Positions 1-58,305 of a stretch of DNA of 58,305 nt are shown here, one piece after another. The notes beneath the pieces were generated by a model that was not told the DNA's origin, did no database searches, and saw only the letters and a list, made by a program, of their open reading frames with translations. The translations under genes were made by a program, and so were the position numbers. The stretch spans positions 1 through 58,305 of the forward strand of contig JADCGR010000024.1 of assembly GCA_020248905.1 (NCBI GenBank), given 5' to 3'. Each line of letters starts with the position of its first letter. Position 1 is the stretch's first letter. Source of the stretch: Curvibacter sp. GTDB lineage: Bacteria; Pseudomonadota; Gammaproteobacteria; Burkholderiales; Burkholderiaceae_C.

Positions 1-159
1 CAGGCCCATGAAGCTGCCGGCCTTGGCGCGCGTGGCGCAGTACTCGGGCAGGTAGCGCCCGGCCTGGCGCATGAGCCACAGCGGGGTGTAGTCAGTCGCC
101 TGGCGCAGACAGGCGCGCAGGAAGGTGTCGTTTTGCAGGGGAGCGAAGCGGGAAATCAT
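1..159 (-). CDS. hemE: Uroporphyrinogen decarboxylase, N-terminal fragment (cut by window edge)
   Basis: Only the first 53 codons are present; the gene runs off the left edge. The visible residues include the HemE N-terminal signature [13 protein letters not shown] (residues 28-40) followed by a segment ending SFMGL. This Arg/Gly-rich stretch belongs to the substrate-binding region of HemE, which decarboxylates uroporphyrinogen III to coproporphyrinogen III in cytoplasmic haem synthesis. The ATG at 157-159 fits the family start, with [12 protein letters not shown] immediately following. Identification is from the sequence pattern; completeness of the rest cannot be judged. Confidence 0.93.
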
Positions 160-202
160 GCGTCCGATTGTCGCAGGCCCGCGCCCGGCGCCAGCGCTGC
201 CC

Positions 203-571
203 TCAGCGCGCCACTCGCACTTCGAGAATCTCGAACTCGATGGCTTCGTCGTAAATCTTGGGGTCCTGCGTGGCCATGTGCAGCAGAATCTTGGGCGCCT
301 GATGCGCCACGATGCGATGCGCGACCACGCCAAAGATCACGAGGCCCAGACCCAGCCAGCGGTAGCCCATATAGGCCATGCCGATGCCGGTGCCGACGAT
401 GGGTAGCACCAGCGCCGTGAGCAGCAGGCGGTGCTTGACGTACTTGCGTGCACGCTCGGGATTGACGATGACCCGGAAGCGCCCAGCGGGCAGGCCGGCG
501 CGGAATTCGTGGTGGGGGACGTACAGGCCCTCGATCGCCTCGGGGCTGGCGCTGCTGGGGGTCTCACTCAT
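203..571 (-). CDS. Small conserved membrane protein of unknown function (122 aa)
   Basis: I do not recognise a named family. From the ATG at 571 the product starts [19 protein letters not shown]. It has a hydrophilic, basic N-terminal half, then two closely spaced hydrophobic stretches (about residues 50-85, [20 protein letters not shown] and [12 protein letters not shown]) that look like a membrane hairpin, then a short charged tail ending [11 protein letters not shown]. An in-frame extension to 718 exists, but it would run into the 3' end of the upstream redoxin gene and its composition is poor, so the shorter start is preferred. It lies between hemE and the redoxin gene on the same strand; no functional link is evident. 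Confidence 0.6.
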
Positions 572-653
572 AAGGCGTGCGGGGTCGGTGATCAGGCCGC
601 GATTCTGCACCACCCGCAGGCTCTGGGCGCGGTCATCGCTGGCCGTCGCTGGA

Positions 654-1259
654 TCAGCGGTACTTGATGCTGCAGCCGTAAGCCCTGGTGACCGGCCGAC
701 TGATGGGCCGGCCGGCAAGGGCTTGCGCCAGACCGGCGCGCACGTGGTTGCTGGCGGTCTTGATGTCTTCCTCGCGCGCAGAAGGCACGCTGTCGATACC
801 CCCCGCGTAGATCAGTGTGCCCTGAGGATCAACGATGTACATGTGTGGCGTGACACGTGCCGCATAGGCGAGGCCGACGCGGCCCTCCTCGTCCATCAGG
901 GTGGCGGTCGGGACTGCGCCCTGTTCTTCGGTCCAGCGGCCCAGCCGGGCCGGGCTCATGTAGTCCCGGTGCATGGGCTCGGTGGAGTTGACGGTGAGCC
1001 ACACCACCTTGCGATCCGAAGCCTCCTTTTGCAGAGCCTGCATATTGCCGCTGCGGTAATGCTTGATGACGAAAGGGCAGCCCGGGTTCGTCCACTCAAG
1101 CACGACATGGTGCCCCCGGTAGTCGCCCAGGCGCACGGTCTTGCCGTTCACGTCGCGGAGCTCAAAATCGGGTGCGGGTGCGCCGACAGTGGCGGCCACA
1201 GCCTGGGCCAGGGCGCCTGCGCCGAGGACGAGGGCGGACAGAAAAAGGCGGTAGGTCAT
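654..1259 (-). CDS. Exported redoxin-domain (AhpC/TSA, peroxiredoxin-like) protein
   Basis: This 201-aa thioredoxin-fold protein has an N-terminal signal peptide (about residues 1-23, MTYRLFLSALVLGAGALAQA), then GAPAPDFELRDVNGKTVRL, typical of the AhpC/TSA superfamily. The motif NPGCPF (Cys61) corresponds to the peroxidatic or redox Cys of the PRX-like branch. No paired CxxC is present, so a disulfide-isomerase role is unlikely. It probably acts in the periplasm as a thiol peroxidase or reductase. It follows dsbD on the same strand with a 23-bp gap, so electron supply from DsbD is plausible but inferred. The ATG at 1259 was chosen because it directly precedes the signal sequence. Confidence 0.85.
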   Translation of the reverse strand: MTYRLFLSALVLGAGALAQAVAATVGAPAPDFELRDVNGKTVRLGDYRGHHVVLEWTNPGCPFVIKHYRSGNMQALQKEASDRKVVWLTVNSTEPMHRDYMSPARLGRWTEEQGAVPTATLMDEEGRVGLAYAARVTPHMYIVDPQGTLIYAGGIDSVPSAREEDIKTASNHVRAGLAQALAGRPISRPVTRAYGCSIKYR

Positions 1260-1282
1260 CTTGGTGTCTCCGGTTGCGGCAA

Positions 1283-3445
1283 TTACAGCTTCGCCAGGGC
1301 CTCGCGTATCTCGCTCACGGTCAGCACCTCCGACAGCACCAGGGGCGCGCGCCCCTGGCGATAGAAGGCGTAGACAGGCACCCCGCTGCGGCCCAGCTGG
1401 GCCAGGGCGGCGGTGATGGCCGGGTCGCGCCGGGTCCAGTCCGCGCGCAGCATCACGATGCCGCTTGCATTGAAGGCCGCCAGCACTTCGGCATCGGCCA
1501 GCGTGGTCTGCTTGTTGTACTGGCAGGTGACGCACCAGGCGGCGGTGTAGTCCACAAACACCGTCTGGCCGCCCGCGATCAGCGCCTGCGCCCGCTCGGG
1601 GCTCCAGGCCTGCCAGCGTTCGCCAGGGGCCGCAGCGCTGGCCACAGGCTCGACCTTGAACATCGAGGGGCCTAGCGCCCAGGCCGCCCAGGTGCCTGCG
1701 GCCAGCATGAGCGCGGCCACACCGGTGCGCAGGGAGCCCCGTAGCGTGCTGGCCCAGATCACGCCGCTGAGCAGCACCAGCAGCACGAGCAGGGTGCCGG
1801 CGCCGTTCATCCCGCTCTGATGCCCGAGCACCCACACGAGCCATACCACCGTGAGCAGCATGGGAAAGGCCAGCAGCTTGCGCAGCGCGTCCATCCATGC
1901 GCCGGGCCGCGGCAGCGCGCGGGCGAAGGCCGGCACAAAGCTCGCGACCAGGTAGGGCAGGGCCAGGCCCAGGCCCAGGGCTGCGAAGATCAGCAGGGCC
2001 TGGGCAGCGGGCAGGGTGATGGCCAGGCCCAGCGAAGCGCCCATGAAGGGTGCGGTGCAGGGGGAGGCCACGGCCACGGCCAGCACGCCAGTGAGGAAGG
2101 CGTCGATCACGGGATGGCGCGCCTGGAACGCGGCCATCGACGAAGGTGCGAACTGCCCGAACTCGAACACGCCCGCGAGGTTCAGGGCGATCACGGTGAA
2201 CAGCGCGGCCAGCAGGGCCACCACGAGCGGGTCCTGGAGCTGGAAGCCCCAGCCCAGGCTTGCGCCCGCGCTGCGCAGCGCCAGCAGCAGCAGGCCCAAG
2301 CCCGCAAAGCTCACCAGCACGCCGGCGGTGTAGGCCAGGCCGCTGAGGCGGTGGCCGCGGTGGTCGTCGGCATGGCGCGTGAAGCTCAGCACCTTGATGG
2401 CCAGCACCGGGAAAACGCAGGGCATGAGATTGAGGATGAGGCCGCCCACGAGCGCGCCCAGCAGGGCCGCCCAGAAGCTCAGGGGCGCGGCGCTGCCCGG
2501 CGCGGTACGCGCTGCAGCGGCATTGGCATCGAGTGCTGCCTGCAACGCTGACGAAACGGTGGCCGGCGCCGCAGTGGCCGGCCAGTCGCCGCGCACGGGC
2601 AACTCCACGCGCCAGCCTTGGTCGCCTTGCGCGAGCACCACGGGCAGCACCGCCGGGCTGGCGCTGCGTTGGGCCATGAGCGGCAGCTCGGCCGTCCAGA
2701 CCGCGCCCTGCCAGCGCTGCTGCCAGGGCGCCGAAGGGTTGATCACCTCGGCGGTCTCAGGAAAAGCCTCCAGCGTCTTGCCTTGCAGGCGCGCGGGCAG
2801 GCCGGCAACGCTGAGCTGCAGCGTCTGCCCTTCGATGCGGATGCGGCTGTCGCCCTGCACGGGCAGCGCCGCCGGCTGGGCCTTGAGCGCCCCCTCAAAA
2901 GCGGCGGCGTGCAGGGCCGTGGTGCCCTGCAAGGAAATGCGCAGGGTGTAGTCGCCCTCTTCGGGGATGCATTCGGTCTTGCAGATCAGCCAGCTGGCGC
3001 GCAGCCTGACGGTGAGATGTGGCTCCAGCAGGGGCGGCTTGAAGTCGGGTGTCACGCGCAGCGGCACGACCAGGAGTAGCGTGTCTTCGAAGCCGTAGTT
3101 GACCAGGTTGCCCACAAAGATCTTCGAGGGCAGGGGCCAGGCGATCTCGCCGGCCATCACACCTGTGGGCAACGACCACGCCAGCTGCGTGGGAAGGCCC
3201 GAATCGCCCGCATTCTTCCAGTAGGTGTGCCACTGCGGCTTGTGCTCGATGCGCAGGCCGAGCCAGAGCGGCTTGCCCGGCCCGACGCCCTCGGGCGCAT
3301 GGGCGAGCAACTCGGTGCGGGCCTGTGGGGTGACGACCACGGCGCTGCTGCCATTGCCCTGCGGGATCTGGGCCAGCGCCGGACCGATGGTCATCAGCAG
3401 GGTGGTAAGCAGTCGCGCGGCGCGTTGGAGCAGGAGCAGGGTCAT
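1283..3445 (-). CDS. dsbD: Thiol:disulfide interchange protein of the DsbD/ScsB type
   Basis: This protein (720 aa) moves electrons from cytoplasmic thioredoxin to periplasmic disulfide reductases. Domains run in order: a signal peptide (about 1-26); a periplasmic N-terminal domain with a Cys155/Cys159 pair in LICKTECIPEEG; a multi-span membrane domain (about 325-590) with redox cysteines in LMPCVFPV and SPCTAPFMGAS; and a C-terminal periplasmic thioredoxin domain with active site WCVTC (about 637). All three expected Cys pairs are present, so it looks functional. The N-terminal domain resembles the ScsB-like branch more than E. coli DsbD. The ATG at 3445 directly precedes the signal peptide; an upstream in-frame extension was discarded. 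The redoxin gene downstream is a likely client. Confidence 0.93.
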   Translation of the reverse strand: MTLLLLQRAARLLTTLLMTIGPALAQIPQGNGSSAVVVTPQARTELLAHAPEGVGPGKPLWLGLRIEHKPQWHTYWKNAGDSGLPTQLAWSLPTGVMAGEIAWPLPSKIFVGNLVNYGFEDTLLLVVPLRVTPDFKPPLLEPHLTVRLRASWLICKTECIPEEGDYTLRISLQGTTALHAAAFEGALKAQPAALPVQGDSRIRIEGQTLQLSVAGLPARLQGKTLEAFPETAEVINPSAPWQQRWQGAVWTAELPLMAQRSASPAVLPVVLAQGDQGWRVELPVRGDWPATAAPATVSSALQAALDANAAAARTAPGSAAPLSFWAALLGALVGGLILNLMPCVFPVLAIKVLSFTRHADDHRGHRLSGLAYTAGVLVSFAGLGLLLLALRSAGASLGWGFQLQDPLVVALLAALFTVIALNLAGVFEFGQFAPSSMAAFQARHPVIDAFLTGVLAVAVASPCTAPFMGASLGLAITLPAAQALLIFAALGLGLALPYLVASFVPAFARALPRPGAWMDALRKLLAFPMLLTVVWLVWVLGHQSGMNGAGTLLVLLVLLSGVIWASTLRGSLRTGVAALMLAAGTWAAWALGPSMFKVEPVASAAAPGERWQAWSPERAQALIAGGQTVFVDYTAAWCVTCQYNKQTTLADAEVLAAFNASGIVMLRADWTRRDPAITAALAQLGRSGVPVYAFYRQGRAPLVLSEVLTVSEIREALAKL

Positions 3446-3600
3446 GCGGGGGTCCGGAACGGAAGCCTCGGGGAAAGGCAAGGAAGATAGCGTTGGGACT
3501 GGCGACGGGGCGCACAAGTTCCATCCGGGCGCCAATATAAGACAAGGCTGAAAGCTCTGGCAGGGTATTCCCGAAGCAGTCTAAGCCCTAAGATAGCGTG

Positions 3601-4419
3601 ATGATTTTTTCCAGCCGCTACTGGGCCGATCTGCGCAGCCCGGACTTTGATCGCCTCGACACCGCGCGTGTCATCGCGGTGTTGCCCGTGGCGGCGACCG
3701 AGCAGCATGGCCCGCACCTGCCGCTGAGCGTGGATGCCGATCTGGCCGATGGCGTGGTCGCCGCAGCCCTGCCGCACATCGCTGCCGATCTGCCCGTGCT
3801 GTTTCTGCCCACCCAGGCCGTGGGCCTGAGCCCAGAACACCAGGCCTACCCGGGCACGCTGACGCTGTCCTCGCACACCGTCATCCAGCTGTGGACCGAG
3901 ATTGGCGAGTCGGTGGCGCGTGCGGGCGTCAAGAAGCTGGTGCTGCTTAACGCCCACGGTGGCCAGGTCGGGGTGATGGACATCGTGGCGCGCGACCTGC
4001 GCGCGCGGCTGGGCATGCTGGCCTACAGCGTGAACTGGTTCAACCTGCCGCTGGGCGCAGAGGTGGAGGGCCAGTTCAGCGCGCACGAGCATCGCTACGG
4101 CATCCACGCGGGTCAGATCGAGACGGCCATGATGCTCGCGCTCAAGCCCGGGCGGGTCGAGATGGCGCGTGCGCAGAACTTCACCTCCGCCTCCGAGGAG
4201 CGCGCGGCGGGGTTTCCCATTCTGGGTAATGGCCGCAGCGCCAAGCTGGGCTGGCAGATGCAGGACTACAACCCGGCCGGGGCCGTGGGCAACGCCGCAG
4301 CGGCGACCGCCGTACAGGGCCGTGCCGTGCTCGATGCAGCCGGCCGCGCCCTGGCCGCGCTGCTAGCCGAAATCGACCAATTGCCGCCCCAAACCCTGGC
4401 GGCGGGTCCGCTGGCATGA
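3601..4419 (+). CDS. Creatininase-family metal-dependent amidohydrolase
   Basis: This 272-aa protein has the creatininase-fold metal-site motifs: VAATEQHGPHLPLSVDAD near the N-terminus, LNAHGGQVG in the middle, and HAGQIETAMML further on. Families with this fold hydrolyse cyclic amides (creatininase, formamide hydrolases of riboflavin/F420 synthesis) or act in peptide-cofactor maturation (MftE); the substrate here cannot be assigned. An in-frame GTG lies one codon upstream (3598); the ATG is used. The stop overlaps the next start by 4 bp (ATGA), so translation is probably coupled to the GGDEF-EAL gene, an unexpected pairing. Confidence 0.83.
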   Translation: MIFSSRYWADLRSPDFDRLDTARVIAVLPVAATEQHGPHLPLSVDADLADGVVAAALPHIAADLPVLFLPTQAVGLSPEHQAYPGTLTLSSHTVIQLWTEIGESVARAGVKKLVLLNAHGGQVGVMDIVARDLRARLGMLAYSVNWFNLPLGAEVEGQFSAHEHRYGIHAGQIETAMMLALKPGRVEMARAQNFTSASEERAAGFPILGNGRSAKLGWQMQDYNPAGAVGNAAAATAVQGRAVLDAAGRALAALLAEIDQLPPQTLAAGPLA

Positions 4420-7010
4420 GCGCGAACCCGGCGTCCGTTTCTGAGCCCGACGACGGCGCCGAGGCGCGGCGCCTGCAGACGCTTTACAGCCACGCGGTGC
4501 TGGACACGGCGCCCGAGCCGGTCTTCGACGAGATCACGCAGCTGGCCTCGCTTTGGTTGGACATGCCGATTGCCCTCTTGAGCCTGGTCGACGCGAACCG
4601 CCAGTGGTTCAAGTCGCGCGTCGGTGTCGAGGTCAACGAGATGCCGCGCGAGGTATCTTTCTGCAGTGTGGCCATCGAGCGCCCGCAGGAGCTGCTGTTG
4701 GTGCCGGATGCGACGCAGGACCCGCGCTTTCGCGACAACGCCCTGGTCACGGGTGAGCCCGGCATCCGGTTCTACGCTGGCGCGCCCTTGCTTATGCCGG
4801 ACGGCCAGACCCTGGGCGCGTTGTGTGTGATCGACCGCCGGCCGCGCGAATTCGGCCCGCGCGAACGCGAAACCCTGAGCCTGTTGGCGCGCCAGGTCGT
4901 CACGCGGCTGGAGCTGCGGCGCGAGCGCGCGGCCCTGCAGCAGGCCATCAACCGCTACCAGACGCTGTTCGACAACGCGCTCGACGGCGTGCTGCTGACC
5001 CGGCCAGGCGGTGAGGTGTTGTCGGCCAATGCAGCCGCCTGCGCCATGATGGGCCTGAGCCCGGACCAGGTACGCGAGCTCGGACGCGAGCAGGTGCTGG
5101 ACATGGACGACCCGCGCCTTGGCCCCCTGCTGGAGATCCGCCAGCGCCAGGGGCGCGTGCGGGGCGAGGTGCGCATGCGGCGCGGCGATGGCAGCGTCTT
5201 TGAGGCCGAACTCACGTCCACGATAGACCGCGATGTCGATGGTGAGCTGATGGTCAGCATCGTTTTTCGCGACATCTCCAACCGCATCGCGTGGCAGCAT
5301 CAGCTACAGGAGCAGAGCGACCTGCTGCGCAACCTGGCCGAGAATGTGCCCGGCGTGATATACCAGTTCCGGCTCTACCCCGACGGCCGTTCCTGCTTCC
5401 CCTTTGCGAGCCAGGGCATGTGGGCCTGCTACGAGGTGACGCCCGAGCAAGTGCGCCAGGATGCGAGCCTGGTCTTCACGCGGCTGCATCCCGACGACCT
5501 TCAGCATGTGGCTGACTCCATACAGACCTCGGCGCAGACCCTGCAGCCCTGGCACTGCGAATACCGCGTGCTGCTGCCCCAGCAGGGCGAGCGCTGGCGG
5601 CGGGGCGACGCTCAGCCCAAGCGGCTGCCCGATGGCAGCACCCTCTGGCACGGCTTCATCTCGGATGTCACCGAGCGCAAGGAGGCCGAGGCGCATACAT
5701 TCCAGCTCGCTTATTACGATCCGCTGACCAGCCTGCCCAACCGCGCCCTGCTGCAGGACCGAGTGGCGCAGGCGCTGGCGTTGGCCCGACGCAGCCGGCA
5801 GTATGGCGCGATCATGTTCATCGATCTCGATAACTTCAAGCAGATCAATGATGCGCGCGGTCATGCGGTGGGCGATCTGCTGCTGACCGGTGTGGCACAG
5901 CGCCTGCAGATGATGCTGCGGGCCGAAGACACGGTAGCGCGCCTGGGGGGCGACGAGTTCGTGCTCTTGGTCAACGAGCTGGGCGCCGACGTGGACGCGG
6001 GTGCGCGTGCGGCGCTGGCCGTGGCCGAGAAGGTGCGCGCCGCTCTTGACGAGCCCCATCAGCTAGACGACTTCCGCTACACGAGCACGGGCAGCATCGG
6101 CATCAGCCTCTTCCCCAAGGCCGGCCAGAACATCGGCGACCTGATGCGCGAGGCCGACACCGCCATGTACCGCGCCAAGGCGGCCGGGCGCAACCGCATC
6201 GCCTTCTTCGAGCACACCATGCAGCAGGAGGTGGAAGACCGGCTGGCGCTGGAGCATGAGCTGAAGGAGGCCCTGACGGGCACGCAGCTTTGCCTGCATG
6301 TGCAGTCGCAGGTGGATCCCACAGGGCGGGTCGTGGCCGGCGAGGCCTTGCTGCGCTGGCAGCATCCCGTGCGCGGGCTGCTTGCGCCCATGCGCTTCAT
6401 CCCGGTGGCCGAGGAGACGGGACTGATCCAGCCCGTGGGCGACTGGGTGATCGCCGAGGCCTGCCGCACCCTGGCGCGCATGCGCGAGCGGGGACTGAGG
6501 CAGTCGCTCTCGGTCAATGTGAGCCCGCGCCAGTTCCGCAGCGAGGACTTCGTGCCGCGCGTGCAGGCCATCCTGCAGGAGAGCGGCGCGCCTGCGCAGC
6601 AACTGGTGTTCGAGGTCACCGAGGGCCTCTTTATCCAGGAATGGGAGCATGTCCTGCAGCGCATCGCCGAGCTGGTCATGCTGGGTATCCGCTTTTCCAT
6701 CGACGACTTCGGGACGGGTTATTCCAGCCTCAAGTATCTGCAGCGGCTGCCGCTGGTCGAGATCAAGATCGACCGCAGCTTCGTGCAGGACACGCCGCAT
6801 GACGCCAGCGACACCGGCATCGTGCGCTCCATTCTTTCGATGGCCCATCACCTGGGGCTGGAGGTGGTGGCCGAGGGAGTGGAGAACCAGGCCCAGGCGG
6901 ATTTCCTGCTCCAGCAGCAATGCGACCGGCTGCAGGGCTACCTCTACGGCCAGCCCCAGCCCATCGAGGAGTGGCTCGCCTCGTTGCAGGCGGGTCGCAG
7001 CCCGGTTTGA
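4416..7010 (+). CDS. GAF-PAS-PAS-GGDEF-EAL cyclic-di-GMP enzyme
   Basis: This 864-aa cytoplasmic signalling protein has no membrane segment. An N-terminal GAF domain (about 20-160) is followed by two PAS/PAC modules (about 175-290 and 295-425), a GGDEF domain and an EAL domain. The GGDEF active site is intact (residues 511-515). An RxxD inhibitory site (RAED) sits five residues upstream, as in feedback-inhibited diguanylate cyclases. The EAL domain begins with GEALLRW (EAL 643-645) and keeps NVSPRQF, EVTEG, IDDFGTGYSSLKYL, IKIDRSF and AEGVE, so phosphodiesterase residues look complete. It may therefore make and degrade c-di-GMP; net activity cannot be read from sequence. PilZ receptor genes follow directly, suggesting a local circuit. 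Confidence 0.95.
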   Translation: MSANPASVSEPDDGAEARRLQTLYSHAVLDTAPEPVFDEITQLASLWLDMPIALLSLVDANRQWFKSRVGVEVNEMPREVSFCSVAIERPQELLLVPDATQDPRFRDNALVTGEPGIRFYAGAPLLMPDGQTLGALCVIDRRPREFGPRERETLSLLARQVVTRLELRRERAALQQAINRYQTLFDNALDGVLLTRPGGEVLSANAAACAMMGLSPDQVRELGREQVLDMDDPRLGPLLEIRQRQGRVRGEVRMRRGDGSVFEAELTSTIDRDVDGELMVSIVFRDISNRIAWQHQLQEQSDLLRNLAENVPGVIYQFRLYPDGRSCFPFASQGMWACYEVTPEQVRQDASLVFTRLHPDDLQHVADSIQTSAQTLQPWHCEYRVLLPQQGERWRRGDAQPKRLPDGSTLWHGFISDVTERKEAEAHTFQLAYYDPLTSLPNRALLQDRVAQALALARRSRQYGAIMFIDLDNFKQINDARGHAVGDLLLTGVAQRLQMMLRAEDTVARLGGDEFVLLVNELGADVDAGARAALAVAEKVRAALDEPHQLDDFRYTSTGSIGISLFPKAGQNIGDLMREADTAMYRAKAAGRNRIAFFEHTMQQEVEDRLALEHELKEALTGTQLCLHVQSQVDPTGRVVAGEALLRWQHPVRGLLAPMRFIPVAEETGLIQPVGDWVIAEACRTLARMRERGLRQSLSVNVSPRQFRSEDFVPRVQAILQESGAPAQQLVFEVTEGLFIQEWEHVLQRIAELVMLGIRFSIDDFGTGYSSLKYLQRLPLVEIKIDRSFVQDTPHDASDTGIVRSILSMAHHLGLEVVAEGVENQAQADFLLQQQCDRLQGYLYGQPQPIEEWLASLQAGRSPV

Positions 7011-7067
7011 CACGGTCTGCGGGCCTGCGGATACTTGCTCACAGCGCCGTCGCGCCGGGAGTCCATC

Positions 7068-7448
7068 GTGAACGTCTCCAACGATCGCCGCCAGTTCCTG
7101 CGCTCTGTCTTCCACGCGCCCGTGCGCCTGCGTCATGGTGAGACCGTGGTGCCGGCCTTGCTGCACGATATATCTCTCAAGGGTGCCTTGATCGAAGTGC
7201 CGGCCAACTGGGAGGGGCGCCTCGGCGAGTCCTGCCACCTTAGCCTCGAACTCTCCGCGCAAGCCACCATCAAGATGGACGCCACCGTGAGTCATATCCG
7301 GGGACAGCATATCGGCCTGCACTGCCAGCGCATGGATCTGGACAGCGTGACGCACCTGCGCCAGCTGGTGGAGCACAACGCTGACAACCCGGCCCTGCTG
7401 GAGCGTGACCTCGCCACGCTGGTGACGCAGGGAAGTGCGACCCCATGA
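7068..7448 (+). CDS. PilZ-domain c-di-GMP-binding protein (copy 1)
   Basis: This 126-aa single-domain PilZ protein carries both ligand motifs: RRQFLR (RxxxR, residues 8-12) and DISLKG ((D/N)xSxxG, 34-39). The GTG at 7068 is chosen because GGGAG lies a few bases upstream (7058-7062); the next in-frame alternative, TTG at 7035, has no such site. It lies 57 bp after the GGDEF-EAL gene and overlaps the next gene by 4 bp. A paralogue at 8652-9092 shares the stretch DLDSVTHLRQL and much of the C-terminal tail, so the pair arose by duplication. It is likely a c-di-GMP effector; its partner is unknown. Confidence 0.9.
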   Translation: MNVSNDRRQFLRSVFHAPVRLRHGETVVPALLHDISLKGALIEVPANWEGRLGESCHLSLELSAQATIKMDATVSHIRGQHIGLHCQRMDLDSVTHLRQLVEHNADNPALLERDLATLVTQGSATP

Positions 7449-8092
7449 GCCGCTCCGTGCGGCGGCGCACGCTTCTTGCGGGGGCCGCCCTTGGCTGGGC
7501 GGCGCTTGCTTCAGGGCGCGAACCGGGCCGCGAACCGGGCCTTGAACCGGGTCGTGAAGCAGCCCAGCACAGCGCAGGCCATGCCTTCGGGCCTGTGCCG
7601 CGTGACGGCCAGCATGTCTTGATGATGCGCCACGCCGACGCGCCCGGTGTTGGGGACCCGCCTGGTTTTCGGCTCGGCGATTGCAGCACCCAGCGCAACC
7701 TTGGTGCAGCCGGCCGCGAGCAGGCCCGCGCTGTGGGGCGCTGGCTGCGTGCGCACGGCCTGATGCAGGCCCGGGTCTGGGCCAGCCCCTGGTGCCGCTG
7801 CATGGAAACCGCGCAACTGCTCGGCTACGGCGCGGTGCAGACGGATGACAGCCTCGCGTCTTTCTTCGGCGAGTCGCAGCAGGCGGCTGCCCGCACCGTT
7901 GCGCTGCAGGGCCTCATCGCACGTCTGCTGGTCCAGCCCGGCGCGCCCCTGCCCCTGCTCGTGACGCACCAGGTCAACCTGAGCGCTTATGCAGGCGGCT
8001 TTGCTGCGAGCGCCGAGCTGCTGCTGGTGCGCGTGGACAGCGCGGGCCGGCCCCTGAATGTGCAGCGGCATGCACCGCCGCCAACCTCCTGA
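7445..8092 (+). CDS. Tat-exported histidine-phosphatase-superfamily protein
   Basis: This 215-aa protein starts with a twin-arginine-like signal (SVRRRTLLAGAALGWAAL), so it is probably exported. A short low-complexity linker made of repeated G/REPG units (about residues 24-37) follows. The catalytic core then shows MMRHADAPG (Arg62-His63), SPWCRCMETAQLL and LLVTHQ (His175), matching the two-histidine phosphoglycerate-mutase-like fold. The substrate is unknown. It is translationally coupled to the upstream PilZ gene (ATGA overlap), which suggests the two are made together. The DNA encoding the linker is a near-perfect short tandem repeat. Confidence 0.8.
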   Translation: MSRSVRRRTLLAGAALGWAALASGREPGREPGLEPGREAAQHSAGHAFGPVPRDGQHVLMMRHADAPGVGDPPGFRLGDCSTQRNLGAAGREQARAVGRWLRAHGLMQARVWASPWCRCMETAQLLGYGAVQTDDSLASFFGESQQAAARTVALQGLIARLLVQPGAPLPLLVTHQVNLSAYAGGFAASAELLLVRVDSAGRPLNVQRHAPPPTS

Positions 8093-8107
8093 CGGGGAAA
8101 ATCGATC

Positions 8108-8326
8108 TCAGTAGTGCGGCGGCAGGTCGTCGCGAAGGCTGCGCAGCACCGGCGTCGTGCCTTCGGGCAGTTGCTCGCGCAGGCCGGTGACCTCGCGCAG
8201 CAGGCGGTCGATCTGCTGTTGCTGGCGATAGATCGTGGTGTTGAGCTGCTCCAGCAGCTCCTCCGCGTAGCTGGCCTTGATCTCCAGTTCGGTCAGGCGC
8301 GCATCGGTGGTATTCGCGGTGTGCAT
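8108..8326 (-). CDS. slyX: SlyX family protein
   Basis: This small 72-aa protein has a heptad-rich N-terminal two thirds (RLTELEIKASYAEELLEQLN, then QQQQIDRLLREV) and ends in a conserved LPPHY-type C-terminus, which together identify SlyX. The function of SlyX is poorly defined; it is a short coiled-coil protein, often near slyD in enterobacteria. The ATG at 8326 is preferred over in-frame upstream starts (to 8416) because SlyX proteins begin just before the coiled coil. It lies convergent to the phosphatase gene, with a gap of only 15 bp. Confidence 0.85.
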   Translation of the reverse strand: MHTANTTDARLTELEIKASYAEELLEQLNTTIYRQQQQIDRLLREVTGLREQLPEGTTPVLRSLRDDLPPHY

Positions 8327-8651
8327 CGGTATCGGGCCTCGCAGGGCGCTGGAAGCATTGGCGCGCGCGCAGCCGTGCTGAAAGATTGAGGGAAAGACTC
8401 CTTCATAGGTCATCAAAGCGCGTCGTGCAAGCCCCTAAATTTCGAGTGTTGCGCTCGAAAGACGCCCAACTTCAAGTGATTTCTCAAGTGTCGACCCTAA
8501 GCGACTGGAGCGCGCACGTGTGAACGCCGGTGATCTTTTTTTCTGAAGTTTCACTCGCGCGATCTGCCATTTTGAGGCGTGCCGCCCGGACAATTCACGC
8601 AGCAAAGCGACAGCGTGACAAGCTCAGTACTACAGCGAAGGGTGACAAAGC
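8327..8651. other. Non-coding stretch between slyX and the second pilZ gene
   Basis: About 325 bases with no convincing gene. It holds a perfect 7-bp inverted repeat, TTTCGAG/CTCGAAA with a 7-base spacer (8440-8460). Just downstream (8471-8491) the heptamer TCAAGTG occurs twice, 13 bp apart. The divergent slyX and pilZ promoters should lie here; no clear -35/-10 pair or sigma-28/sigma-54 element could be assigned by eye. Confidence 0.5.
8440..8460. repeat. Inverted repeat in the slyX-pilZ intergenic region
   Basis: Arms TTTCGAG and CTCGAAA are perfect complements separated by TGTTGCG. There is no T-tract on either side, so this is more likely an operator or small hairpin than a terminator. 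No regulator is identified. Confidence 0.4.
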
Positions 8652-9092
8652 ATGTTCAAGGCCTGGAAGAAATTCGGAACCCGTCCCGATCCCGTTGAAG
8701 CCATCGACGTGATCCCGGTCCTGAACCGCTCCCTGGCCTACCGCCGTTTCCTCCGATCGGTCTTCCAGGCGCCGGCGCGGCTCAATCTGGCGGGCTATAT
8801 GCGCGATGTACAGGTGCTCGATGTCTCACTCAAGGGGGCGCTGGTTGACATGGGCGTGGTGGCCCCCTGTCCCGTGGGGGTGCGCGGCCGGCTGCGCCTG
8901 CAGCTCTCCCCCGCCTGCTTCATCGCCATGGATGTGGTGGTCACGCGTGTGCATGCCAGCCAGCTGGGCTTGCAGTGCCTGCACATCGACCTCGACAGCG
9001 TGACCCATCTGCGCCAGCTGATCGAGCGTAATTCGCAGGACCCAACCTTGCTCGCGCGCGAGCTCTCCATGCTAGTGGGCTCGTCGGTCTGA
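8652..9092 (+). CDS. PilZ-domain c-di-GMP-binding protein (copy 2)
   Basis: This 146-aa paralogue of the PilZ protein at 7068-7448 has an extra N-terminal segment (about residues 1-25). The RxxxR motif is kept as YRRFLR (Arg31 and Arg35). The second motif is DVSLKG. The C-terminal part, including LDSVTHLRQLIE, is close to copy 1. In copy 1 the first arginine pair is preceded by Asp, here by Tyr, a small change next to the ligand loop. It is separated from copy 1 by the phosphatase and slyX and has its own upstream region. Likely a c-di-GMP receptor with a different partner or affinity (inference). Confidence 0.88.
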   Translation: MFKAWKKFGTRPDPVEAIDVIPVLNRSLAYRRFLRSVFQAPARLNLAGYMRDVQVLDVSLKGALVDMGVVAPCPVGVRGRLRLQLSPACFIAMDVVVTRVHASQLGLQCLHIDLDSVTHLRQLIERNSQDPTLLARELSMLVGSSV

Positions 9093-9126
9093 GCCGCCAG
9101 TGATCGCTGCGGCGCTTGCGCCGTGC

Positions 9127-9795
9127 TCAGGCGTGAGTCACCCAGCTCGCCAGATCCGGGTGGTCCAGGTGCGGCAGGGTGTTGAAGCTCACAAGGCTGT
9201 GGCGCCTGGGGTTGAAATCGAACTGCGTCAGCGCACTGTTGCGGATCCGCAGATTGAGTTCGATGGTGGTCTCGGGCGTGGTGCCCAGCACCTCGCCCAC
9301 GGCCGTCGCAATGGGGCCACCGCTGGAGACGATGAGCACATCGCCGGCGTGGTTTCGGCGCACCTGCTCCAGCACATCGCTGACACCCGCGCGGAATGCG
9401 TCGTAGCTGGGCATGCCTCGGGGGCTGACCACGCCGTTCATCCATTGCCGCAGCCCGTCGCGCAGCAGCCGGAAGTGATGGCGGTAGAGCTCGGGGGTGT
9501 CGGGCTTTTGCAGGGGCTGCGGATGGATGGCGTGGATCACGGCCTCGCTGTCGTACTCGTTCAGGCCCTCCAGCGCGATCACCTCCTGGTCATAGCCTGC
9601 GCCTGCGGCAATGCCCGCCCAGGTCTGAGCGTGGCGGCGCAGCGTGCCGGTGTACACCGCGTCAAAGCTCAGGTGGCGTTCGCGCCAGTACTCGCCGAGC
9701 CGTTCGCTCTGCCGGCGACCAAGCTCGCTCAGCTGGTCATAGTCGCTGGCGCCAAAGGAGGCCTGTCCGTGGCGTACAAGGTAGAGGGTTGCCAT
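9127..9795 (-). CDS. Histidine-phosphatase-fold protein with a substituted second catalytic His
   Basis: This 222-aa protein begins MATLYLVRHGQASFG, the RHG nucleophile motif of the phosphoglycerate-mutase-like superfamily (Arg8-His9-Gly10). The second catalytic motif, normally SHGG, reads VSSGGPIA, so the usual proton-relay His is Ser158. The rest of the fold appears full length. The protein may be a weak or altered phosphatase, or a substrate-binding relative; the substrate is unknown. It converges on the second pilZ gene with a 34-bp gap and is not obviously in an operon. Confidence 0.8.
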   Translation of the reverse strand: MATLYLVRHGQASFGASDYDQLSELGRRQSERLGEYWRERHLSFDAVYTGTLRRHAQTWAGIAAGAGYDQEVIALEGLNEYDSEAVIHAIHPQPLQKPDTPELYRHHFRLLRDGLRQWMNGVVSPRGMPSYDAFRAGVSDVLEQVRRNHAGDVLIVSSGGPIATAVGEVLGTTPETTIELNLRIRNSALTQFDFNPRRHSLVSFNTLPHLDHPDLASWVTHA

Positions 9796-9862
9796 GGCCG
9801 TGATTGTGGCCAGCCGGGAGTTCTGGCGCAGTCGCCCGCGGGACTGGGCTGCTGCTATGAAG

Positions 9863-10528
9863 TCAGGAGCATATTTCGACCGTGCCTCCGGGCGTTCGCA
9901 GTCGTGCCGCCAGCCTGGCAGGTGCGTTGTGCACGCGCAGACGCAGCCCGATGCCGCGCAGCGCCTCGGCCAACTCGGCCGCCTGCGGGTGCTGCAGGGC
10001 CAGCTTCTCCAGGACCGCGCCAGCCTGCGGCATCGCGGTGGCCGGATGGACCGGGCCCCACTGGATCAGCGTGGGTAGCAGGCCGTCGAACAGGCGGCGT
10101 CCGTCCGGGCGCACGGTGATCTGCCACTGCAGCAGGCCGCCTGGCGTGGACCGTGAGGCTGTGATGACTTCGCCGGGGTCAAGGCCCTGCGCCTGCCAGA
10201 GGGCCACGGCGGAGCGGGCATCGTCCACGCGTACCACCCAGTGCACGAGTTGCGGGCCGTCGCGGCGCACGCGCGCCTGCAGGCTGGCGTCGTCCAGATC
10301 AAACCAGCGGCGCCGCGCCGGCGCTTGCGCCTGCGGGTCGACGGCGATGATCTCAAAGTAGGCCAGGGGAAAGTCGGTGCTGGCGATGCTGAACAGCCGG
10401 TTGTGCGTGCCCATCAGCGGGTGCTGGCCGCCGGGGCCAGGGGTGATGCCCAGAGACGCCTCGCACCAGGCCACGCCTTCTTCGAGCGTGCGGGCGGCGA
10501 CGACGAGGTGGTCGAGCGCCGCGCTCAG
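9863..10528 (-). CDS. Glyoxalase-like (VOC superfamily) protein, probable CTG start
   Basis: The product (about 221 aa) opens LSAALDHLVVAARTLEEGV, the usual beginning of glyoxalase-like proteins that bind a metal through scattered His and Glu residues. Repeated beta-alpha-beta pairs and the stretch HWVVRVDDARSAVALW fit the fold. The reaction is unknown. No ATG, GTG or TTG occurs in frame near the expected N-terminus. A CTG at 10526-10528 overlaps the TGA of the upstream PhzF gene in the same 4-bp manner as ATGA junctions, and is taken as the start. The next in-frame upstream start would place about 50 unrelated residues inside the PhzF gene. Confidence 0.72.
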   Translation of the reverse strand: MSAALDHLVVAARTLEEGVAWCEASLGITPGPGGQHPLMGTHNRLFSIASTDFPLAYFEIIAVDPQAQAPARRRWFDLDDASLQARVRRDGPQLVHWVVRVDDARSAVALWQAQGLDPGEVITASRSTPGGLLQWQITVRPDGRRLFDGLLPTLIQWGPVHPATAMPQAGAVLEKLALQHPQAAELAEALRGIGLRLRVHNAPARLAARLRTPGGTVEICS

Positions 10529-11442
10529 AGCTGCACCTCGCCCGTGATGCAGGTCTGCACCTGCCCGCCTACCCAGACCTGGCCGTCGGCATCGCGCTCC
10601 AGCAGCACTCGCCCTGCACGCTCCAGGCAGGTGCCTTGCGCGGCCACATAGTGCGTGCCGATATGACCCTCTGCCATCAGCCACTGGGCGAGGCTTGCAT
10701 TGAGGCTGCCCGTCACCGGGTCTTCGGTGATGCCCACCGGCGCGGCGAAGGCGCGCACCTCCAGGTCGGGGGTGGCCTGCGCCAGCGCATCGCCGGCATG
10801 ACCGGCAAAGGCGCGGGCTTCGCGGCTGCTGCGTGCAATGAGCTGTACCGCAGCAGGCTCGGTGGTGAGCGCCGCCACGCCCACCTTCTGGCCCAGCTCA
10901 CGCAGGCGGCTGTGATCGGGCGTGAGGGCGAGCACGGTGTCGGCGCTGTCCAGCAGCAGGCCCAGCCAGCTCGGTCCGTTGTCCAGCCGCTGTGAGGCCC
11001 GGATCTGCTCGGGCTTGAGGCCCAGTGCCTGGCTCACCTCCGCCAGTAGCGCGGGCAGGGGTGTGCTGCGCCTCACAGGCGGCGCGGCAAACGCGAGCTG
11101 TGCCGCACTGCGGCGGATCGGCACCAGACCCACCGCGCATTCCTGCACGATGCGCTGCGCGTCGCGCGGCACGCCTCCGTGGTCCAGCCAGGCGTGGCAG
11201 CTGCCCAGCGTGGGATGGCCAGCAAAGGGCAGCTCGCCACCGGGGGTGTAGATGCGCACGCGGTAGTCGGCACCGGGCTGCGTGGGCGGCAGCACGAAGG
11301 TGGTTTCAGACAGGTTGGTCCAGCGCGCGAAGCGCTGCATCTGCTCGTCACTCAGGTCGCTGCCGTCCAGCACCACGGCCAGCGGATTGCCCCGGTAGGG
11401 CGTGCTGGTGAAGACGTCGACCTGTCTGTAGGGGCGGGACAT
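10525..11442 (-). CDS. PhzF-family epimerase/isomerase
   Basis: This 305-aa protein shows the PhzF signatures: QVDVFTSTPYRGNPLAVV near the start, NLSETTFV with the catalytic-type Glu46, GHPTLGS, and DPVTGSLNASLAQWL near the C-terminus. These lie on the two diaminopimelate-epimerase-like halves of the fold. Characterised members isomerise dihydro-hydroxyanthranilate in phenazine synthesis, but most homologues have unknown substrates and no phenazine genes are present here. The ATG at 11442 starts MSRPYRQV; a second ATG six codons upstream is less typical. It is coupled to the downstream VOC gene. Confidence 0.87.
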   Translation of the reverse strand: MSRPYRQVDVFTSTPYRGNPLAVVLDGSDLSDEQMQRFARWTNLSETTFVLPPTQPGADYRVRIYTPGGELPFAGHPTLGSCHAWLDHGGVPRDAQRIVQECAVGLVPIRRSAAQLAFAAPPVRRSTPLPALLAEVSQALGLKPEQIRASQRLDNGPSWLGLLLDSADTVLALTPDHSRLRELGQKVGVAALTTEPAAVQLIARSSREARAFAGHAGDALAQATPDLEVRAFAAPVGITEDPVTGSLNASLAQWLMAEGHIGTHYVAAQGTCLERAGRVLLERDADGQVWVGGQVQTCITGEVQL

Positions 11443-11509
11443 CACGGGGTGAATCTCCACGCTGCGCGCTTCGATGCGAGCGATTCGGGACGGCCTGGCG
11501 CGCTCTTGC

Positions 11510-12706
11510 TCATGCCTGATTCTCGCGGATCACGGCGGCCAGCGTGGCAACGCCGCGTTCGATGTCCTCGGCGCTGGCCGTCACGAATGACAGGCGCAGC
11601 GTGCGCGCATCCGCGGCGCCGGCGTAGAAAGCGGCCCCCGGCACAAAGGCGACGCCCCGTGCCAGTGCCCGCGGCAGCAGCGCCGCGGCATCCTGGCCCG
11701 CAGGCAGGTGCACCCAGAGAAACATGCCACCCTCGGGGCGGCTCCAGTGCACATCCTCGGGCATGTGCCGCTGCAGCGCGACCAGCATGGCGTCGCGCTG
11801 CGCCTTGTAGAGCGCGCGGATGCGCGGCACGTGCCGGTCCAGGAAACCGTCCTTCATCACCTCGGCCACCACGCGCTGGTTGAAGCCCGGGCTGTGCAGA
11901 TCGGCGGCCTGCTTGGCCTGCAGCAGTTTGGGCAGCACCGCGGGCGGTGCGACCAGATAGCCCAGGCGCAGGCCGGGCGCCAGCACCTTGGAAAACGAAC
12001 CGAGGTAGAGGCAGCCCTGCGGGTGGCGTGCACTCAGGGGGGCGGGCGGCGGCGCATCGAACCAGAGCTCACCATAGGGGTTGTCCTCGATCAGCGGCAG
12101 ACCCAGCGCGGCAGCCGTCTGGCTGAGCGCCGCGCGGCGGGGCTCGCTCATCAGGCGGCCGCTCGGGTTCTGGAAATTGGGCAGCACATACAGAAAGCGT
12201 GCCGGTTCGCCTGCGGCCTGGGTGGCGCGCAGGGCGGCAAGGTCCACGCCCTCGTCGTCACTCACCACGCCGCTCACCCGTGGCTGCATGGGCGCGAAGG
12301 CCTGGAGCGCGCCGAGATAGGTGGGCGTCTCCACCAGGATGCGGCTGCCTGCGTCGATCAGCACCTTGGCCGCCAGGTCCAGCGCCTGCTGCGAGCCCGT
12401 GGTGATGATGACCTGCGAGGCGTCCACGCGCCAGGCAAGCGTCGCCGCCACCTGTTCGCGCAGCGGCCCATAGCCCTCGCTGGCGGCGTACTGCAGGGCG
12501 CCCGCCGCGTCGTCGCGCAGCACGCGCGCGCACGCAGCCTCAAACTCCGCGACGGGGAAGGTCCGGGGCGAGGGCAGGCCGCCTGCGAAGCTGATGACAT
12601 CAGGGCGCTCTGTGACTTTCAGCAGCTCGCGCAGCACCGAGGCGCTCATCTGGCTCGCGCGTTCGGAAAGAGCCCACGGGAAGGGTGTTGGCAGTCGTGC
12701 GTTCAT
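11510..12706 (-). CDS. PLP-dependent fold-type I aminotransferase (class I/II)
   Basis: This 398-aa cytoplasmic enzyme has the fold-type I pattern: SFAGGLPSPRTFP, YAASEGYGPLREQVA, TTGSQQALDL, FQNPSG, IEDNPYGEL and the Schiff-base lysine in GSFSKVLAPGLRLGYL (Lys240). It resembles 2-aminoadipate/aromatic aminotransferases and the C-terminal part of MocR regulators. The substrate is unknown. It starts by a 4-bp ATGA overlap with the exporter gene upstream, so the two are co-translated. The MocR regulator that probably controls both is divergent. Confidence 0.9.
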   Translation of the reverse strand: MNARLPTPFPWALSERASQMSASVLRELLKVTERPDVISFAGGLPSPRTFPVAEFEAACARVLRDDAAGALQYAASEGYGPLREQVAATLAWRVDASQVIITTGSQQALDLAAKVLIDAGSRILVETPTYLGALQAFAPMQPRVSGVVSDDEGVDLAALRATQAAGEPARFLYVLPNFQNPSGRLMSEPRRAALSQTAAALGLPLIEDNPYGELWFDAPPPAPLSARHPQGCLYLGSFSKVLAPGLRLGYLVAPPAVLPKLLQAKQAADLHSPGFNQRVVAEVMKDGFLDRHVPRIRALYKAQRDAMLVALQRHMPEDVHWSRPEGGMFLWVHLPAGQDAAALLPRALARGVAFVPGAAFYAGAADARTLRLSFVTASAEDIERGVATLAAVIRENQA

Positions 12707-13647
12707 GGGAGGCGTCCTTGTGTCGATAGCGGGGTGGGACGTGTGTCCACGGGCATCCGGCGCCCGGCGTAGACCAGTGCGATCACGGCCAGCCCGAAGC
12801 CCAGGGTCAGCGCGTCCAGCTTCTCGCCCAGCAGGGGCACGGCGCAGACCATGGAGATGAAGGGTTGCAGCAGCTGCAGCTGGCTCACGCGTACCGTGCC
12901 GCCCAGGGCCAGGCCCCGGTACCAGGCGAAGAAGCCCAGCCACATCGAGAACACCGCCGTGTAGGCAAAGCCGCCCCAGGCCGCAGTGCTCACGCCCGTC
13001 TGCGGCCAGCTCCATAGCATGATGGGCAAAGTGAGTGGCAGCGACAGCAGCAGCGCCCAGCAGATCACCTGCTCGGCCTGCATCTGCTGCGCCAAGCGCG
13101 CGCCGTACGCATAGCCCACCGCGGCGCAGGCCATGGCCAGCAGGAGCAGCGCGTCGGCCGGGTGCAGGCTCAGGCCGGCGCTGCCCGAGCGCAGCACGGC
13201 AAACGTCACCACCAGGCCCGTGCCCGCGATGGCGCACAGCCAGAAACCTGTGGAGGGCCGCTGGCGCTGCAGCAGCGCGCCCACGGCTGCCGTGGCCAGG
13301 GGCAGCACGCCCACGATGACGCTGGCATGCACGGCTTCCACGTAGCGCATGGCCATGGACGTGCAGAACGGAAAGCCGAAGACCACGCCCAGCGCCACCC
13401 AGGCCAGCGTGGGCCATTGGCCACGCGTCGGCCACGGGGCACGCACCGCCAACAGAAACAGGGCTGACAGCAAAGCCGCCACCACAGCGCGGCCTGCGGC
13501 AATGTAGAGCCCGTCGAGCTGCGGAGCCAGGGTGGTGCCCGTGGCCAGGCGCGTCATGGGCAGGGTCAGCGCGAACACCAGCACGCCCAGCAGGCCGTAG
13601 ACGTAGCCGCGCCGGAGGGCTGAAGGTGAGGAAGAGTCGCGGGGCAT
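12703..13647 (-). CDS. DMT-superfamily (EamA) transporter
   Basis: This 314-aa integral membrane protein has about ten hydrophobic helices in two EamA repeats; YVEAVHASVIVGVLPL and GGTVRVSQLQLLQPFISM mark equivalent positions in the two halves. EamA proteins commonly export amino acids or related metabolites; the cargo is unknown. The ATG at 13647 follows the family pattern; an in-frame extension to 13701 would overlap the regulator's control region. Coupling to the aminotransferase, and the divergent MocR gene, suggest control of an amino compound (inference). Confidence 0.88.
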   Translation of the reverse strand: MPRDSSSPSALRRGYVYGLLGVLVFALTLPMTRLATGTTLAPQLDGLYIAAGRAVVAALLSALFLLAVRAPWPTRGQWPTLAWVALGVVFGFPFCTSMAMRYVEAVHASVIVGVLPLATAAVGALLQRQRPSTGFWLCAIAGTGLVVTFAVLRSGSAGLSLHPADALLLLAMACAAVGYAYGARLAQQMQAEQVICWALLLSLPLTLPIMLWSWPQTGVSTAAWGGFAYTAVFSMWLGFFAWYRGLALGGTVRVSQLQLLQPFISMVCAVPLLGEKLDALTLGFGLAVIALVYAGRRMPVDTRPTPLSTQGRLP

Positions 13648-13680
13648 GGACTTGACTTTACGTTCGCTATCAGCACACTT

Positions 13681-13719
13681 GCAATACAGTTCATGTGACA
13701 AAAACGCCTACTGTATTGC
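13681..13719. promoter_or_regulatory. Probable MocR operator: perfect 10-bp inverted repeat
   Basis: GCAATACAGT at 13681-13690 and its exact complement ACTGTATTGC at 13710-13719 are separated by 19 bp. The repeat sits in the 110-bp gap between the divergent transporter and regulator genes. MocR/PdxR regulators are known to bind paired direct or inverted sites in such gaps, so this is the expected position for autoregulation and control of the transporter operon. The repeat is seen directly; the binding is inferred. Confidence 0.68.
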
Positions 13720-13757
13720 TGCTTGCCGCAGCACAGTCCATCCCCCAGGAGCGCCCC

Positions 13758-15167
13758 ATGCCCAAGCCCGGCATTGCCCAGACCCTGGCCGAGCAGCTCG
13801 CCGGCCGCTTCGCCCAGCGCATCCGCGACCGGCTCGTCGCACCCGGCAGTCGCCTGCCCTCGGTCAGGCTGTGCGCCGCGCAGCAGGGCGTGAGCCCGTC
13901 CACCGTGGTGGCGGCCTACGACCGGCTGCTGGCCCAGGGCCTGGTGGAGGCGCGTCGCAACCGCGGCTTCTATGTGCGCGAGGCCACGGTGCCACGGGCG
14001 CGCCGCCATGCCTCGCCGTCGGAGCACACCCCGGCGCCGGTGGACGCCACAGCCCTGATCCGCGCGATGTTCCACAACCGGACCGAAGGCCCGCAGCCCG
14101 GCACGGGCGTATTCCCGCCGGACTGGCTCGAAACGCCCTTCCTCGCGCCTGCGGTGCGTCGCGTCACGGGCCCTGCCGCGCTGCGCCGCGCCACGTTGCA
14201 GTACGGCGAGCCGGCCGGTGACGCGGGCCTGCGCCGCGCGCTGGCCGAGAAACTCGCGGGGTGCAACATCCAGGCTGGCGCGCACCAGATCATCACCACC
14301 GTGGGCGCCTCGCAGGCGCTGGATATCGTGAGCCGCACGCTGCTGCGCCCGGGCGATCCGGTGATGGTGGAGGAGCCGGGCTGGGCGGTGGAGTTCGCGC
14401 GCCTCAGCGCGCTGGGCATGCGCATCCTGCCCGTGCCGCGCGGCCCCGATGGGCCGGACCTTGTCGTCATGGCGCGTTACTGCGAGGCGCATCACCCGCG
14501 CCTGTTCGTAAGCGTGAGTGTCTTGCACAACCCCACGGGCTACAGCCTGACGCCGGGCAGCGCACACCGGGTGCTGCAGCTGGCCGCTGCGCATGACTTC
14601 CACATCGTCGAGGACGACACCTACAGCCACCTGGCACCGCAGCAGGCCGTACGCCTGAGCGCGCTGGACGAGCTGCAGCGCACCATCTATGTCAGCGGCT
14701 TTTCCAAGATTCTGGCGCCGGGCTGGCGCGTGGGCTACCTCGCAGCGCCCGAAGACCTGGCGACACGCCTGCTCGACACCAAGCTCATCTCCACGCTGAG
14801 CACGCCGCCGCTGCTCGAGCAAGCGCTGGCCTGGTGCATCGCGCAGGGCCGGCTGCGCCGCCATGCCGAGCGCGTGCGGGTGCGGCTTGATGCAGCCCGT
14901 TCGCGCAGCGTGAAACTGGCCGAGTCGCATGGCTGTCGATTCGTTGCGCCGCCAGCCGGCTTGTTCGGCTGGGTCGACACCGGCGTGGACACCGACGTGC
15001 TGGCCCAGCCAATGCTGGACGCGGGCTATCTGCTGGCGCCTGGTGCCCTGTTTCACGCGAGTCGCCAGCGCAGCACGCTCATGCGTATCAACTACGCCAC
15101 CACGCAGGAGGGGGCTTTCTGGAAGGTGTTTGCGCGCGCGCGCGATGCGCTGGCCGCACGTGGCTGA
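13758..15167 (+). CDS. MocR/PdxR-type transcriptional regulator (GntR HTH plus aminotransferase domain)
   Basis: This 469-aa fusion has an N-terminal GntR winged helix (about residues 8-75, RLPSVRLCAAQQGVSPSTVV), a short linker, and a PLP-binding aminotransferase-like domain. The PLP lysine is in SGFSKILAPGWRVGYL (Lys317), and LHNPTGYSL and EDDTYSHL are also present. MocR proteins sense PLP or amino compounds and usually control a neighbouring enzyme or transporter. The ATG at 13758 is supported by AGGAG six bases upstream; an in-frame GTG at 13695 lies inside the inverted repeat and is rejected. It is divergent from the DMT exporter and aminotransferase, its likely targets. Confidence 0.9.
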   Translation: MPKPGIAQTLAEQLAGRFAQRIRDRLVAPGSRLPSVRLCAAQQGVSPSTVVAAYDRLLAQGLVEARRNRGFYVREATVPRARRHASPSEHTPAPVDATALIRAMFHNRTEGPQPGTGVFPPDWLETPFLAPAVRRVTGPAALRRATLQYGEPAGDAGLRRALAEKLAGCNIQAGAHQIITTVGASQALDIVSRTLLRPGDPVMVEEPGWAVEFARLSALGMRILPVPRGPDGPDLVVMARYCEAHHPRLFVSVSVLHNPTGYSLTPGSAHRVLQLAAAHDFHIVEDDTYSHLAPQQAVRLSALDELQRTIYVSGFSKILAPGWRVGYLAAPEDLATRLLDTKLISTLSTPPLLEQALAWCIAQGRLRRHAERVRVRLDAARSRSVKLAESHGCRFVAPPAGLFGWVDTGVDTDVLAQPMLDAGYLLAPGALFHASRQRSTLMRINYATTQEGAFWKVFARARDALAARG

Positions 15168-15172
15168 GCTTC

Positions 15173-16309
15173 TCAGGGCAGCGGCGCTGCCAGTGTGCGC
15201 AGCAGCGCGCGGTTGACTTGCTGCGGCGCATAGCCATAGCTCTCGCACAGCGCCTGCACGCGACGCAGATCGGCCGACTGCATGGCCTGTGCGATCTGCA
15301 GCGCCGGTTGATAGGGGCCGCTGTGCTCCAGCAGTGCCTGCCGGATGCGCTGCGACAGCGGCAGACGTGTGAGCACGGCAGGCAGCGGCTCGCCCAGCAG
15401 GCGGTCGAGCCAGGCGTAGAGCGCGCACAGCTCTACCTCGCGGCGCAGGTCTTCTTCGTCACCGGGGTCCAGCAGCTGCGCTGCCAGGCGTGCGCACAGA
15501 CCCAAGCCCGCGCGCAAGGGCTGAAGATCGAGTTCGCTACGGGCCTGGGCCAGCTCGCCAAGCAACCAGGCATGCACGGGTTGCAGGCCCCAGACCCGCA
15601 GGCCGCGCTGCACGGTGTCGATCTCGCCGCGCTGACGTACGGCCGTGGCATTCACATGCAGCAGGAAGCGGTAGCTCAGCACGGGCTCGGCTGCCAGCAG
15701 CGCCTCGATGCGGTCCAGCGAGGCGTCCTGCTCGATGGCCCTGACGACGCGACTGATACCCACACGGTCCGGCAGTCGTGCGGCATGCGCCAGCTCGCGC
15801 AGCGTGTCGTCCACAGGCCAGCCTGCCACGGCCCAGGCTTCGCGCTGGTCCAGCGCGGCTGCGGCCTGGACGCTGCGCTTGGGCGCGTCGAGGATCTGTC
15901 CTCGTGGCAGGGCCTCAAGCGCGCGGCCTTCGTGCGCAGACCACAGGCCAGGGCATACGCTGCCCGCGCGACCCGGCCAGACCAGGCCCAGGCCACGCGC
16001 CTGGGCCTGCTCGGCCTGCCCTCGCAGCGCGGCATCCGCCAGGGCTGAGGCCGGCAGCACGATCCAGGGTCCCTCGGGCGCTGCGTGGCGCAGCAGGTCG
16101 GGCAGCAGGTCCGGTGTGCGCAGGGCGAGCAGCAGCTGTGGCGCGCGTGTCGGCCAGGCTTCGGACACAGCAGCAAGCAGATGACGCGCGTCGACGCCCT
16201 GAGCACCGGTCGGCACATTGACGAGCAGTTCGGCGCCCGCCAGCTCACGCCGGCGGTTCCAGAGCAGCCGATAGCCCAGCGTGAGGGTGTCCAGGACGGA
16301 GTGGCCCAT
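15173..16309 (-). CDS. Degenerate EAL plus HDOD domain protein (YuxH-like)
   Basis: This 378-aa protein resembles proteins with an inactive EAL-like N-terminal half and a C-terminal HDOD domain (about 180-375). The N-terminal half (MGHSVLDTLTLGYRLLWNRR) lacks the EAL, DDFGTG and other catalytic motifs, so it should not hydrolyse c-di-GMP. HDOD proteins act as signalling scaffolds, often in motility or chemotaxis. The start at ATG 16309 is preferred to an in-frame TTG at 16318. It follows flgL on the same strand after 37 bp and may be read through from the flg operon, consistent with a motility role (inference). Confidence 0.77.
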   Translation of the reverse strand: MGHSVLDTLTLGYRLLWNRRRELAGAELLVNVPTGAQGVDARHLLAAVSEAWPTRAPQLLLALRTPDLLPDLLRHAAPEGPWIVLPASALADAALRGQAEQAQARGLGLVWPGRAGSVCPGLWSAHEGRALEALPRGQILDAPKRSVQAAAALDQREAWAVAGWPVDDTLRELAHAARLPDRVGISRVVRAIEQDASLDRIEALLAAEPVLSYRFLLHVNATAVRQRGEIDTVQRGLRVWGLQPVHAWLLGELAQARSELDLQPLRAGLGLCARLAAQLLDPGDEEDLRREVELCALYAWLDRLLGEPLPAVLTRLPLSQRIRQALLEHSGPYQPALQIAQAMQSADLRRVQALCESYGYAPQQVNRALLRTLAAPLP

Positions 16310-16346
16310 GCGGCGCAAGCGGGCGTGACAGGTACCCGGGCCCGGC

Positions 16347-17660
16347 TCAGCCCAGATAGTTGAACAGCGACAGGCGCTGGATTTGCGCGTAGGTCTGCAG
16401 CGCGGCCTGGTAGCCGGTCTGCTGGTTCTGGAACGCCGAGATGCCGTTGATCATGTCCATGTCCTCGGCACGCGAGCGGTCGGACTCTAGCTGTATGGTC
16501 TTGTCCTGCTGGTTGCCGTCGATGATGTCGGCGCGGCGCAGCAGTTCGCCTGCGATCCCGCGCGCCGACTGCAGGCGCTCCAAGCCGCTGTCCACCTGGG
16601 CCAGCGCCCGCGAGAGGTTCTGGGCCAGCAGGTGGCCGTTGGGCTTGCGGTCCACGCCGGCGATGGCGGCGTCCAGCACCCGGAAAAGATCGGTGCGCGT
16701 GCTCGGGGTGATGACCACAGTGTCGCCATTGCCTGGCGCGCCGCGTGTGATGAAGGACAGCCCGTCAAACTGCACGTCCTGACCGTCCACGTAGGGCTGG
16801 TTGGACACCACGGCCGTGGCCGCCGCGCCGGTGGGATCGGCTAGGGGGTCATAGCGGTACACGTCGTAGGTGATCGTCGGTGGCAGGGCTGGGTTCAGCG
16901 CGTTGGGCGTCACGTTGTAGGAGAGCACGTAGTTCTGGCCTGTCAGCGCGGTGGGATCGACGATCTGGCCGACATCGCTCCACACCTGGCCGGTATTGGT
17001 GGCGTTGGTGGCGCGCGGCGGCACCATGGCCGCCCGGGTGGCGGCCAGCGCCGTCGGTGATGCAGCCAGGCTGCCCGTCCCGAGATCAAGGTTGAACACG
17101 CCATTGCCGCTGGACACGTTCATGAAGACGGCCTGGCCATCCATGGCCGAAGGAATCGACACGGTCGTGCTGCTGCGCTGGCCGGCGATCCCATTGAAAG
17201 TCACGCCTGAGGTCACGTCGGTGAAGGGTGCACCTGCGCTGCCCAGGCCACCAAAGAGCGGTACGCCATTGCTGTCCTGCTTGTTGGCATAGGTGAAGAG
17301 CTGGTCACGCAGGCCGCGCAACTCCTGGGCGATGCTGGCGCGGTTGGTCGGCGTGAGGGCGGCGTCGCCGGCACTCACCAGCAGCTCGCGGATGCGGTGG
17401 ATGATGTCGATGCCGTCGCCCAGCGTCGACTCGGCCACGGCGATGGAATTCTTCTGCAGGGCCAGCGAGCGCTGCTCGACCTCGACACGTGCCTGCCGGG
17501 TGCGCGAGCGCTCGGCCTGGGCCGCACCGGTGGGGTCGTCGCTGGCGCGCAGCACCTTCTTTCCTGCGGAGAGCTTGTCCTGCAGGTCGACCAGCGTGGC
17601 CTGCCGGTTGGTCAGGTTGGCCAGGGCGGCGTCGTAGGCATTGGCTGTACCGAGTCTCAT
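16347..17660 (-). CDS. flgL: Flagellar hook-filament junction protein 3
   Basis: FlgL (HAP3) forms the ring between hook-associated FlgK and the flagellin filament. This 437-aa protein shows the flagellin-like N-terminus (MRLGTANAYDAALANLTNRQ), then DKLSAGKKVLRASDDPTGAAQAE, and a matching C-terminal helix region ending in IQRLSLFNYLG. The middle is a variable beta-rich domain. It is the last structural gene of the flgB-L series, 18 bp after flgK. Secretion through the flagellar export apparatus is expected, and no signal peptide is present. Confidence 0.96.
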   Translation of the reverse strand: MRLGTANAYDAALANLTNRQATLVDLQDKLSAGKKVLRASDDPTGAAQAERSRTRQARVEVEQRSLALQKNSIAVAESTLGDGIDIIHRIRELLVSAGDAALTPTNRASIAQELRGLRDQLFTYANKQDSNGVPLFGGLGSAGAPFTDVTSGVTFNGIAGQRSSTTVSIPSAMDGQAVFMNVSSGNGVFNLDLGTGSLAASPTALAATRAAMVPPRATNATNTGQVWSDVGQIVDPTALTGQNYVLSYNVTPNALNPALPPTITYDVYRYDPLADPTGAAATAVVSNQPYVDGQDVQFDGLSFITRGAPGNGDTVVITPSTRTDLFRVLDAAIAGVDRKPNGHLLAQNLSRALAQVDSGLERLQSARGIAGELLRRADIIDGNQQDKTIQLESDRSRAEDMDMINGISAFQNQQTGYQAALQTYAQIQRLSLFNYLG

Positions 17661-17678
17661 GTTTCAGTTCTCCGGGGT

Positions 17679-19625
17679 TCAGCGGACGATGCTCTGCAGC
17701 AGTGTGTCGAAGACGGTCTGCGCTACCTGCATCATCTTGCCCGCCGCCTGGTAGGCCTGCTGGTACTGGATCAGCCGTGCGGCCTCCTCGTCCAGGTTCA
17801 CGCCCGAGACGGCGGTGCGGTCCTTCTCCAGGTTGGTGGCGATGTTCTGCGACACCGTGTAGGCCGACTGTGCGCTTTGGACGCGCGTGCCGATCTGTGC
17901 GATGGCGCTGGCGTAACCGTCAGTCAGCGGCCCACCGTCGAAGAGGGCCAAGTCGCGCAGGTTGAGCATGGCCTGGGCATTGCCGGCGTTGAGCTGTGGG
18001 AAAAGATTGGCCTTGACGGCGTAGGTGTCGCCCACCTGCGGCACCCCCTTGAGTGTGAGCGACCAGCCGGTATTGGCAGCAGGCGGCGCCGTGGTGCGGT
18101 CGTCGTATTCGATGGCCTGGCCCGGCACGTAGGTGTAGGTCACCGAGTTGGCCGGCACATCGTCGGAGCGGGTGAAGGTGCCCGCCGCAGTGAAGGTGAG
18201 CGTGACGGTCGCAGGCGCAGGCACGCTCAGCGCCGACAGGTTTTGCACCGTGAGCGTGCCCTTATTGGCCACCCCCGCCGCAGCCGCCACAGGGCTGGCC
18301 ATAGCCAGTCCGGCGGGCGAGGAGAACGCGGTGTTGATACTGCTGGCCGCATTGCTGAAAGGCTTGAGCACGAAGCGGTCGCCCGCCGCAGCGGCACCGC
18401 CACCAAGCGTGATGTTCAGCCCATCGATCTGCACCACCTGGGCCGCCGGCAGTAGCGGGAAAGTGAAGGCCGTCTGCACACCGTCCGACAGGCGCTTGAT
18501 CGTGCCGGCGGTGGCGCCCGTGAAGGTCACCTCGTAATCGGAGGCGACGAAGGCAGGCGTGCCGCTGGGGTTGGTCTGCACCGACAGCGCCAGCGTGGCC
18601 GTGCCGGTGTTGCTCGTGGCGGGGAAGCCACCGGGCAGCGCGGCCAAGTTGAAGAGGTTGGTGCCCTGGTTGCCGTTGAGGTCCAGGCCCAGGCGCTGCT
18701 GTTCGTTCATGCGCGTGCCGATGGCCAGCGCCATGCGGCCTAGCAGATTGCCAGCCTCCACCAGGTCCGTGTTCTGGAAGCGCAGCAGGCCGCTGACCTC
18801 GCCGCCGCCCAGCATGGCCTCGTCCAGGGGTGTGGCGGTGCCGGCGATGTTGATGGTCAGACGTGCCTTGGACGGGTTGTTGAAGTCGTCGTTGACGATG
18901 GCCACCGGCGAGACCGTGGTGCCCAGCACCAGGGGCTGGCTGCCTGCCAGGAAGATGCCCATCGTGCCGTCGTTGGCCGGGATGTTGGTGGTCTGGACGT
19001 ACCGGTTCAGATCGCGCACTAGCTGGTCGCGCTGGTCCAGCAGATCGTTGGGGCTCTGGCCCGTGCCCACGGCGCGCGCTATTTCCTGGTTGGCCTTGGC
19101 GATCTGGTTGGCCAGGCTGTTGATGGCCGTGGCATCCGTCTTGAGCTGGCCCAGGGTGCCGATGCGCAGCTGGTCCAGCTGGCCGGCCAGGTCGCGCATG
19201 CGCGAGGCCGTTTCGTCGGCCCTTGTGAGCACCACGGCGCGCGCGGTCAGGTCAGTGGGGGCGCTCACGATGTCCGAGAAGGAATTGAGCATGTCGGAGA
19301 TCGACGCGCCCAGTCCGTTCTTGCCGACCTTGAACAAGTCTTCCATTTGGGAGAGCTTGTCCAGCCGCGTCTTGTCGCCGGACTCGACCGACTGCGCAAT
19401 CGCAGCCTGCCGCGTGAGGAAGTCGCTGTAGGTTCGCGTGACGGTGAGGATGTCCACGCCCTTGCCGAAGTAGCCCGAGCCCGTGAACTCCCCCGGGATG
19501 TTCTGCTGGATCACCGACTGGCGCGAGTAGCCCGGCGTGTTGACGTTGGCAATATTGTTGCTGACGGTCTGCAGCGCCGCTTGGTTGGCTTGCAGCGCGA
19601 GCACACCGATGTTCATGATGCCCAT
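17679..19625 (-). CDS. flgK: Flagellar hook-associated protein 1
   Basis: FlgK (HAP1, 648 aa) is the first hook-filament junction protein. It has the rod/hook N-terminal motif LQTVSNNIANVNTPGYSRQS and a C-terminal stretch NLDEEAARLIQYQQAYQAAG that completes the D0 coiled coil. The start MGIMNIGVLALQANQAAL at 19625 is the conserved family start; a long in-frame extension upstream is only the antisense-like reading of flgJ and is discarded. A large variable domain lies between. It starts 13 bp after flgJ. Confidence 0.96.
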   Translation of the reverse strand: MGIMNIGVLALQANQAALQTVSNNIANVNTPGYSRQSVIQQNIPGEFTGSGYFGKGVDILTVTRTYSDFLTRQAAIAQSVESGDKTRLDKLSQMEDLFKVGKNGLGASISDMLNSFSDIVSAPTDLTARAVVLTRADETASRMRDLAGQLDQLRIGTLGQLKTDATAINSLANQIAKANQEIARAVGTGQSPNDLLDQRDQLVRDLNRYVQTTNIPANDGTMGIFLAGSQPLVLGTTVSPVAIVNDDFNNPSKARLTINIAGTATPLDEAMLGGGEVSGLLRFQNTDLVEAGNLLGRMALAIGTRMNEQQRLGLDLNGNQGTNLFNLAALPGGFPATSNTGTATLALSVQTNPSGTPAFVASDYEVTFTGATAGTIKRLSDGVQTAFTFPLLPAAQVVQIDGLNITLGGGAAAAGDRFVLKPFSNAASSINTAFSSPAGLAMASPVAAAAGVANKGTLTVQNLSALSVPAPATVTLTFTAAGTFTRSDDVPANSVTYTYVPGQAIEYDDRTTAPPAANTGWSLTLKGVPQVGDTYAVKANLFPQLNAGNAQAMLNLRDLALFDGGPLTDGYASAIAQIGTRVQSAQSAYTVSQNIATNLEKDRTAVSGVNLDEEAARLIQYQQAYQAAGKMMQVAQTVFDTLLQSIVR

Positions 19626-19638
19626 GGTCTGCGATACC

Positions 19639-20493
19639 TCAGCTCTGGACCCGCTGCAGCTGCAGCGTGGTGTTGATGGCGCGGCTAAGCTTGGCTGCGT
19701 AGTCGGGATCGGTGGCGTAGCCGCCGTCCTGCAGACCTTGTGCCCAGCCCTGCACGGAGCCCACTTGCTCGCGCGCCTGCGCGTAGCGCGGGCTGTTGCC
19801 CACCAGCCGCGCGAAGTCGCGGTAGGACTCGGCGTAGGAATCGTAGGCACGGAAGCGCGCGGACGTCTTCTGGGGCACGCCATCCACGTACTCGGTGGTG
19901 GTGACGGTGGCCACCTTGCCCTTCCAGTCCGCCGTCGCCTTGATGCCGAAGAGGTTGTGTGAGGGGCTGCCGTCAGCCATGCGGATCTCGTGCCGGCCCC
20001 AGCCGCTCTCGTGGCCGGCCTGGCCCAGCAGGTAGCTTGCGGGCAGGCCAGTGCTGCGCTCGACCTGCTGCGCCGTGGCGGCATGCTGCTGCACAAAGCT
20101 GCGCGCCGCGTCGGACACCGGCGCCGCAGGCGCTGCATCGGGAGCCGCCGAGGTCTTGCCGCTGTCCTGCAGACCCATCTGCCGCATCAGCTGTCGGGCG
20201 ATCACCTCGCTCAGGCCGCCGGGCTGGCCAGCCATCTTCACGGCAAACTGTTGGTCCAGCAGATCGGTACCGAGGTTTTCGCCCGCGCTCTCAAACATGC
20301 CGCTCTTGAGGGACTCGTTGGCCTCGCGCATGCTCTTGAGCAGCTCGCGCATGAAGAGTGCCTCGAACTGTTTCGCCGTTTCCCTGATGGCCTCGGGCGT
20401 GGCCTGGCCGGCCTGGAACTTCAGGCGGTTCAGGCTGGCGCCGTCGGCAGCCAGCGACTGCTGTGTGGAAAGCAGGGAGGCGGCGGGGTTCAT
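19639..20493 (-). CDS. flgJ: Flagellar rod assembly protein with muramidase domain
   Basis: FlgJ (284 aa) combines an N-terminal rod-cap region (about 1-105, with AKQFEALFMRELLKSMREAN) and a C-terminal peptidoglycan hydrolase (about 125-280). The hydrolase has the glucosaminidase-type motif GQAGHESGWG with its catalytic Glu, and later HNLFGIKA. It caps the growing rod in the periplasm and opens the cell wall for it. The dual-domain form is that of beta- and gammaproteobacteria. It begins one base after the flgI stop. Confidence 0.95.
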   Translation of the reverse strand: MNPAASLLSTQQSLAADGASLNRLKFQAGQATPEAIRETAKQFEALFMRELLKSMREANESLKSGMFESAGENLGTDLLDQQFAVKMAGQPGGLSEVIARQLMRQMGLQDSGKTSAAPDAAPAAPVSDAARSFVQQHAATAQQVERSTGLPASYLLGQAGHESGWGRHEIRMADGSPSHNLFGIKATADWKGKVATVTTTEYVDGVPQKTSARFRAYDSYAESYRDFARLVGNSPRYAQAREQVGSVQGWAQGLQDGGYATDPDYAAKLSRAINTTLQLQRVQS

Positions 20494-20494
20494 G

Positions 20495-21634
20495 TCAGAT
20501 CACTTCCAGCTCGGCGTTGAGCGCACCCGCAGCCTTGATGGCCTGCAGGATGGCCAGCAGGTCCTGTGGCGTGGCGCCCAGCGCGTTGAGGGCGCGCACC
20601 ACGTCAGCCAGCTTCGGCGCCGTGGGCACCTGGATGAAGATGCCAGGCTCCTGGCGAATCTCGATGCTGGCGCGCTCGGCCACCACGGTCTGGCCGCCTG
20701 ACAGCGGGCCGGGCTGGCTGATCACGGGTGTGGAGTTGATCGTGACCGAGAGATTGCCGTGAGCGATGGCACACGGCCCCAGGGTCACGGCCTGGTTGAG
20801 CACGATGGAGCCCGTGCGCGAGTTGATGACCACCTTGGCCGAGGGCACCGAAGCCTGCAGCGGCAGCTCTTCCATCTCGGCCAGGAAGGTGATGCGTTCG
20901 TTGGGCTCGGCCGGGGCGCGCACTTCGACCGTGCGGCCATCCAGCGCACGCGCCACACCATCGCCAAAGCGCGTGTTGATGGCGCTGGCCACGCGGCGCG
21001 CGGTCTGGAAATCGTTGGCGTCCAGGCTCAGCCGCACGCTGTCGCCCTCGAGCAGCGGCGTGGGCACGGCGCGCTCGATCTGCGCGCCGCCGGGAATGCG
21101 GCCTGCGCTCAGGTGGTTGACCTGCACACGGCTGCCACCTGCCGAGGCGCCCGCGCCGGCAACGACCAGATTGCCCTGCGCCAGCGCATAGACCTGGCCG
21201 TCAGCACCGCGCAGCGGCGTGGCAATGAGCGTGCCGCCGCGCAGCGAACGCGCGTTGCCCAGCGAGGAGACCGTTACATCCATGGCCTGCCCGGGCCGTG
21301 CAAAGGCGGGCAGCTGCGCCGTGACCAGCACCGCAGCCACGTTGCGCAGCTGCAGCCGCGTGGCGAGTTCGGGTGGCAGCGCAATGCCCAGCTGCTGCAG
21401 ATAGTTGCTCAGCGTCTGCGTGGTGTAGGGCATCTGCGTGGTCTGGTCACCCGTGCCGTCCAGGCCGATCACCAGGCCGAAGCCCGTGAGCTGGTTGCTG
21501 CGCACGCCCTCGATGGCGGCCACTTCCTTGATGCGGCTGGCCTGGGCGGGCGTGAGCGCCAGCAGGCCTGCGAGGGCCAGCAGCAGGGCGGTGGCGTAGC
21601 GGGCCAGCGTGCGGATGAATGTAGCGGCGGTCAT
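20495..21634 (-). CDS. flgI: Flagellar P-ring protein
   Basis: FlgI (379 aa) forms the P ring around the rod in the peptidoglycan layer. A Sec signal peptide covers about residues 1-32 (LLLALAGLLALTPAQAS). The family motifs RIKEVAAIEGVRSNQLTGFGLVIGLDGTGD (quoted in parts: RIKEVAAIEGVRSNQL and GLVIGLDGTGDQT) and the late LADVVRALNALGATPQDLLA are clear. Length is normal. It is followed directly by flgJ and preceded by flgH after 60 bp. Confidence 0.96.
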   Translation of the reverse strand: MTAATFIRTLARYATALLLALAGLLALTPAQASRIKEVAAIEGVRSNQLTGFGLVIGLDGTGDQTTQMPYTTQTLSNYLQQLGIALPPELATRLQLRNVAAVLVTAQLPAFARPGQAMDVTVSSLGNARSLRGGTLIATPLRGADGQVYALAQGNLVVAGAGASAGGSRVQVNHLSAGRIPGGAQIERAVPTPLLEGDSVRLSLDANDFQTARRVASAINTRFGDGVARALDGRTVEVRAPAEPNERITFLAEMEELPLQASVPSAKVVINSRTGSIVLNQAVTLGPCAIAHGNLSVTINSTPVISQPGPLSGGQTVVAERASIEIRQEPGIFIQVPTAPKLADVVRALNALGATPQDLLAILQAIKAAGALNAELEVI

Positions 21635-21694
21635 GGTGCAGGGCTCAAGTTCTGGCGTGGCGGGTCGAAGATGTCGTCAAGCAGGGTTCTGGCA

Positions 21695-22375
21695 TCACAG
21701 GGGCCAGACGCTCATGAAAAAGCGCGTGAGCCAACCCACGGTCTGCGCCTCGTGCTGCGGTCCGCGGCCCTTGGACTCGACGCGCACATTGGCCACCGAG
21801 CTGGAGTTCACGATGCTGCCCGGCTGGATGGCCAGCGGGTCCACGGTGCCGGTGAATCGCATCACGTCCACGTTGTGATTCAGGCCAATCTGCTTCTCGC
21901 CGGCGATCAGCAGATGCCCATTGGGCAGCACCTCGGTGACGGTGGCAGTGATGCTGCCCGAGAACGTGTTGGCCGCCTCCGTGCCGCCCTTGCCCGAGAA
22001 ATCCGCCTCGCTGTTGGCTCCGATGCGCAGGCGGTTATCGGCTGCAGTGCCCGGGAACTTGAAGCCCGGCACCATGGTGATGCCACCGTCGATGGTGCTG
22101 GTCCGGTTGGCCGTGGAGCTGGACTTCTGGCTGGCGGTGACGTTCTCGACGATACGGATGGTCACGTTGTCGCCCACCTGGCGCGCGCGCCGGTCTTCGA
22201 AGCTGGCGCGATAGGTGGCCGGCTGGAACAGGCTGCCCGTGGGCGTGCGCGCGGCCGGCTGCGCGGTCAGCGGCGCCATGCGCGTGTCGGCAAAGTCCAC
22301 GCGCGCGGGCTCGGGCACCGAGGCGCAGCCCGCAAGCACGCAAACGCCGAGGATCAGGACGAGGTGCTTCATCAC
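21695..22375 (-). CDS. flgH: Flagellar L-ring lipoprotein
   Basis: FlgH (226 aa) assembles the L ring in the outer membrane. A lipoprotein signal ends in VLAGC, with the lipidated Cys at position 17. The body has DNVTIRIVENVTASQKSSS, GKGGTEAANTFSGSITATV, NGHLLIAGEKQIGLN and a C-terminal WLTRFF, all standard FlgH features. It overlaps flgG by 4 bp, so translation of the two is coupled. Confidence 0.96.
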   Translation of the reverse strand: MMKHLVLILGVCVLAGCASVPEPARVDFADTRMAPLTAQPAARTPTGSLFQPATYRASFEDRRARQVGDNVTIRIVENVTASQKSSSTANRTSTIDGGITMVPGFKFPGTAADNRLRIGANSEADFSGKGGTEAANTFSGSITATVTEVLPNGHLLIAGEKQIGLNHNVDVMRFTGTVDPLAIQPGSIVNSSSVANVRVESKGRGPQHEAQTVGWLTRFFMSVWPL

Positions 22376-23154
22376 AGTTGCCCCAGCTTCTGCAGCATCT
22401 GGTCCGAGGTCTGGATGGCCTTGGAGTTCATCTCATAGGCGCGCTGCGTCTGGATCATGGTCACCAGCTCCTGCACCACGTTGACATTGGACGTCTCCAG
22501 AAAGCCCTGCATGAGCTGGCCCAGGCCGTTGGCACCCGGCGTGCCGGTGTTGGCCTGGCCCGAGGCTGCGGTTTCCGCAAACAGGTTCTGGCCACGCGGC
22601 TCCAGGCCGGCGGGGTTGATGAAGCTGGCCAGCGAGATCGTGCCGATGGGCTGGGGGTTCACGTTGCCCGGAATGTTGGCCGTGACGTTGCCGTCGGCCG
22701 AGATGTTGACGTTGGTGGCGTTGGCTGGCACGGTGATGCCGTTGGCCACGGGCAGGCCGTTGCTGGTGACGATCTGCCCCTGCGAGTTGACCTGGAAGGC
22801 GCCGTCGCGCGTGTAATTGAGGGTGCCGTCGGGCATGGTGATCTGGAAGAATCCGTTGCCCTGGATGGCCACGTCCAGCTTGTTGCCCGACTGCTGCAGG
22901 CTGCCCTGCACGAAGCTGCGACTCGTGGCCACTGTGCGTACGCCCAGGCCCACCTGCAGGCCTGTGGGCAGTTGCGACTGCTCGGAGGTGCTGGAGCCAG
23001 CCTGGCGCAGGTTCTGGTACATGAGATCCTCGAACACGGCGTGCGCGCGCTTGAAGCCGTTGGTCGACGAGTTGGCCAGGTTGTTGGAGATGACGTCCAG
23101 CTGCATCTGCTGGGCTTCCATGCCGGTTTTGGCGATCCAAAGGGAATTGAACAT
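22372..23154 (-). CDS. flgG: Flagellar distal rod protein
   Basis: FlgG (260 aa) builds the distal rod. The rod/hook N-terminal motif QLDVISNNLANSSTNGFKRA and the C-terminal motif NVNVVQELVTMIQTQRAYEM are intact, and the length is the expected one for FlgG. The central insertion MYQNLRQAGSSTSEQSQLP is characteristic of FlgG and distinguishes it from FlgF. Its ATG is 26 bp downstream of flgF's stop. Confidence 0.97.
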   Translation of the reverse strand: MFNSLWIAKTGMEAQQMQLDVISNNLANSSTNGFKRAHAVFEDLMYQNLRQAGSSTSEQSQLPTGLQVGLGVRTVATSRSFVQGSLQQSGNKLDVAIQGNGFFQITMPDGTLNYTRDGAFQVNSQGQIVTSNGLPVANGITVPANATNVNISADGNVTANIPGNVNPQPIGTISLASFINPAGLEPRGQNLFAETAASGQANTGTPGANGLGQLMQGFLETSNVNVVQELVTMIQTQRAYEMNSKAIQTSDQMLQKLGQL

Positions 23155-23180
23155 GGCGTCGTCCTGAAGGTGAAGGGATC

Positions 23181-23921
23181 TCAGCCCTGCAGGCCTAGCA
23201 GCTGGCCAGCGGAGCGGTCGTTGGATTCGGCGGTCTGCAGCAGGCGCATCTGCACCTCAAACTGCCGGGCGGTCTGGATCATGCCCACCATGGTTTCCAC
23301 GGCGTTCACGTTGGAGCCTTCAAGCACGCCGATCATGATGCGCGCATTGGCATCGTTGGGTAGCGGTTCACCCGAGGTCGGGCGAAACAGACCGTCGTTG
23401 CCGCGCCGCAGCGGGTCTTCCGCCGTGGGCGTGGCCAGCTTCAGGCGGCCCACCACGGTGGAGGGCTGGTTGCCCGTCTTGGCGCTGATGGTCCCGTCAA
23501 AGCCCAGGCTGATGACCGAGTCGCGCGGCAGCTCGATGGGCGCACCAGCGTCCGACAGCACAGGCAGGCCGGTGCTGGTCTGCAGCACGCCCGTGGGCGA
23601 GATCTCGAAGCCGCCCGCACGCGTGTAGGCCTCGGTCCCGTCCAGGCCCTGCACTGCAAACCAGTTGCCACCCGTGGGCATGGCGTCCAGGTCGCGGCCC
23701 GTGCGCAACGCGGGGCCGGATGCATTTCGATGGCCGGCCGTGGCTTCCAGGGCAAACACGCGAGTGGTCGCGCCTTCGCCGCGCAGCGGCACCGCGCGGT
23801 AGGCGGAGAGTTCGGTCCGAAAGCCGCTGGTGGACACATTGGCCAGGTTGTTGGACAGCACGGCCTGCCGGTTCGCGGCGGCGCTGGCCCCGGTCATGGC
23901 GGTGTAGATGATGCGGTCCAT
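23181..23921 (-). CDS. flgF: Flagellar proximal rod protein
   Basis: FlgF (246 aa) is a proximal rod component. It opens MDRIIYTAMTGASAAANRQA, the typical FlgF start, followed by VLSNNLANVSTSGFRTELSA. It ends with NVNAVETMVGMIQTARQFEV and a short tail. It sits between flgE and flgG with gaps of about 25 bp, as in enterobacterial flg operons. Confidence 0.96.
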   Translation of the reverse strand: MDRIIYTAMTGASAAANRQAVLSNNLANVSTSGFRTELSAYRAVPLRGEGATTRVFALEATAGHRNASGPALRTGRDLDAMPTGGNWFAVQGLDGTEAYTRAGGFEISPTGVLQTSTGLPVLSDAGAPIELPRDSVISLGFDGTISAKTGNQPSTVVGRLKLATPTAEDPLRRGNDGLFRPTSGEPLPNDANARIMIGVLEGSNVNAVETMVGMIQTARQFEVQMRLLQTAESNDRSAGQLLGLQG

Positions 23922-23946
23922 GGTCTGGCTCCTTCAGTGCTGCAAG

Positions 23947-25197
23947 TCAGCGCAGGTTGACCAGGGTCTGCATAACCTGGTCCTGCGTCTTGATGGTCTG
24001 CGCATTGGCCTGGTAGGCGCGCTGCGCGTTCATCATGTTCACGAGCTCGGCGGTCAGGTCCACGTTGGAGTCCTCCAGCGCCCCCGAGCGCGTCAAACCG
24101 AACTTTCCCGTGCCGGGCTGGCCCAGCAGGGGCTGCCCCGAAGTGAAAGTCTCGGCCCAGTTGTTGCCGCCCATGGGCGCCAGGCCCTGCACGTTGCGGA
24201 AATCGGCGAGGGCCACCATGCCCGCCGCCTGTGACTCGCCGTTGGAATAGCGAGCGGTGATCACGCCGGTCTCGGCAATCGTCAGGCTCACGAAGGAGCC
24301 CGAGGTGTAGCCGTCCTGGCTGAGTTTGGTCACGCCAAAGGCGCTGGCGAACTGCGTGACCCCCGAGACGTCCACGGTCGCCGAGATGGAAGGCGTCGTG
24401 GGCGAAGGCGTGTCGATCGTGACCGTGGGCGGCACGGTCGGGCTGACCAGGGCGCCCGTCGCGTCGAATGACAGCGTGAACAGGGGCGTGTTGGCCAGGT
24501 TGGTCGGTGGCGCATCGCTGCTCCAGACTTGCCAGTTGTCCAATGCCGGCGGGCCAGCTGTGCTGGCGGCGCGCGTCATGCTTACGCTGAAGGGAATCGC
24601 ATTGCCCTGCGAATCGAACACGGTCAGCGCGGTGCCATAGGTGGTGTACGGCGGGGTGTTGGTGGTCCTGTTGTAAACCGTCGTGGCACTCGCAGGCAGA
24701 TTGAACTCGGCCGTGATCGCGGTCGTGGCCTGCGCCGGGATCGGTGCGCCAGTGGGCAGGCTCAGCGGACCCGGTGTGGTGCTGGTGGCCACCCCTGTGA
24801 CATCCGTGGGATAGCCCCGAAGTTTTGCTCCCGTGTTGGTGATGATGGTGCCCGTGTTGTCGAGCTTGAAGTTGCCTGCACGCGAGTACGCGATGGAGCC
24901 GTCAGTCAGCTCTAGCTGGAAGAAGCCCGCACCGTTGATGGCAATGTCCAGCGCGTTGCCCGTGATCGTGAGGTTGCCCTGCGTGAACTGCTGGGCCACG
25001 GCATCGACGGCCACGCCCAACCCGGCCGTGTTGGTACTGGTACTGGTGCTCTGCCCGATGGACGAGGCCACGAGCGAGGTGAATTCCGTGCGCGAGAACT
25101 TGAAGCCAGCGGTGTTGACGTTGGCGATGTTGTTACCCACCACGTCCAGGTTCTTGCTGGAAGCGTTGAGTCCCGAGAGGCCGGTCTGGAATGCCAT
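23947..25197 (-). CDS. flgE: Flagellar hook protein
   Basis: FlgE (416 aa) is the hook subunit. It starts MAFQTGLSGLNASSKNLDVV and carries NNIANVNTAGFKFSRTEF, with a C-terminal motif DLTAELVNMMNAQRAYQANA. The middle is a Thr/Ser/Pro-rich variable domain. Length is typical of beta/gammaproteobacterial hook proteins. It is exported through the flagellar apparatus and its length is controlled elsewhere (FliK is not in this window). Confidence 0.97.
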   Translation of the reverse strand: MAFQTGLSGLNASSKNLDVVGNNIANVNTAGFKFSRTEFTSLVASSIGQSTSTSTNTAGLGVAVDAVAQQFTQGNLTITGNALDIAINGAGFFQLELTDGSIAYSRAGNFKLDNTGTIITNTGAKLRGYPTDVTGVATSTTPGPLSLPTGAPIPAQATTAITAEFNLPASATTVYNRTTNTPPYTTYGTALTVFDSQGNAIPFSVSMTRAASTAGPPALDNWQVWSSDAPPTNLANTPLFTLSFDATGALVSPTVPPTVTIDTPSPTTPSISATVDVSGVTQFASAFGVTKLSQDGYTSGSFVSLTIAETGVITARYSNGESQAAGMVALADFRNVQGLAPMGGNNWAETFTSGQPLLGQPGTGKFGLTRSGALEDSNVDLTAELVNMMNAQRAYQANAQTIKTQDQVMQTLVNLR

Positions 25198-25216
25198 GAG
25201 GTTTCCTTCGTTGGAA

Positions 25217-25870
25217 TCAAAGAATGGCTGCGACGCTGGCGTAGGGCACGTTCTTGCCGCTGCCCAGGCCCAGGGTGAGCTGGCCGTCGGTCATCCCCAC
25301 GGCCTGCACGCGGTCGGTACTGTAGGGCTTGGTGACGACGGGCTTGTCGCCATTGACCGCAGTCAGGCGGTAGTTCAGGTTGGGCATGCTGGCATAGGCC
25401 GAGGCGTCCCAGCTAAAGGCGTGGCGCCCCTGAGGCAGGGAGCCGGTATTCACCGTGCCCAGCACATTGCCCGTGGGCGAGAGGATTTCGATCTTCACGG
25501 CGCTGGCCGTGCCACCGAGGTCGAAGGCCGAGCCCACCAGGCCGGTGACGCTGTCGCGCACAAGGTCGGTCCCCGGACGCAGGATGTTGCGGCCGACCAG
25601 CGAAGACGCCTGCAGCATCTGCATCGCGCCAAACTGGCTGGTGATGCCCTCCAGCGTCTCGTTAAGCTGCTGAATGCCGCCGACCGTGTTGATCTGCGCC
25701 ATCTGCGAGGTCATCTGCGCGTTGTCCATGGGGTTGAGCGGATCCTGGCTGTTGATCTGCGCGACCAGCAGTTTCAGAAAGCGGTCCTGCATCTCGGCGG
25801 CTGTGGTGGGCGTGGCCGAGCTGGACGGCGAGGCGCCGAGGGCGGTGTTGACGCTGGTGACGGAGGTCAT
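25217..25870 (-). CDS. flgD: Flagellar hook cap (hook assembly) protein
   Basis: FlgD (217 aa) caps the growing hook and is not kept in the finished structure. The N-terminal segment has QDRFLKLLVAQINSQDPLNP and NAQMTSQMAQINTVGGIQQL, the strongly conserved FlgD core. The C-terminal half is a Tudor/Fn-like domain with WDASAYASMPN and the late VQAVGMTDGQLTLGLG. It is 19 bp upstream of flgE and 13 bp after flgC. Confidence 0.96.
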   Translation of the reverse strand: MTSVTSVNTALGASPSSSATPTTAAEMQDRFLKLLVAQINSQDPLNPMDNAQMTSQMAQINTVGGIQQLNETLEGITSQFGAMQMLQASSLVGRNILRPGTDLVRDSVTGLVGSAFDLGGTASAVKIEILSPTGNVLGTVNTGSLPQGRHAFSWDASAYASMPNLNYRLTAVNGDKPVVTKPYSTDRVQAVGMTDGQLTLGLGSGKNVPYASVAAIL

Positions 25871-25883
25871 GGTGTGCCTGCCT

Positions 25884-26288
25884 TCACTGGCCGATCTGCA
25901 GCGTCTTGAGCAGCAGCGACTTGGCGGTGTTCATCACTTCTACATTGTTCTGGTAAGAGCGCGAGGCCGAGATCATGTTCACCATCTCTTCCACCGGGTT
26001 CACGTTGGAGTGGCTTACGTAGCCTTGCGCGTCGGCCGAAGGGTGCGAGGGCTCGTACACACGACGCGATGGCGTCTGGTCCTCCCGGATGGACCTCACC
26101 TTCACGCCCGCGCTGGACTGCGAGTCCATCAGCACGGTCTCGAAGACCACCTGGCGCGCCTTGTAGGTCTGGCCGTCGGGGCCGGCGGTGGCGTCCGCGT
26201 TGGCCAGGTTGGAGGCCACCACGTTGAGGCGTTGCGACTGCGCGCTGATCGCGCTGCCCGACACATTGAAGATGGAGAACATGGACAT
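25884..26288 (-). CDS. flgC: Flagellar proximal rod protein
   Basis: FlgC (134 aa) is a proximal rod subunit. It starts MSMFSIFNVSGSAISAQSQR and has LNVVASNLANADATAGPDGQ; the C-terminal motif is NVNPVEEMVNMISASRSYQN. Two ATGs two codons apart (26288 and 26282) are possible starts. It follows flgB after 23 bp. Confidence 0.97.
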   Translation of the reverse strand: MSMFSIFNVSGSAISAQSQRLNVVASNLANADATAGPDGQTYKARQVVFETVLMDSQSSAGVKVRSIREDQTPSRRVYEPSHPSADAQGYVSHSNVNPVEEMVNMISASRSYQNNVEVMNTAKSLLLKTLQIGQ

Positions 26289-26311
26289 GATGGTTTTCCT
26301 TGTTCAGTGCC

Positions 26312-26728
26312 TCACTGGCCCTGGATCGCGCTGAGCATGGTGCGCGCGTTGCCATTGATGAAGCGCAGGGTGGATTCGTAGCGCACGGCGTTGTCGACAA
26401 AGTTGCCGCGTTCGCGGTCGAGGTCCACGGAGTTGTTGTCCAGGGCGGGCTGCACCTGCGGGCCATAGGCCAGGCTGGAGCCCAGCGAGCCGCTGGTACC
26501 CGTCAGCGGCAGGTGGCGTGGATGCGCCGCCGCAGCCGGCTGTAAGCTGGCCGCGAGGCCCTTGCCTGCGATGGCCGCGCTCATGGCTTCCTTGAAGTTG
26601 AAGTCGCGTGCCGAATAGCCCGGCGTGTCGGCGTTGGCGATGTTGCTGGCGATGGTGCGCTGTCGTTCGGCGCGCAGCACCAGGGCCTTGCCGTGGAAGT
26701 CCAGTGTGCTGGTCAGTTTGTCGAACAT
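26312..26728 (-). CDS. flgB: Flagellar proximal rod protein, first gene of the flgBCDEFGHIJKL series
   Basis: FlgB (138 aa) is the proximal rod subunit next to the MS ring. The start MFDKLTSTLDFHGKALVLRA at 26728 has AGAGG just upstream on the minus strand. The motif RTIASNIANADTPGYSARDF is intact and the C-terminus reads RYESTLRFINGNARTMLSAI. A longer in-frame extension upstream is not family-like. It is divergent from flgA, with a 227-bp shared control region containing a FlhDC-box-like repeat. Confidence 0.96.
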   Translation of the reverse strand: MFDKLTSTLDFHGKALVLRAERQRTIASNIANADTPGYSARDFNFKEAMSAAIAGKGLAASLQPAAAAHPRHLPLTGTSGSLGSSLAYGPQVQPALDNNSVDLDRERGNFVDNAVRYESTLRFINGNARTMLSAIQGQ

Positions 26729-26816
26729 GATCACCTCTGCGTTTGGTAGGGCATCCCTGCAGGCCTGCGGCGGAATCCCGTGTACGGAAATTGTGGGCAG
26801 AACTTGAATCGCCGAG

Positions 26817-26852
26817 CGGCCGAAATAAGAGGGGAAAGCTGCGTATTTGCCT
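26817..26852. promoter_or_regulatory. FlhDC-box-like inverted repeat between flgB and flgA
   Basis: The plus strand shows GGCCGAAATAAGA, a short spacer, then TGCGTATTTGCC. The AAATA (26823-26827) and TATTT (26844-26848) cores are 16 bp apart, and each is flanked by GGC/GCC. Enterobacterial FlhD4C2 sites are two inverted GC..AAATA(A/G)CG half sites with a comparable core spacing. flhDC is encoded in this window, and the position between divergent class II operons fits. The match is imperfect and was found by eye. Confidence 0.5.
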
Positions 26853-26955
26853 TCTTTGCGGGCTGCCCCCGTCCGTATAGTCGGCACGGTGGGTGGAGTC
26901 CTGAGGGATTTTTTTTGTAACAGCCCACCAGATGAATCCGACGAAAGGAACTGAC

Positions 26956-27708
26956 ATGCCTACGATGCGCCTGCTCGCTTCGCTGCGCGACTGCGGTGGG
27001 CTTGGCCTTGCTCTTCTGGCCTTCGCCTGTGGCGGACTGCAACTGCCCGCCCAGGCCCAGGCCGTTGCCAGCGAGGCTGACCTGCCCGCGCTGGCCCGCA
27101 AGTGGGTGGACCAGACCCTGGCGATCCAGGCCGCCCGCGCCGAGCAACCCCTGCGCCTGCAGGCCACCCTGGGCCGGCTCGACCCGCGCCTGCGCCTCTC
27201 GCCCTGCGCCCGGGTGGAAGTCTTCCTGCCGCCGGGCAGCCGCCTCTGGGGCGCCAGCCGCGTCGGCCTGCGCTGCCTCGAAGGTGCCACCCGCTGGAAC
27301 GTAACGCTGCCCGTCACCGTGCAGGCCCTGGGCAGCACCTGGGTGCTGCGCCGCGATGTGGCCGCCGGCAGCGCCCTGACCGCCGGCGACCTCATGCTCG
27401 CCGAGGTGGACTGGGCCGCCGAGCCCAGCCCCGTTCTCGCGCGTCGCGAGGCCTGGGAAGGGCAGATCGCTGCCCGCGCGCTGGCCAGCGGCCAAGCTCT
27501 GCGCGAGAACATGGTGCGCGCTGCCCAGGTCTTTCAGGCGGGAGCCCCGGTGCGCGTGTTGGTGCAGGGTGGTGGATTCCAGATCAGCGCCGAGGGCCAG
27601 GCTCTGTCGCCCGGCATGGTGGGTCAGTCAGCGAAGGTCAAGATGGAGAGTGGGCGCGTGCTCACCGTGATAGTCCTCGATGCCCGGACCGTTCGGGCCT
27701 ATATCTGA
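26956..27708 (+). CDS. flgA: Flagellar P-ring assembly chaperone
   Basis: FlgA (250 aa) is a periplasmic chaperone for FlgI. A signal peptide covers about residues 1-35. The SAF-domain region shows WVLRRDVAAGSALTAGDLML, followed by the C-terminal half with GAPVRVLVQGGGFQISAEGQ and VLTVIVLDARTVRAYI. The ATG at 26956 has AAAGGA at the right distance; an in-frame ATG at 26932 has none and is rejected. First gene of the plus-strand arm, followed by flgM after 139 bp with its own promoter. Confidence 0.94.
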   Translation: MPTMRLLASLRDCGGLGLALLAFACGGLQLPAQAQAVASEADLPALARKWVDQTLAIQAARAEQPLRLQATLGRLDPRLRLSPCARVEVFLPPGSRLWGASRVGLRCLEGATRWNVTLPVTVQALGSTWVLRRDVAAGSALTAGDLMLAEVDWAAEPSPVLARREAWEGQIAARALASGQALRENMVRAAQVFQAGAPVRVLVQGGGFQISAEGQALSPGMVGQSAKVKMESGRVLTVIVLDARTVRAYI

Positions 27709-27753
27709 AACCAGGCAGCCAGAGACACGAGAAAAGACAGGAAAAGAAAAGCC

Positions 27754-27780
27754 TAAAGTCGGTCATGATGATGCCGATAC
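27754..27780 (+). promoter_or_regulatory. Sigma-28 (FliA) promoter of flgMN
   Basis: TAAAGTCG (27754-27761), exactly 11 bases, then GCCGATAC (27773-27780). The sigma-28 consensus is TAAAGTTT-N11-GCCGATAA, so 13 of 16 positions match and the spacing is exact. It lies 67 bp before the flgM start. This gives flgM-flgN class III expression in addition to read-through from flgA, as in enterobacteria. Confidence 0.85.
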
Positions 27781-27847
27781 CTCTCGTACGCGGTAGAAAG
27801 CATCCCGCCCGATGGGCACTTTGGTCCACGGCTTTTTGGAGAACGAC

Positions 27848-28168
27848 ATGAAAGTAGGTCAACCGGCAGACATGCCCAAAGTGACGCCTGCGGCAACGTC
27901 CGGCGCGGGCGCGGCTGCACCTGCGAAGAAGGAAGCGGCCGCCACGGCCACCAGCACCGCCAGCTCGGCCGGCGTGGCCGTGACCGTGTCCAACTCGGTG
28001 CGCACCCTGGAGGCCGCCAATCGCGGCGAGACCGCCGATGTGGACATAGACAAGGTCAACACCGTGCGCCAGGCCATCGAGGACGGCACCTATGTGGTCA
28101 ACCCCGAGGCCATCGCCGACAAGCTTCTGTCCAACGCCCAGGAAATGCTCAAGGGTCCGCTCAACTGA
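27848..28168 (+). CDS. flgM: Anti-sigma-28 factor
   Basis: FlgM (106 aa) binds FliA until the hook is complete and is then exported. The ATG at 27848 has GGAGA upstream. The N-terminal half is Ala/Thr-rich and disordered-looking, as expected for an exported anti-sigma factor. The C-terminal half contains VDIDKVNTVRQAIEDGTYVV and PEAIADKLLSNAQEML, the helices that contact sigma-28. It is controlled by the sigma-28 promoter just upstream, a feedback loop with fliA at 30041-30754. Confidence 0.93.
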   Translation: MKVGQPADMPKVTPAATSGAGAAAPAKKEAAATATSTASSAGVAVTVSNSVRTLEAANRGETADVDIDKVNTVRQAIEDGTYVVNPEAIADKLLSNAQEMLKGPLN

Positions 28169-28196
28169 GCCTGCCCACTCCTGAACCGGAGCCCCC

Positions 28197-28550
28197 ATGC
28201 TGCCCGCTGAATTTGAGAAACCGCTGGCCCTCATCGAACTGCAGTGCGAGGCCGTGGCCGCAGCCGTGGACAGCGGCGAGCCGCAGGCCCTGGAGGCGGC
28301 AAGCACGGCGCTGCGCCAGGCGGCCGTGGACTTCTCGGCCTTCATGGAAGAAGCCGATGTGTCGGCTGCAAGCCCGCAGCTGCGCGCCCGCCTGAAGAAA
28401 ATCGTCACCCATCTCGGCATCCAGCGCGAAGCCCTCATGCGCCGCACGGCTGCGATCGAGCGATCGCTCCACACGCTGGTGCCGTCTACGCAAAAGAGCA
28501 CCTATGCCCCGGCAGGGCGTGCAGGCGCGTATCGGGGGTTTGCGTCCTGA
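28197..28550 (+). CDS. flgN: FlgN-like export chaperone
   Basis: This 117-aa helical protein has the length and position of FlgN, the chaperone of FlgK and FlgL. Sequence signatures are weak in this family. Two long helices (about 5-45 and 58-95, with LRARLKKIVTHLGIQREALM) fit the fold. It directly follows flgM and precedes a strong terminator, as in enterobacterial flgAMN arrangements. Assignment rests largely on context. Confidence 0.82.
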   Translation: MLPAEFEKPLALIELQCEAVAAAVDSGEPQALEAASTALRQAAVDFSAFMEEADVSAASPQLRARLKKIVTHLGIQREALMRRTAAIERSLHTLVPSTQKSTYAPAGRAGAYRGFAS

Positions 28551-28579
28551 TCTGCAAGCTGCGAGCCGCGTAAATGAAG

Positions 28580-28603
28580 GGCTGCCGGGGGGCAGCCTTT
28601 TTT
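28580..28603 (+). terminator. Intrinsic terminator after flgN
   Basis: Stem GGCTGCC/GGCAGCC with a GGGG loop, immediately followed by six T residues (28598-28603). It closes the flgA-flgM-flgN arm. Confidence 0.9.
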
Positions 28604-28791
28604 CATCGTGGTACGGCTCACCGCTGATCGGCCAGCTTTGTCCCGTATCAAAAGGGAGATCGTCAGACCTGGTATCGGATTCATCGAGCGTCTCAGGTTC
28701 TGGCGGTTCGCGTGAGCCGGCCGGGCGAGCGGCCGAGGGCGGTGCCTGCATCGGTCCACTCGGCTAGCATGCAAGCTTTCTGGAGCAAGAG

Positions 28792-29496
28792 ATGTCTGAT
28801 GCAAAAGTCGCCCTGATCACCGCCGGTGGTTCGGGCATGGGAGCTGCCACCGCGCGCAAGCTGGCTGCGGATGGCTACAGGGTGGCGGTGCTGTCTTCTT
28901 CCGGCAAGGGCGAGGCGCTTGCACGTGAGCTGGGCGGCGTGGGGGTGACGGGCTCCAACCAGTCGCCCGCCGATCTGCAGCGCCTGGTGGATCTGGCCAT
29001 GCAGACCTGGGGGCGTATCGATGCGCTGGTCAATTCGGCCGGCCACGGCCCGCGCGGGCCCCTGCTGGATATTTCTGACGACGACTGGCACCGCGGCATG
29101 GAGGTGTACTTCCTCAACGCGGTGCGCCCCATCCGCCTGGTCACGCCCATCATGGAAGCGCAGGGCGGTGGTGCCATCGTCAACATCTCCACGGCTTGGA
29201 CGTTCGAGCCCTCGGCCATGTTCCCCACGTCTGCGGTGTTCCGCGCTGGGCTGGCAAGCTTCACCAAAATCTACGCGGATACCTACGCGCCCAAAGGCAT
29301 CCGCCTCAACAACGTGCTGCCGGGCTGGATCGACAGCCTGCCGGCCACCGAGGAGCGCCGCAACAGCGTGCCCATGGGCCGCTATGGCCGCTCGGAGGAG
29401 ATTGCGGCGACCATCGCCTTTTTACTGTCCGACGGTGCGGGTTACATCACCGGGCAGAACCTGCGGGTGGACGGCGGGCTGGCGCGCTCGGTCTGA
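28792..29496 (+). CDS. Atypical short-chain dehydrogenase/reductase-fold protein
   Basis: This 234-aa Rossmann-fold protein has the cofactor loop ITAGGSGMGAATA (TGxxxGxG-like, with Ala in place of the first Gly) and LVNSAG. The catalytic region reads SAVFRAGLASF where a classical SDR has YxxxK, so the Tyr and Lys are Ser and Arg. Classical oxidoreductase chemistry is therefore doubtful, although the Rossmann core and the end ITGQNLRVDGGLARS are well kept. Function is unknown. It lies between flgN and a DUF1851 gene, with no clear functional link. Confidence 0.83.
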   Translation: MSDAKVALITAGGSGMGAATARKLAADGYRVAVLSSSGKGEALARELGGVGVTGSNQSPADLQRLVDLAMQTWGRIDALVNSAGHGPRGPLLDISDDDWHRGMEVYFLNAVRPIRLVTPIMEAQGGGAIVNISTAWTFEPSAMFPTSAVFRAGLASFTKIYADTYAPKGIRLNNVLPGWIDSLPATEERRNSVPMGRYGRSEEIAATIAFLLSDGAGYITGQNLRVDGGLARSV

Positions 29497-29517
29497 GACC
29501 TGCGGCGGGACACGCCC

Positions 29518-29988
29518 GTGGATTTGAGCAGCTTGACCATTTACCCCACAAAGTCCGCCGTGTATGCCTTGCGCGAGCACTGGCGCTGGCTGCTGGGTGA
29601 GCGCTGGACGCCGTTCATGTACTCCGCCCTGGGGGATGTGTTTTTCGAGGCGCCGGCCGGCACGGTCTGGTGGCTGAGCACCGCCACAGGCGCGCTGGAA
29701 CAGGTGGCTTGCTCTCGCAAGCAGTTCAACAGACTGCTGTGCGGTGAACGGGCCGAGGAATGGCTACTTCCCGGTCTCGTCGACGTGCTCGTGGCCCAGG
29801 GCAAGCGCCTGGGCCCGGATCAGTGCTACACCTATGCGGTGTTCCCTGTCTTTCGCGAGGGCAGTTTCAGCGCCGAAAACATGGTGCCCGCCAGCGCGAC
29901 CGCGCACTATGCCGCGAGCGGGCAGCTGCATGAGCGCCTGCGCAAATTGCCCGATGGCGCTGAGGTGCCCCTCGTGCTGGAGGATTGA
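29518..29988 (+). CDS. DUF1851 (Tdi1-type T6SS immunity domain) protein
   Basis: This 156-aa protein resembles the DUF1851 family: SALGDVFFEAPAGTVWWLST and QCYTYAVFPVFREGSFSAEN are in the expected order. The family includes the C-terminal domain of Tdi1, an immunity protein of a type VI effector, but most members are uncharacterised. The start codon is GTG at 29518; no strong ribosome site is visible. It is 21 bp after the SDR gene and converges on fliA. No adjacent toxin gene is seen. Confidence 0.7.
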   Translation: MDLSSLTIYPTKSAVYALREHWRWLLGERWTPFMYSALGDVFFEAPAGTVWWLSTATGALEQVACSRKQFNRLLCGERAEEWLLPGLVDVLVAQGKRLGPDQCYTYAVFPVFREGSFSAENMVPASATAHYAASGQLHERLRKLPDGAEVPLVLED

Positions 29989-30009
29989 GTCCGGACCGCA
30001 GCCCCGACG

Positions 30010-30039
30010 CCTGCCCTCGTCTGGATGAGGGGAATCAGG
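30010..30039. terminator. Possible bidirectional hairpin between DUF1851 gene and fliA
   Basis: CCTG/CAGG and CCTC/GAGG pair around an 8-base loop, with an asymmetric bulge. No T-tract on either strand, so termination strength is doubtful. It is the only hairpin in the 52-bp gap between convergent genes. Confidence 0.3.
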
Positions 30040-30040
30040 C

Positions 30041-30754
30041 TCAGTGCGAGCGCATCTTGGCCCGCAGCCGCGCGATGGACTGGCTGTGCAGCTGGCACAC
30101 GCGCGATTCGGTGATGCCGAGCACGGCGGCGATTTCCTTGAGGTTCATGTCCTGCTCGTAGTACATGCTCATGATGTACTGCTCGCGCTCGGGCAGGTTC
30201 TTGATGGCCTGCACCAACGCGCCGCGCAGCCGCTGGTTGCGCAGCATCTGCATGGGATCGGCCTCGTTGTCGACCATGTGGCGGTCCAGGAAGCCATCGT
30301 CGCCCTCTTCGCCCGACATGTCCTCCAGATACACCAGCTGGGTGCCCTTGACCTTGCTGAGCAGGGACTGGTATTCGGTGAGCGCCATACCCAGCTCTGC
30401 GGCGATCTCGCTTTCAGTGGGCGAGCGCCCCAGGCGGTGCTCAAGCCGCGTGAGGGCGCCTTCAATCTCTTTCTGGCTCTTGCGCGAACTGCGGCTCATC
30501 CAGTCGTTCTCGCGCAGCTCGTCGATCATGGCGCCGCGAATGCGCTGGGTGGCAAAGGTCTCAAATTGCACGCCCTGGCTGGCCTCGTAGCGCGTGAGCG
30601 CCTCTGACAGGCCGATCAGTCCGACCTGGATCAGGTCGTCCACCTGGATGCTGGGCGGCAGCTTGGCCATCATGTGGTGGGCCAGGCGGCGTACGAGCGG
30701 CGAGTACTGCCGGATGAGGGCGTCGCGGTCGAGCTGGCCTTTGGCGGTATACAT
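30041..30754 (-). CDS. fliA: Flagellar sigma factor sigma-28
   Basis: FliA (237 aa) directs RNA polymerase to late flagellar promoters such as the one before flgM. Region 2 shows QVDDLIQVGLIGLSEALTRY and FETFATQRIRGAMIDELREN. Region 3 follows with GRSPTESEIAAELGM. Region 4 has LKEIAAVLGITESRVCQLHS, the HTH that reads the -35 element. The ATG at 30754 overlaps the TGA of the flhG-like gene (TGATG); an upstream TTG is less likely. Last gene of the flhB-flhA-flhF-flhG-fliA series. Confidence 0.97.
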   Translation of the reverse strand: MYTAKGQLDRDALIRQYSPLVRRLAHHMMAKLPPSIQVDDLIQVGLIGLSEALTRYEASQGVQFETFATQRIRGAMIDELRENDWMSRSSRKSQKEIEGALTRLEHRLGRSPTESEIAAELGMALTEYQSLLSKVKGTQLVYLEDMSGEEGDDGFLDRHMVDNEADPMQMLRNQRLRGALVQAIKNLPEREQYIMSMYYEQDMNLKEIAAVLGITESRVCQLHSQSIARLRAKMRSH

Positions 30755-31539
30755 CAATAGCGCCTCGCAGCCAGGGTAGCGCCAGCAGCGACCGCCTGCG
30801 CGGGGTTCCAGCGCGGTGGCTGCAGCGCCTGTTCCATGCTTCGCAGCGCGATGCGCTGCATGTCATCGGCCTGCGCGGGACAGACCGTCAGGGCCGGGAC
30901 TTCGCAGGCCAGAAAATCGCGCGCGCAGTCCTGCAGGTTGCGGCTGATGCTGTGGCCTGCCACGCGGGTGGCCAGTTGGGTGTCGTCCATCACGCTCACT
31001 ATGGTCGGCCTGAGCTTGCCCAGGTTCAACAGGTGCTTGAGCGCATGGTAGGCGCTCAGCAGCGCGGCCTCCTGTGCAGAGACGGCGAGCAGGGGCGACA
31101 GGGCGCTGCCGCAGAAGCTGCGGGCCAGTTCGTGGGCCGGCGCGTAGAGCACGATGAGTTCGTAGCCGTGGAAGAGCTTGCACAGTGCACGCGCGCGCTC
31201 GGCGCTGGCGGCCGCAGGGCTGCCGACCTGCGGCGTGCCCAGCGCCGTGAGGCCTGTGGCGGCGGGAACGATGGGCCATTCCTGCGCGCCGGGCAGGATA
31301 TCGGGCGCATCGGTGCTGGCCAGCATCTGCTGCAGGCCCGGGGTGGTGACGGTCTCGCGCACATGGGCGTCCAGCACGAGCACGGGGTACTCCAGTGCCG
31401 TCCAAGCCGCGCACAGCTGCCACAGCAGGGGCAGCTCGCTGCGGCGGTCGCCGTGGCCGGCCAGCGCGACGATGCGCGGGCCGTGTTCGGCGGCGAGGGC
31501 GGCCAGGCCAGCGGCCTGGTGGCTGTCGGTGTCAAGCAT
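30754..31539 (-). CDS. FlhG-position protein lacking the MinD P-loop
   Basis: This 261-aa protein occupies the FlhG slot between flhF and fliA. FlhG is a MinD-type ATPase that limits flagellar number. The residues where the deviant Walker A (KGGxGKT) should lie read IVALAGHGDRRSELPLLWQL, so the P-loop is absent. A later segment, YPVLVLDAHVRET, resembles the Walker B strand of MinD proteins. It is therefore probably a non-ATPase FlhG remnant or a divergent partner of FlhF. The start ATG at 31539 overlaps the flhF stop by 8 bp; a longer upstream reading is discarded. Confidence 0.68.
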   Translation of the reverse strand: MLDTDSHQAAGLAALAAEHGPRIVALAGHGDRRSELPLLWQLCAAWTALEYPVLVLDAHVRETVTTPGLQQMLASTDAPDILPGAQEWPIVPAATGLTALGTPQVGSPAAASAERARALCKLFHGYELIVLYAPAHELARSFCGSALSPLLAVSAQEAALLSAYHALKHLLNLGKLRPTIVSVMDDTQLATRVAGHSISRNLQDCARDFLACEVPALTVCPAQADDMQRIALRSMEQALQPPRWNPAQAVAAGATLAARRY

Positions 31540-33004
31540 GCAGGCGCCCTTGCGCAGCGTGGTGGGTGCCGGCCTGCGCAAAGTACAGGCCCAGTTCGTC
31601 CATCTGCGGGTCGTGCGCGGACTTGCCCGCCGAGCGCATGGACAGGCGCACCAGCTGGGCGGCGTCGGCGCGTTCCCAGTCTTCGGGCACGCGCTGGCCG
31701 CCGCTTACGCCGCGCAGCACGAGATGGTGTCGGATGACGCTGTCGAGCGCGGGCCCGATCTTCACCGCTTCGTCCACCTTGGTGAGCACCGCCTGCTTGG
31801 CGCCGAAGTGGGTGACGGCCTCGTCCTGCGTGTCGCCATGGCTGGCGGCGTTGAGCACGAGCAGGCGCCTGATCTGCGGCAAGTCCAGCACGTCCAGGAT
31901 GTCGCGCTTGCGCGGGTCGCGCGGGGCCACGCCCGTGGTGTCGATGATGACCATCTTGCGGTTGCTCAGCAGGTTGAGCAGGTCCTGCAGGGCGGCGCGG
32001 TCTTGCGCCATGTGGGCGACCACGCCGAGCATGCGGCCGTAGGCGCGCAGCTGCTCGTGCGCGCCAATGCGGTAGCTGTCCAGTGTGATGAGGCCCACGC
32101 TGCTGGCGCCGTGCGTGCGCGCGCAAAGCGCGGCAAGCTTGGCGGCGGTGGTGGTCTTGCCCACGCCCGTGGTACCGACCAGCGCGAACACGCCACCTTC
32201 GTCCTTGAGGGCCAGGCTGCCGGCATCGGTCTTGATGTTGCGCGTGAGGATGCCCATGAGCCATTGCACGGCTGCGGCGGGGCTGGCATCGTCAGGCAGC
32301 ATGCTGAGCACAGCGCGCGCGAGCGCGGGCGAGTAACCGGCTCGGATGAGTTTGAGCGTGAGGTTCGCGCGGATCGGGCTCTGCTTGGTCTGGCCGAGCC
32401 AGGCCAGGGTGCTGAAGCGTTCCTCGATCATCTCCTTCATGGCGCTGAGCTCGTTGACCAGGCCCTGGGGCACGGCGCTCGCTGGCGCAGGTGCCGAAGC
32501 AACGGGCTGCGGTACGGTGATCGGAGCCGATTTGCGCACGGGTGCGGGCGCGCTCTCGGGATCGGGCGGGATGACCTCGTAAGCCGGGCGCGGTGCCGCC
32601 GCGAAGCGGGCCTGCTGGGCCTCAACGCGGCGCTGCAGCATACGCTCGCGCACATAGTCCTGAAACGACAGGGTGCTCATGGCCAGCTGCTCGGCGTCCT
32701 CTTCCACCGGGGTCTGCGCGGCAGCGCGCAGGGCGGCCGGCGTGGATGCCGGGGCCGCTGCGGGGGCGGGGCGGACGCGGGCGGCCGGGCTGGCGGCCCG
32801 CGCGGCAGCGGGCTGCGCTGCGGGTGCGGCGACCGACTGGTCCAGCGTGGCCAGTGCGGCCAGCGTGTCCTCGCTGGTAGCCATCACTTCCACACCTTGC
32901 GGGGCCTGGCGGTTGGACAGGATCAGCGTGCCGTCGCCAAAAGCCATGCGGGCCTTGGCCAGGGCTTCGCGGGCAGTGGGTGCGGTGAAGCGTTGGATGT
33001 TCAT
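31532..33004 (-). CDS. flhF: Flagellar SRP-like GTPase
   Basis: FlhF (490 aa) positions the flagellum at the pole and has an SRP-like GTPase. The N-terminal B domain starts MNIQRFTAPTAREALAKARM. A Pro/Ala-rich linker covers about 60-175. The NG domain begins near 185 and contains the P-loop GTTGVGKTTT (277-286), LITLDSYRIGAHEQL and VIIDTTGVAPRDP. The stop overlaps the following gene. A polar or restricted flagellation pattern is suggested by its presence but not proven. Confidence 0.94.
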   Translation of the reverse strand: MNIQRFTAPTAREALAKARMAFGDGTLILSNRQAPQGVEVMATSEDTLAALATLDQSVAAPAAQPAAARAASPAARVRPAPAAAPASTPAALRAAAQTPVEEDAEQLAMSTLSFQDYVRERMLQRRVEAQQARFAAAPRPAYEVIPPDPESAPAPVRKSAPITVPQPVASAPAPASAVPQGLVNELSAMKEMIEERFSTLAWLGQTKQSPIRANLTLKLIRAGYSPALARAVLSMLPDDASPAAAVQWLMGILTRNIKTDAGSLALKDEGGVFALVGTTGVGKTTTAAKLAALCARTHGASSVGLITLDSYRIGAHEQLRAYGRMLGVVAHMAQDRAALQDLLNLLSNRKMVIIDTTGVAPRDPRKRDILDVLDLPQIRRLLVLNAASHGDTQDEAVTHFGAKQAVLTKVDEAVKIGPALDSVIRHHLVLRGVSGGQRVPEDWERADAAQLVRLSMRSAGKSAHDPQMDELGLYFAQAGTHHAAQGRLHA

Positions 33005-35082
33005 GATGCGGCGCCTCGCAGGATCGGTCCGATGCGAATGGAATGGGTTTCAGGAATTTCGCTGTGCGCCAGCACCTGCAGGCGCGGCGCGGCGCGGCGC
33101 ACCAAGCGCGCCACGGCATTGCGGATGGCGTCGGGCACGAGCAGGCAGGCCGGTACGCCGGTTTCTTCCTGTTTCATGGCCACGTCGGCGGCCTTGCGCG
33201 TGAGCATGTCGGCGACGCCCGGGTCCAGCGCGGGGCCCCCAGGGTTGCCCAGGGCCTGTACCAGCAGGCGTTCCAGTGGCGGGTCGATGGCAATGACGCT
33301 GAGTTCCTTCTGCGGGCCGTAGATCTGCTGCACGATGGCGGGCGACAGGGCTACGCGCACGCGTTTGGCGAGTTCGGCCGGCTCGCTGATGGTGGGCGCG
33401 TGCTCGGCGATGGATTCGATGATGGTGCGGATGTCGCGAATGTGAACCGATTCCTCCAGCAGTAGCTGCAGGACTTTCTGGAACACGGAGATCGAGACCA
33501 TCTTCGGCACGACTTCTTCAATGAGTTTGGGGGCGAGCTTGGCCACGTGGTCCACCAGCTGCTGGGTCTCCGTGCGGCTGAGCAGCTTGGCGGCGTGGAC
33601 CTGCATCAAGTGTGACAAATGGGTCGCCATCACGGTCTCGGAATCAACGACGGTAAAGCCGGCCATTTGGGCTGCTTCCTTCTGGCGCTCGTCGATCCAG
33701 TGCGCGGGCAGGCCAAAGGCCGGGTCGGTGGTGGCTGTGCCGATGAGTGGGGTCGTGATGCCGCCCGGGTTGATGGCCAGGTACATTCCGGGGAAGGCCT
33801 CGCCGTCACCCACGACCACGCCGCGCAGGCTGATGCGGTAGCCGCTGGGCTTGAGTTCGAGGTTGTCGCGCACGTGCACGGGCGGCGGCAGGAAGCCCAC
33901 CTCCTGCGCGAACTTGCGGCGCACGCCCTTGATGCGGGTGAGCAGGTCGCCCTGGCGATTCTTGTCCACGAGCGAGATCAGGCGGTAGCCCAGCTCTAAG
34001 CCGAGCTGGTCCACGGGCTGCAGGTCGTCCCAGCTGGCCTCGCCGTCGCCAGCGGGCGCTTGAGCGGCAGTGCTTTCCTCCGTCGAGACCGGCTTGTGGG
34101 ACAGCACCCAGGCCGCGTAGCCGAAGATGCCGGCGATGCAGAGGAAGACCAGGTTGGGCATGCCCGGGATCAGGCCCAGCAGACCGAGGATGCCCGCGGT
34201 GATGCCCAGGGCGCGCGGCGAGACCAGCATCTGGCTGGCGATCTGGCGTTGCAGGTCCTGGTCCTTGCCCACGCGCGAGACCACCATGGCGGCGGCCACC
34301 GAGATCAGCAGGCCGGGGATCTGCGCGACCAGCGCGTCGCCCACCGCCAGCAGGATGTAGCTGTTGGCGGCCTGGCCAGCGCTGAGGTCGTGCTGCAGCA
34401 TGCCGATGGCAAAGCCACCTATGATGTTGATGAAAAGAATCAGGATGCCTGCGATGGCGTCGCCACGTACGAACTTGGAGGCGCCGTCCATGGAGCCGAA
34501 GAAGTCGGCCTCCTGACCGATCTCCTCGCGGCGGCGGCGGGCTTCCTTCTCGTCGATGGTGCCGGCGTTGAGATCGGCGTCCACCGCCATCTGCTTACCC
34601 GGCATGGCATCGAGGGCGAAGCGCGCCGAGACCTCGGCAATACGCTCCGCGCCCTTGGTAATGACGATGAAGTTGATCACCACCAGGATGGCAAAGACAA
34701 TCAGACCCACGGCGAAGCTGCCGCCGATCAGGAAGTGACCGAAGGCTTCGATCACGTTGCCGGCCGCGCCCGGGCCAGTGTGGCCCTCGAGTAGCACGAC
34801 GCGGGTGGACGCGACGTTGAGCGAGAGGCGCAGCAAGGTGGTGAGCAGCAGCACCACCGGGAACGCGGCAAAGTCCAGCGGGCGCACCATGTGGGCCGCC
34901 ACCATCATGACCATCACGGCGATGGCGATGTTGAGGGTGAACAGGATGTCGAGCATCCATGCGGGCAGCGGCAGCACCATCATGGCCAACACGGCCACGA
35001 TGAGCAGGGGAGCAGCCAGCCCGGGAATCATGGACGCGTGGCGCCCGACGCGAGATGGCAGGTTTTGCAGGAGCGCGTTCAT
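33001..35082 (-). CDS. flhA: Flagellar type III export gate protein
   Basis: FlhA (693 aa) is the inner-membrane export gate. About eight N-terminal membrane helices end near residue 330 and include the FHIPEP-family region with DAMPGKQMAVDADLNAGTID. A soluble cytoplasmic domain follows (about 360-693), with the conserved LNAGTIDEKEARRRREEIG and, later, IRDIRTIIESIAEHAP. Length is normal. It overlaps flhF and flhB by 4 bp each, so the three are co-translated. Confidence 0.97.
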   Translation of the reverse strand: MNALLQNLPSRVGRHASMIPGLAAPLLIVAVLAMMVLPLPAWMLDILFTLNIAIAVMVMMVAAHMVRPLDFAAFPVVLLLTTLLRLSLNVASTRVVLLEGHTGPGAAGNVIEAFGHFLIGGSFAVGLIVFAILVVINFIVITKGAERIAEVSARFALDAMPGKQMAVDADLNAGTIDEKEARRRREEIGQEADFFGSMDGASKFVRGDAIAGILILFINIIGGFAIGMLQHDLSAGQAANSYILLAVGDALVAQIPGLLISVAAAMVVSRVGKDQDLQRQIASQMLVSPRALGITAGILGLLGLIPGMPNLVFLCIAGIFGYAAWVLSHKPVSTEESTAAQAPAGDGEASWDDLQPVDQLGLELGYRLISLVDKNRQGDLLTRIKGVRRKFAQEVGFLPPPVHVRDNLELKPSGYRISLRGVVVGDGEAFPGMYLAINPGGITTPLIGTATTDPAFGLPAHWIDERQKEAAQMAGFTVVDSETVMATHLSHLMQVHAAKLLSRTETQQLVDHVAKLAPKLIEEVVPKMVSISVFQKVLQLLLEESVHIRDIRTIIESIAEHAPTISEPAELAKRVRVALSPAIVQQIYGPQKELSVIAIDPPLERLLVQALGNPGGPALDPGVADMLTRKAADVAMKQEETGVPACLLVPDAIRNAVARLVRRAAPRLQVLAHSEIPETHSIRIGPILRGAAS

Positions 35083-36239
35083 GCGGCGCCGGGCTGGGGT
35101 TGGAAGCTGCGTTGCTGCGGATCGAGGCCTGCGGGCACCTGCGGCTGCGGCAGCTCGCCCGGCATGGGGCCTTCGCCACGCAGCGCGGCGCGCAGGCGGT
35201 AGATGTAGGCCAGCACCTGCGCCACGGCCGTGTACAGGCTGGCGGGGATGTCCTGGTCCAACTCGGCATGGGCGTAGAGCGCCCGCGCCAGCACCGGGGA
35301 CTGCAGCACGGGTACGTCGTGGGCCTTGGCCACGTCACGGATCTTGAAGGCCAGCAGGTCGGCGCCCTTGGAGATCACGCGCGGTGCGGCCATGGTCTTT
35401 TCGTCGTAGCGTATGGCGACCGCATAGTGTGTGGGGTTCATCAGGATGAAGTCGGCCTTAGGCACGGACTTGAGGCTCGCGCGCTGCGCGATCTCGCGTG
35501 CCTTCTGGCGTCGATGGCTTTTCATCTGCGGATTGCCGTCGGTCTCCTTGCCTTCGTCCTTCACCTCCTTGAGCGACATCTTGAGCTGCGAGCGATGCAG
35601 ATAGCCCTGCAGCGGCACATCCACCAGTGCGACGATGAGGATGACAGCCAGCAGCAGGCCGCAGCCGGTCATCAGCCACTCGAACATGCGTGCCAGGCCT
35701 GCCACCGAGGGTTGCATCAGCAGCGAGGCCACGGAGGGCAAGGTCGCGTGGATGAAGGCCGCTGCCAGAAGCAGGATGAAAAGGGCGATGAAGCTGAGCT
35801 TGACGATCTCGGCCAGCTTCTTCTTGGTGAAGAGTCCCTGCAGGCCCTGGAGCGGATTCAGACGTGACAGATCAGGGATGACCGGCTTGAGGCTGAATAC
35901 CCAGCCGCCCGCAGTGATGGTACCCAGCACGGCCACGGCACTGACCACGACTGCGAAGGCGACGCAGCCCACAAGGCCGACGAGCGTCATGGACTCCAGC
36001 CGCTCGAGCATCGAGGCCGACTGCTGTACCACTGCGGTGTCAAACGTGAGCTGCCGGCCCAGCGCCAGGCGCAGCTCGCTGTAAAGAGAGGGGGCAAGAA
36101 CGAAGAGGGTGATGGCGCCGCCGCCCAGCACCGCCAGATGCCCCAGGTCCTGGGATCGCGCGACCTGGCCGTCCTCACGCGCCCGCTGAAGCTTGCGCGG
36201 CGAGGCGGGTAGGTTGCGGTCCTGACTGCTGGATTCCAT
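35079..36239 (-). CDS. flhB: Flagellar export apparatus substrate-specificity switch protein
   Basis: FlhB (386 aa) sits in the export gate and switches secretion from hook to filament substrates. Four membrane helices lie between about residues 30 and 210. The autocleavage motif NPTH occurs in ADFILMNPTHYAVAIRYDE (about residue 266), as in functional FlhB. The N-terminus (MESSSQDRNLPASPRKLQRA) is typical and includes basic residues. First gene of the flhB-flhA-flhF-flhG-fliA series, with an upstream gap that contains a repeat-like element. Confidence 0.96.
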   Translation of the reverse strand: MESSSQDRNLPASPRKLQRAREDGQVARSQDLGHLAVLGGGAITLFVLAPSLYSELRLALGRQLTFDTAVVQQSASMLERLESMTLVGLVGCVAFAVVVSAVAVLGTITAGGWVFSLKPVIPDLSRLNPLQGLQGLFTKKKLAEIVKLSFIALFILLLAAAFIHATLPSVASLLMQPSVAGLARMFEWLMTGCGLLLAVILIVALVDVPLQGYLHRSQLKMSLKEVKDEGKETDGNPQMKSHRRQKAREIAQRASLKSVPKADFILMNPTHYAVAIRYDEKTMAAPRVISKGADLLAFKIRDVAKAHDVPVLQSPVLARALYAHAELDQDIPASLYTAVAQVLAYIYRLRAALRGEGPMPGELPQPQVPAGLDPQQRSFQPQPGAA

Positions 36240-36360
36240 GGTGGCGCGGGGCTGAAGTCCACGCCATTGTCGGTTCGGGGGGGCTGCCGCTAAAGGAAGA
36301 AAAGCCGGGTGTTTCCCCGCTTCATTGCGCCCGATGCGAATTGCGCGAAATGAAAGGGTT

Positions 36361-36465
36361 CCTGACCAGGGCAGCCGTGGAACCGGCTTGGCCGGGCCAC
36401 TGGCTGCGTCCCCCTCCCGCCGCAGGCGAGAGGAGGGGAAGACGCGCAGCGTCTAAGGGGAGGAT
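36361..36465. repeat. Hairpin-rich intergenic repeat-like element between cheZ and flhB
   Basis: The 231-bp gap between cheZ and flhB contains CCCCTCCCGCCG and GAGGAGGGG arms (36411-36438), and GACGC-GCA-GCGTC (36441-36453). The adjoining GC-rich stretch includes AACCGGCTTGGCCGG. The style is that of short dispersed intergenic repeats I recall from Comamonadaceae genomes; no second copy was noticed in this window. It may also act as a terminator for cheZ. The remaining part of the gap (36240-36360) should hold the flhB promoter, which I could not assign. Confidence 0.4.
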
Positions 36466-36470
36466 TGCCT

Positions 36471-37115
36471 TCAAAACCCCAAACTTGCCAGCAGGTCGTC
36501 CACCTGAGACTGGCTAGTGACCACATCGCCGGATTTTCCGCCGTCAACCACCGGGCCCGAAAGCATCACATCGTCGATGCTTGCGGGGGTGACACGTGCA
36601 TGGGCTGAAGCAGGCGCGGTCTGGATCAGCAACTGGACCAGCTGTTCCTCCAGCGCCGAGGCCAGGTTGACCACCCGGGCGATGACCTGTCCCGTGAGAT
36701 CGTGGAAATCCTGCGCCATCATGATTTCGGTCAGATGCTGGTCGAGTTCGCCGTTGGACTTCTCGAGGTCGGTCAGGAAGTTCATGATGTGGCCCTTGGC
36801 CACGGCGGCTACCGGGTCGGCCACAAGCAGGGCGATCATGTGCTTGGTCTGGGCCGCCACGTGGTCGTGCTGGCTCTTGGCCTGGTCCACGCGGTTGAGC
36901 ACCTTTTCGGCGGCCTCGCCCGTGAGGCGCGCAATATAGGACAGGCGGCTGCGCGCATCAGGCAGCTCACTGGCAGTGCCGCGCAGCTTTTCGTCCAGGC
37001 CGAGCTCGCGCAGGGTATCGTGCAGTTGCCGGGTGAGCTGGCCGATCTTCTGGTGGACGTCCTGGCTGTCCGTAGCGGCGTTCCCGGCAGGATGGGCAGA
37101 GGCGCTGTGGTCCAT
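36471..37115 (-). CDS. cheZ: CheY-phosphate phosphatase
   Basis: CheZ (214 aa) dephosphorylates CheY-P. The long helix region contains GEAAEKVLNRVDQAKSQHDH, and the active-site segment reads IMMAQDFHDLTGQVIARVV (Asp and Gln in DFHDLTGQV). The C-terminal CheY-binding peptide is QSQVDDLLASLGF. It is 3 bp after cheY, as in many beta/gammaproteobacteria. No chemoreceptor, cheA or cheW gene is in this window. Confidence 0.95.
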   Translation of the reverse strand: MDHSASAHPAGNAATDSQDVHQKIGQLTRQLHDTLRELGLDEKLRGTASELPDARSRLSYIARLTGEAAEKVLNRVDQAKSQHDHVAAQTKHMIALLVADPVAAVAKGHIMNFLTDLEKSNGELDQHLTEIMMAQDFHDLTGQVIARVVNLASALEEQLVQLLIQTAPASAHARVTPASIDDVMLSGPVVDGGKSGDVVTSQSQVDDLLASLGF

Positions 37116-37118
37116 GGC

Positions 37119-37511
37119 TCAGACCAGGCCGTTCTTCTTGAGGATGAGCTGGACCTTCTCCTCCAGCGTCGCCTTGGTGAAGGGCTTGACGATGTAGCCG
37201 GCAGCGCCCTGCTGCGCGGCCAGGACGATGTCCTCCTTGCGCGCCTCGGCGGTGACCATGAGCACAGGGATGTGCTTGAGCTTTTCGTCTTTCTTGACTT
37301 CCTGCAGTAGCTGGAAGCCGTTCATATTCGGCATGTTGATGTCGGTCACCACAAAGTCGAAATTGCTCGCGCGTAGCTTTTGCAGGGCCACTACGCCGTC
37401 TTCCGCCTCGTCTGCTTCGGCAAAGCCGCTTTCCTTGAGCAGGTTGCGCACGATGCGTCGCATGGTCGAGAAGTCATCGACCACGAGAAATCGCAAGGGA
37501 TTGTCGGCCAT
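37119..37511 (-). CDS. cheY: Chemotaxis response regulator
   Basis: CheY (130 aa) is a single receiver domain. The acidic pair (Asp12, Asp13) and the phosphorylated Asp57 in [12 protein letters not shown] are in place, and the Thr and Lys of VTAEA and [12 protein letters not shown] complete the site. It binds the motor switch when phosphorylated by CheA, whose gene lies outside this window. The next gene, cheZ, encodes its phosphatase. AAAGG lies upstream of the ATG at 37511. Confidence 0.97.
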
Positions 37512-37590
37512 GTCGGCGCCTTTCTGGGGTTCGGTACGCTGTGTTCGGGCAGATTATCGCAAGTCCGGGCGAGAGCCAATTCCAGCCGTT

Positions 37591-38556
37591 CTATCGCGTC
37601 GCCGGGACTGGGGCTGGTCCCGTGGCGGGCGGGGTTGAAGGCGTGGGCGGGGCGACTTCGGGTTCGGCCAGGGTGGCCTCACGGTTGAGGCCGAGCAGGC
37701 GCTCCTCAGCCTCGCGGGTCAGCACCAGGATGCTGATGCGGCGGTTGATCGGGGCGGTGGGGTTTTGCGGCTCCAGCAGATTGCTGGCGGCCAGGCCGGT
37801 CACGCGCAGCAGCTTGTCCTCGGGCATGCCAGCGTCGACCAGCTCGCGGCGCGAGGCGTTGGCGCGGTCGGCCGAAAGTTCCCAATTGCTGTAGCCGCGC
37901 TGCCCGCCGGAAAAGGGCGTCAGATCGGTGTGCCCGTCCAGGCTGATGCGGTTTTCCACGCCTTTTAGGGCCGCACCGATCTCGCGCAGGATCTCGCGCA
38001 TATAGGGTTGCACGATGGCGCTGCCGCTGTTGAACATGGGCCGGCCCTGCTCGTCCACGATCTGGATCTGCAAGCCGTCCGGCGTGGTCTCCAGCCGGAT
38101 CTGATTGCTGTACTGCTTGAGTTTCTGGTTGTTCGAAATGGCCGCGCTGATTGTGGCGGCCAGTGCGGCCAGGCGTCTGGCATCCTGCTGCGCGGCCTCT
38201 GCTTTGGCCTGCTGCACGGCGCGCTTCTTGCGCAGCGGGTCGGGGCTTTCGCCCTCGTGCTGCCGGCCAACCGTCTGGGTCAGGTCGGCGCCGCCGCCGG
38301 GCAGCACGGTGGGGCTTGCACCCGCGCCGGCGCCCCCGACCATGGCCACCTTGAGCGGCGAACTGAAGTAGTCGGACAGCCCCTTCAAGTCGCCCTTGGT
38401 GGTCGAGCCCAGCAGCCACATGAGCAGGAAGAACGCCATCATGGCCGTCACGAAGTCGGCGTAGGCGATCTTCCAGGCGCCACCATGGGCTGCATGGCCG
38501 CCCTTCTTGATCTTCTTGACGATGATGGGCTGGAGCTTCTTGGCGTCGGTGGCCAT
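37591..38556 (-). CDS. motB: Flagellar motor stator protein B
   Basis: MotB (321 aa) anchors the stator to peptidoglycan. One membrane helix (about residues 31-48) carries the proton-binding Asp34 in AYADFVTAMMAFFLLMW. The OmpA-like domain contains LDGHTDLTPFSGGQRGYSNW and NRRISILVLT. The tail after about residue 290 is Pro/Ala-rich and variable. It follows motA after 36 bp and precedes cheY after 79 bp. Confidence 0.96.
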   Translation of the reverse strand: MATDAKKLQPIIVKKIKKGGHAAHGGAWKIAYADFVTAMMAFFLLMWLLGSTTKGDLKGLSDYFSSPLKVAMVGGAGAGASPTVLPGGGADLTQTVGRQHEGESPDPLRKKRAVQQAKAEAAQQDARRLAALAATISAAISNNQKLKQYSNQIRLETTPDGLQIQIVDEQGRPMFNSGSAIVQPYMREILREIGAALKGVENRISLDGHTDLTPFSGGQRGYSNWELSADRANASRRELVDAGMPEDKLLRVTGLAASNLLEPQNPTAPINRRISILVLTREAEERLLGLNREATLAEPEVAPPTPSTPPATGPAPVPATR

Positions 38557-38592
38557 GGCGGATCTCGTGGGGAACCTTGGCGGCGCGGGGGC

Positions 38593-39453
38593 TTACTTCT
38601 TGCCGCGCACGTAGCTTTCGAGTTCGGTGAAGGTCGGGCGTTCGGTGGAGAACAGCACTTTGCGGCCGAACTCGATGGCGGTGGAAGGGTTATAGCCCTG
38701 CATGCTGGCCAGCAGCGTGGACTTGATGCACACCAGTTCCTTGGCATTGTCCTCGGACTTCTGCTCTAGCAGGCCGCCCAGCGGCTCGACCACACCGTAG
38801 GCCAGCAGAATGCCCAGGAAGGTGCCGACCAGGGCCGAGGCGATCATGCCGCCCAGCACGGCCGGCGGTTGGCCCACGGAGCCCATGGTGTTGACCACGC
38901 CGAGCACGGCGGCCACGATGCCGAAGGCCGGCAGCGCGCCAGCCAGGCGCGCGATGGCGGCGATGGGCGCGTGCGCCTCCTGGTGATGGGTTTCGATTTC
39001 GTTGTCCATCAGGGACTCGATCTCGTGGGCGTTAAGATTGCCCGAGACCATCATGCGAAGGTAGTCGGTGGTGAATTCGACGACGTGGTGATCGTTGCCG
39101 ACCACCGGATACTTCTGGAAGATGGGCGATTCATGGGGGTTCTCGACGTCCTTCTCGATGGCCATCAGGCCTTCCTTGCGGGCCTTCTGCAGGATGTCAT
39201 AGAGCATGGCCAGCAGCTCCAGATAGCGGTCCTTGGTGTATTTGGAGCTCTTGAGCGCCTGCGGGATCATGGCGATCGTGGCCTTGAGCACCTTGGGCTG
39301 GTTGTTGACCACAAAGGCGCCAAGCGCGCCACCGAATATGGTGATCAGCTCGAAAGGCAGCGCCGTCAGGATGACCTGGATGTTGCCGCCGTGAACGACA
39401 TACACCCCAAAGATGCAGCCCATGGCGACGACATAACCTACGATGACCAGCAT
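38593..39453 (-). CDS. motA: Flagellar motor stator protein A
   Basis: MotA (286 aa) forms the proton channel with MotB. Four membrane helices are visible, starting MLVIVGYVVAMGCIFGVYVV. The cytoplasmic loop has YTKDRYLELLAMLYDILQKA, and the C-terminal region shows PAFGIVAAVLGVVNTMGSV. Length is standard. The start is the first ATG at 39453. The region upstream holds a 17-bp palindrome and the flhC terminator. Confidence 0.96.
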   Translation of the reverse strand: MLVIVGYVVAMGCIFGVYVVHGGNIQVILTALPFELITIFGGALGAFVVNNQPKVLKATIAMIPQALKSSKYTKDRYLELLAMLYDILQKARKEGLMAIEKDVENPHESPIFQKYPVVGNDHHVVEFTTDYLRMMVSGNLNAHEIESLMDNEIETHHQEAHAPIAAIARLAGALPAFGIVAAVLGVVNTMGSVGQPPAVLGGMIASALVGTFLGILLAYGVVEPLGGLLEQKSEDNAKELVCIKSTLLASMQGYNPSTAIEFGRKVLFSTERPTFTELESYVRGKK

Positions 39454-39500
39454 GTGTGTTGGGGCTCGGTTGAGGTGAAGCTCGGGGCGCAGGCGACGCG

Positions 39501-39517
39501 CTAGAAAATCATTCTAG
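39501..39517. promoter_or_regulatory. 17-bp palindrome upstream of motA
   Basis: CTAGAA and TTCTAG arms separated by AATCA, 48-64 bp before the motA ATG. The arms are perfect. A palindrome of the same 6-5-6 layout, also of the form (C/G)TAG(A/G)A-N5-T(T/C)CTA(G/C), lies upstream of flhD. It could be an operator; the TAGAAT read on the minus strand could also serve as a -10 element. No binding protein is identified. Confidence 0.4.
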
Positions 39518-39542
39518 GGGAAAGGCGCTGCGCTGCGCTACG

Positions 39543-39568
39543 AAAAAATGGGGGCGATAGAGCCCCCA
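39543..39568 (-). terminator. Intrinsic terminator after flhC
   Basis: On the minus strand TTGGGGGC, a six-base loop (TCTATC), GCCCCCA and then a run of six T residues. It separates flhDC from motAB-cheYZ transcription. Confidence 0.88.
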
Positions 39569-39605
39569 ATTCAAGCAAATCCCGGGAACGGTGCGGCGCA
39601 GAGCC

Positions 39606-40142
39606 CTAGTGCAGCTGGATGCCGCCGGCGCTGCCCTTACCCGCGCGCGCCGGCGGCTCGCACAGGCCGCAGACGTAATGGCGCGCATTCTCATAAGGCT
39701 CGGAGACGAAGTGACCGCCGCACTTGGAGCACTTCGTCATGGCCAGCATATTGTTGTCAACAAACTTGACCAGGCGCCAGGCGCGCGTGACCGACAGCAG
39801 CGGCTGCATGTCCAGCGTAGCCATCTGCTCGCTGTAGAGTCGGTAGGCCTTCATGACCGCGTCGATGTCGTCCAGCGGGCTGACCTTGCCAAGGTACTCG
39901 TAGATATTGAGGAAGAGCGAGGCATGGATATTGGGCTGCCATGTCAGGAACCAGTCGGTCGAGAAGGGCAGCTGGCCCTTGGAGGGCGACTTGCCTGCGA
40001 CCTCCTTGTACAGGCGCAGCAGACGCTCGTAGGAAAGATCAGTCTCACTCTCCAGCACCTGCAGGCGCGCGCCCAGCCTGATGAGTGCGACGGCGCGCTC
40101 GATCTGGCGCGATTCGTTGAGGACGCTCTTGGCGGTGGCCAT
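39606..40142 (-). CDS. flhC: Flagellar master regulator subunit C
   Basis: FlhC (178 aa) with FlhD forms the D4C2 activator of class II flagellar genes. The four zinc-ligand cysteines are present: Cys138, Cys141, Cys158 and Cys161 in CSKCGG and CGLC. The N-terminal helix region (SRQIERAVALIRLGARLQVL) is well conserved. It is 13 bp after flhD. An intrinsic terminator follows its stop. Confidence 0.96.
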   Translation of the reverse strand: MATAKSVLNESRQIERAVALIRLGARLQVLESETDLSYERLLRLYKEVAGKSPSKGQLPFSTDWFLTWQPNIHASLFLNIYEYLGKVSPLDDIDAVMKAYRLYSEQMATLDMQPLLSVTRAWRLVKFVDNNMLAMTKCSKCGGHFVSEPYENARHYVCGLCEPPARAGKGSAGGIQLH

Positions 40143-40155
40143 CTTCGAGTCCTTC

Positions 40156-40482
40156 TCAGAGTGCTTCGGCGTGACGGCCGGCCATCAGGATGCTGGCGTG
40201 CAGGCGGGTAGTGGTGTCGTTGTCCACCTTGCGCGTCGTGTGGTTGGTCAGCAGGCTCCAGACCACGTTGTCGTCCATGCGGAAGCGGCACAGCAGCATG
40301 CTGCTGGAGGCGATCTTGGACAGCTGGGCCGGCGAGAGCGCGGCCATCAGGTCGGCCGATTCCTCCGAGATTCCCAGGCGGAACTGCGCCTCGGCCTTGT
40401 CCTTGCGGATCAGGTTCTGTGCGAGCATCAGGTAGGTGAGGTTGGCCTCGCGGATATCGGCATTCAGTTGTTCGTCAGACAT
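40156..40482 (-). CDS. flhD: Flagellar master regulator subunit D
   Basis: FlhD (108 aa) is the partner of FlhC in the class I activator. It shows DIREANLTYLMLAQNLIRKD and the later LSKIASSSMLLCRFRMDDNV, both family signatures. The length is normal. The 200-bp upstream region contains a 17-bp palindrome (40602-40618) and no gene. The next gene upstream is the formyltransferase that ends the glycosylation island, on the same strand. Confidence 0.96.
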   Translation of the reverse strand: MSDEQLNADIREANLTYLMLAQNLIRKDKAEAQFRLGISEESADLMAALSPAQLSKIASSSMLLCRFRMDDNVVWSLLTNHTTRKVDNDTTTRLHASILMAGRHAEAL

Positions 40483-40601
40483 GTTGGGGCTCCTTGTTGG
40501 CGCAGTTCGGTTGTTTCGCGTTGGGATTGATTCTGAAGATCGGCCACGAAACTTGAATCGGCGTCTGCCTGTACCGGATGCCAGACAAACGCTCCTTGCG
40601 C

Positions 40602-40618
40602 GTAGGAAGAAATCCTAC
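40602..40618. promoter_or_regulatory. 17-bp palindrome upstream of flhD
   Basis: GTAGGA and TCCTAC arms separated by AGAAA, 120-136 bp before the flhD ATG. The layout matches the palindrome before motA. It may be an operator of the flagellar hierarchy or a small hairpin; no poly-T tract follows on the minus strand, so it is not an obvious terminator for the upstream gene. Confidence 0.42.
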
Positions 40619-40682
40619 AAAGCGGTCTTGCCGGCTAAAGCGGGAAAAGCGCCACGAAATCCACCCATTTGCCCGGCGCAGA

Positions 40683-41591
40683 TCAGGGCGACGTTTCGGA
40701 GGCCAGGGGCGCAAGGCTCGCGCGCAACCATCCCTCGCGACAGCGCAGGAGCCAGATGTCAGCCGCCTCGATATGGATGTCAAGACCAGCCTTCGTGGAT
40801 GGTGTGCTGGCGACATCGCTTGCGATATCGCAAGCGACGATGGCGCGCCCCCGAACCGTAGGGTGCTGGAAGGGCGGGAAGATCAGGGAGCGTGCCAGGC
40901 GCGAACACGAGGCGGCATCCAATTCGGCGAAGGGCAGCTCGCGATCATTGAAGTCAACCGAGCGGCGGTCGTGGTAGGTCGCCTGCGCGTCGTCCTGCGG
41001 ATGTGACTGCACGCGATCCCGCATCAGGTCGGCCAGATGCCGCTGCACCAGCAGGGCGCCGCAGTGGTGCATCTCCTCGTAAAGCTCGCGCGCTGTGGTG
41101 TTGTCGCGCAGCGGGATCAGCGTCTGGTCCACGATCGCCCCGTCGTCGATGCCGGCGGTCAGAACATGCAGGCTCACGCCCGCGTGGGTATCGCCGCTGC
41201 GCAGGGCCCATATCCCGGGGTAACAGCCCCGATGCCGCGGCAAGGCGGAGAAATGCAGGTTGTAGGCGCGCGCACCGCCAAGTTCGGGCAGGCGGATGAT
41301 ACGGTCGTACTGCAGGCTCAGCAGCAGATCGCCATTGCGCAGCCCTGCGGCGGTGACCGTGTCCAGCACAGGGATGCCGAGGGTGCGGCAGCGGGCCGTG
41401 AACGAGGGCTCCCAGCTATCCTGCCCGTTGTCGCCCCTGACCGGCAGGCCCAGCACGGTCCAGTCCGTTGGTGATGACGCAAGGGCCTTTCGTACATGGC
41501 CCGCCACAGTGCAGGCGATGCGCCCCTTGCCCGCCAGGACCAGGCGTTGGTTGCGAGCCGGGGCGGCACGGGCTGGCAGGTCAGTCGGCAT
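40683..41591 (-). CDS. Formyltransferase-family protein, canonical active site (sugar N-formyltransferase candidate)
   Basis: This 302-aa protein has the 10-formyl-THF transferase core. The catalytic triad is visible: Asn111 and His113 in YNLHFSALPRHRG and Asp149 in TAGIDDGAIV. It lacks the tRNA-formyltransferase N- and C-terminal signature regions and lies in a glycosylation island. A sugar N-formyltransferase (as in Qui3NFo or Fuc3NFo synthesis) is the likely role. A C-terminal extension of unknown fold covers about residues 210-302. The start ATG at 41591 overlaps the upstream methyltransferase by 11 bp; a longer antisense-derived extension was discarded. Confidence 0.78.
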   Translation of the reverse strand: MPTDLPARAAPARNQRLVLAGKGRIACTVAGHVRKALASSPTDWTVLGLPVRGDNGQDSWEPSFTARCRTLGIPVLDTVTAAGLRNGDLLLSLQYDRIIRLPELGGARAYNLHFSALPRHRGCYPGIWALRSGDTHAGVSLHVLTAGIDDGAIVDQTLIPLRDNTTARELYEEMHHCGALLVQRHLADLMRDRVQSHPQDDAQATYHDRRSVDFNDRELPFAELDAASCSRLARSLIFPPFQHPTVRGRAIVACDIASDVASTPSTKAGLDIHIEAADIWLLRCREGWLRASLAPLASETSP

Positions 41592-42789
41592 AGAGCGTGC
41601 GGGCGTGGGCCAGAGAGAAGCTGCGCTGGACGTCTGGCGCGTAGGCCGCGCGGCGACGCAGACGCACGAACAGCTTGTCGATGTCGTGGGCTGGTACGAA
41701 GCTGCGGTGCATCGAGGCATCAACGAGTTCAAAGTAGCGTTCCATGATGTCGAACTTGCGGTCAAGATCGCCATCGTCGCCCGGGCCGCCGGTGCCTGGG
41801 CCGAAGACATTGTGGCTCTCGAAGAAGAGCCAGCCACCGGGTCGCAGCAGGGAGAAGAGCTTGGCGACGTAGGTTTCGAAGTCCATGGACATGCGCTGGT
41901 CGATGGTGCTGTGGTTGGCTAGCGAGAGCACCGCGTCATAGAGTGTGAGGGGCGACCAGGCCTCGATATCGGCCAGGATGAAGCGCACCTTGTGCGGCCC
42001 GAGATGGCGCGCCGCTGCGCGGCCGATGTCGACAAGGAAGGGATTGATCTCCACCGCGTCGACCTGCGCGACCCGGCGCGCCAGTGCCAGGGCGAGAAAG
42101 CCGTTGTTGGCCCCGAGGTCCAACACGCGGTCGCCCGGCTGGAGCAGCTCTTCTATGCCGTAGCCGCGCAGGCGTGTGTCCGTGGGCTTGATGCCGCACA
42201 GGCCCAGTTCCTCCCAGCCCTGGTAGAGGTAGCCACTGCAATAGCTGTGCGGCCAGTGGGCGCGTTGCAGGTGCAGTGTGGTGAAAACCTGCTCGTGCAG
42301 CGCCTTCAGCTCAGGCCTGACGAAGTGCGCGACCAGCAGGTCCAGGAAGGCGTAATGGCGGCTGAGGTGAAGAAAGTGCGGCCCAACGTCGGGCGCGGTC
42401 TCGCGCAGGTCCCGCAACAGGCGGGCGAGCAGGCTACCGGTGTCCGATAGGTCGGACTGCTCAGCGATCCAGCGCCTACGGGCGTCGACAGCCTCCTCGC
42501 CGCGCGCCCCCGGCAGGCAGGCAATGTTGGAAAGCGACTGGACGAGAGGAATGAGTTCCGGCACTTCGGCCTGGCTTTGCGGAAACAGCATGCCGAGCCA
42601 GTGCGATCGCGTCAGGATGTGCTCGACCAGCTGCTGCCATATGCCCTCGTGGCGGGCCGGGTCCTCGCCCGCATCCCAGCGGGCCAGGGCCTGACTCAGG
42701 GCGAGCAGGCCCGGATCGCTGGCCCTGGGGTGGCGTTCGACGATGGCTCGCAGCGTGGACGGCAGGGAGGCAGGCGTATCAGGTCTCAT
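41581..42789 (-). CDS. SAM-dependent methyltransferase
   Basis: This 402-aa protein has a class I methyltransferase core near residues 215-330: VLDLGANNGFLALALA (SAM loop) and DAVEINPFLVDIGRA. The N-terminal 200 residues are helical and of unknown role. The layout, with a preceding stretch GLCGIKPTDTRLRGYGIEEL, recalls methyltransferases that accompany phosphoramidate genes in Campylobacter (Cj1419/Cj1420), though I cannot align them here. O-methylation of the phosphoramidate or of a sugar are both possible. It lies 20 bp after the cytidylyltransferase and overlaps the formyltransferase. Confidence 0.75.
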   Translation of the reverse strand: MRPDTPASLPSTLRAIVERHPRASDPGLLALSQALARWDAGEDPARHEGIWQQLVEHILTRSHWLGMLFPQSQAEVPELIPLVQSLSNIACLPGARGEEAVDARRRWIAEQSDLSDTGSLLARLLRDLRETAPDVGPHFLHLSRHYAFLDLLVAHFVRPELKALHEQVFTTLHLQRAHWPHSYCSGYLYQGWEELGLCGIKPTDTRLRGYGIEELLQPGDRVLDLGANNGFLALALARRVAQVDAVEINPFLVDIGRAAARHLGPHKVRFILADIEAWSPLTLYDAVLSLANHSTIDQRMSMDFETYVAKLFSLLRPGGWLFFESHNVFGPGTGGPGDDGDLDRKFDIMERYFELVDASMHRSFVPAHDIDKLFVRLRRRAAYAPDVQRSFSLAHARTLYAD

Positions 42790-42809
42790 GCGGGTCTCGT
42801 GTGCGGCGC

Positions 42810-43574
42810 TCAGTGCCCGGCGGTGTCCCAGCGCCAGTCGTGCGACCAGCCCGGTTGACGCAGCGCCTGCTCGTACAGCGCAAGATCGGAAGCGGAGTCA
42901 ACCTCGCACCAGCGGCCGGCGACACCGATTGCCGCGATCGGTGTGCCTCGTGCGAGCAGCGCCGACAGCAGAGAGGTCATGTCCAGGGCGCGGCGCTCGG
43001 CGCCGAGCGTGTGCAGGTAGGCCTCGACCTCGGCCCATCCGGCGGGGGTGAACCGCAGCAGGCCCATGTACTGGCCGCGCGCGTCGGCCCAGACCTGGGC
43101 ACGTCCACCGATGCGTCGCAGGATTCCGCCTTCCTCCAGAAAAGATTCTGCGTCAGCCAGCGGGTCGGCCGGATTACGCAGGCGCCAGAGTGCCTCCCAG
43201 CGGGTGTCGTAGGTGATCGCCAGATCGGCGTCGCAGTCGACCAGGGCGCGTGGTATCCCTGGGTGGTAGACGATGTCTCCATAGGCCACCAGCGTGGTCG
43301 CGGCGGCCAGTCGCGCGCGCGCGTGCCACAGCGTGCCGACCATATTGGTGCGTTCCCAGTCGGGGTAGCGTGTGAGCGTGATGCCGGAAACGTCAATGTG
43401 GTCTGCGGCGTAGCCAGCCATGACATGGATACCGTCCAGCCCTGCCGCACGCATCGCATCGCATTGCCATTGCAGCAGGGGCCGACCAGCCAGCGTAACC
43501 ATGCACTTGGGTTGGCGCGCGGTGAGTTCTCCCAGGCGGCTGCCGCGCCCGGCGGCCAGAATCAGCGCCTTCAT
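42810..43574 (-). CDS. Nucleotidyltransferase, Cj1416-like CTP:phosphoglutamine cytidylyltransferase candidate
   Basis: This 254-aa protein is a Rossmann-type NTP transferase: KALILAAGRGSRLGELTARQ then PKCMVTLAGRPLLQWQ at the N-terminus, YGDIVYHPG as the metal-binding Asp motif, and WCEVDSASDLALYE at the C-terminus. In C. jejuni the homologue Cj1416 condenses L-glutamine phosphate with CTP. Assignment to that reaction here comes from the neighbouring Cj1417- and Cj1418-like genes, in the same 1418-1417-1416 order. The start overlaps the amidohydrolase stop by 4 bp (ATGA). A sugar nucleotidyltransferase is the alternative. Confidence 0.75.
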   Translation of the reverse strand: MKALILAAGRGSRLGELTARQPKCMVTLAGRPLLQWQCDAMRAAGLDGIHVMAGYAADHIDVSGITLTRYPDWERTNMVGTLWHARARLAAATTLVAYGDIVYHPGIPRALVDCDADLAITYDTRWEALWRLRNPADPLADAESFLEEGGILRRIGGRAQVWADARGQYMGLLRFTPAGWAEVEAYLHTLGAERRALDMTSLLSALLARGTPIAAIGVAGRWCEVDSASDLALYEQALRQPGWSHDWRWDTAGH

Positions 43575-44200
43575 GGGCGGGGCTCCTCGCCAAGCCAGAA
43601 CCAGCGCAGGAAGCGCCGGTCCTGCGGGTCCACCTGCGGCTCGCGTTCCGGGTGCCACATCAGGCCGGCACAACGGCGCTGCTTGTCACCTGCGGCCTCG
43701 ACGTCGCCCGCCGGTCCCCAGGCATAGGCCCGCAGGCCTGCTGGCAGCGGGCCGCCCAGCACCTGCCCGTGAAAGGAGTTGACCTCGCGCGCCGAGGCTA
43801 CGGCGCCCGCCCATGGTGGCGCCCAGTGCACGAGATGGCGTGCCGCCACATGGCCGGGCGCTGGAGCGAGCACACCGCCGTGCCAATACCATAGCTGTTG
43901 TAGTCCGCGGCACACGCCCAGCAGTCGCAGCGAGCCCTCGCGACACAGCCCCCAGAGCGCGTCCTCGGTCGCATCGCGCCGCGGGTTCTCGCCGCGGTCC
44001 TCGCCCCCGGAAAGAATGACGCCATCAAGTTCCCAGCGGCCGACCCAGTCACCAACAGCATCGCCCAGGTTGGGCACCGGCAGCCAGTCCGCCTCGGGCA
44101 GCGCCTGCGCCATCAGTCGGTGCCAGTCGTGCGCGAGCGCATCGCGTGTCTCGTGATAGGCCGTGGCGTTGCCGCCGCGCATGGTGATGCCCAGTCTCAT
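43571..44200 (-). CDS. Class I glutamine amidotransferase-like hydrolase, Cj1417-like
   Basis: This 209-aa protein belongs to the GATase/peptidase C26 group. The nucleophile is Cys97 in LLGVCRGLQQL, with His183 and Glu185 in MWHPERE completing the triad, and NSFHGQ between. Cj1417 of C. jejuni, of the same fold, hydrolyses gamma-glutamyl-CDP-amidate to CDP-amidate and glutamate. Placement directly between the glutamine-kinase-like and cytidylyltransferase-like genes supports this role. The gap to the kinase gene is only 7 bp. A generic gamma-glutamyl hydrolase (PuuD-like) is the alternative. Confidence 0.76.
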   Translation of the reverse strand: MRLGITMRGGNATAYHETRDALAHDWHRLMAQALPEADWLPVPNLGDAVGDWVGRWELDGVILSGGEDRGENPRRDATEDALWGLCREGSLRLLGVCRGLQQLWYWHGGVLAPAPGHVAARHLVHWAPPWAGAVASAREVNSFHGQVLGGPLPAGLRAYAWGPAGDVEAAGDKQRRCAGLMWHPEREPQVDPQDRRFLRWFWLGEEPRP

Positions 44201-44207
44201 CGTGACG

Positions 44208-46610
44208 CTACTCCTGCGCCGGACGGATCCAGCGCTCGTCGCAGGATAGCGTCACGGCGCGCGCCGCAACCAGTCGCCTGAACAGGGGCTCGCCGCAGCC
44301 AATGGCCGCCGGCAGCGCCAGCTCCGCGCAGCGCACCGCCATGTGGGAGTTGGCACCGCCGAACTGCGTGACCAGGGCCGCCGGGCCGCGCGAGAAGATC
44401 CAGTCGAAACCCGGATCTGCGCTTTCAATGCACACGGCCAGGCCCGCCAGTGGCGTGGAGGCTGGGGTGTTGCCGTTGATGCAAATCACCGGTGCCGTGA
44501 TGGCCCCACGCCCAAAAAAGTTGGGCTCGCTGCGGTTGAGCGTAGCCACCTGGATGTCGCGCTCGTCGCGGATGATGTGGCTGAGCCGGAAGGCATGCGC
44601 GGCCTCGAAACGCTGGCGCTCACGATTGGCCTCGTCGAGGAAGTATCGGTCGGGGTCGTCCATGACAGGCTGCACGCCCGCATCGCGCAGCAGCGGCCAG
44701 GGCAGGAACGAGAGGTCCTCGCGGTGCAGTCCTGCCCGCTCACCCCAGGCCGCCAGCGCCTGCAGGAAGTTGGATAGCTGGCGCGAATAGACAAACTTCG
44801 CATGCTCGCGTCCTTGTACGGCGCGGCGAGCGAAGTCCAGCAGCGCGCCGGCATCCACGCCGTCCAGTCGTGCCTCGCGCAACAGTGTGTCCAGCGCGCG
44901 ACTCTCGTGAGGCGCCAGCGCGAAATGCGCAACGGGCGCGGGTACGGCCGGTACAACCTCGTCGTCCTGGAAAAGGTCGGCACGCTGGTCATAGCGCTCG
45001 GAGGTGATTTCGTAAGTGCCGGGCCGCAGGTGGCCGTAGACCTGCAGGAAGTCCGCGCGCGGGCGTAGGCCCTGGCAGACCTCGCGGTATTGCTGCAGCA
45101 GGTCACCCGTGACCGTCGGCACCGAGGTGCGCCACAGCGCCAGGCGCTCGGACGTGAGGGCGCCGCGCTCGACGGCGGAGCGCAGCAGCGCCTCGGCCAC
45201 GAACGCATGGCGGGCGATCACGGCGAAGGGCACGGCCCCGAGGCGCCGGCATAGATCGAGCATGCCCGTGAGGGCGTCCAGCGTCGCGGCGTCGTGTGCG
45301 GGCTGGCGCGACAGACGGTCCAGCGCATCGATGGCTTGCAGGGACCGGGCGTAGGGCCTGTCGGCCGCAGGTCGCAGGCACGCCTGCGTCAGTGCGCCCA
45401 GCGCATCGCGCCATATGCGCAGCGCGTCCGGCTGCAGCAGCCCAGGGTAGCGCTGCTGCCAGTGCTGTTCGAAGGCGAAATCCAGGCAGGTCGGGACGAT
45501 CTCGAACTCCACCTTGTCGTGATACTCGGGATGCGCATCCAGCCGGTCGATCCACGCATCAACTACGGCCGCCCCCAGCGCGTCGGGCACCGCAGCCGGG
45601 ACGAAAGAGTTGAAGCTGTTGCGTACATCGATGTAGGGATGGTGGTTGAGCAGTACCATCAGTTCCTCGCCCGCGACATCGCGGTAGCCCATGCTGGCGC
45701 GCGCCTGCCGCCACGAAGCGGCAGTGATGAGATCGCGGTACAGGGAGGCGGCCAGCGGCCGCGGCGTGATGCCGATGATTTCGGCCGGGTTCCAGTCTGG
45801 CATCATGGCCAGCAAGGTGCGGTGGCCAAGTACACCGGAGCGCGGCAGCGAGCGTTCCCGTACGAAGCGCTCGGCCTGCTCGAGCTGGCGCGCCACGCGC
45901 CGCTCGGTGACCGGGTGCCAGTTGCGGGCCGCAGCGATGCGCCGCACCTGCAGCAGATGGATCACGCCTTGCGCGTCCAGCGCAAACTCGATATCCAGCG
46001 TCTGACAGCGGGTGAGCGCTTCCAGTTCGCGCGCGAGCGCCACGATGGCCCGGATGCGCGCGGACTTAAGCAGCGAGTTGGGTGCCGCGCGGTAGACCAG
46101 CACCGTCTTGTGCAGGCCCCGGCCAGCGGTCACCTGGTCAGTGCGTCCGGACTCGTCGTCATAGCTGATCACGTAATACGGCGCGCCATTGGCCATGTCA
46201 AAGGTCATCACCACGCCGCAGGCGCTGACCGGGGCCACCATGGTCTGGAACAGGATCTCGTCGCCCGGCAGCCCCGGCATGGCGTTGGCCACGTCCTGTG
46301 CGGCCTGCCGCACCTCGGCTTCGTGGCTGGCGTTGACCTGCAGGCGCGAGAGGTAGGCGCCGGCGGCCGATCTGCGCTCGCTGTCCTCGAACTGCGCGCT
46401 GCTGCGCACCGCGATGGCCTGCCCCGACCAGCGACGCGAGACCTCGGCCAGCACAGCGGCTGGATCGGCGCGCCATTGCTGCACGGTGACGGACCAGCAC
46501 GGCGGCAGCGAGCCGTGGCGCAGCCGGTCTCGCAGCGCCAGCAGCGTGCCCGCCTTGGTTCCCCATGCAAAAGCTGCGGGAGCGAGGTGTTCAGTCGGCG
46601 ACATCTTCAT
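44208..46610 (-). CDS. PEP-synthase-like L-glutamine kinase candidate (Cj1418-like)
   Basis: This 800-aa protein has an N-terminal ATP-grasp part related to PEP synthase/PPDK, with VRSSAQFEDS (residues 68-77) and, later, VTAGRGLHKTVLVYR. A large helical middle section follows. The C-terminal swivelling phosphohistidine domain has QFGGANSHMAVRCAE, with the phosphorylated-type His756. There is no PEP/pyruvate TIM barrel, so it cannot be PEP synthase or PPDK. Cj1418 of C. jejuni has this same layout and phosphorylates the amide nitrogen of glutamine, releasing AMP and phosphate. The order with the next two genes matches C. jejuni. The start could also be the ATG at 46604. Confidence 0.76.
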   Translation of the reverse strand: MKMSPTEHLAPAAFAWGTKAGTLLALRDRLRHGSLPPCWSVTVQQWRADPAAVLAEVSRRWSGQAIAVRSSAQFEDSERRSAAGAYLSRLQVNASHEAEVRQAAQDVANAMPGLPGDEILFQTMVAPVSACGVVMTFDMANGAPYYVISYDDESGRTDQVTAGRGLHKTVLVYRAAPNSLLKSARIRAIVALARELEALTRCQTLDIEFALDAQGVIHLLQVRRIAAARNWHPVTERRVARQLEQAERFVRERSLPRSGVLGHRTLLAMMPDWNPAEIIGITPRPLAASLYRDLITAASWRQARASMGYRDVAGEELMVLLNHHPYIDVRNSFNSFVPAAVPDALGAAVVDAWIDRLDAHPEYHDKVEFEIVPTCLDFAFEQHWQQRYPGLLQPDALRIWRDALGALTQACLRPAADRPYARSLQAIDALDRLSRQPAHDAATLDALTGMLDLCRRLGAVPFAVIARHAFVAEALLRSAVERGALTSERLALWRTSVPTVTGDLLQQYREVCQGLRPRADFLQVYGHLRPGTYEITSERYDQRADLFQDDEVVPAVPAPVAHFALAPHESRALDTLLREARLDGVDAGALLDFARRAVQGREHAKFVYSRQLSNFLQALAAWGERAGLHREDLSFLPWPLLRDAGVQPVMDDPDRYFLDEANRERQRFEAAHAFRLSHIIRDERDIQVATLNRSEPNFFGRGAITAPVICINGNTPASTPLAGLAVCIESADPGFDWIFSRGPAALVTQFGGANSHMAVRCAELALPAAIGCGEPLFRRLVAARAVTLSCDERWIRPAQE

Positions 46611-47316
46611 GCAATGACAAGCGTGCGATGTGCTTGAGCACGGGGTGGATCACATAGTAGCTGCGTCCCGTGCCCGGGCTCTGGGCGCGGCCGCGCCACA
46701 GTGCGCGCCGTCGCTGGTAGCGGCGCAAGACCCGCACGAGGAGATCGGCTCGGATCGCGTTGTCATAGAGCAGGTCCAGGTCGACATCAGCGGCGGGCCT
46801 CGGGTAGCGCCGGCGCATCAGGATGTGGCCCTCGTCGATGCGCTGGTCGAGCAGGATGGCTGACACAGCCGGCTGCTGACCGGCCAGCAGCGCGTAATAG
46901 AGCGTGGTGCTGCCCCGGAAGTCGGGCAGCCAGCCGCTGTGCAGGTGCAGGAAAGGCACGCGCAGGTCCAGCAGCGCATCGCCCACTATCTGCCCGCCGT
47001 AGCCGCAGTAGATGACAAGTCTCGGGCAAAGCCGCTGCAGCGTCGCACGCAGCTCGCCATCGTTGACGTCCGCACTGTGCAGTGCCTCATGGTCCCAGCC
47101 GCCGCGGGCGGCGGTCACCTCCAGCGCTTCGCTGAGGTCCGGGCAGGGGAGCTTGCCGAGGTCGGCGCTCGCAGGCTCGCCCGTCGGGGTGCCGCCTGGT
47201 GGTGCCGCCAGCAACAGGGTGTGCGCCGGTGCGAGTGCAGCGCGCTGCATGGCCTGCGCGTAGGCCTGGGAGCGCGCCGTGCGGGCCGCCAGAAACAGCA
47301 CGCCGTCCATCACCAT
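46591..47316 (-). CDS. Formyltransferase-family protein with altered catalytic Asn
   Basis: This 241-aa protein has the formyltransferase fold core PFLHLHSGWLPDFRGSTTLY. The canonical Asn of N-x-H is His124; His126 and Asp161 (in DQRIDEGHIL) remain. The GSTTLYY element looks like a subgroup feature rather than random decay. A formyl transfer to an amino sugar or a phosphoramidate-related amine is possible, but the Asn change makes activity uncertain. Three nearby starts exist (ATG 47316, GTG 47313, ATG 47310), all overlapping the upstream stop. It overlaps the glutamine-kinase-like gene by 20 bp. Confidence 0.7.
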   Translation of the reverse strand: MVMDGVLFLAARTARSQAYAQAMQRAALAPAHTLLLAAPPGGTPTGEPASADLGKLPCPDLSEALEVTAARGGWDHEALHSADVNDGELRATLQRLCPRLVIYCGYGGQIVGDALLDLRVPFLHLHSGWLPDFRGSTTLYYALLAGQQPAVSAILLDQRIDEGHILMRRRYPRPAADVDLDLLYDNAIRADLLVRVLRRYQRRRALWRGRAQSPGTGRSYYVIHPVLKHIARLSLHEDVAD

Positions 47317-47885
47317 GACACCCCCAGGCGCTGCGCCAGGCGCTGTACATGTCCCGACTCGCGCTGAGCCAGCCGCTGCAGCCGTGCTGCCTGCTCGGCG
47401 CTGAGCCAGGCTCTCTGGGTGGTGAGCAGGTCCATGATCTTGAGCAGGGCATTGAGCGCGTCCAGCGCGCCCTCCTCGGTGCATGACGATTCGAACAGTT
47501 CGGCGGCCAGCAGGTAGCGATCCGGATCACGGCAGTCGCTGCGATCCAGCGGCACGAAGCCGACCGCGTAGGCGCCGTAGATGCGCTGGCCGACCTCGAA
47601 GTGCTGGATCAGCCGCCGCAGGCGCTGTCGCTCGTTCGCGCCGGCCCCGTTGCGCCAGGCCTGAGCGAGTGCATCCAGCGCATCATCCAGCCCAGCCAAG
47701 GAGGGCCCAAGAGGTGGTGCCGCAAGCGGATCGGCTGGCGCAGACTTGCGCAGTGGCTCGCGCGCTGCGGTCCACGCTGCAAGAAAGGGGCGGGCGGCAT
47801 AAGGCGCGTAGTTGTAGCGCCGCCGCTCACTCAGAGCGTCGCCAAGAGCGTAGGGGTACAGGTCCAAGGCCGACTCCGCCTTCAC
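47310..47885 (-). CDS. Unrecognised 191-aa protein within the phosphoramidate module
   Basis: I do not recognise this protein. It begins MKAESALDLYPYALGDALSE, is rich in Ala, Leu and Arg, has no signal peptide or membrane helix, and appears mostly helical. Tyr-rich segments RRRYNYAPYAARP and GQRIYGAYAVGFVP are its most distinctive parts. It overlaps the CDP-amidate-kinase-like gene by 4 bp upstream and the second formyltransferase by up to 7 bp downstream. Tight coupling to these genes argues for a real, linked function. It has no counterpart that I recall in C. jejuni. Confidence 0.7.
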   Translation of the reverse strand: MKAESALDLYPYALGDALSERRRYNYAPYAARPFLAAWTAAREPLRKSAPADPLAAPPLGPSLAGLDDALDALAQAWRNGAGANERQRLRRLIQHFEVGQRIYGAYAVGFVPLDRSDCRDPDRYLLAAELFESSCTEEGALDALNALLKIMDLLTTQRAWLSAEQAARLQRLAQRESGHVQRLAQRLGVSW

Positions 47886-48391
47886 AGGATGGCGACGACC
47901 TGGCGGGCCCAGGCCGCCCAGTCGGGTTGCGGGCCGTCGTTGTGCAGCACGAGGTCGGCTCCGCTCGGTGGCGGGAAGGGGATGTCCACCCCGACCACGT
48001 TTTGGCGCCGTCCAGCGGCCGCATCGGCGTAGAGTCGCTTGCCGTCGCGCGCGCGCAGGGTGTCCAGCGGCGCGTCGATGAAGACTTCGCGGTAGGCCGA
48101 GAAGCGGGTGCGGTTGGCCGCGCGCATTTCTGGGAACAGGGAGAGAACGCAGCAGACCGCATGCATGCCCTGATCGTCAAGCCAGGCGCACAGGCGGGTG
48201 ATCGTCTCGGCGTTGCGGCGTCGACCTTCAAGCGAGTAGTCCTGCTCCTGGGTGTCGGTGCCCAGCAAACGCCGCACCTCGTCGCCATCGACCAGCACGA
48301 CGTTGGCCTCGCGCTCACGCCACTGCTGAACCAGCACCCGGCCCAGAGAGGACTTGCCCGCACCCGACAGACCGATGATCCATACCACCAT
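47882..48391 (-). CDS. APS-kinase-like kinase, Cj1415-like CDP-amidate kinase candidate
   Basis: This 169-aa protein is of the CysC/APS-kinase fold. The P-loop is GLSGAGKSS (residues 7-15). VLVDGDEVRRLLG follows, and RRRNAETITRLCAWL lies near the substrate site. APS kinases phosphorylate the ribose 3'-OH of adenylyl sulfate. Cj1415 of C. jejuni uses the same fold to phosphorylate the 3'-OH of cytidine in CDP-amidate. No sulfate-activation genes (cysD, cysN, cysH) are present and the context is phosphoramidate-like, so the Cj1415 role is preferred. It is short by comparison with typical CysC (about 200 aa). Confidence 0.74.
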   Translation of the reverse strand: MVVWIIGLSGAGKSSLGRVLVQQWREREANVVLVDGDEVRRLLGTDTQEQDYSLEGRRRNAETITRLCAWLDDQGMHAVCCVLSLFPEMRAANRTRFSAYREVFIDAPLDTLRARDGKRLYADAAAGRRQNVVGVDIPFPPPSGADLVLHNDGPQPDWAAWARQVVAIL

Positions 48392-48411
48392 GTGTGATCC
48401 TTCCCCGCCTC

Positions 48412-49461
48412 TCAGCTGGCGGCTGACGCCAGTTCAAGTATGGCATCGGCTGCGGCCCGCGCGGACCGTCCCTGCAGCGGTGCGAAGTAGAAGTCACGCA
48501 GCTGCCTGTGCGCTGCAGAGGCCACATCCCAGACGCGCGGGTCTTCCAGCGCGGCAAGCAGGTCCTGCGGCCGCTGCACACTGGGCAGGTACCGGCGCAG
48601 GGTGATGTCAGGAGAATCCTGCCCGGTCAGGGCGTCCTCGGCGGCGCCCGCCACGTCCAGCAGCAGGAAAGGCAGGCCGACGTAGATGGCACCGAAGGGC
48701 GAGCCACCGTAATCGCAGAGCATCAGGTCGGCGACGCGAAAAAGGTTGAGGTTGTCGTAGCTGTCTGTGATGAGCGTGGTGTAGGGGTGCGCGCGCAGCC
48801 GGGCCACCCGCTCGGGCTCTTCAGTGACCATCAGGGGATGCAGCTTGACGAATACGTTGAACTTGCGCGTCAAGTCCGAGATGACTGCATCGTAGACGCC
48901 GACCGAGGACAGCTCCTTCCAGGTCGGCAGCCACACGATGCTGGGAATGTCCGGGTCGCCTCCGAGCGCACGCACCAGGGCGCGACGGTCGATGGTTTCG
49001 TTGAAGTAGCGGTCGAACCTCGGGTAGCCGATCTGGACCTTGCGGGCAGCAAAGGCGGCATAGGCCTGGACGTGGTAAGGCCCGAAGCACAGGATGAGGT
49101 CGTACAGCGCGTTCCACGGGCGCAGGTTCCAGCCGCTTTTGCCCAAGGCATAGTTAAAGCGCGCGTTGCGCACGCCCAGGCGCCGAATCAGGGGCACGGG
49201 ACCCGACGGATCCAGCGGGTGGTTGGAGACCAGCACAGGGTAGCGCCGGCCGCTGGCCAGCGCATCTTCCATCGACACGCAGGCCAGGCCCGCAGCCTGC
49301 GCCAGGGCCGAAGTCTGCGACCGTTGTTCTGGATCGCCCGCCGGGATGACGATGACGTCGTCGCGGTCCAGCTGCTGCCAGACGTCGCGGTAATGGTTCA
49401 CCATCTCGGCCAGGTGGACCAGAAAGGCGATGCGGCGGGTATCAGGGGGAGGAGCGGCCAT
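48412..49461 (-). CDS. CDP-glycerol glycerophosphotransferase-family (TagF/TagB-like) transferase
   Basis: This 349-aa protein resembles the C-terminal catalytic domain of CDP-glycerol:polyol glycerophosphotransferases: IVWLPTWKELSSVGVY, FVKLHPLM, ITDSYDNLNLF and LMLCDYGGSPFGAIYVGLPF. The donor in known enzymes is CDP-linked and the acceptor a hydroxyl. It lies 20 bp upstream of the APS-kinase-like gene. In this setting it is the best candidate to transfer a CDP-activated phosphoramidate to the glycan, but transfer of an ordinary polyol phosphate is equally possible. The ATG at 49461 is used; 30 extra in-frame residues upstream look unrelated. Confidence 0.75.
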   Translation of the reverse strand: MAAPPPDTRRIAFLVHLAEMVNHYRDVWQQLDRDDVIVIPAGDPEQRSQTSALAQAAGLACVSMEDALASGRRYPVLVSNHPLDPSGPVPLIRRLGVRNARFNYALGKSGWNLRPWNALYDLILCFGPYHVQAYAAFAARKVQIGYPRFDRYFNETIDRRALVRALGGDPDIPSIVWLPTWKELSSVGVYDAVISDLTRKFNVFVKLHPLMVTEEPERVARLRAHPYTTLITDSYDNLNLFRVADLMLCDYGGSPFGAIYVGLPFLLLDVAGAAEDALTGQDSPDITLRRYLPSVQRPQDLLAALEDPRVWDVASAAHRQLRDFYFAPLQGRSARAAADAILELASAAS

Positions 49462-49620
49462 GGGCAGGGTGGTTTCGGGCGGGTCATGCGCTGTGCCCGC
49501 CGCAACGCCGTGGCGGCACGCGGCGACACCTTTGCGGGCCATTATCGGCACGGCTCGGCCGACTTAAACGCCAAAGTGGCTGCGCTCAGCCCCGCATTTC
49601 TGAGCTTGTCCGTGGTAGCT

Positions 49621-52275
49621 TCAGTGTGCGTGTGCCGCCAGGCTCGCGGCCAGGGCATCGGCCACCGGTTCCAGTGGCAAGGCGTAGTCCGACTGATGGG
49701 CTTCGGCATGCGAGTCGCCGGCGGTGCGGCCATGGATCACGGTCATCGCCAGGCCCAGCGAGGTCGCGAGGTTCGAGAAGAAGTGGTGGCCGGTGGCGGC
49801 GTTGGTGAACAGCAGCACGCGCGCGCCCCGGGGCGCGAACAGGAGGTTGGAAAAGGCCGCGCCGGTCGGACCGGCGATGTGGCTGGCCTCGGCGAAGGTA
49901 CGCATCTGCGTGACGAGGTCCATCGTCCCGGTATCCACCACTTCGAAGCCGGCTTGCACGAACAGGGACTCGATCTCGTCGTGGTTTAGCAGGTGCCGGT
50001 AGCCCCCCCGGCGGCGCAGGAACAGTCGTCGCTGGCCCTGGGCTGGCGGCAGGCCGGCCATGAGCCGCCCGCGCAGGAAATCCAGGGTCTGCGGGCAGAA
50101 GACGTAGTCTCCAGCCTCAAACGCGGCACCTGGGTGCAGCGTGTAGGGAATGCGGTGGCCGCTGAAGCCCGCGACCGCCTCTTTCAGCAGCACCGGTGCG
50201 CCCTGGGGCTGACGCAGGATGCGGCGGTGGGCGCCGGCGACCCGGCGCAGGGCTTCCTCCAGATTGGCGTGCAGGTTCTCGTCGATCAGCAGCGGCCAGT
50301 CGGCCAGGGCCGGGTCGTCGAGCACGGACTCCAGCGCGGCGAGGCCTTCGAACAGCCAGTGGAAGTAATTGAAGCTTGCTTTGCTGCGCACGACGATGGC
50401 GCGATCCAGGCACACCGTGGGGGGCAAAGGGTGAAACAGGAACGCATGATCGAGCTCGGCGGTAAGCATCTGCGCCAGCAGCCGGTTGACGCGCGAAACC
50501 GAGGCAATGCGGGTGCGGTCGTGGTGGAAGCTGGCCTCATGGGCAATCTGGTCGCTGGCCGGGTGCCAGAACGCGGTCTCGCCATTCCAGACCTGGACAT
50601 CGCGCAGCCGCACGTGCCCGGCCGCTGGCGCGTGCATTGGCACGGGCGTGTCGGGCTGCGCGCTGTCCAGTCCCAGCTCGGGCACGGGTGCGATGGTCCA
50701 GCGTTGTGCCTCGCGCAGGATATGGACCGCACCCCCCGAGTGGTTCGCGAGCTCGGCCAGTGTGAGGGGCGCGCGAAAGGCACCAGAGAGCCCTATCCGC
50801 GTGATCGCGGCCGGGCTGTCGTCGTACACCGAGCAGGGCGCGTCATGGGTCCAGTCCCAGCCCGCAGGCGTCGGGCGGCAATGGGCATCAATGGTAGCCC
50901 CGCCCAGCAGCCCTGAGGGATCGACGATCACTTGCAGCGCAGCCAGACGTGCCAGGGTGAGCGCGAAGCCCGCGACATGGTCGAGCGGGTTTACGAAGAC
51001 CAGCGCGTCAAGCGCCAGCTCGCCCACGATCCGGGTCAGCATCGGCGCCGACACCCCCGGGACAAGGAACTCGCGTACCCCCAGCCCTTCGAGTCGCGCC
51101 TCACCGAGCGATACGCCGCCGTGGATGAGCACGCAGTCGCACGCCGCGCCGGTGCGGGCGCGCAGATGCGCGACCAGCTTCTCAAACAGTGGGGGCGTAT
51201 TGGCCGGGAGATGGATGCCCAGTCGACGCAACGAGCTCAGAGGGCCTGCGCCGCGCACGACGCGCGCCGTGCCTAGCCCGGGAAACAGGGTCACGAGGCG
51301 CGCCCGCACCTGTGCCAGCGTTGCTGGGCGCAGTGCTGCGGTCCCCTGCAGATCCAGATGAGCGAGGAACTCGGGCGCGTAGCGCTCGGCTTCGAGCGAG
51401 GTGCGGCAGGGCAGCGCGAGGGCCTGCGCAAGTTCCACGGGGTCCGGTGCGCAGGCGTCCGGCTTCGGCGTCAAGGCCAGCAGCAGGGCACACAGAGGCA
51501 GGAAATCGTCCGTCTTGCGCAGGCAGGCGGCGGCCTCCGCCTCGCGGCCCTGGCGACGCAGCAGGCGCGCGGTGGTCAGCGCATGCAGGGGATGGGCCTC
51601 GTCTTGTTTCGGGCCGTGCAGCAGTATGGACAGCGCCTCGTCGCGACGCCCGAGCGCGTCCAGGGCGAGGCCGCGCAGGTAGCGGCTGTGCGGGTCGTCC
51701 GGCACCAGGCGAGCCCCGAGCTCGAGCGCCTGCAGTGCCTGGGCTGGCTGGCCGAGCGCGAGCAGCGCCCGCCCCAGGGTCTGGAAGATCAAGGGGCTGT
51801 GGCGTTGGGCCTGCAGGTGCAGGCGGGCCTGCCTCACGGTGCCGCTGGCGTCTGCGGACAGAGCCAGGCCGGCGGCAAGCGCCAGGCCGGCAAGCGCGGC
51901 GGTCTCTCCGTAGCGGGCCAGCGCCTGTTCGAGCAGACGCGCCACCTGGCTCATCTCCCCGCATCGGGCCAGGAACTCGATGCTGGCCGCGACACGGTCG
52001 TGATCTTCCAGCGCCTGCCCGTGCTCCACGACCGCCAGCAGCGCACGCCGGTCCAGGTAGGTCAGCCGCCATGGCGGGATGGCCGCGAGGATGTCAACGC
52101 AGGCGCCGAAGTCTCCCTCGAACAGATTCACATAGGCCTGCAGCCGCGTACGCAGCCCGGGCGATAGCCGGGGGCTGGCCGAGGCCAGTGCGGCGTGGGT
52201 GCGGGGAATGTCGCGCTCGAAGAGCGCAGTCCAGACGGGAACAGCGGCTGCGTCGTCGGTCGGCATGGACTTCAT
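49621..52275 (-). CDS. TPR-containing GT61-family (DUF563) glycosyltransferase
   Basis: This 884-aa protein joins an N-terminal TPR-like helical half (about 30-290, QTLGRALLALGQPAQALQAL, then DALGRRDEALS) to a C-terminal DUF563/GT61 domain (about 600-870). The GT61 part is marked by FNYFHWLFEGLAALE, RRRGGYRHLLNHDEIESLF and GPTGAAFSNLLFAPRGARVL. A middle domain (about 300-480) may bind or present a carrier. TPR-glycosyltransferase fusions often modify flagellin or surface proteins. It lies 18 bp after the large glycosyltransferase and 159 bp before the TagF-like gene. The acceptor is unknown. Confidence 0.82.
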   Translation of the reverse strand: MKSMPTDDAAAVPVWTALFERDIPRTHAALASASPRLSPGLRTRLQAYVNLFEGDFGACVDILAAIPPWRLTYLDRRALLAVVEHGQALEDHDRVAASIEFLARCGEMSQVARLLEQALARYGETAALAGLALAAGLALSADASGTVRQARLHLQAQRHSPLIFQTLGRALLALGQPAQALQALELGARLVPDDPHSRYLRGLALDALGRRDEALSILLHGPKQDEAHPLHALTTARLLRRQGREAEAAACLRKTDDFLPLCALLLALTPKPDACAPDPVELAQALALPCRTSLEAERYAPEFLAHLDLQGTAALRPATLAQVRARLVTLFPGLGTARVVRGAGPLSSLRRLGIHLPANTPPLFEKLVAHLRARTGAACDCVLIHGGVSLGEARLEGLGVREFLVPGVSAPMLTRIVGELALDALVFVNPLDHVAGFALTLARLAALQVIVDPSGLLGGATIDAHCRPTPAGWDWTHDAPCSVYDDSPAAITRIGLSGAFRAPLTLAELANHSGGAVHILREAQRWTIAPVPELGLDSAQPDTPVPMHAPAAGHVRLRDVQVWNGETAFWHPASDQIAHEASFHHDRTRIASVSRVNRLLAQMLTAELDHAFLFHPLPPTVCLDRAIVVRSKASFNYFHWLFEGLAALESVLDDPALADWPLLIDENLHANLEEALRRVAGAHRRILRQPQGAPVLLKEAVAGFSGHRIPYTLHPGAAFEAGDYVFCPQTLDFLRGRLMAGLPPAQGQRRLFLRRRGGYRHLLNHDEIESLFVQAGFEVVDTGTMDLVTQMRTFAEASHIAGPTGAAFSNLLFAPRGARVLLFTNAATGHHFFSNLATSLGLAMTVIHGRTAGDSHAEAHQSDYALPLEPVADALAASLAAHAH

Positions 52276-52293
52276 GGGGCGATCCTGCGGCGC

Positions 52294-55200
52294 TCAGTCA
52301 CGCGTCCAGGCAGCAAGCCAGGCCCGCAGGTGCGCGCTCTGCAAGGTCCAGTCGCTCGCCACCTGCTGCTGCAGCGCGAGCCCGTCCCTGCGCAAGCCAT
52401 CGGGGTCGGCGAGCGCGTCGCGCAGGGCCCGGCGCCAGTCTTCGCGGCGGTGGGCCACGCGCCTTACCGGCAGCGAGCCCTGGTAGGGAAGCACGTCGGA
52501 GCAAAGCACCGGCAGGCCGCACCAGCCGTACTCCAGCAGGCGCAGGTTGGACTTGCACTCGTTGAAGGCATTGGATTCCAGCGGTGCGATCGCAAAGTCC
52601 CAGCCTGCCGCCAGCGCCATGAGCCGCGCTGGGTAATCCGGTGTGGCGACCGGTTCATGGAACTCGCGGATGTAGGGCCTCAGCGCTTCGGGGCACATGC
52701 CGAAGAAGACCCAATCCACCTGCTCGGCCGTTTCTCGGATCACGTCGGCGATCATCAGAAGATCGCCCTGATGGCCTGCGCCGCCGGCCCAGCCCACACG
52801 CGGCCGTGCGCTGCGCTCGCGCTGGCGCACCGGTGGCGTGGTACCCCACCAGCGCAGCGGCAGACGATTGGGCACGACGCGGATGTCAGTGTGCAGACTG
52901 GACAGCGCCTGCGCCAGCGGCTCGGTGGAGACGACGACGTGATCACACAGGGCGATGCCGCGCGCCATGCGCTCGCGGATGTCGGGCGGCACCCCTCGGG
53001 CGTGTACGCTGCTCGGCGGGATGTGCGCGAGGTCGTCGTCGATCTCGTAGATCCGGTGCACGCCGTGCAGTGCCTGCAATGACTCCAGCACGGCCAGCCC
53101 CTCATCGTTGACCGGACGCTGCAGTACGAGGGTATCCGCGCCGCTGCGCAGCACGAGGTGGGGGCCGAAGAGCTCCGGCGATGCCCCGCCCCGGCACAGA
53201 CCGGCATCCAGCATCGCCTGCAGGGGCTGCAGGATGCGGTAGTGCCCGCACCCGTGGCTGTCGCCAGCAAACGCGATCACGCGCGGGGCGCTTCGGTCGC
53301 CCTCAAGATCGTGCCGCAGCAAGGGATTGGTTTCGACCTCATAGCCGCGCTCGGCCAAGCTCAGGTTCGGGTTGTAGGCGGGATCGGCGGCGATGAGCCG
53401 TGGCCAGCGCTGGTACATGGCACCCTGTTCGCGGGTGAATCGCGCCCGCTTTTGCGCAAAGCTCGCGTTCTCAACTGCGGCACGTTGGCTTGCGCTGCCC
53501 TCGTGCAGCAGCGTGGCCAGCGGCGTCCAGACGATCCTGTGGCCCGCCTGTCCCACGCGCAGGCAGAAATCGACATCGTTGTAGGACACACCGAAGGTTT
53601 CCTCGTCCAGACCACCCACCGACTGGTAAAGCGTGCGCGCCACCAGCATGCAGGCGGCCGTGACCGCCGAAAAGTTCTGCGTGAGCTGGGCGCGCAGCAT
53701 ATACCCCGGTTCTTGCGCGCCCAAGCCCAGGGCCGGGTGGTCAGCCGGCCCGCGCAGGCCCAGCACTACTCCGGCGTGCTGCACGCGGCCGTTTGGAAAC
53801 AGCAGGCGCGCGCCGACGATGCCCACCCCGGGGCGTAGCGCGTGACGGACCATCTGCGTCAGCCAGCCCGGCTGCAGGACGGCGGTGTCGTTGTTGAGCA
53901 GGAGCACGAACTCGCCGCGCGCTTGCGCCACGGCGACATTGTTCATGCGAGAGAAGTTGAACGGCCCGGGCATGGGCAGCACTCGGATGCGCTCATTGCC
54001 CATTTCCTCCAGCCCGGCAAGAAAGGCGCGCGCCTCCTCGGTCTGGCTGTTGTTGTCAACGACGATGAGTTCCCAGTCCGGGTAGTCGGTCTTGCCAAGC
54101 ACTGACTCGATGCACCGACCCAGCAGCGCCAGCTGGTCGCGCGTGGGGACGATGATCGAGACGCGTGGCGTGCGCGGCAGCGGCGGAACCACGTGGAAGG
54201 TGCCCGGTGCCGGCCCTTCAAGCACTGTCGAGCCGGGCTCCGTGCGCGAGAGGTGATGGCTGAGCTCGGCCGCCAATGCCTGCCAGAGTGCGCTGCTGTC
54301 GGCCAGCATGGCTGCAACGGATGCGCTCAGGTGCAGCAGGGGCATCGGGATATGTAGCACACACTCTTTGCCCTGTGCCAGCGCTGCCAGCATGAGCCGG
54401 TAGGCGATGGCGAGCGCTTCCTGCGGCGGATCCTTTGCCAGGCAAGTCCAGGCCCAGTCTTCTCGCACCAGCAGTGCCCGCCCCATATAGGGAAGGCTGA
54501 GCAGGTAGTCCGGCAGCAGGCCTGGCTTGAAGATCGGGTGGCGGAGGCTGCCATCGTCCAGCCGCTCATCGTGATCGCTGTACACCAGCAGAAGCTGCGA
54601 TGCATCTGCGTGGCCGAGGACGGCCTGCTCCAGGCTGGCGAGCGCATGGGGCTCCAGGGTGTCGCCCGCGCACAGCAGCAGCGCCCAGGTGTGGCTGGAC
54701 GCGACGCCATGCGTGCTGTCGCCGCGCAACAAGCCGAACTCCACTCGGTCGGCCCGGCGGGTCTGGGCCGCCAGGCTGGCTTGCGTGACGGCCAACGCGG
54801 CCGCAGGTGCATCTCCGAGAATGCGCACGGTCAGGTGCAGGGCCACGGCATCCATCCGCTGCCACCGGGCCGCGTGCGTTGGAGCAGGCTGGCTCAGGGT
54901 CGAGGCGATCTCGGTGTAGATGGCCTGCGGAATGCCGCCTTCCGGGCCGGGACCCAGTGCCATCCAGGCCTGGGCAATGTGCTGCGCCAGGTCGGCGCGC
55001 CCAGCCTGCCGGGCGTCAGCCAGCCTATGCAAGTAGAGCTTGCGCAGGTGCTGCAGCCAGCGCTCGCGGGGCCACTGCTGTGCTTTCTCCGGCGCACTGG
55101 TGCCGCCCAGCCGGTAGCGCAGCATGGGCTGGTCGATGTAGCGGTAGCCACCGTGCAGCGCCGCACGAAAGCCCAGCACCAGGTCCTCATAGGTGTCCGA

Positions 55201-55752
55201 CGCGATGGGGGCGAAATCGTCGAACAGCGCCCGGCTCCAGGCCTGCGTGCCGCCGATGTGTAACGCGCTGGCCGTGGCCATCTGCTCCAGGCTCATGTCC
55301 TGCAGCACGACGGGCGGCCGCAGGAGCTGCTCGCCCTGGAGGCCGAAGGCCCGCACGGCCGAGTGCACGAGGTAGTAGCGGGGCGCGCCGGCCTGAAGAT
55401 AGTCTTCGGCGATACGCTGCAGGCGATCCGGCTCGGAGATGTCGTCGCCCGCATTGCAGACCACGAGGTCATTGGAGCTGATCTGGTTTAGCGCCTGGAA
55501 ATGCCGCGCGATGCCCAGATTCTGCTCGTTGCGGCGCACCACGCAGCGACGGATCTGGTGGGGACGCACCTGGCAATCGGCGACTGCCGTCTGTATGGCC
55601 TCCCAGGTCCCATCCTCGGACGCGTCATCGCTGATGATGATTTCGTCGATCGGATGACTTTGTGCGTACAGTCCCTCGATGGCGTCGCGCACGAACTCGC
55701 GCTGGCGGAAGGTGGGCACGACGACGGTGAGGGGAACATGGGCGGACTGCAT
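52294..55752 (-). CDS. Trimodular glycosyltransferase (GT2-GT2-GT4-like)
   Basis: This 1152-aa protein carries three glycosyltransferase modules. The first GT2 (about 8-220) starts LTVVVPTFRQREFVRDAIEG and has IISDDASEDGTW. The second GT2 (about 528-790) has VSIIVPTRDQLALLGRCIES, VVDNNSQTEEA, FVLLLNNDTAVLQPGWL and SYNDVDFCLRVGQAG. The third (about 820-1150) is GT4/GT1-like, with IAFAGDSHGCGHYRILQP and ECKSNLRLLEYGWCGLPVLC. The 220-527 segment is helical with another GT-like part. Three activities in one chain imply assembly of an oligosaccharide of several residues in fixed order. It lies 29 bp downstream of the FdtB-like aminotransferase. Confidence 0.88.
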   Translation of the reverse strand: MQSAHVPLTVVVPTFRQREFVRDAIEGLYAQSHPIDEIIISDDASEDGTWEAIQTAVADCQVRPHQIRRCVVRRNEQNLGIARHFQALNQISSNDLVVCNAGDDISEPDRLQRIAEDYLQAGAPRYYLVHSAVRAFGLQGEQLLRPPVVLQDMSLEQMATASALHIGGTQAWSRALFDDFAPIASDTYEDLVLGFRAALHGGYRYIDQPMLRYRLGGTSAPEKAQQWPRERWLQHLRKLYLHRLADARQAGRADLAQHIAQAWMALGPGPEGGIPQAIYTEIASTLSQPAPTHAARWQRMDAVALHLTVRILGDAPAAALAVTQASLAAQTRRADRVEFGLLRGDSTHGVASSHTWALLLCAGDTLEPHALASLEQAVLGHADASQLLLVYSDHDERLDDGSLRHPIFKPGLLPDYLLSLPYMGRALLVREDWAWTCLAKDPPQEALAIAYRLMLAALAQGKECVLHIPMPLLHLSASVAAMLADSSALWQALAAELSHHLSRTEPGSTVLEGPAPGTFHVVPPLPRTPRVSIIVPTRDQLALLGRCIESVLGKTDYPDWELIVVDNNSQTEEARAFLAGLEEMGNERIRVLPMPGPFNFSRMNNVAVAQARGEFVLLLNNDTAVLQPGWLTQMVRHALRPGVGIVGARLLFPNGRVQHAGVVLGLRGPADHPALGLGAQEPGYMLRAQLTQNFSAVTAACMLVARTLYQSVGGLDEETFGVSYNDVDFCLRVGQAGHRIVWTPLATLLHEGSASQRAAVENASFAQKRARFTREQGAMYQRWPRLIAADPAYNPNLSLAERGYEVETNPLLRHDLEGDRSAPRVIAFAGDSHGCGHYRILQPLQAMLDAGLCRGGASPELFGPHLVLRSGADTLVLQRPVNDEGLAVLESLQALHGVHRIYEIDDDLAHIPPSSVHARGVPPDIRERMARGIALCDHVVVSTEPLAQALSSLHTDIRVVPNRLPLRWWGTTPPVRQRERSARPRVGWAGGAGHQGDLLMIADVIRETAEQVDWVFFGMCPEALRPYIREFHEPVATPDYPARLMALAAGWDFAIAPLESNAFNECKSNLRLLEYGWCGLPVLCSDVLPYQGSLPVRRVAHRREDWRRALRDALADPDGLRRDGLALQQQVASDWTLQSAHLRAWLAAWTRD

Positions 55753-55781
55753 GAGGGGGCGGTGGTTCCCGCGTGACGGGC

Positions 55782-56903
55782 TCAGGGCATGGCGGAGGCA
55801 GTCGTTTGCAGGATGTCGTGCAGGGCGGCAATGACCCTTTCGACCTGTTCATCGCGCAGGTGCGGGCCCATGGGCAGACTCAGCACGGACCGCGACAGGG
55901 CGTCGGCCAGCGGAAAAGCCTCGGCAGCACAACCTAGCGAGGAGAAGGCGCCTTGCCGGTACGGGGGGATGGGGTAATGGATCAGGGTTTGCACGCCGTG
56001 TTCGGCCAGGGCGGCCTGCAAGGCGTCGCGCTGACTGGTCCGTACGATGTAGAGATGGTGCGAGGACCGGGTGCCCGGCAGCGACTGAGGCAACTGCAGC
56101 TCCAGGTCCTGCAGGCCACTGGCGTAGCGCAGCGCGATCTGTTCGCGCCGCGCGTTCCAGGCGCTCAGGTGTTGCAGCTTGACGCGCAGCACCGCTGCCT
56201 GCAGCGGGTCCAGCCGGCTGTTGACGCCCTGATGTTCATGCACGTACTTGACGCTGGATCCGTAATTACGCAGTTCTCGCAGCCGTTCAGCCAGGGCCGT
56301 CTTGCGCGTCGTGATACCGCCCGCATCACCGAGCGCGCCCAGGTTCTTGCCCGGATAGAAGCTCCAGCACACCAGATCGCCGTGGGCGCCGATGCGCTCG
56401 CCGTGGTACTGCGCCCCATGCGCCTGCGCGGCATCCTCGATCAGGGCCAGCCCGTGCTCGCGGGCGATTCGCAGCAGCGGGTCAAGGTCGGCGGGCGCGC
56501 CGTAGAGATGGACCGGCAGGATCGCACGCGTGCGCGGCGTCAACGCCTGGGCCACGCGTGCCGGGTCGAGGTTGCAACTGACCGGATCGGGCTCAACGGG
56601 GACTGGCGTCGCCCCTACGGCGGCTACTGCCAGCCAGGTGGCGATGAAGGTGTGGGATGGCACGATCACCTCGTCGTCAGGCCCGATATCGAGAGCGCGT
56701 AGTGACAGGGTCAGGGCATCAAGGCCGTTGCCCACGCCGATGCAGTGGGTGGCTCCGCAGTAGGCGGCCCACTCGGCTTCGAAGGCTTCGACCTCCGGCC
56801 CCAGGATGTAGTGGCCGCTGCGCAGCACCCGGGCGATGGCGGCATCGATCTCGGCGCCAATTTCGCGGTAGGCCGCTCCGAGATCGAGAAAGGGGACGGT
56901 CAT
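55782..56903 (-). CDS. DegT/DnrJ/EryC1 sugar aminotransferase (FdtB/QdtB-like)
   Basis: This 373-aa PLP enzyme has the sugar-aminotransferase pattern: FLDLGAAYREIGAEIDAAIA, GNGLDALTLSLRALDIGPDD, EDAAQAHGA and the PLP lysine in SFYPGKNLGALGDAG (Lys186). FdtB and QdtB aminate the C3 keto group of dTDP-3-keto-6-deoxyhexose. The partner isomerase (FdtA-like) is immediately upstream and overlaps it by 4 bp, so the pair is co-translated. The product would be dTDP-Fuc3N or dTDP-Qui3N; which of the two cannot be read from sequence. The dTDP-glucose synthase and dehydratase (rmlA, rmlB) are not in this window. Confidence 0.9.
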   Translation of the reverse strand: MTVPFLDLGAAYREIGAEIDAAIARVLRSGHYILGPEVEAFEAEWAAYCGATHCIGVGNGLDALTLSLRALDIGPDDEVIVPSHTFIATWLAVAAVGATPVPVEPDPVSCNLDPARVAQALTPRTRAILPVHLYGAPADLDPLLRIAREHGLALIEDAAQAHGAQYHGERIGAHGDLVCWSFYPGKNLGALGDAGGITTRKTALAERLRELRNYGSSVKYVHEHQGVNSRLDPLQAAVLRVKLQHLSAWNARREQIALRYASGLQDLELQLPQSLPGTRSSHHLYIVRTSQRDALQAALAEHGVQTLIHYPIPPYRQGAFSSLGCAAEAFPLADALSRSVLSLPMGPHLRDEQVERVIAALHDILQTTASAMP

Positions 56904-57313
56904 CCCGCGCTCCGGGTCAGACTTGTGAACTCGGCGTAGTCGCGGATGTAGTCTGCCGGGTCGAAATGGCGCGAGGCGAGCACCATGCAGACGGCACCCG
57001 AGGAAAAGTTATCGAGGAAGCGCCACATCATGGGGCAGATGTAGAGCCCGAAGTACGAGCGATTCAGGTGGAAGCGCCGCTTACGGTCGCCGTCATCGAG
57101 GACCACGTCGAAACTGCCGGACATGGCCACCACGAACTGGTGCAGGTTGCGGTGCGCGTGCGCGCCGCGGTCCGAGCCGCCGGGCACATCGTAAAGATAG
57201 TAGACACGCTGGATGTCAAACGGCACATGCCGGCCCCCTTCGATGAAGGTCAGATTGCCCCGCGGGTCGTGGATCTTGGGCAGATCCAATATGCGGCAGT
57301 CGGACAGAGGCAT
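56900..57313 (-). CDS. dTDP-6-deoxy-3,4-keto-hexulose isomerase (FdtA/QdtA-like)
   Basis: This 137-aa cupin-type isomerase moves the keto group from C4 to C3 of dTDP-4-keto-6-deoxyglucose. The active-site histidines His52 and His54 in SDRGAHAHRNLHQFVV match the FdtA motif. It also has DIQRVYYLYDVPGG and SYFGLYICPMMWRFLDNFS, typical of the family. It is a single domain, unlike fused WxcM. First gene after flagellin on the same strand, 86 bp from it, and coupled to the aminotransferase. Confidence 0.9.
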   Translation of the reverse strand: MPLSDCRILDLPKIHDPRGNLTFIEGGRHVPFDIQRVYYLYDVPGGSDRGAHAHRNLHQFVVAMSGSFDVVLDDGDRKRRFHLNRSYFGLYICPMMWRFLDNFSSGAVCMVLASRHFDPADYIRDYAEFTSLTRSAG

Positions 57314-57399
57314 CGTTTTCTCCGGTGGGTCTCGGGGCAGCGTGCTGGAGCCGAGTCTACGCGCAAGGCGCCGCCGGCGGCTACCCGTCGGTGCGCGGC

Positions 57400-58305
57400 T
57401 TACTGCCGCAGCAGTGCCAGCACGCCCTGCGGGATCTGGTTGGCCTGGGCCACCATGGCGGTTCCTGCCTGCTGCAGGATCTGGGCGCGCGACAGAGCCG
57501 CAGTTTCGGCTGCGAAGTCTGCGTCCATGATGCGGCTGCGCGAGGCCGTCAGGTTTTCCGAGGTGATCTGCAGCGCCGAGATCGCGGTTTCAAAGCGCGA
57601 TTGCAGGGCGCCGAGCTTGGCGCGCTCACCGCTGATATACGCGAGCGCCGAGTCCACGGTCTTGAGCGAGTCGTTCGCCTTGGCCACGGTAGTGACGTCA
57701 AGGTTGGCAACCTTCTTCAGCGTCGAGGCCGAGTCCACGAAGGCATTGCTGGTGGTCACGTCCACCGCGTAGGACTTGTCCGAGTCCAGGGTGATATAGC
57801 CGCTGGTGATCGTGTTGTTGGCCGTGGTGTCGGCCGTCAGGGTTTGCGATGCGCCGGCTGCGACCAGTCCCCCGGTGGCGATGTCGACCGCGAATTTGGT
57901 GACCGTGACGTTACCCGCATTGGCAACGGTGGTGTCGCTGACCGCGATGTCATTACCCGTCTGGTTGGTCAGGATGATGCCGGTACCGTTGGCGTTCAGG
58001 CTGGCAATGACGCCCGTCTTGGACGACTTCTCATTGAACGCCGAGATGGCGTTCGACAGGCCGTCCGCGCCCGTGTTGGCGGCAATGGTGAAGGAGACCG
58101 TCTCGGCTGGCGAATTGTCCGAGCGCAGGTTGAAGGCATAAGCGCCTGCGGCTGCGAAAGCCAACTGCACATCGGTACGCGCACTGGCCTTGACGCCCGT
58201 GTTGGCCGTTTGCAGGTTGATGTTGTCAGCGATGGTCTTGGCCGTGTCGTTGGCGGTGATCGTGATGGTCTGGCTGCCCAACGCGCCATTGACGGCGACC
58301 GAGCC
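57400..58305 (-). CDS. fliC: Flagellin, C-terminal part (cut by window edge)
   Basis: The last 301 codons of a flagellin gene are present; the N-terminus is beyond the right edge. The C-terminal D1/D0 helices are clear: ALAYISGERAKLGALQSRFE, LTASRSRIMDADFAAETAAL, and the end AQANQIPQGVLALLRQ. The preceding variable region is rich in Thr, Ser, Asn and Val, with several Ser/Thr clusters that could carry O-linked glycans. It sits directly upstream of the island with sugar, formyl and phosphoramidate genes. The promoter is outside the window. The sequence still codes past the edge with no start in view. Confidence 0.95.
   Translation of the reverse strand, partial: GSVAVNGALGSQTITITANDTAKTIADNINLQTANTGVKASARTDVQLAFAAAGAYAFNLRSDNSPAETVSFTIAANTGADGLSNAISAFNEKSSKTGVIASLNANGTGIILTNQTGNDIAVSDTTVANAGNVTVTKFAVDIATGGLVAAGASQTLTADTTANNTITSGYITLDSDKSYAVDVTTSNAFVDSASTLKKVANLDVTTVAKANDSLKTVDSALAYISGERAKLGALQSRFETAISALQITSENLTASRSRIMDADFAAETAALSRAQILQQAGTAMVAQANQIPQGVLALLRQ

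Follow-up and report, generated by a model that had tools for sequence, protein, structure and literature searches.

A gene cluster beside flagellin in Curvibacter sp. that probably encodes phosphoramidate activation for a flagellin glycan

In Campylobacter jejuni, according to excerpts of PMC11800397, the products of Cj1415-Cj1418 turn glutamine, ATP and CTP into CDP-phosphoramidate 3'-phosphate in the MeOPN capsule pathway, and genes for relatives of these four enzymes are found in the Curvibacter sp. window described here (the whole 58,305-nucleotide stretch of DNA that was analysed). Outside Campylobacter, surface glycans bearing P-N groups are known from Xanthomonas campestris and Shewanella sp. 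MR-4 where, in the available portions of the papers, the phosphoramide sits on LPS and carries no methyl group (PMC3907429, PMC3210612, PMC3655273). In excerpts of two reviews, glutamine kinase was called C. jejuni-specific in 2022 (PMC9561416), and O-methyl phosphoramidate was said in 2019 to have been found so far only in Campylobacter (PMC6429109). The gene evidence presented here puts relatives of this kinase at 569 places in a genome collection and, among the best 80 of these 569, the linked enzyme set in several phyla, in some lineages next to flagellin. The locus also resembles flagellin glycosylation islands, in that sugar-biosynthesis and glycosyltransferase genes are packed beside flagellin and their content differs in same-genus relatives. 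Among the matches listed in our literature search, we found no description of phosphoramidate genes in such islands, and a paper on the Clostridium botulinum flagellar glycosylation island contains the word "phosphoramidate" once, in its reference list.

The host DNA is GC-rich, and the genes of interest form a tightly packed run on the minus strand, bordered in the window by flagellin on one side and flhDC on the other, based on Pfam matches and an open frame. The features are as follows.

39606..40482, minus strand: flhD and flhC, the other island border (PF05247, PF05280)
40683..41591, minus strand: FMT2, formyltransferase that retains the usual NxH motif (NLHFSALP), candidate sugar N-formyltransferase (Formyl_trans_N)
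41581..42789, minus strand: MT, class I SAM methyltransferase of 402 aa directly after PNT (Pfam), found in 8 loci in all
42810..43574, minus strand: PNT, nucleotidyltransferase, candidate phosphoglutamine cytidylyltransferase (NTP_transf_3, LicC 1jyk, adjacency to GGH)
43571..44200, minus strand: GGH, gamma-glutamyl-CDP-amidate hydrolase-like protein of class I amidotransferase fold with Cys97/His183/Glu185 (best model NF045546)
44208..46610, minus strand: GlnK, glutamine-kinase-like ATP-grasp/phosphohistidine protein of 800 aa with His756 (NF004508/PRK05849, PPDK_N, PEP-utilizers)
46591..47310, minus strand: FMT1, formyltransferase-fold protein in which His takes the place of the catalytic Asn (H122-x-H124 ... 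D159)
47310..47885, minus strand: U191, all-helical cassette partner without a Pfam or NCBIfam family
47882..48391, minus strand: APSK, APS-kinase-fold protein, candidate CDP-amidate kinase (PRK05541, tree, diagnostic residues)
48412..49551, minus strand: GPT, CDP-glycerol glycerophosphotransferase-like, candidate phosphoramidate transferase (PF04464), start codon uncertain
49621..52275, minus strand: TPR and glycosyltransferase family 61 protein (PF04577)
52294..55752, minus strand: large family 2 glycosyltransferase (PF00535, two stretches)
55782..56903, minus strand: DegT aminotransferase, QdtB/FdtB-like by position (PF01041)
56900..57313, minus strand: FdtA/QdtA-type sugar ketoisomerase (PF05523, 194.9 bits)
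57400..58305, minus strand: C-terminal part of flagellin, continuing past the window end (PF00700, open frame)

All four enzyme genes named in the initial annotation are open at the minus-strand coordinates it gave, and the residues it pointed out (His756 of GlnK and the Cys97/His183/Glu185 triad of the hydrolase) are present. The contiguity it had seen for GlnK-GGH-PNT is equally real, with gaps of 7 and -4 bases, and the kinase gene does lie upstream on the same strand, separated from GlnK by U191 and FMT1. We take the four folds, and the order Cj1418-1417-1416, to correspond to those of C. jejuni, from which the window differs in these two intervening genes and in having FMT1, U191 and GPT as partners. 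Calling the module "complete" left out these three partners, which accompany the set in other bacteria too, so that in the window the cassette is a minus-strand run of seven genes, GPT-APSK-U191-FMT1-GlnK-GGH-PNT.

We consider it probable that the minus-strand genes between 40.7 and 57.3 kb form a flagellin glycosylation island that makes 3'-phospho-CDP-amidate and puts phosphoramidate on the flagellin glycan. GlnK would place a phosphate on the amide nitrogen of glutamine, PNT would couple the product with CTP, GGH would remove glutamate to leave CDP-amidate, and APSK would phosphorylate its 3'-OH; GPT would then use the activated CDP donor to attach phosphoramidate to one of the glycan sugars. 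That sugar may be a 3-amino-3,6-dideoxyhexose, which the FdtA/DegT pair would synthesise and FMT2 would N-formylate. FMT1 and U191 would be a fixed pair belonging to this branch of the pathway. We infer these reactions, as well as the acceptor and the transferase, from what can be observed directly, namely which genes are present, the profiles they match, their dense arrangement on a single strand, their conserved linkage and their recurrent position near flagellin.

GlnK scores 832 bits against NF004508/PRK05849, which we take to be the model covering Cj1418, above the family cut-off of 501, versus 33 bits against the PEP synthase model in the same NCBIfam profile search. Pfam profiles match only PPDK_N (residues 64-107) and the PEP-utilizers mobile domain (728-791), and no PEP-barrel match was obtained with them. 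PDB profile matches are to enzyme I and to entries named PEP synthase, some of which are presumably rifampin phosphotransferases. His756 is kept in 89 of 110 aligned rows and falls in a gap in the remaining 21; the alignment seems to contain PEP-synthase loci as well. Of the 569 relatives that a profile scan retrieved from genome contigs, the best 80 were examined; a scan of viral_contigs with the window GlnK as sole query gave no match. For GGH, the best NCBIfam model by far is NF045546, the gamma-glutamyl-CDP-amidate hydrolase equivalog (71 bits, versus 20 for the gamma-glutamyl-GABA hydrolase model), and therefore GGH may work as such a hydrolase, yet its score falls far below the equivalog cut-off of 250 bits and it is not classed as an NF045546 equivalog. 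The same model is matched by all 60 GGH relatives scanned, and the triad C97, H183, E185 is kept in 77 of 80 rows, with gaps in the remaining 3. PNT matches NTP_transf_3 together with generic nucleotidyltransferase and LicC-like models, and no specific profile. A candidate role as cytidylyltransferase is suggested by its LicC-like N-terminus (LicC 1jyk is its second PDB match) and by its adjacency to GGH in 49 of 58 well-flanked loci, evidence that does not separate it from other LicC-like enzymes.

Linkage was counted in 58 loci, the window and 57 retrieved ones, in which GlnK is flanked by at least 4 kb on either side; the sample is biased toward the genome loci closest to the window GlnK. 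The GlnK-GGH-PNT trio is contiguous in 43 of them, and all four enzymes lie within 9 kb in 45, as scored with neighbour HMMs trained on the same loci. The four-gene grouping is more than chance, and it is not unique to the window. No APSK was found in 10 of the 58.

APSK scores 140.7 bits against PRK05541 (cut-off 127), presumably the model of Cj1415, and 93 bits against TIGR00455, the apsK/true CysC model, whose cut-off is 138.7. In a tree from which two short module rows and two mis-picked CysC fragments had been removed beforehand, 64 module-linked rows stand apart from 16 CysC with 99/95 support, and with midpoint rooting two long-branched module rows (L051 and L079) are placed next to CysC. 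Judged on its sequence, APSK is an APS-kinase-fold protein outside the CysC group. It is very unlikely, in our view, that the three-gene core makes CDP-amidate and APSK does something else, such as supplying PAPS for sulfation or assimilation. Such a role would fit a host genome whose sole other APS_kinase-family match is weak and partial (22 bits) and whose CysH does not have the CC motif that iron-sulfur APS reductases carry, and the need for an APS kinase would remain if this CysH were a PAPS reductase. The same-genus relatives, however, argue against it: because CysH/CysD-family matches occur in 22 of 25 and a full-length APS kinase in one (G022), a housekeeping APS kinase would not be expected in the host. 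APSK, moreover, has the CysC-type diagnostic residues replaced and stands next to U191 in 23 of the 25 loci holding U191. Even harder to credit is the chance assembly of ordinary paralogues (CysC, gamma-glutamyl hydrolase, a sugar nucleotidyltransferase and a PEP-synthase-like protein). In its favour are the generic Pfam names and the database annotations of relatives as gamma-glutamyl-GABA hydrolase family and adenylyl-sulfate kinase, against which stand the two GlnK scores, the exclusion of CysC by tree and cut-offs, and the linkage of the four enzymes in 45 of 58 loci; taken together, profiles, tree and linkage make it unlikely that the proteins are CysC, PuuD or PpsA paralogues. The Campylobacter-like route put forward in the initial annotation is thus supported: at the level of profiles, the models taken to represent the Cj1415-Cj1418 group prevail over PpsA, PuuD and CysC for three of the four proteins (GlnK, hydrolase and kinase), and PNT, with generic matches, is brought in by adjacency and its LicC-like N-terminus.

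A different question is which surface structure receives the group. Relatives of the four enzymes and three genes travelling with them adjoin flagellin, and this rare P-N chemistry may therefore decorate flagella. Unlike the capsule locus of the Campylobacter MeOPN system, with its transferases Cj1421/Cj1422, the genes studied here lie between flagellin and flhDC, which bears out the flagellar setting claimed for them. We regard it as unlikely, if still worth weighing, that the four enzymes make activated phosphoramidate for LPS or capsule, and that a mobile sugar cassette has come to lie next to flagellin by coincidence. Plasmid loci do place the cassette among other sugar genes, and the P-N groups known outside Campylobacter sit on LPS, at least in the available portion of PMC3907429. 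The fliC-flhDC interval of the same-genus relatives examined, however, is filled with other sugar genes in several cases, and in other genomes GlnK is enriched near flagellin. We searched 49 genomes of the 80 loci and found a flagellin-domain match in 42, which are not independent and many of which contig breaks leave uninformative. Of these 42, 6 have a flagellin gene no more than 10 kb from GlnK (0.58 expected) and 7 have one no more than 30 kb away (1.39 expected), the expected values being based on rounded genome sizes, windows uncut at contig ends and hand-transcribed coordinates. In Methylotenera oryzisoli the distance is 6.7 kb. The other 35 have no flagellin gene within 30 kb of GlnK: in many the two are on different contigs, and in some they are far apart on one contig, as in Pseudomonas sp. 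KNUC1026 (about 310 kb). The cassette is therefore not specific to flagellin. Nor is the fliC-flhDC neighbourhood fixed in the genus, because flhC and flagellin genes are more than 400 kb apart in two relatives (G003 and G008). The idea of P-N chemistry on a new surface structure is favoured by the flagellar setting and has to be narrowed, as relatives are widespread and earlier work, according to what is available of PMC3907429, had described P-N groups in the LPS of Xanthomonas and Shewanella. If the reading is correct, P-N bonds would be a fairly common surface decoration with flagella as one carrier, and the cassette would supply testable candidates for the enzymes that transfer and cap the P-N group.

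Candidates of this kind are GPT, FMT1 and U191. GPT belongs to PF04464 by sequence (37.6 bits, Pfam gathering cut-off 22.1), its substrate role being a candidate one, and is present in 17 of the 58 well-flanked loci, 16 of them with U191. The catalytic triad of formyltransferases is Asn-x-His ... Asp, and methionyl-tRNA formyltransferase, ArnA and sugar N-formyltransferases have Asn at the position where FMT1 has His; of the 37 aligned rows, 36 show this His and one has a gap, and the alignment to solved enzymes gives the same picture. FMT1 thus departs from the 10-formyl-THF transformylase triad, and ordinary formyl transfer by it is doubtful. FMT2, for comparison, matches PRK06988/ArnA models with scores below their cut-offs. 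U191, whose predicted model is all-helical (pLDDT 86.9), has no Foldseek match at E<=0.001 and no Pfam or NCBIfam family match, and adjoins FMT1 in all 25 loci that have U191 within 9 kb of GlnK. A second branch of P-N chemistry in several phyla could be imagined, in which phosphoramidate is not O-methylated, as it is in Campylobacter, but processed by FMT1 and U191 as a new enzyme pair, FMT1 N-acylating the P-NH2 group (or handing the group on) with U191 as helical partner, and the product decorating flagellin here and in several other genomes; we hold this to be unlikely. The calculated mass gain of a sugar would be 78.98 Da for phosphoramidate, 93.00 Da for its O-methyl form and 106.98 Da for its N-formyl form, compared with 79.97 Da for phosphate. 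A class I SAM methyltransferase, MT2 (seed L023:17081-17833), seemed to replace the pair, with both in 1, FMT1/U191 only in 25, MT2 only in 16 and neither in 16 of 58 loci (Fisher P 1e-4). On the APSK tree, supported branches yield 2 independent pairs for this exclusion (p 1 in a sign test), and a pattern resting on so few events was not counted as evidence that one replaces the other. In Vibrio and Pseudohalocynthiibacter, GlnK carries an N-terminal extension that was rejected as a kinase fusion, having no Pfam match; used as a search seed, the Vibrio extension retrieves PNT-family nucleotidyltransferases.

The genes between flagellin and flhDC in the window are probably best explained as a flagellin glycosylation island that makes 3'-phospho-CDP-amidate and places phosphoramidate onto the flagellin glycan. 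According to PMC11800397, Cj1415-Cj1418 convert glutamine, ATP and CTP to CDP-phosphoramidate 3'-phosphate, and each step of that route has a candidate gene here. Two reviews describe glutamine kinase as C. jejuni-specific (PMC9561416) and the modification as so far confined to Campylobacter (PMC6429109), and P-N groups without methyl are already known from Xanthomonas campestris and Shewanella LPS (PMC3907429; PMC3210612; PMC3655273). Among the literature matches listed, none described phosphoramidate genes within a flagellin island of any organism other than Campylobacter. The four open reading frames proposed by the initial annotation are present as it described them, and are given here with the flagellin domain:

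44208-46610, minus strand, GlnK, glutamine-kinase-like (NF004508/PRK05849, 832 bits)
43571-44200, minus strand, GGH, best NCBIfam model gamma-glutamyl-CDP-amidate hydrolase
42810-43574, minus strand, PNT, nucleotidyltransferase and candidate phosphoglutamine cytidylyltransferase (generic profile matches)
47882-48391, minus strand, APSK, APS-kinase fold and candidate CDP-amidate kinase (PRK05541 passed)
57400-58305, minus strand, flagellin C-terminal domain (Pfam)

In the NCBIfam search GlnK scored well above the PRK05849 cut-off of 501, against 33 bits for PEP synthase, and its Pfam matches are an ATP-grasp portion plus, at the C-terminus, a phosphohistidine domain, with no PEP barrel, in agreement with the fold claimed for it. 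GGH carries the expected Cys97, His183 and Glu185; its hydrolase model does rank best, but at 71 bits it misses the cut-off of 250. PNT found only generic matches in Pfam, NCBIfam and PDB searches, LicC in PDB among them. The separation of APSK from CysC was borne out both by profiles (PRK05541 cut-off passed, TIGR00455 cut-off failed) and by a tree in which 64 module-linked kinases part from 16 CysC proteins of the same order with support 99/95, two long-branched module rows (L051, L079) being placed beside CysC under the midpoint root; two short module rows and two mis-picked CysC fragments had been removed beforehand. Near-fixed alignment columns also differ between the groups: CysC proteins, for example, have Pro at 85 and Phe at 52, module kinases Asn at 93. 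The only other APS-kinase match in the same genome is partial (22 bits). Since 22 of 25 same-genus relatives have CysH/CysD-family matches and full-length APS kinases are confined to G022, we infer from these sequences that most of the genus would assimilate sulfate without APS kinase; against this, the CysH of the window's own genome lacks the CC motif, which we take to be the mark of iron-sulfur APS reductases.

GlnK relatives are widespread, with at least 569 in genome contigs (pattern scan, tblastn E<=1e-3), 14 plasmid records and one unverified phage record. We examined the best 80 of these at least 569, which span Pseudomonadota, Bacteroidota, Thermodesulfobacteriota, Verrucomicrobiota, Myxococcota, Acidobacteriota, Omnitrophota and others, plus seven plasmid loci and the phage locus. 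GlnK is flanked by 4 kb or more on each side in 58 loci, namely the window and 57 fetched ones, after exclusion of one duplicate. Among these, PNT was present in 55, GGH in 54, APSK in 48, FMT1 (formyltransferase fold, catalytic Asn replaced by His) in 27, the all-helical U191 in 26 and GPT (CDP-glycerol glycerophosphotransferase-like) in 17. Counting neighbours within 9 kb of GlnK at E<=1e-15, all four enzymes occur together in 45/58 loci and GlnK-GGH-PNT is contiguous in 43/58; U191 and FMT1 are adjacent in 25/25, APSK and U191 in 23/25, GPT and APSK in 14/16, and FMT1 and GlnK in 13 loci. The whole series GPT-APSK-U191-FMT1-GlnK-GGH-PNT is also found, in this order, in Pseudomonas (L037, L074), Alteromonas (L038), Aeromonas (L048), a Piscirickettsiaceae MAG (L044) and Sedimenticola (L066). 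GPT is accompanied by U191 in 16/17 loci and by the methyltransferase MT2 in 0/17. All 60 scanned hydrolases of 180-270 aa matched NF045546 and all 52 scanned kinases of 140-230 aa matched PRK05541, in both cases alongside broader models and with matches counted irrespective of the cut-off.

The flagellar setting claimed initially holds, as the island is bounded by flagellin on one side and flhD/flhC on the other. Downstream of flagellin, on the same strand and spaced -20 to 69 bases apart, come an FdtA-type ketoisomerase, a DegT aminotransferase, a family 2 glycosyltransferase, a TPR-GT61 protein, GPT, APSK, U191, FMT1, GlnK, GGH, PNT, a methyltransferase and a second formyltransferase, then flhD and flhC. 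The window covers positions 1-58305 of contig G000:C17. Because C17 beyond the window holds no flagellin N-terminal domain, the contig probably ends within the flagellin gene; the genome's only strong N-terminal domain is on a separate contig (G000:C44:24895-25302) and may belong to a second flagellin or to the opposite end of the same gene. Judging from position and family, GPT would transfer phosphoramidate to a 3-amino-3,6-dideoxyhexose on flagellin. For FMT1 and U191 the most daring proposal, of low probability, would be N-acylation of the P-NH2 group.

Alternatively, the activated phosphoramidate could be destined for LPS or capsule and the position of the genes beside flagellin be coincidental, which we consider rather unlikely. 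Sixteen of the 25 same-genus relatives match flhC: the distance to a strong flagellin match is 9.5-14.6 kb in eight and less than 1 kb in G020 and G022, and in four such matches are on other contigs or missing. In G003 and G008 flhC and flagellin share a contig but lie more than 400 kb apart, and for this reason the LPS or capsule reading gains a little weight and the flagellin reading loses a little. GlnK above cut-off was found in none of these 25 genomes nor in 34 other relatives (profile search). In four of the eight regions of 9.5-14.6 kb, fetched for inspection, no gene was labelled GlnK, GGH, APSK, U191 or FMT1; ten selected genes from three of them were submitted to Pfam and one to NCBIfam, and among these genes are a glucose-1-phosphate cytidylyltransferase (471 bits), nucleotide-sugar dehydratases/epimerases, methyltransferases and TPR-GT41 proteins. 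The flagellin-flhC place thus holds varying sugar genes in part of the genus, resembling a flagellin glycosylation slot. Farther afield, genomes of 49 of the best 80 loci were searched and 42 had a flagellin-domain match; GlnK lay within 10 kb of one in six (0.58 expected) and within 30 kb in seven (1.39 expected), with FMT1 labelled in all seven (L032, L033, L034, L038, L044, L047, L048). In the other 35 it was more than 30 kb away or on another contig, so that the cassette serves other settings too.

Several variant loci deserve mention. On an Agrobacterium vitis plasmid (L029:9914-15003), the genes after GlnK-GGH-PNT encode a LysE-family exporter and a CDP-alcohol phosphatidyltransferase; an APS kinase was not recognised at this locus, whose CDP-amidate may go into a lipid or into a small molecule that is exported. 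A Cupriavidus taiwanensis plasmid (L028:9947-12310) has a GlnK homologue in the neighbourhood of nif genes; a TPP enzyme and an aminotransferase lie with it, and no hydrolase or cytidylyltransferase was recognised nearby. The unverified phage record (L030, MT837632.1), labelled 'Bacteriophage sp.' and derived from human faeces, encodes a GlnK relative of 29% identity, and its 9.5 kb yielded no further recognisable cassette gene. N-terminal extensions of GlnK occur at L025:11392-14379 and L027:9272-12370; the Vibrio extension of this pair, the only one used as a seed, is a nucleotidyltransferase-like domain of the PNT family, and this predicted fusion ties two pathway steps together. Where the cassette takes another form, a class I SAM methyltransferase (L023:17081-17833, the MT2 seed) accompanies the APS-kinase-like gene; its type, present at 22 loci with one duplicate (L067) included, is a candidate O-methylation enzyme. 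According to PMC11800397, neither Cj1419 nor Cj1420 has an assigned function. On the same deltaproteobacterial plasmid (L023), two related 413-aa proteins matching no Pfam family (10601-11842 and 15797-17038) flank the GlnK genes, and their relatives occur in Desulfovibrio-type loci (see also L052 and L062).
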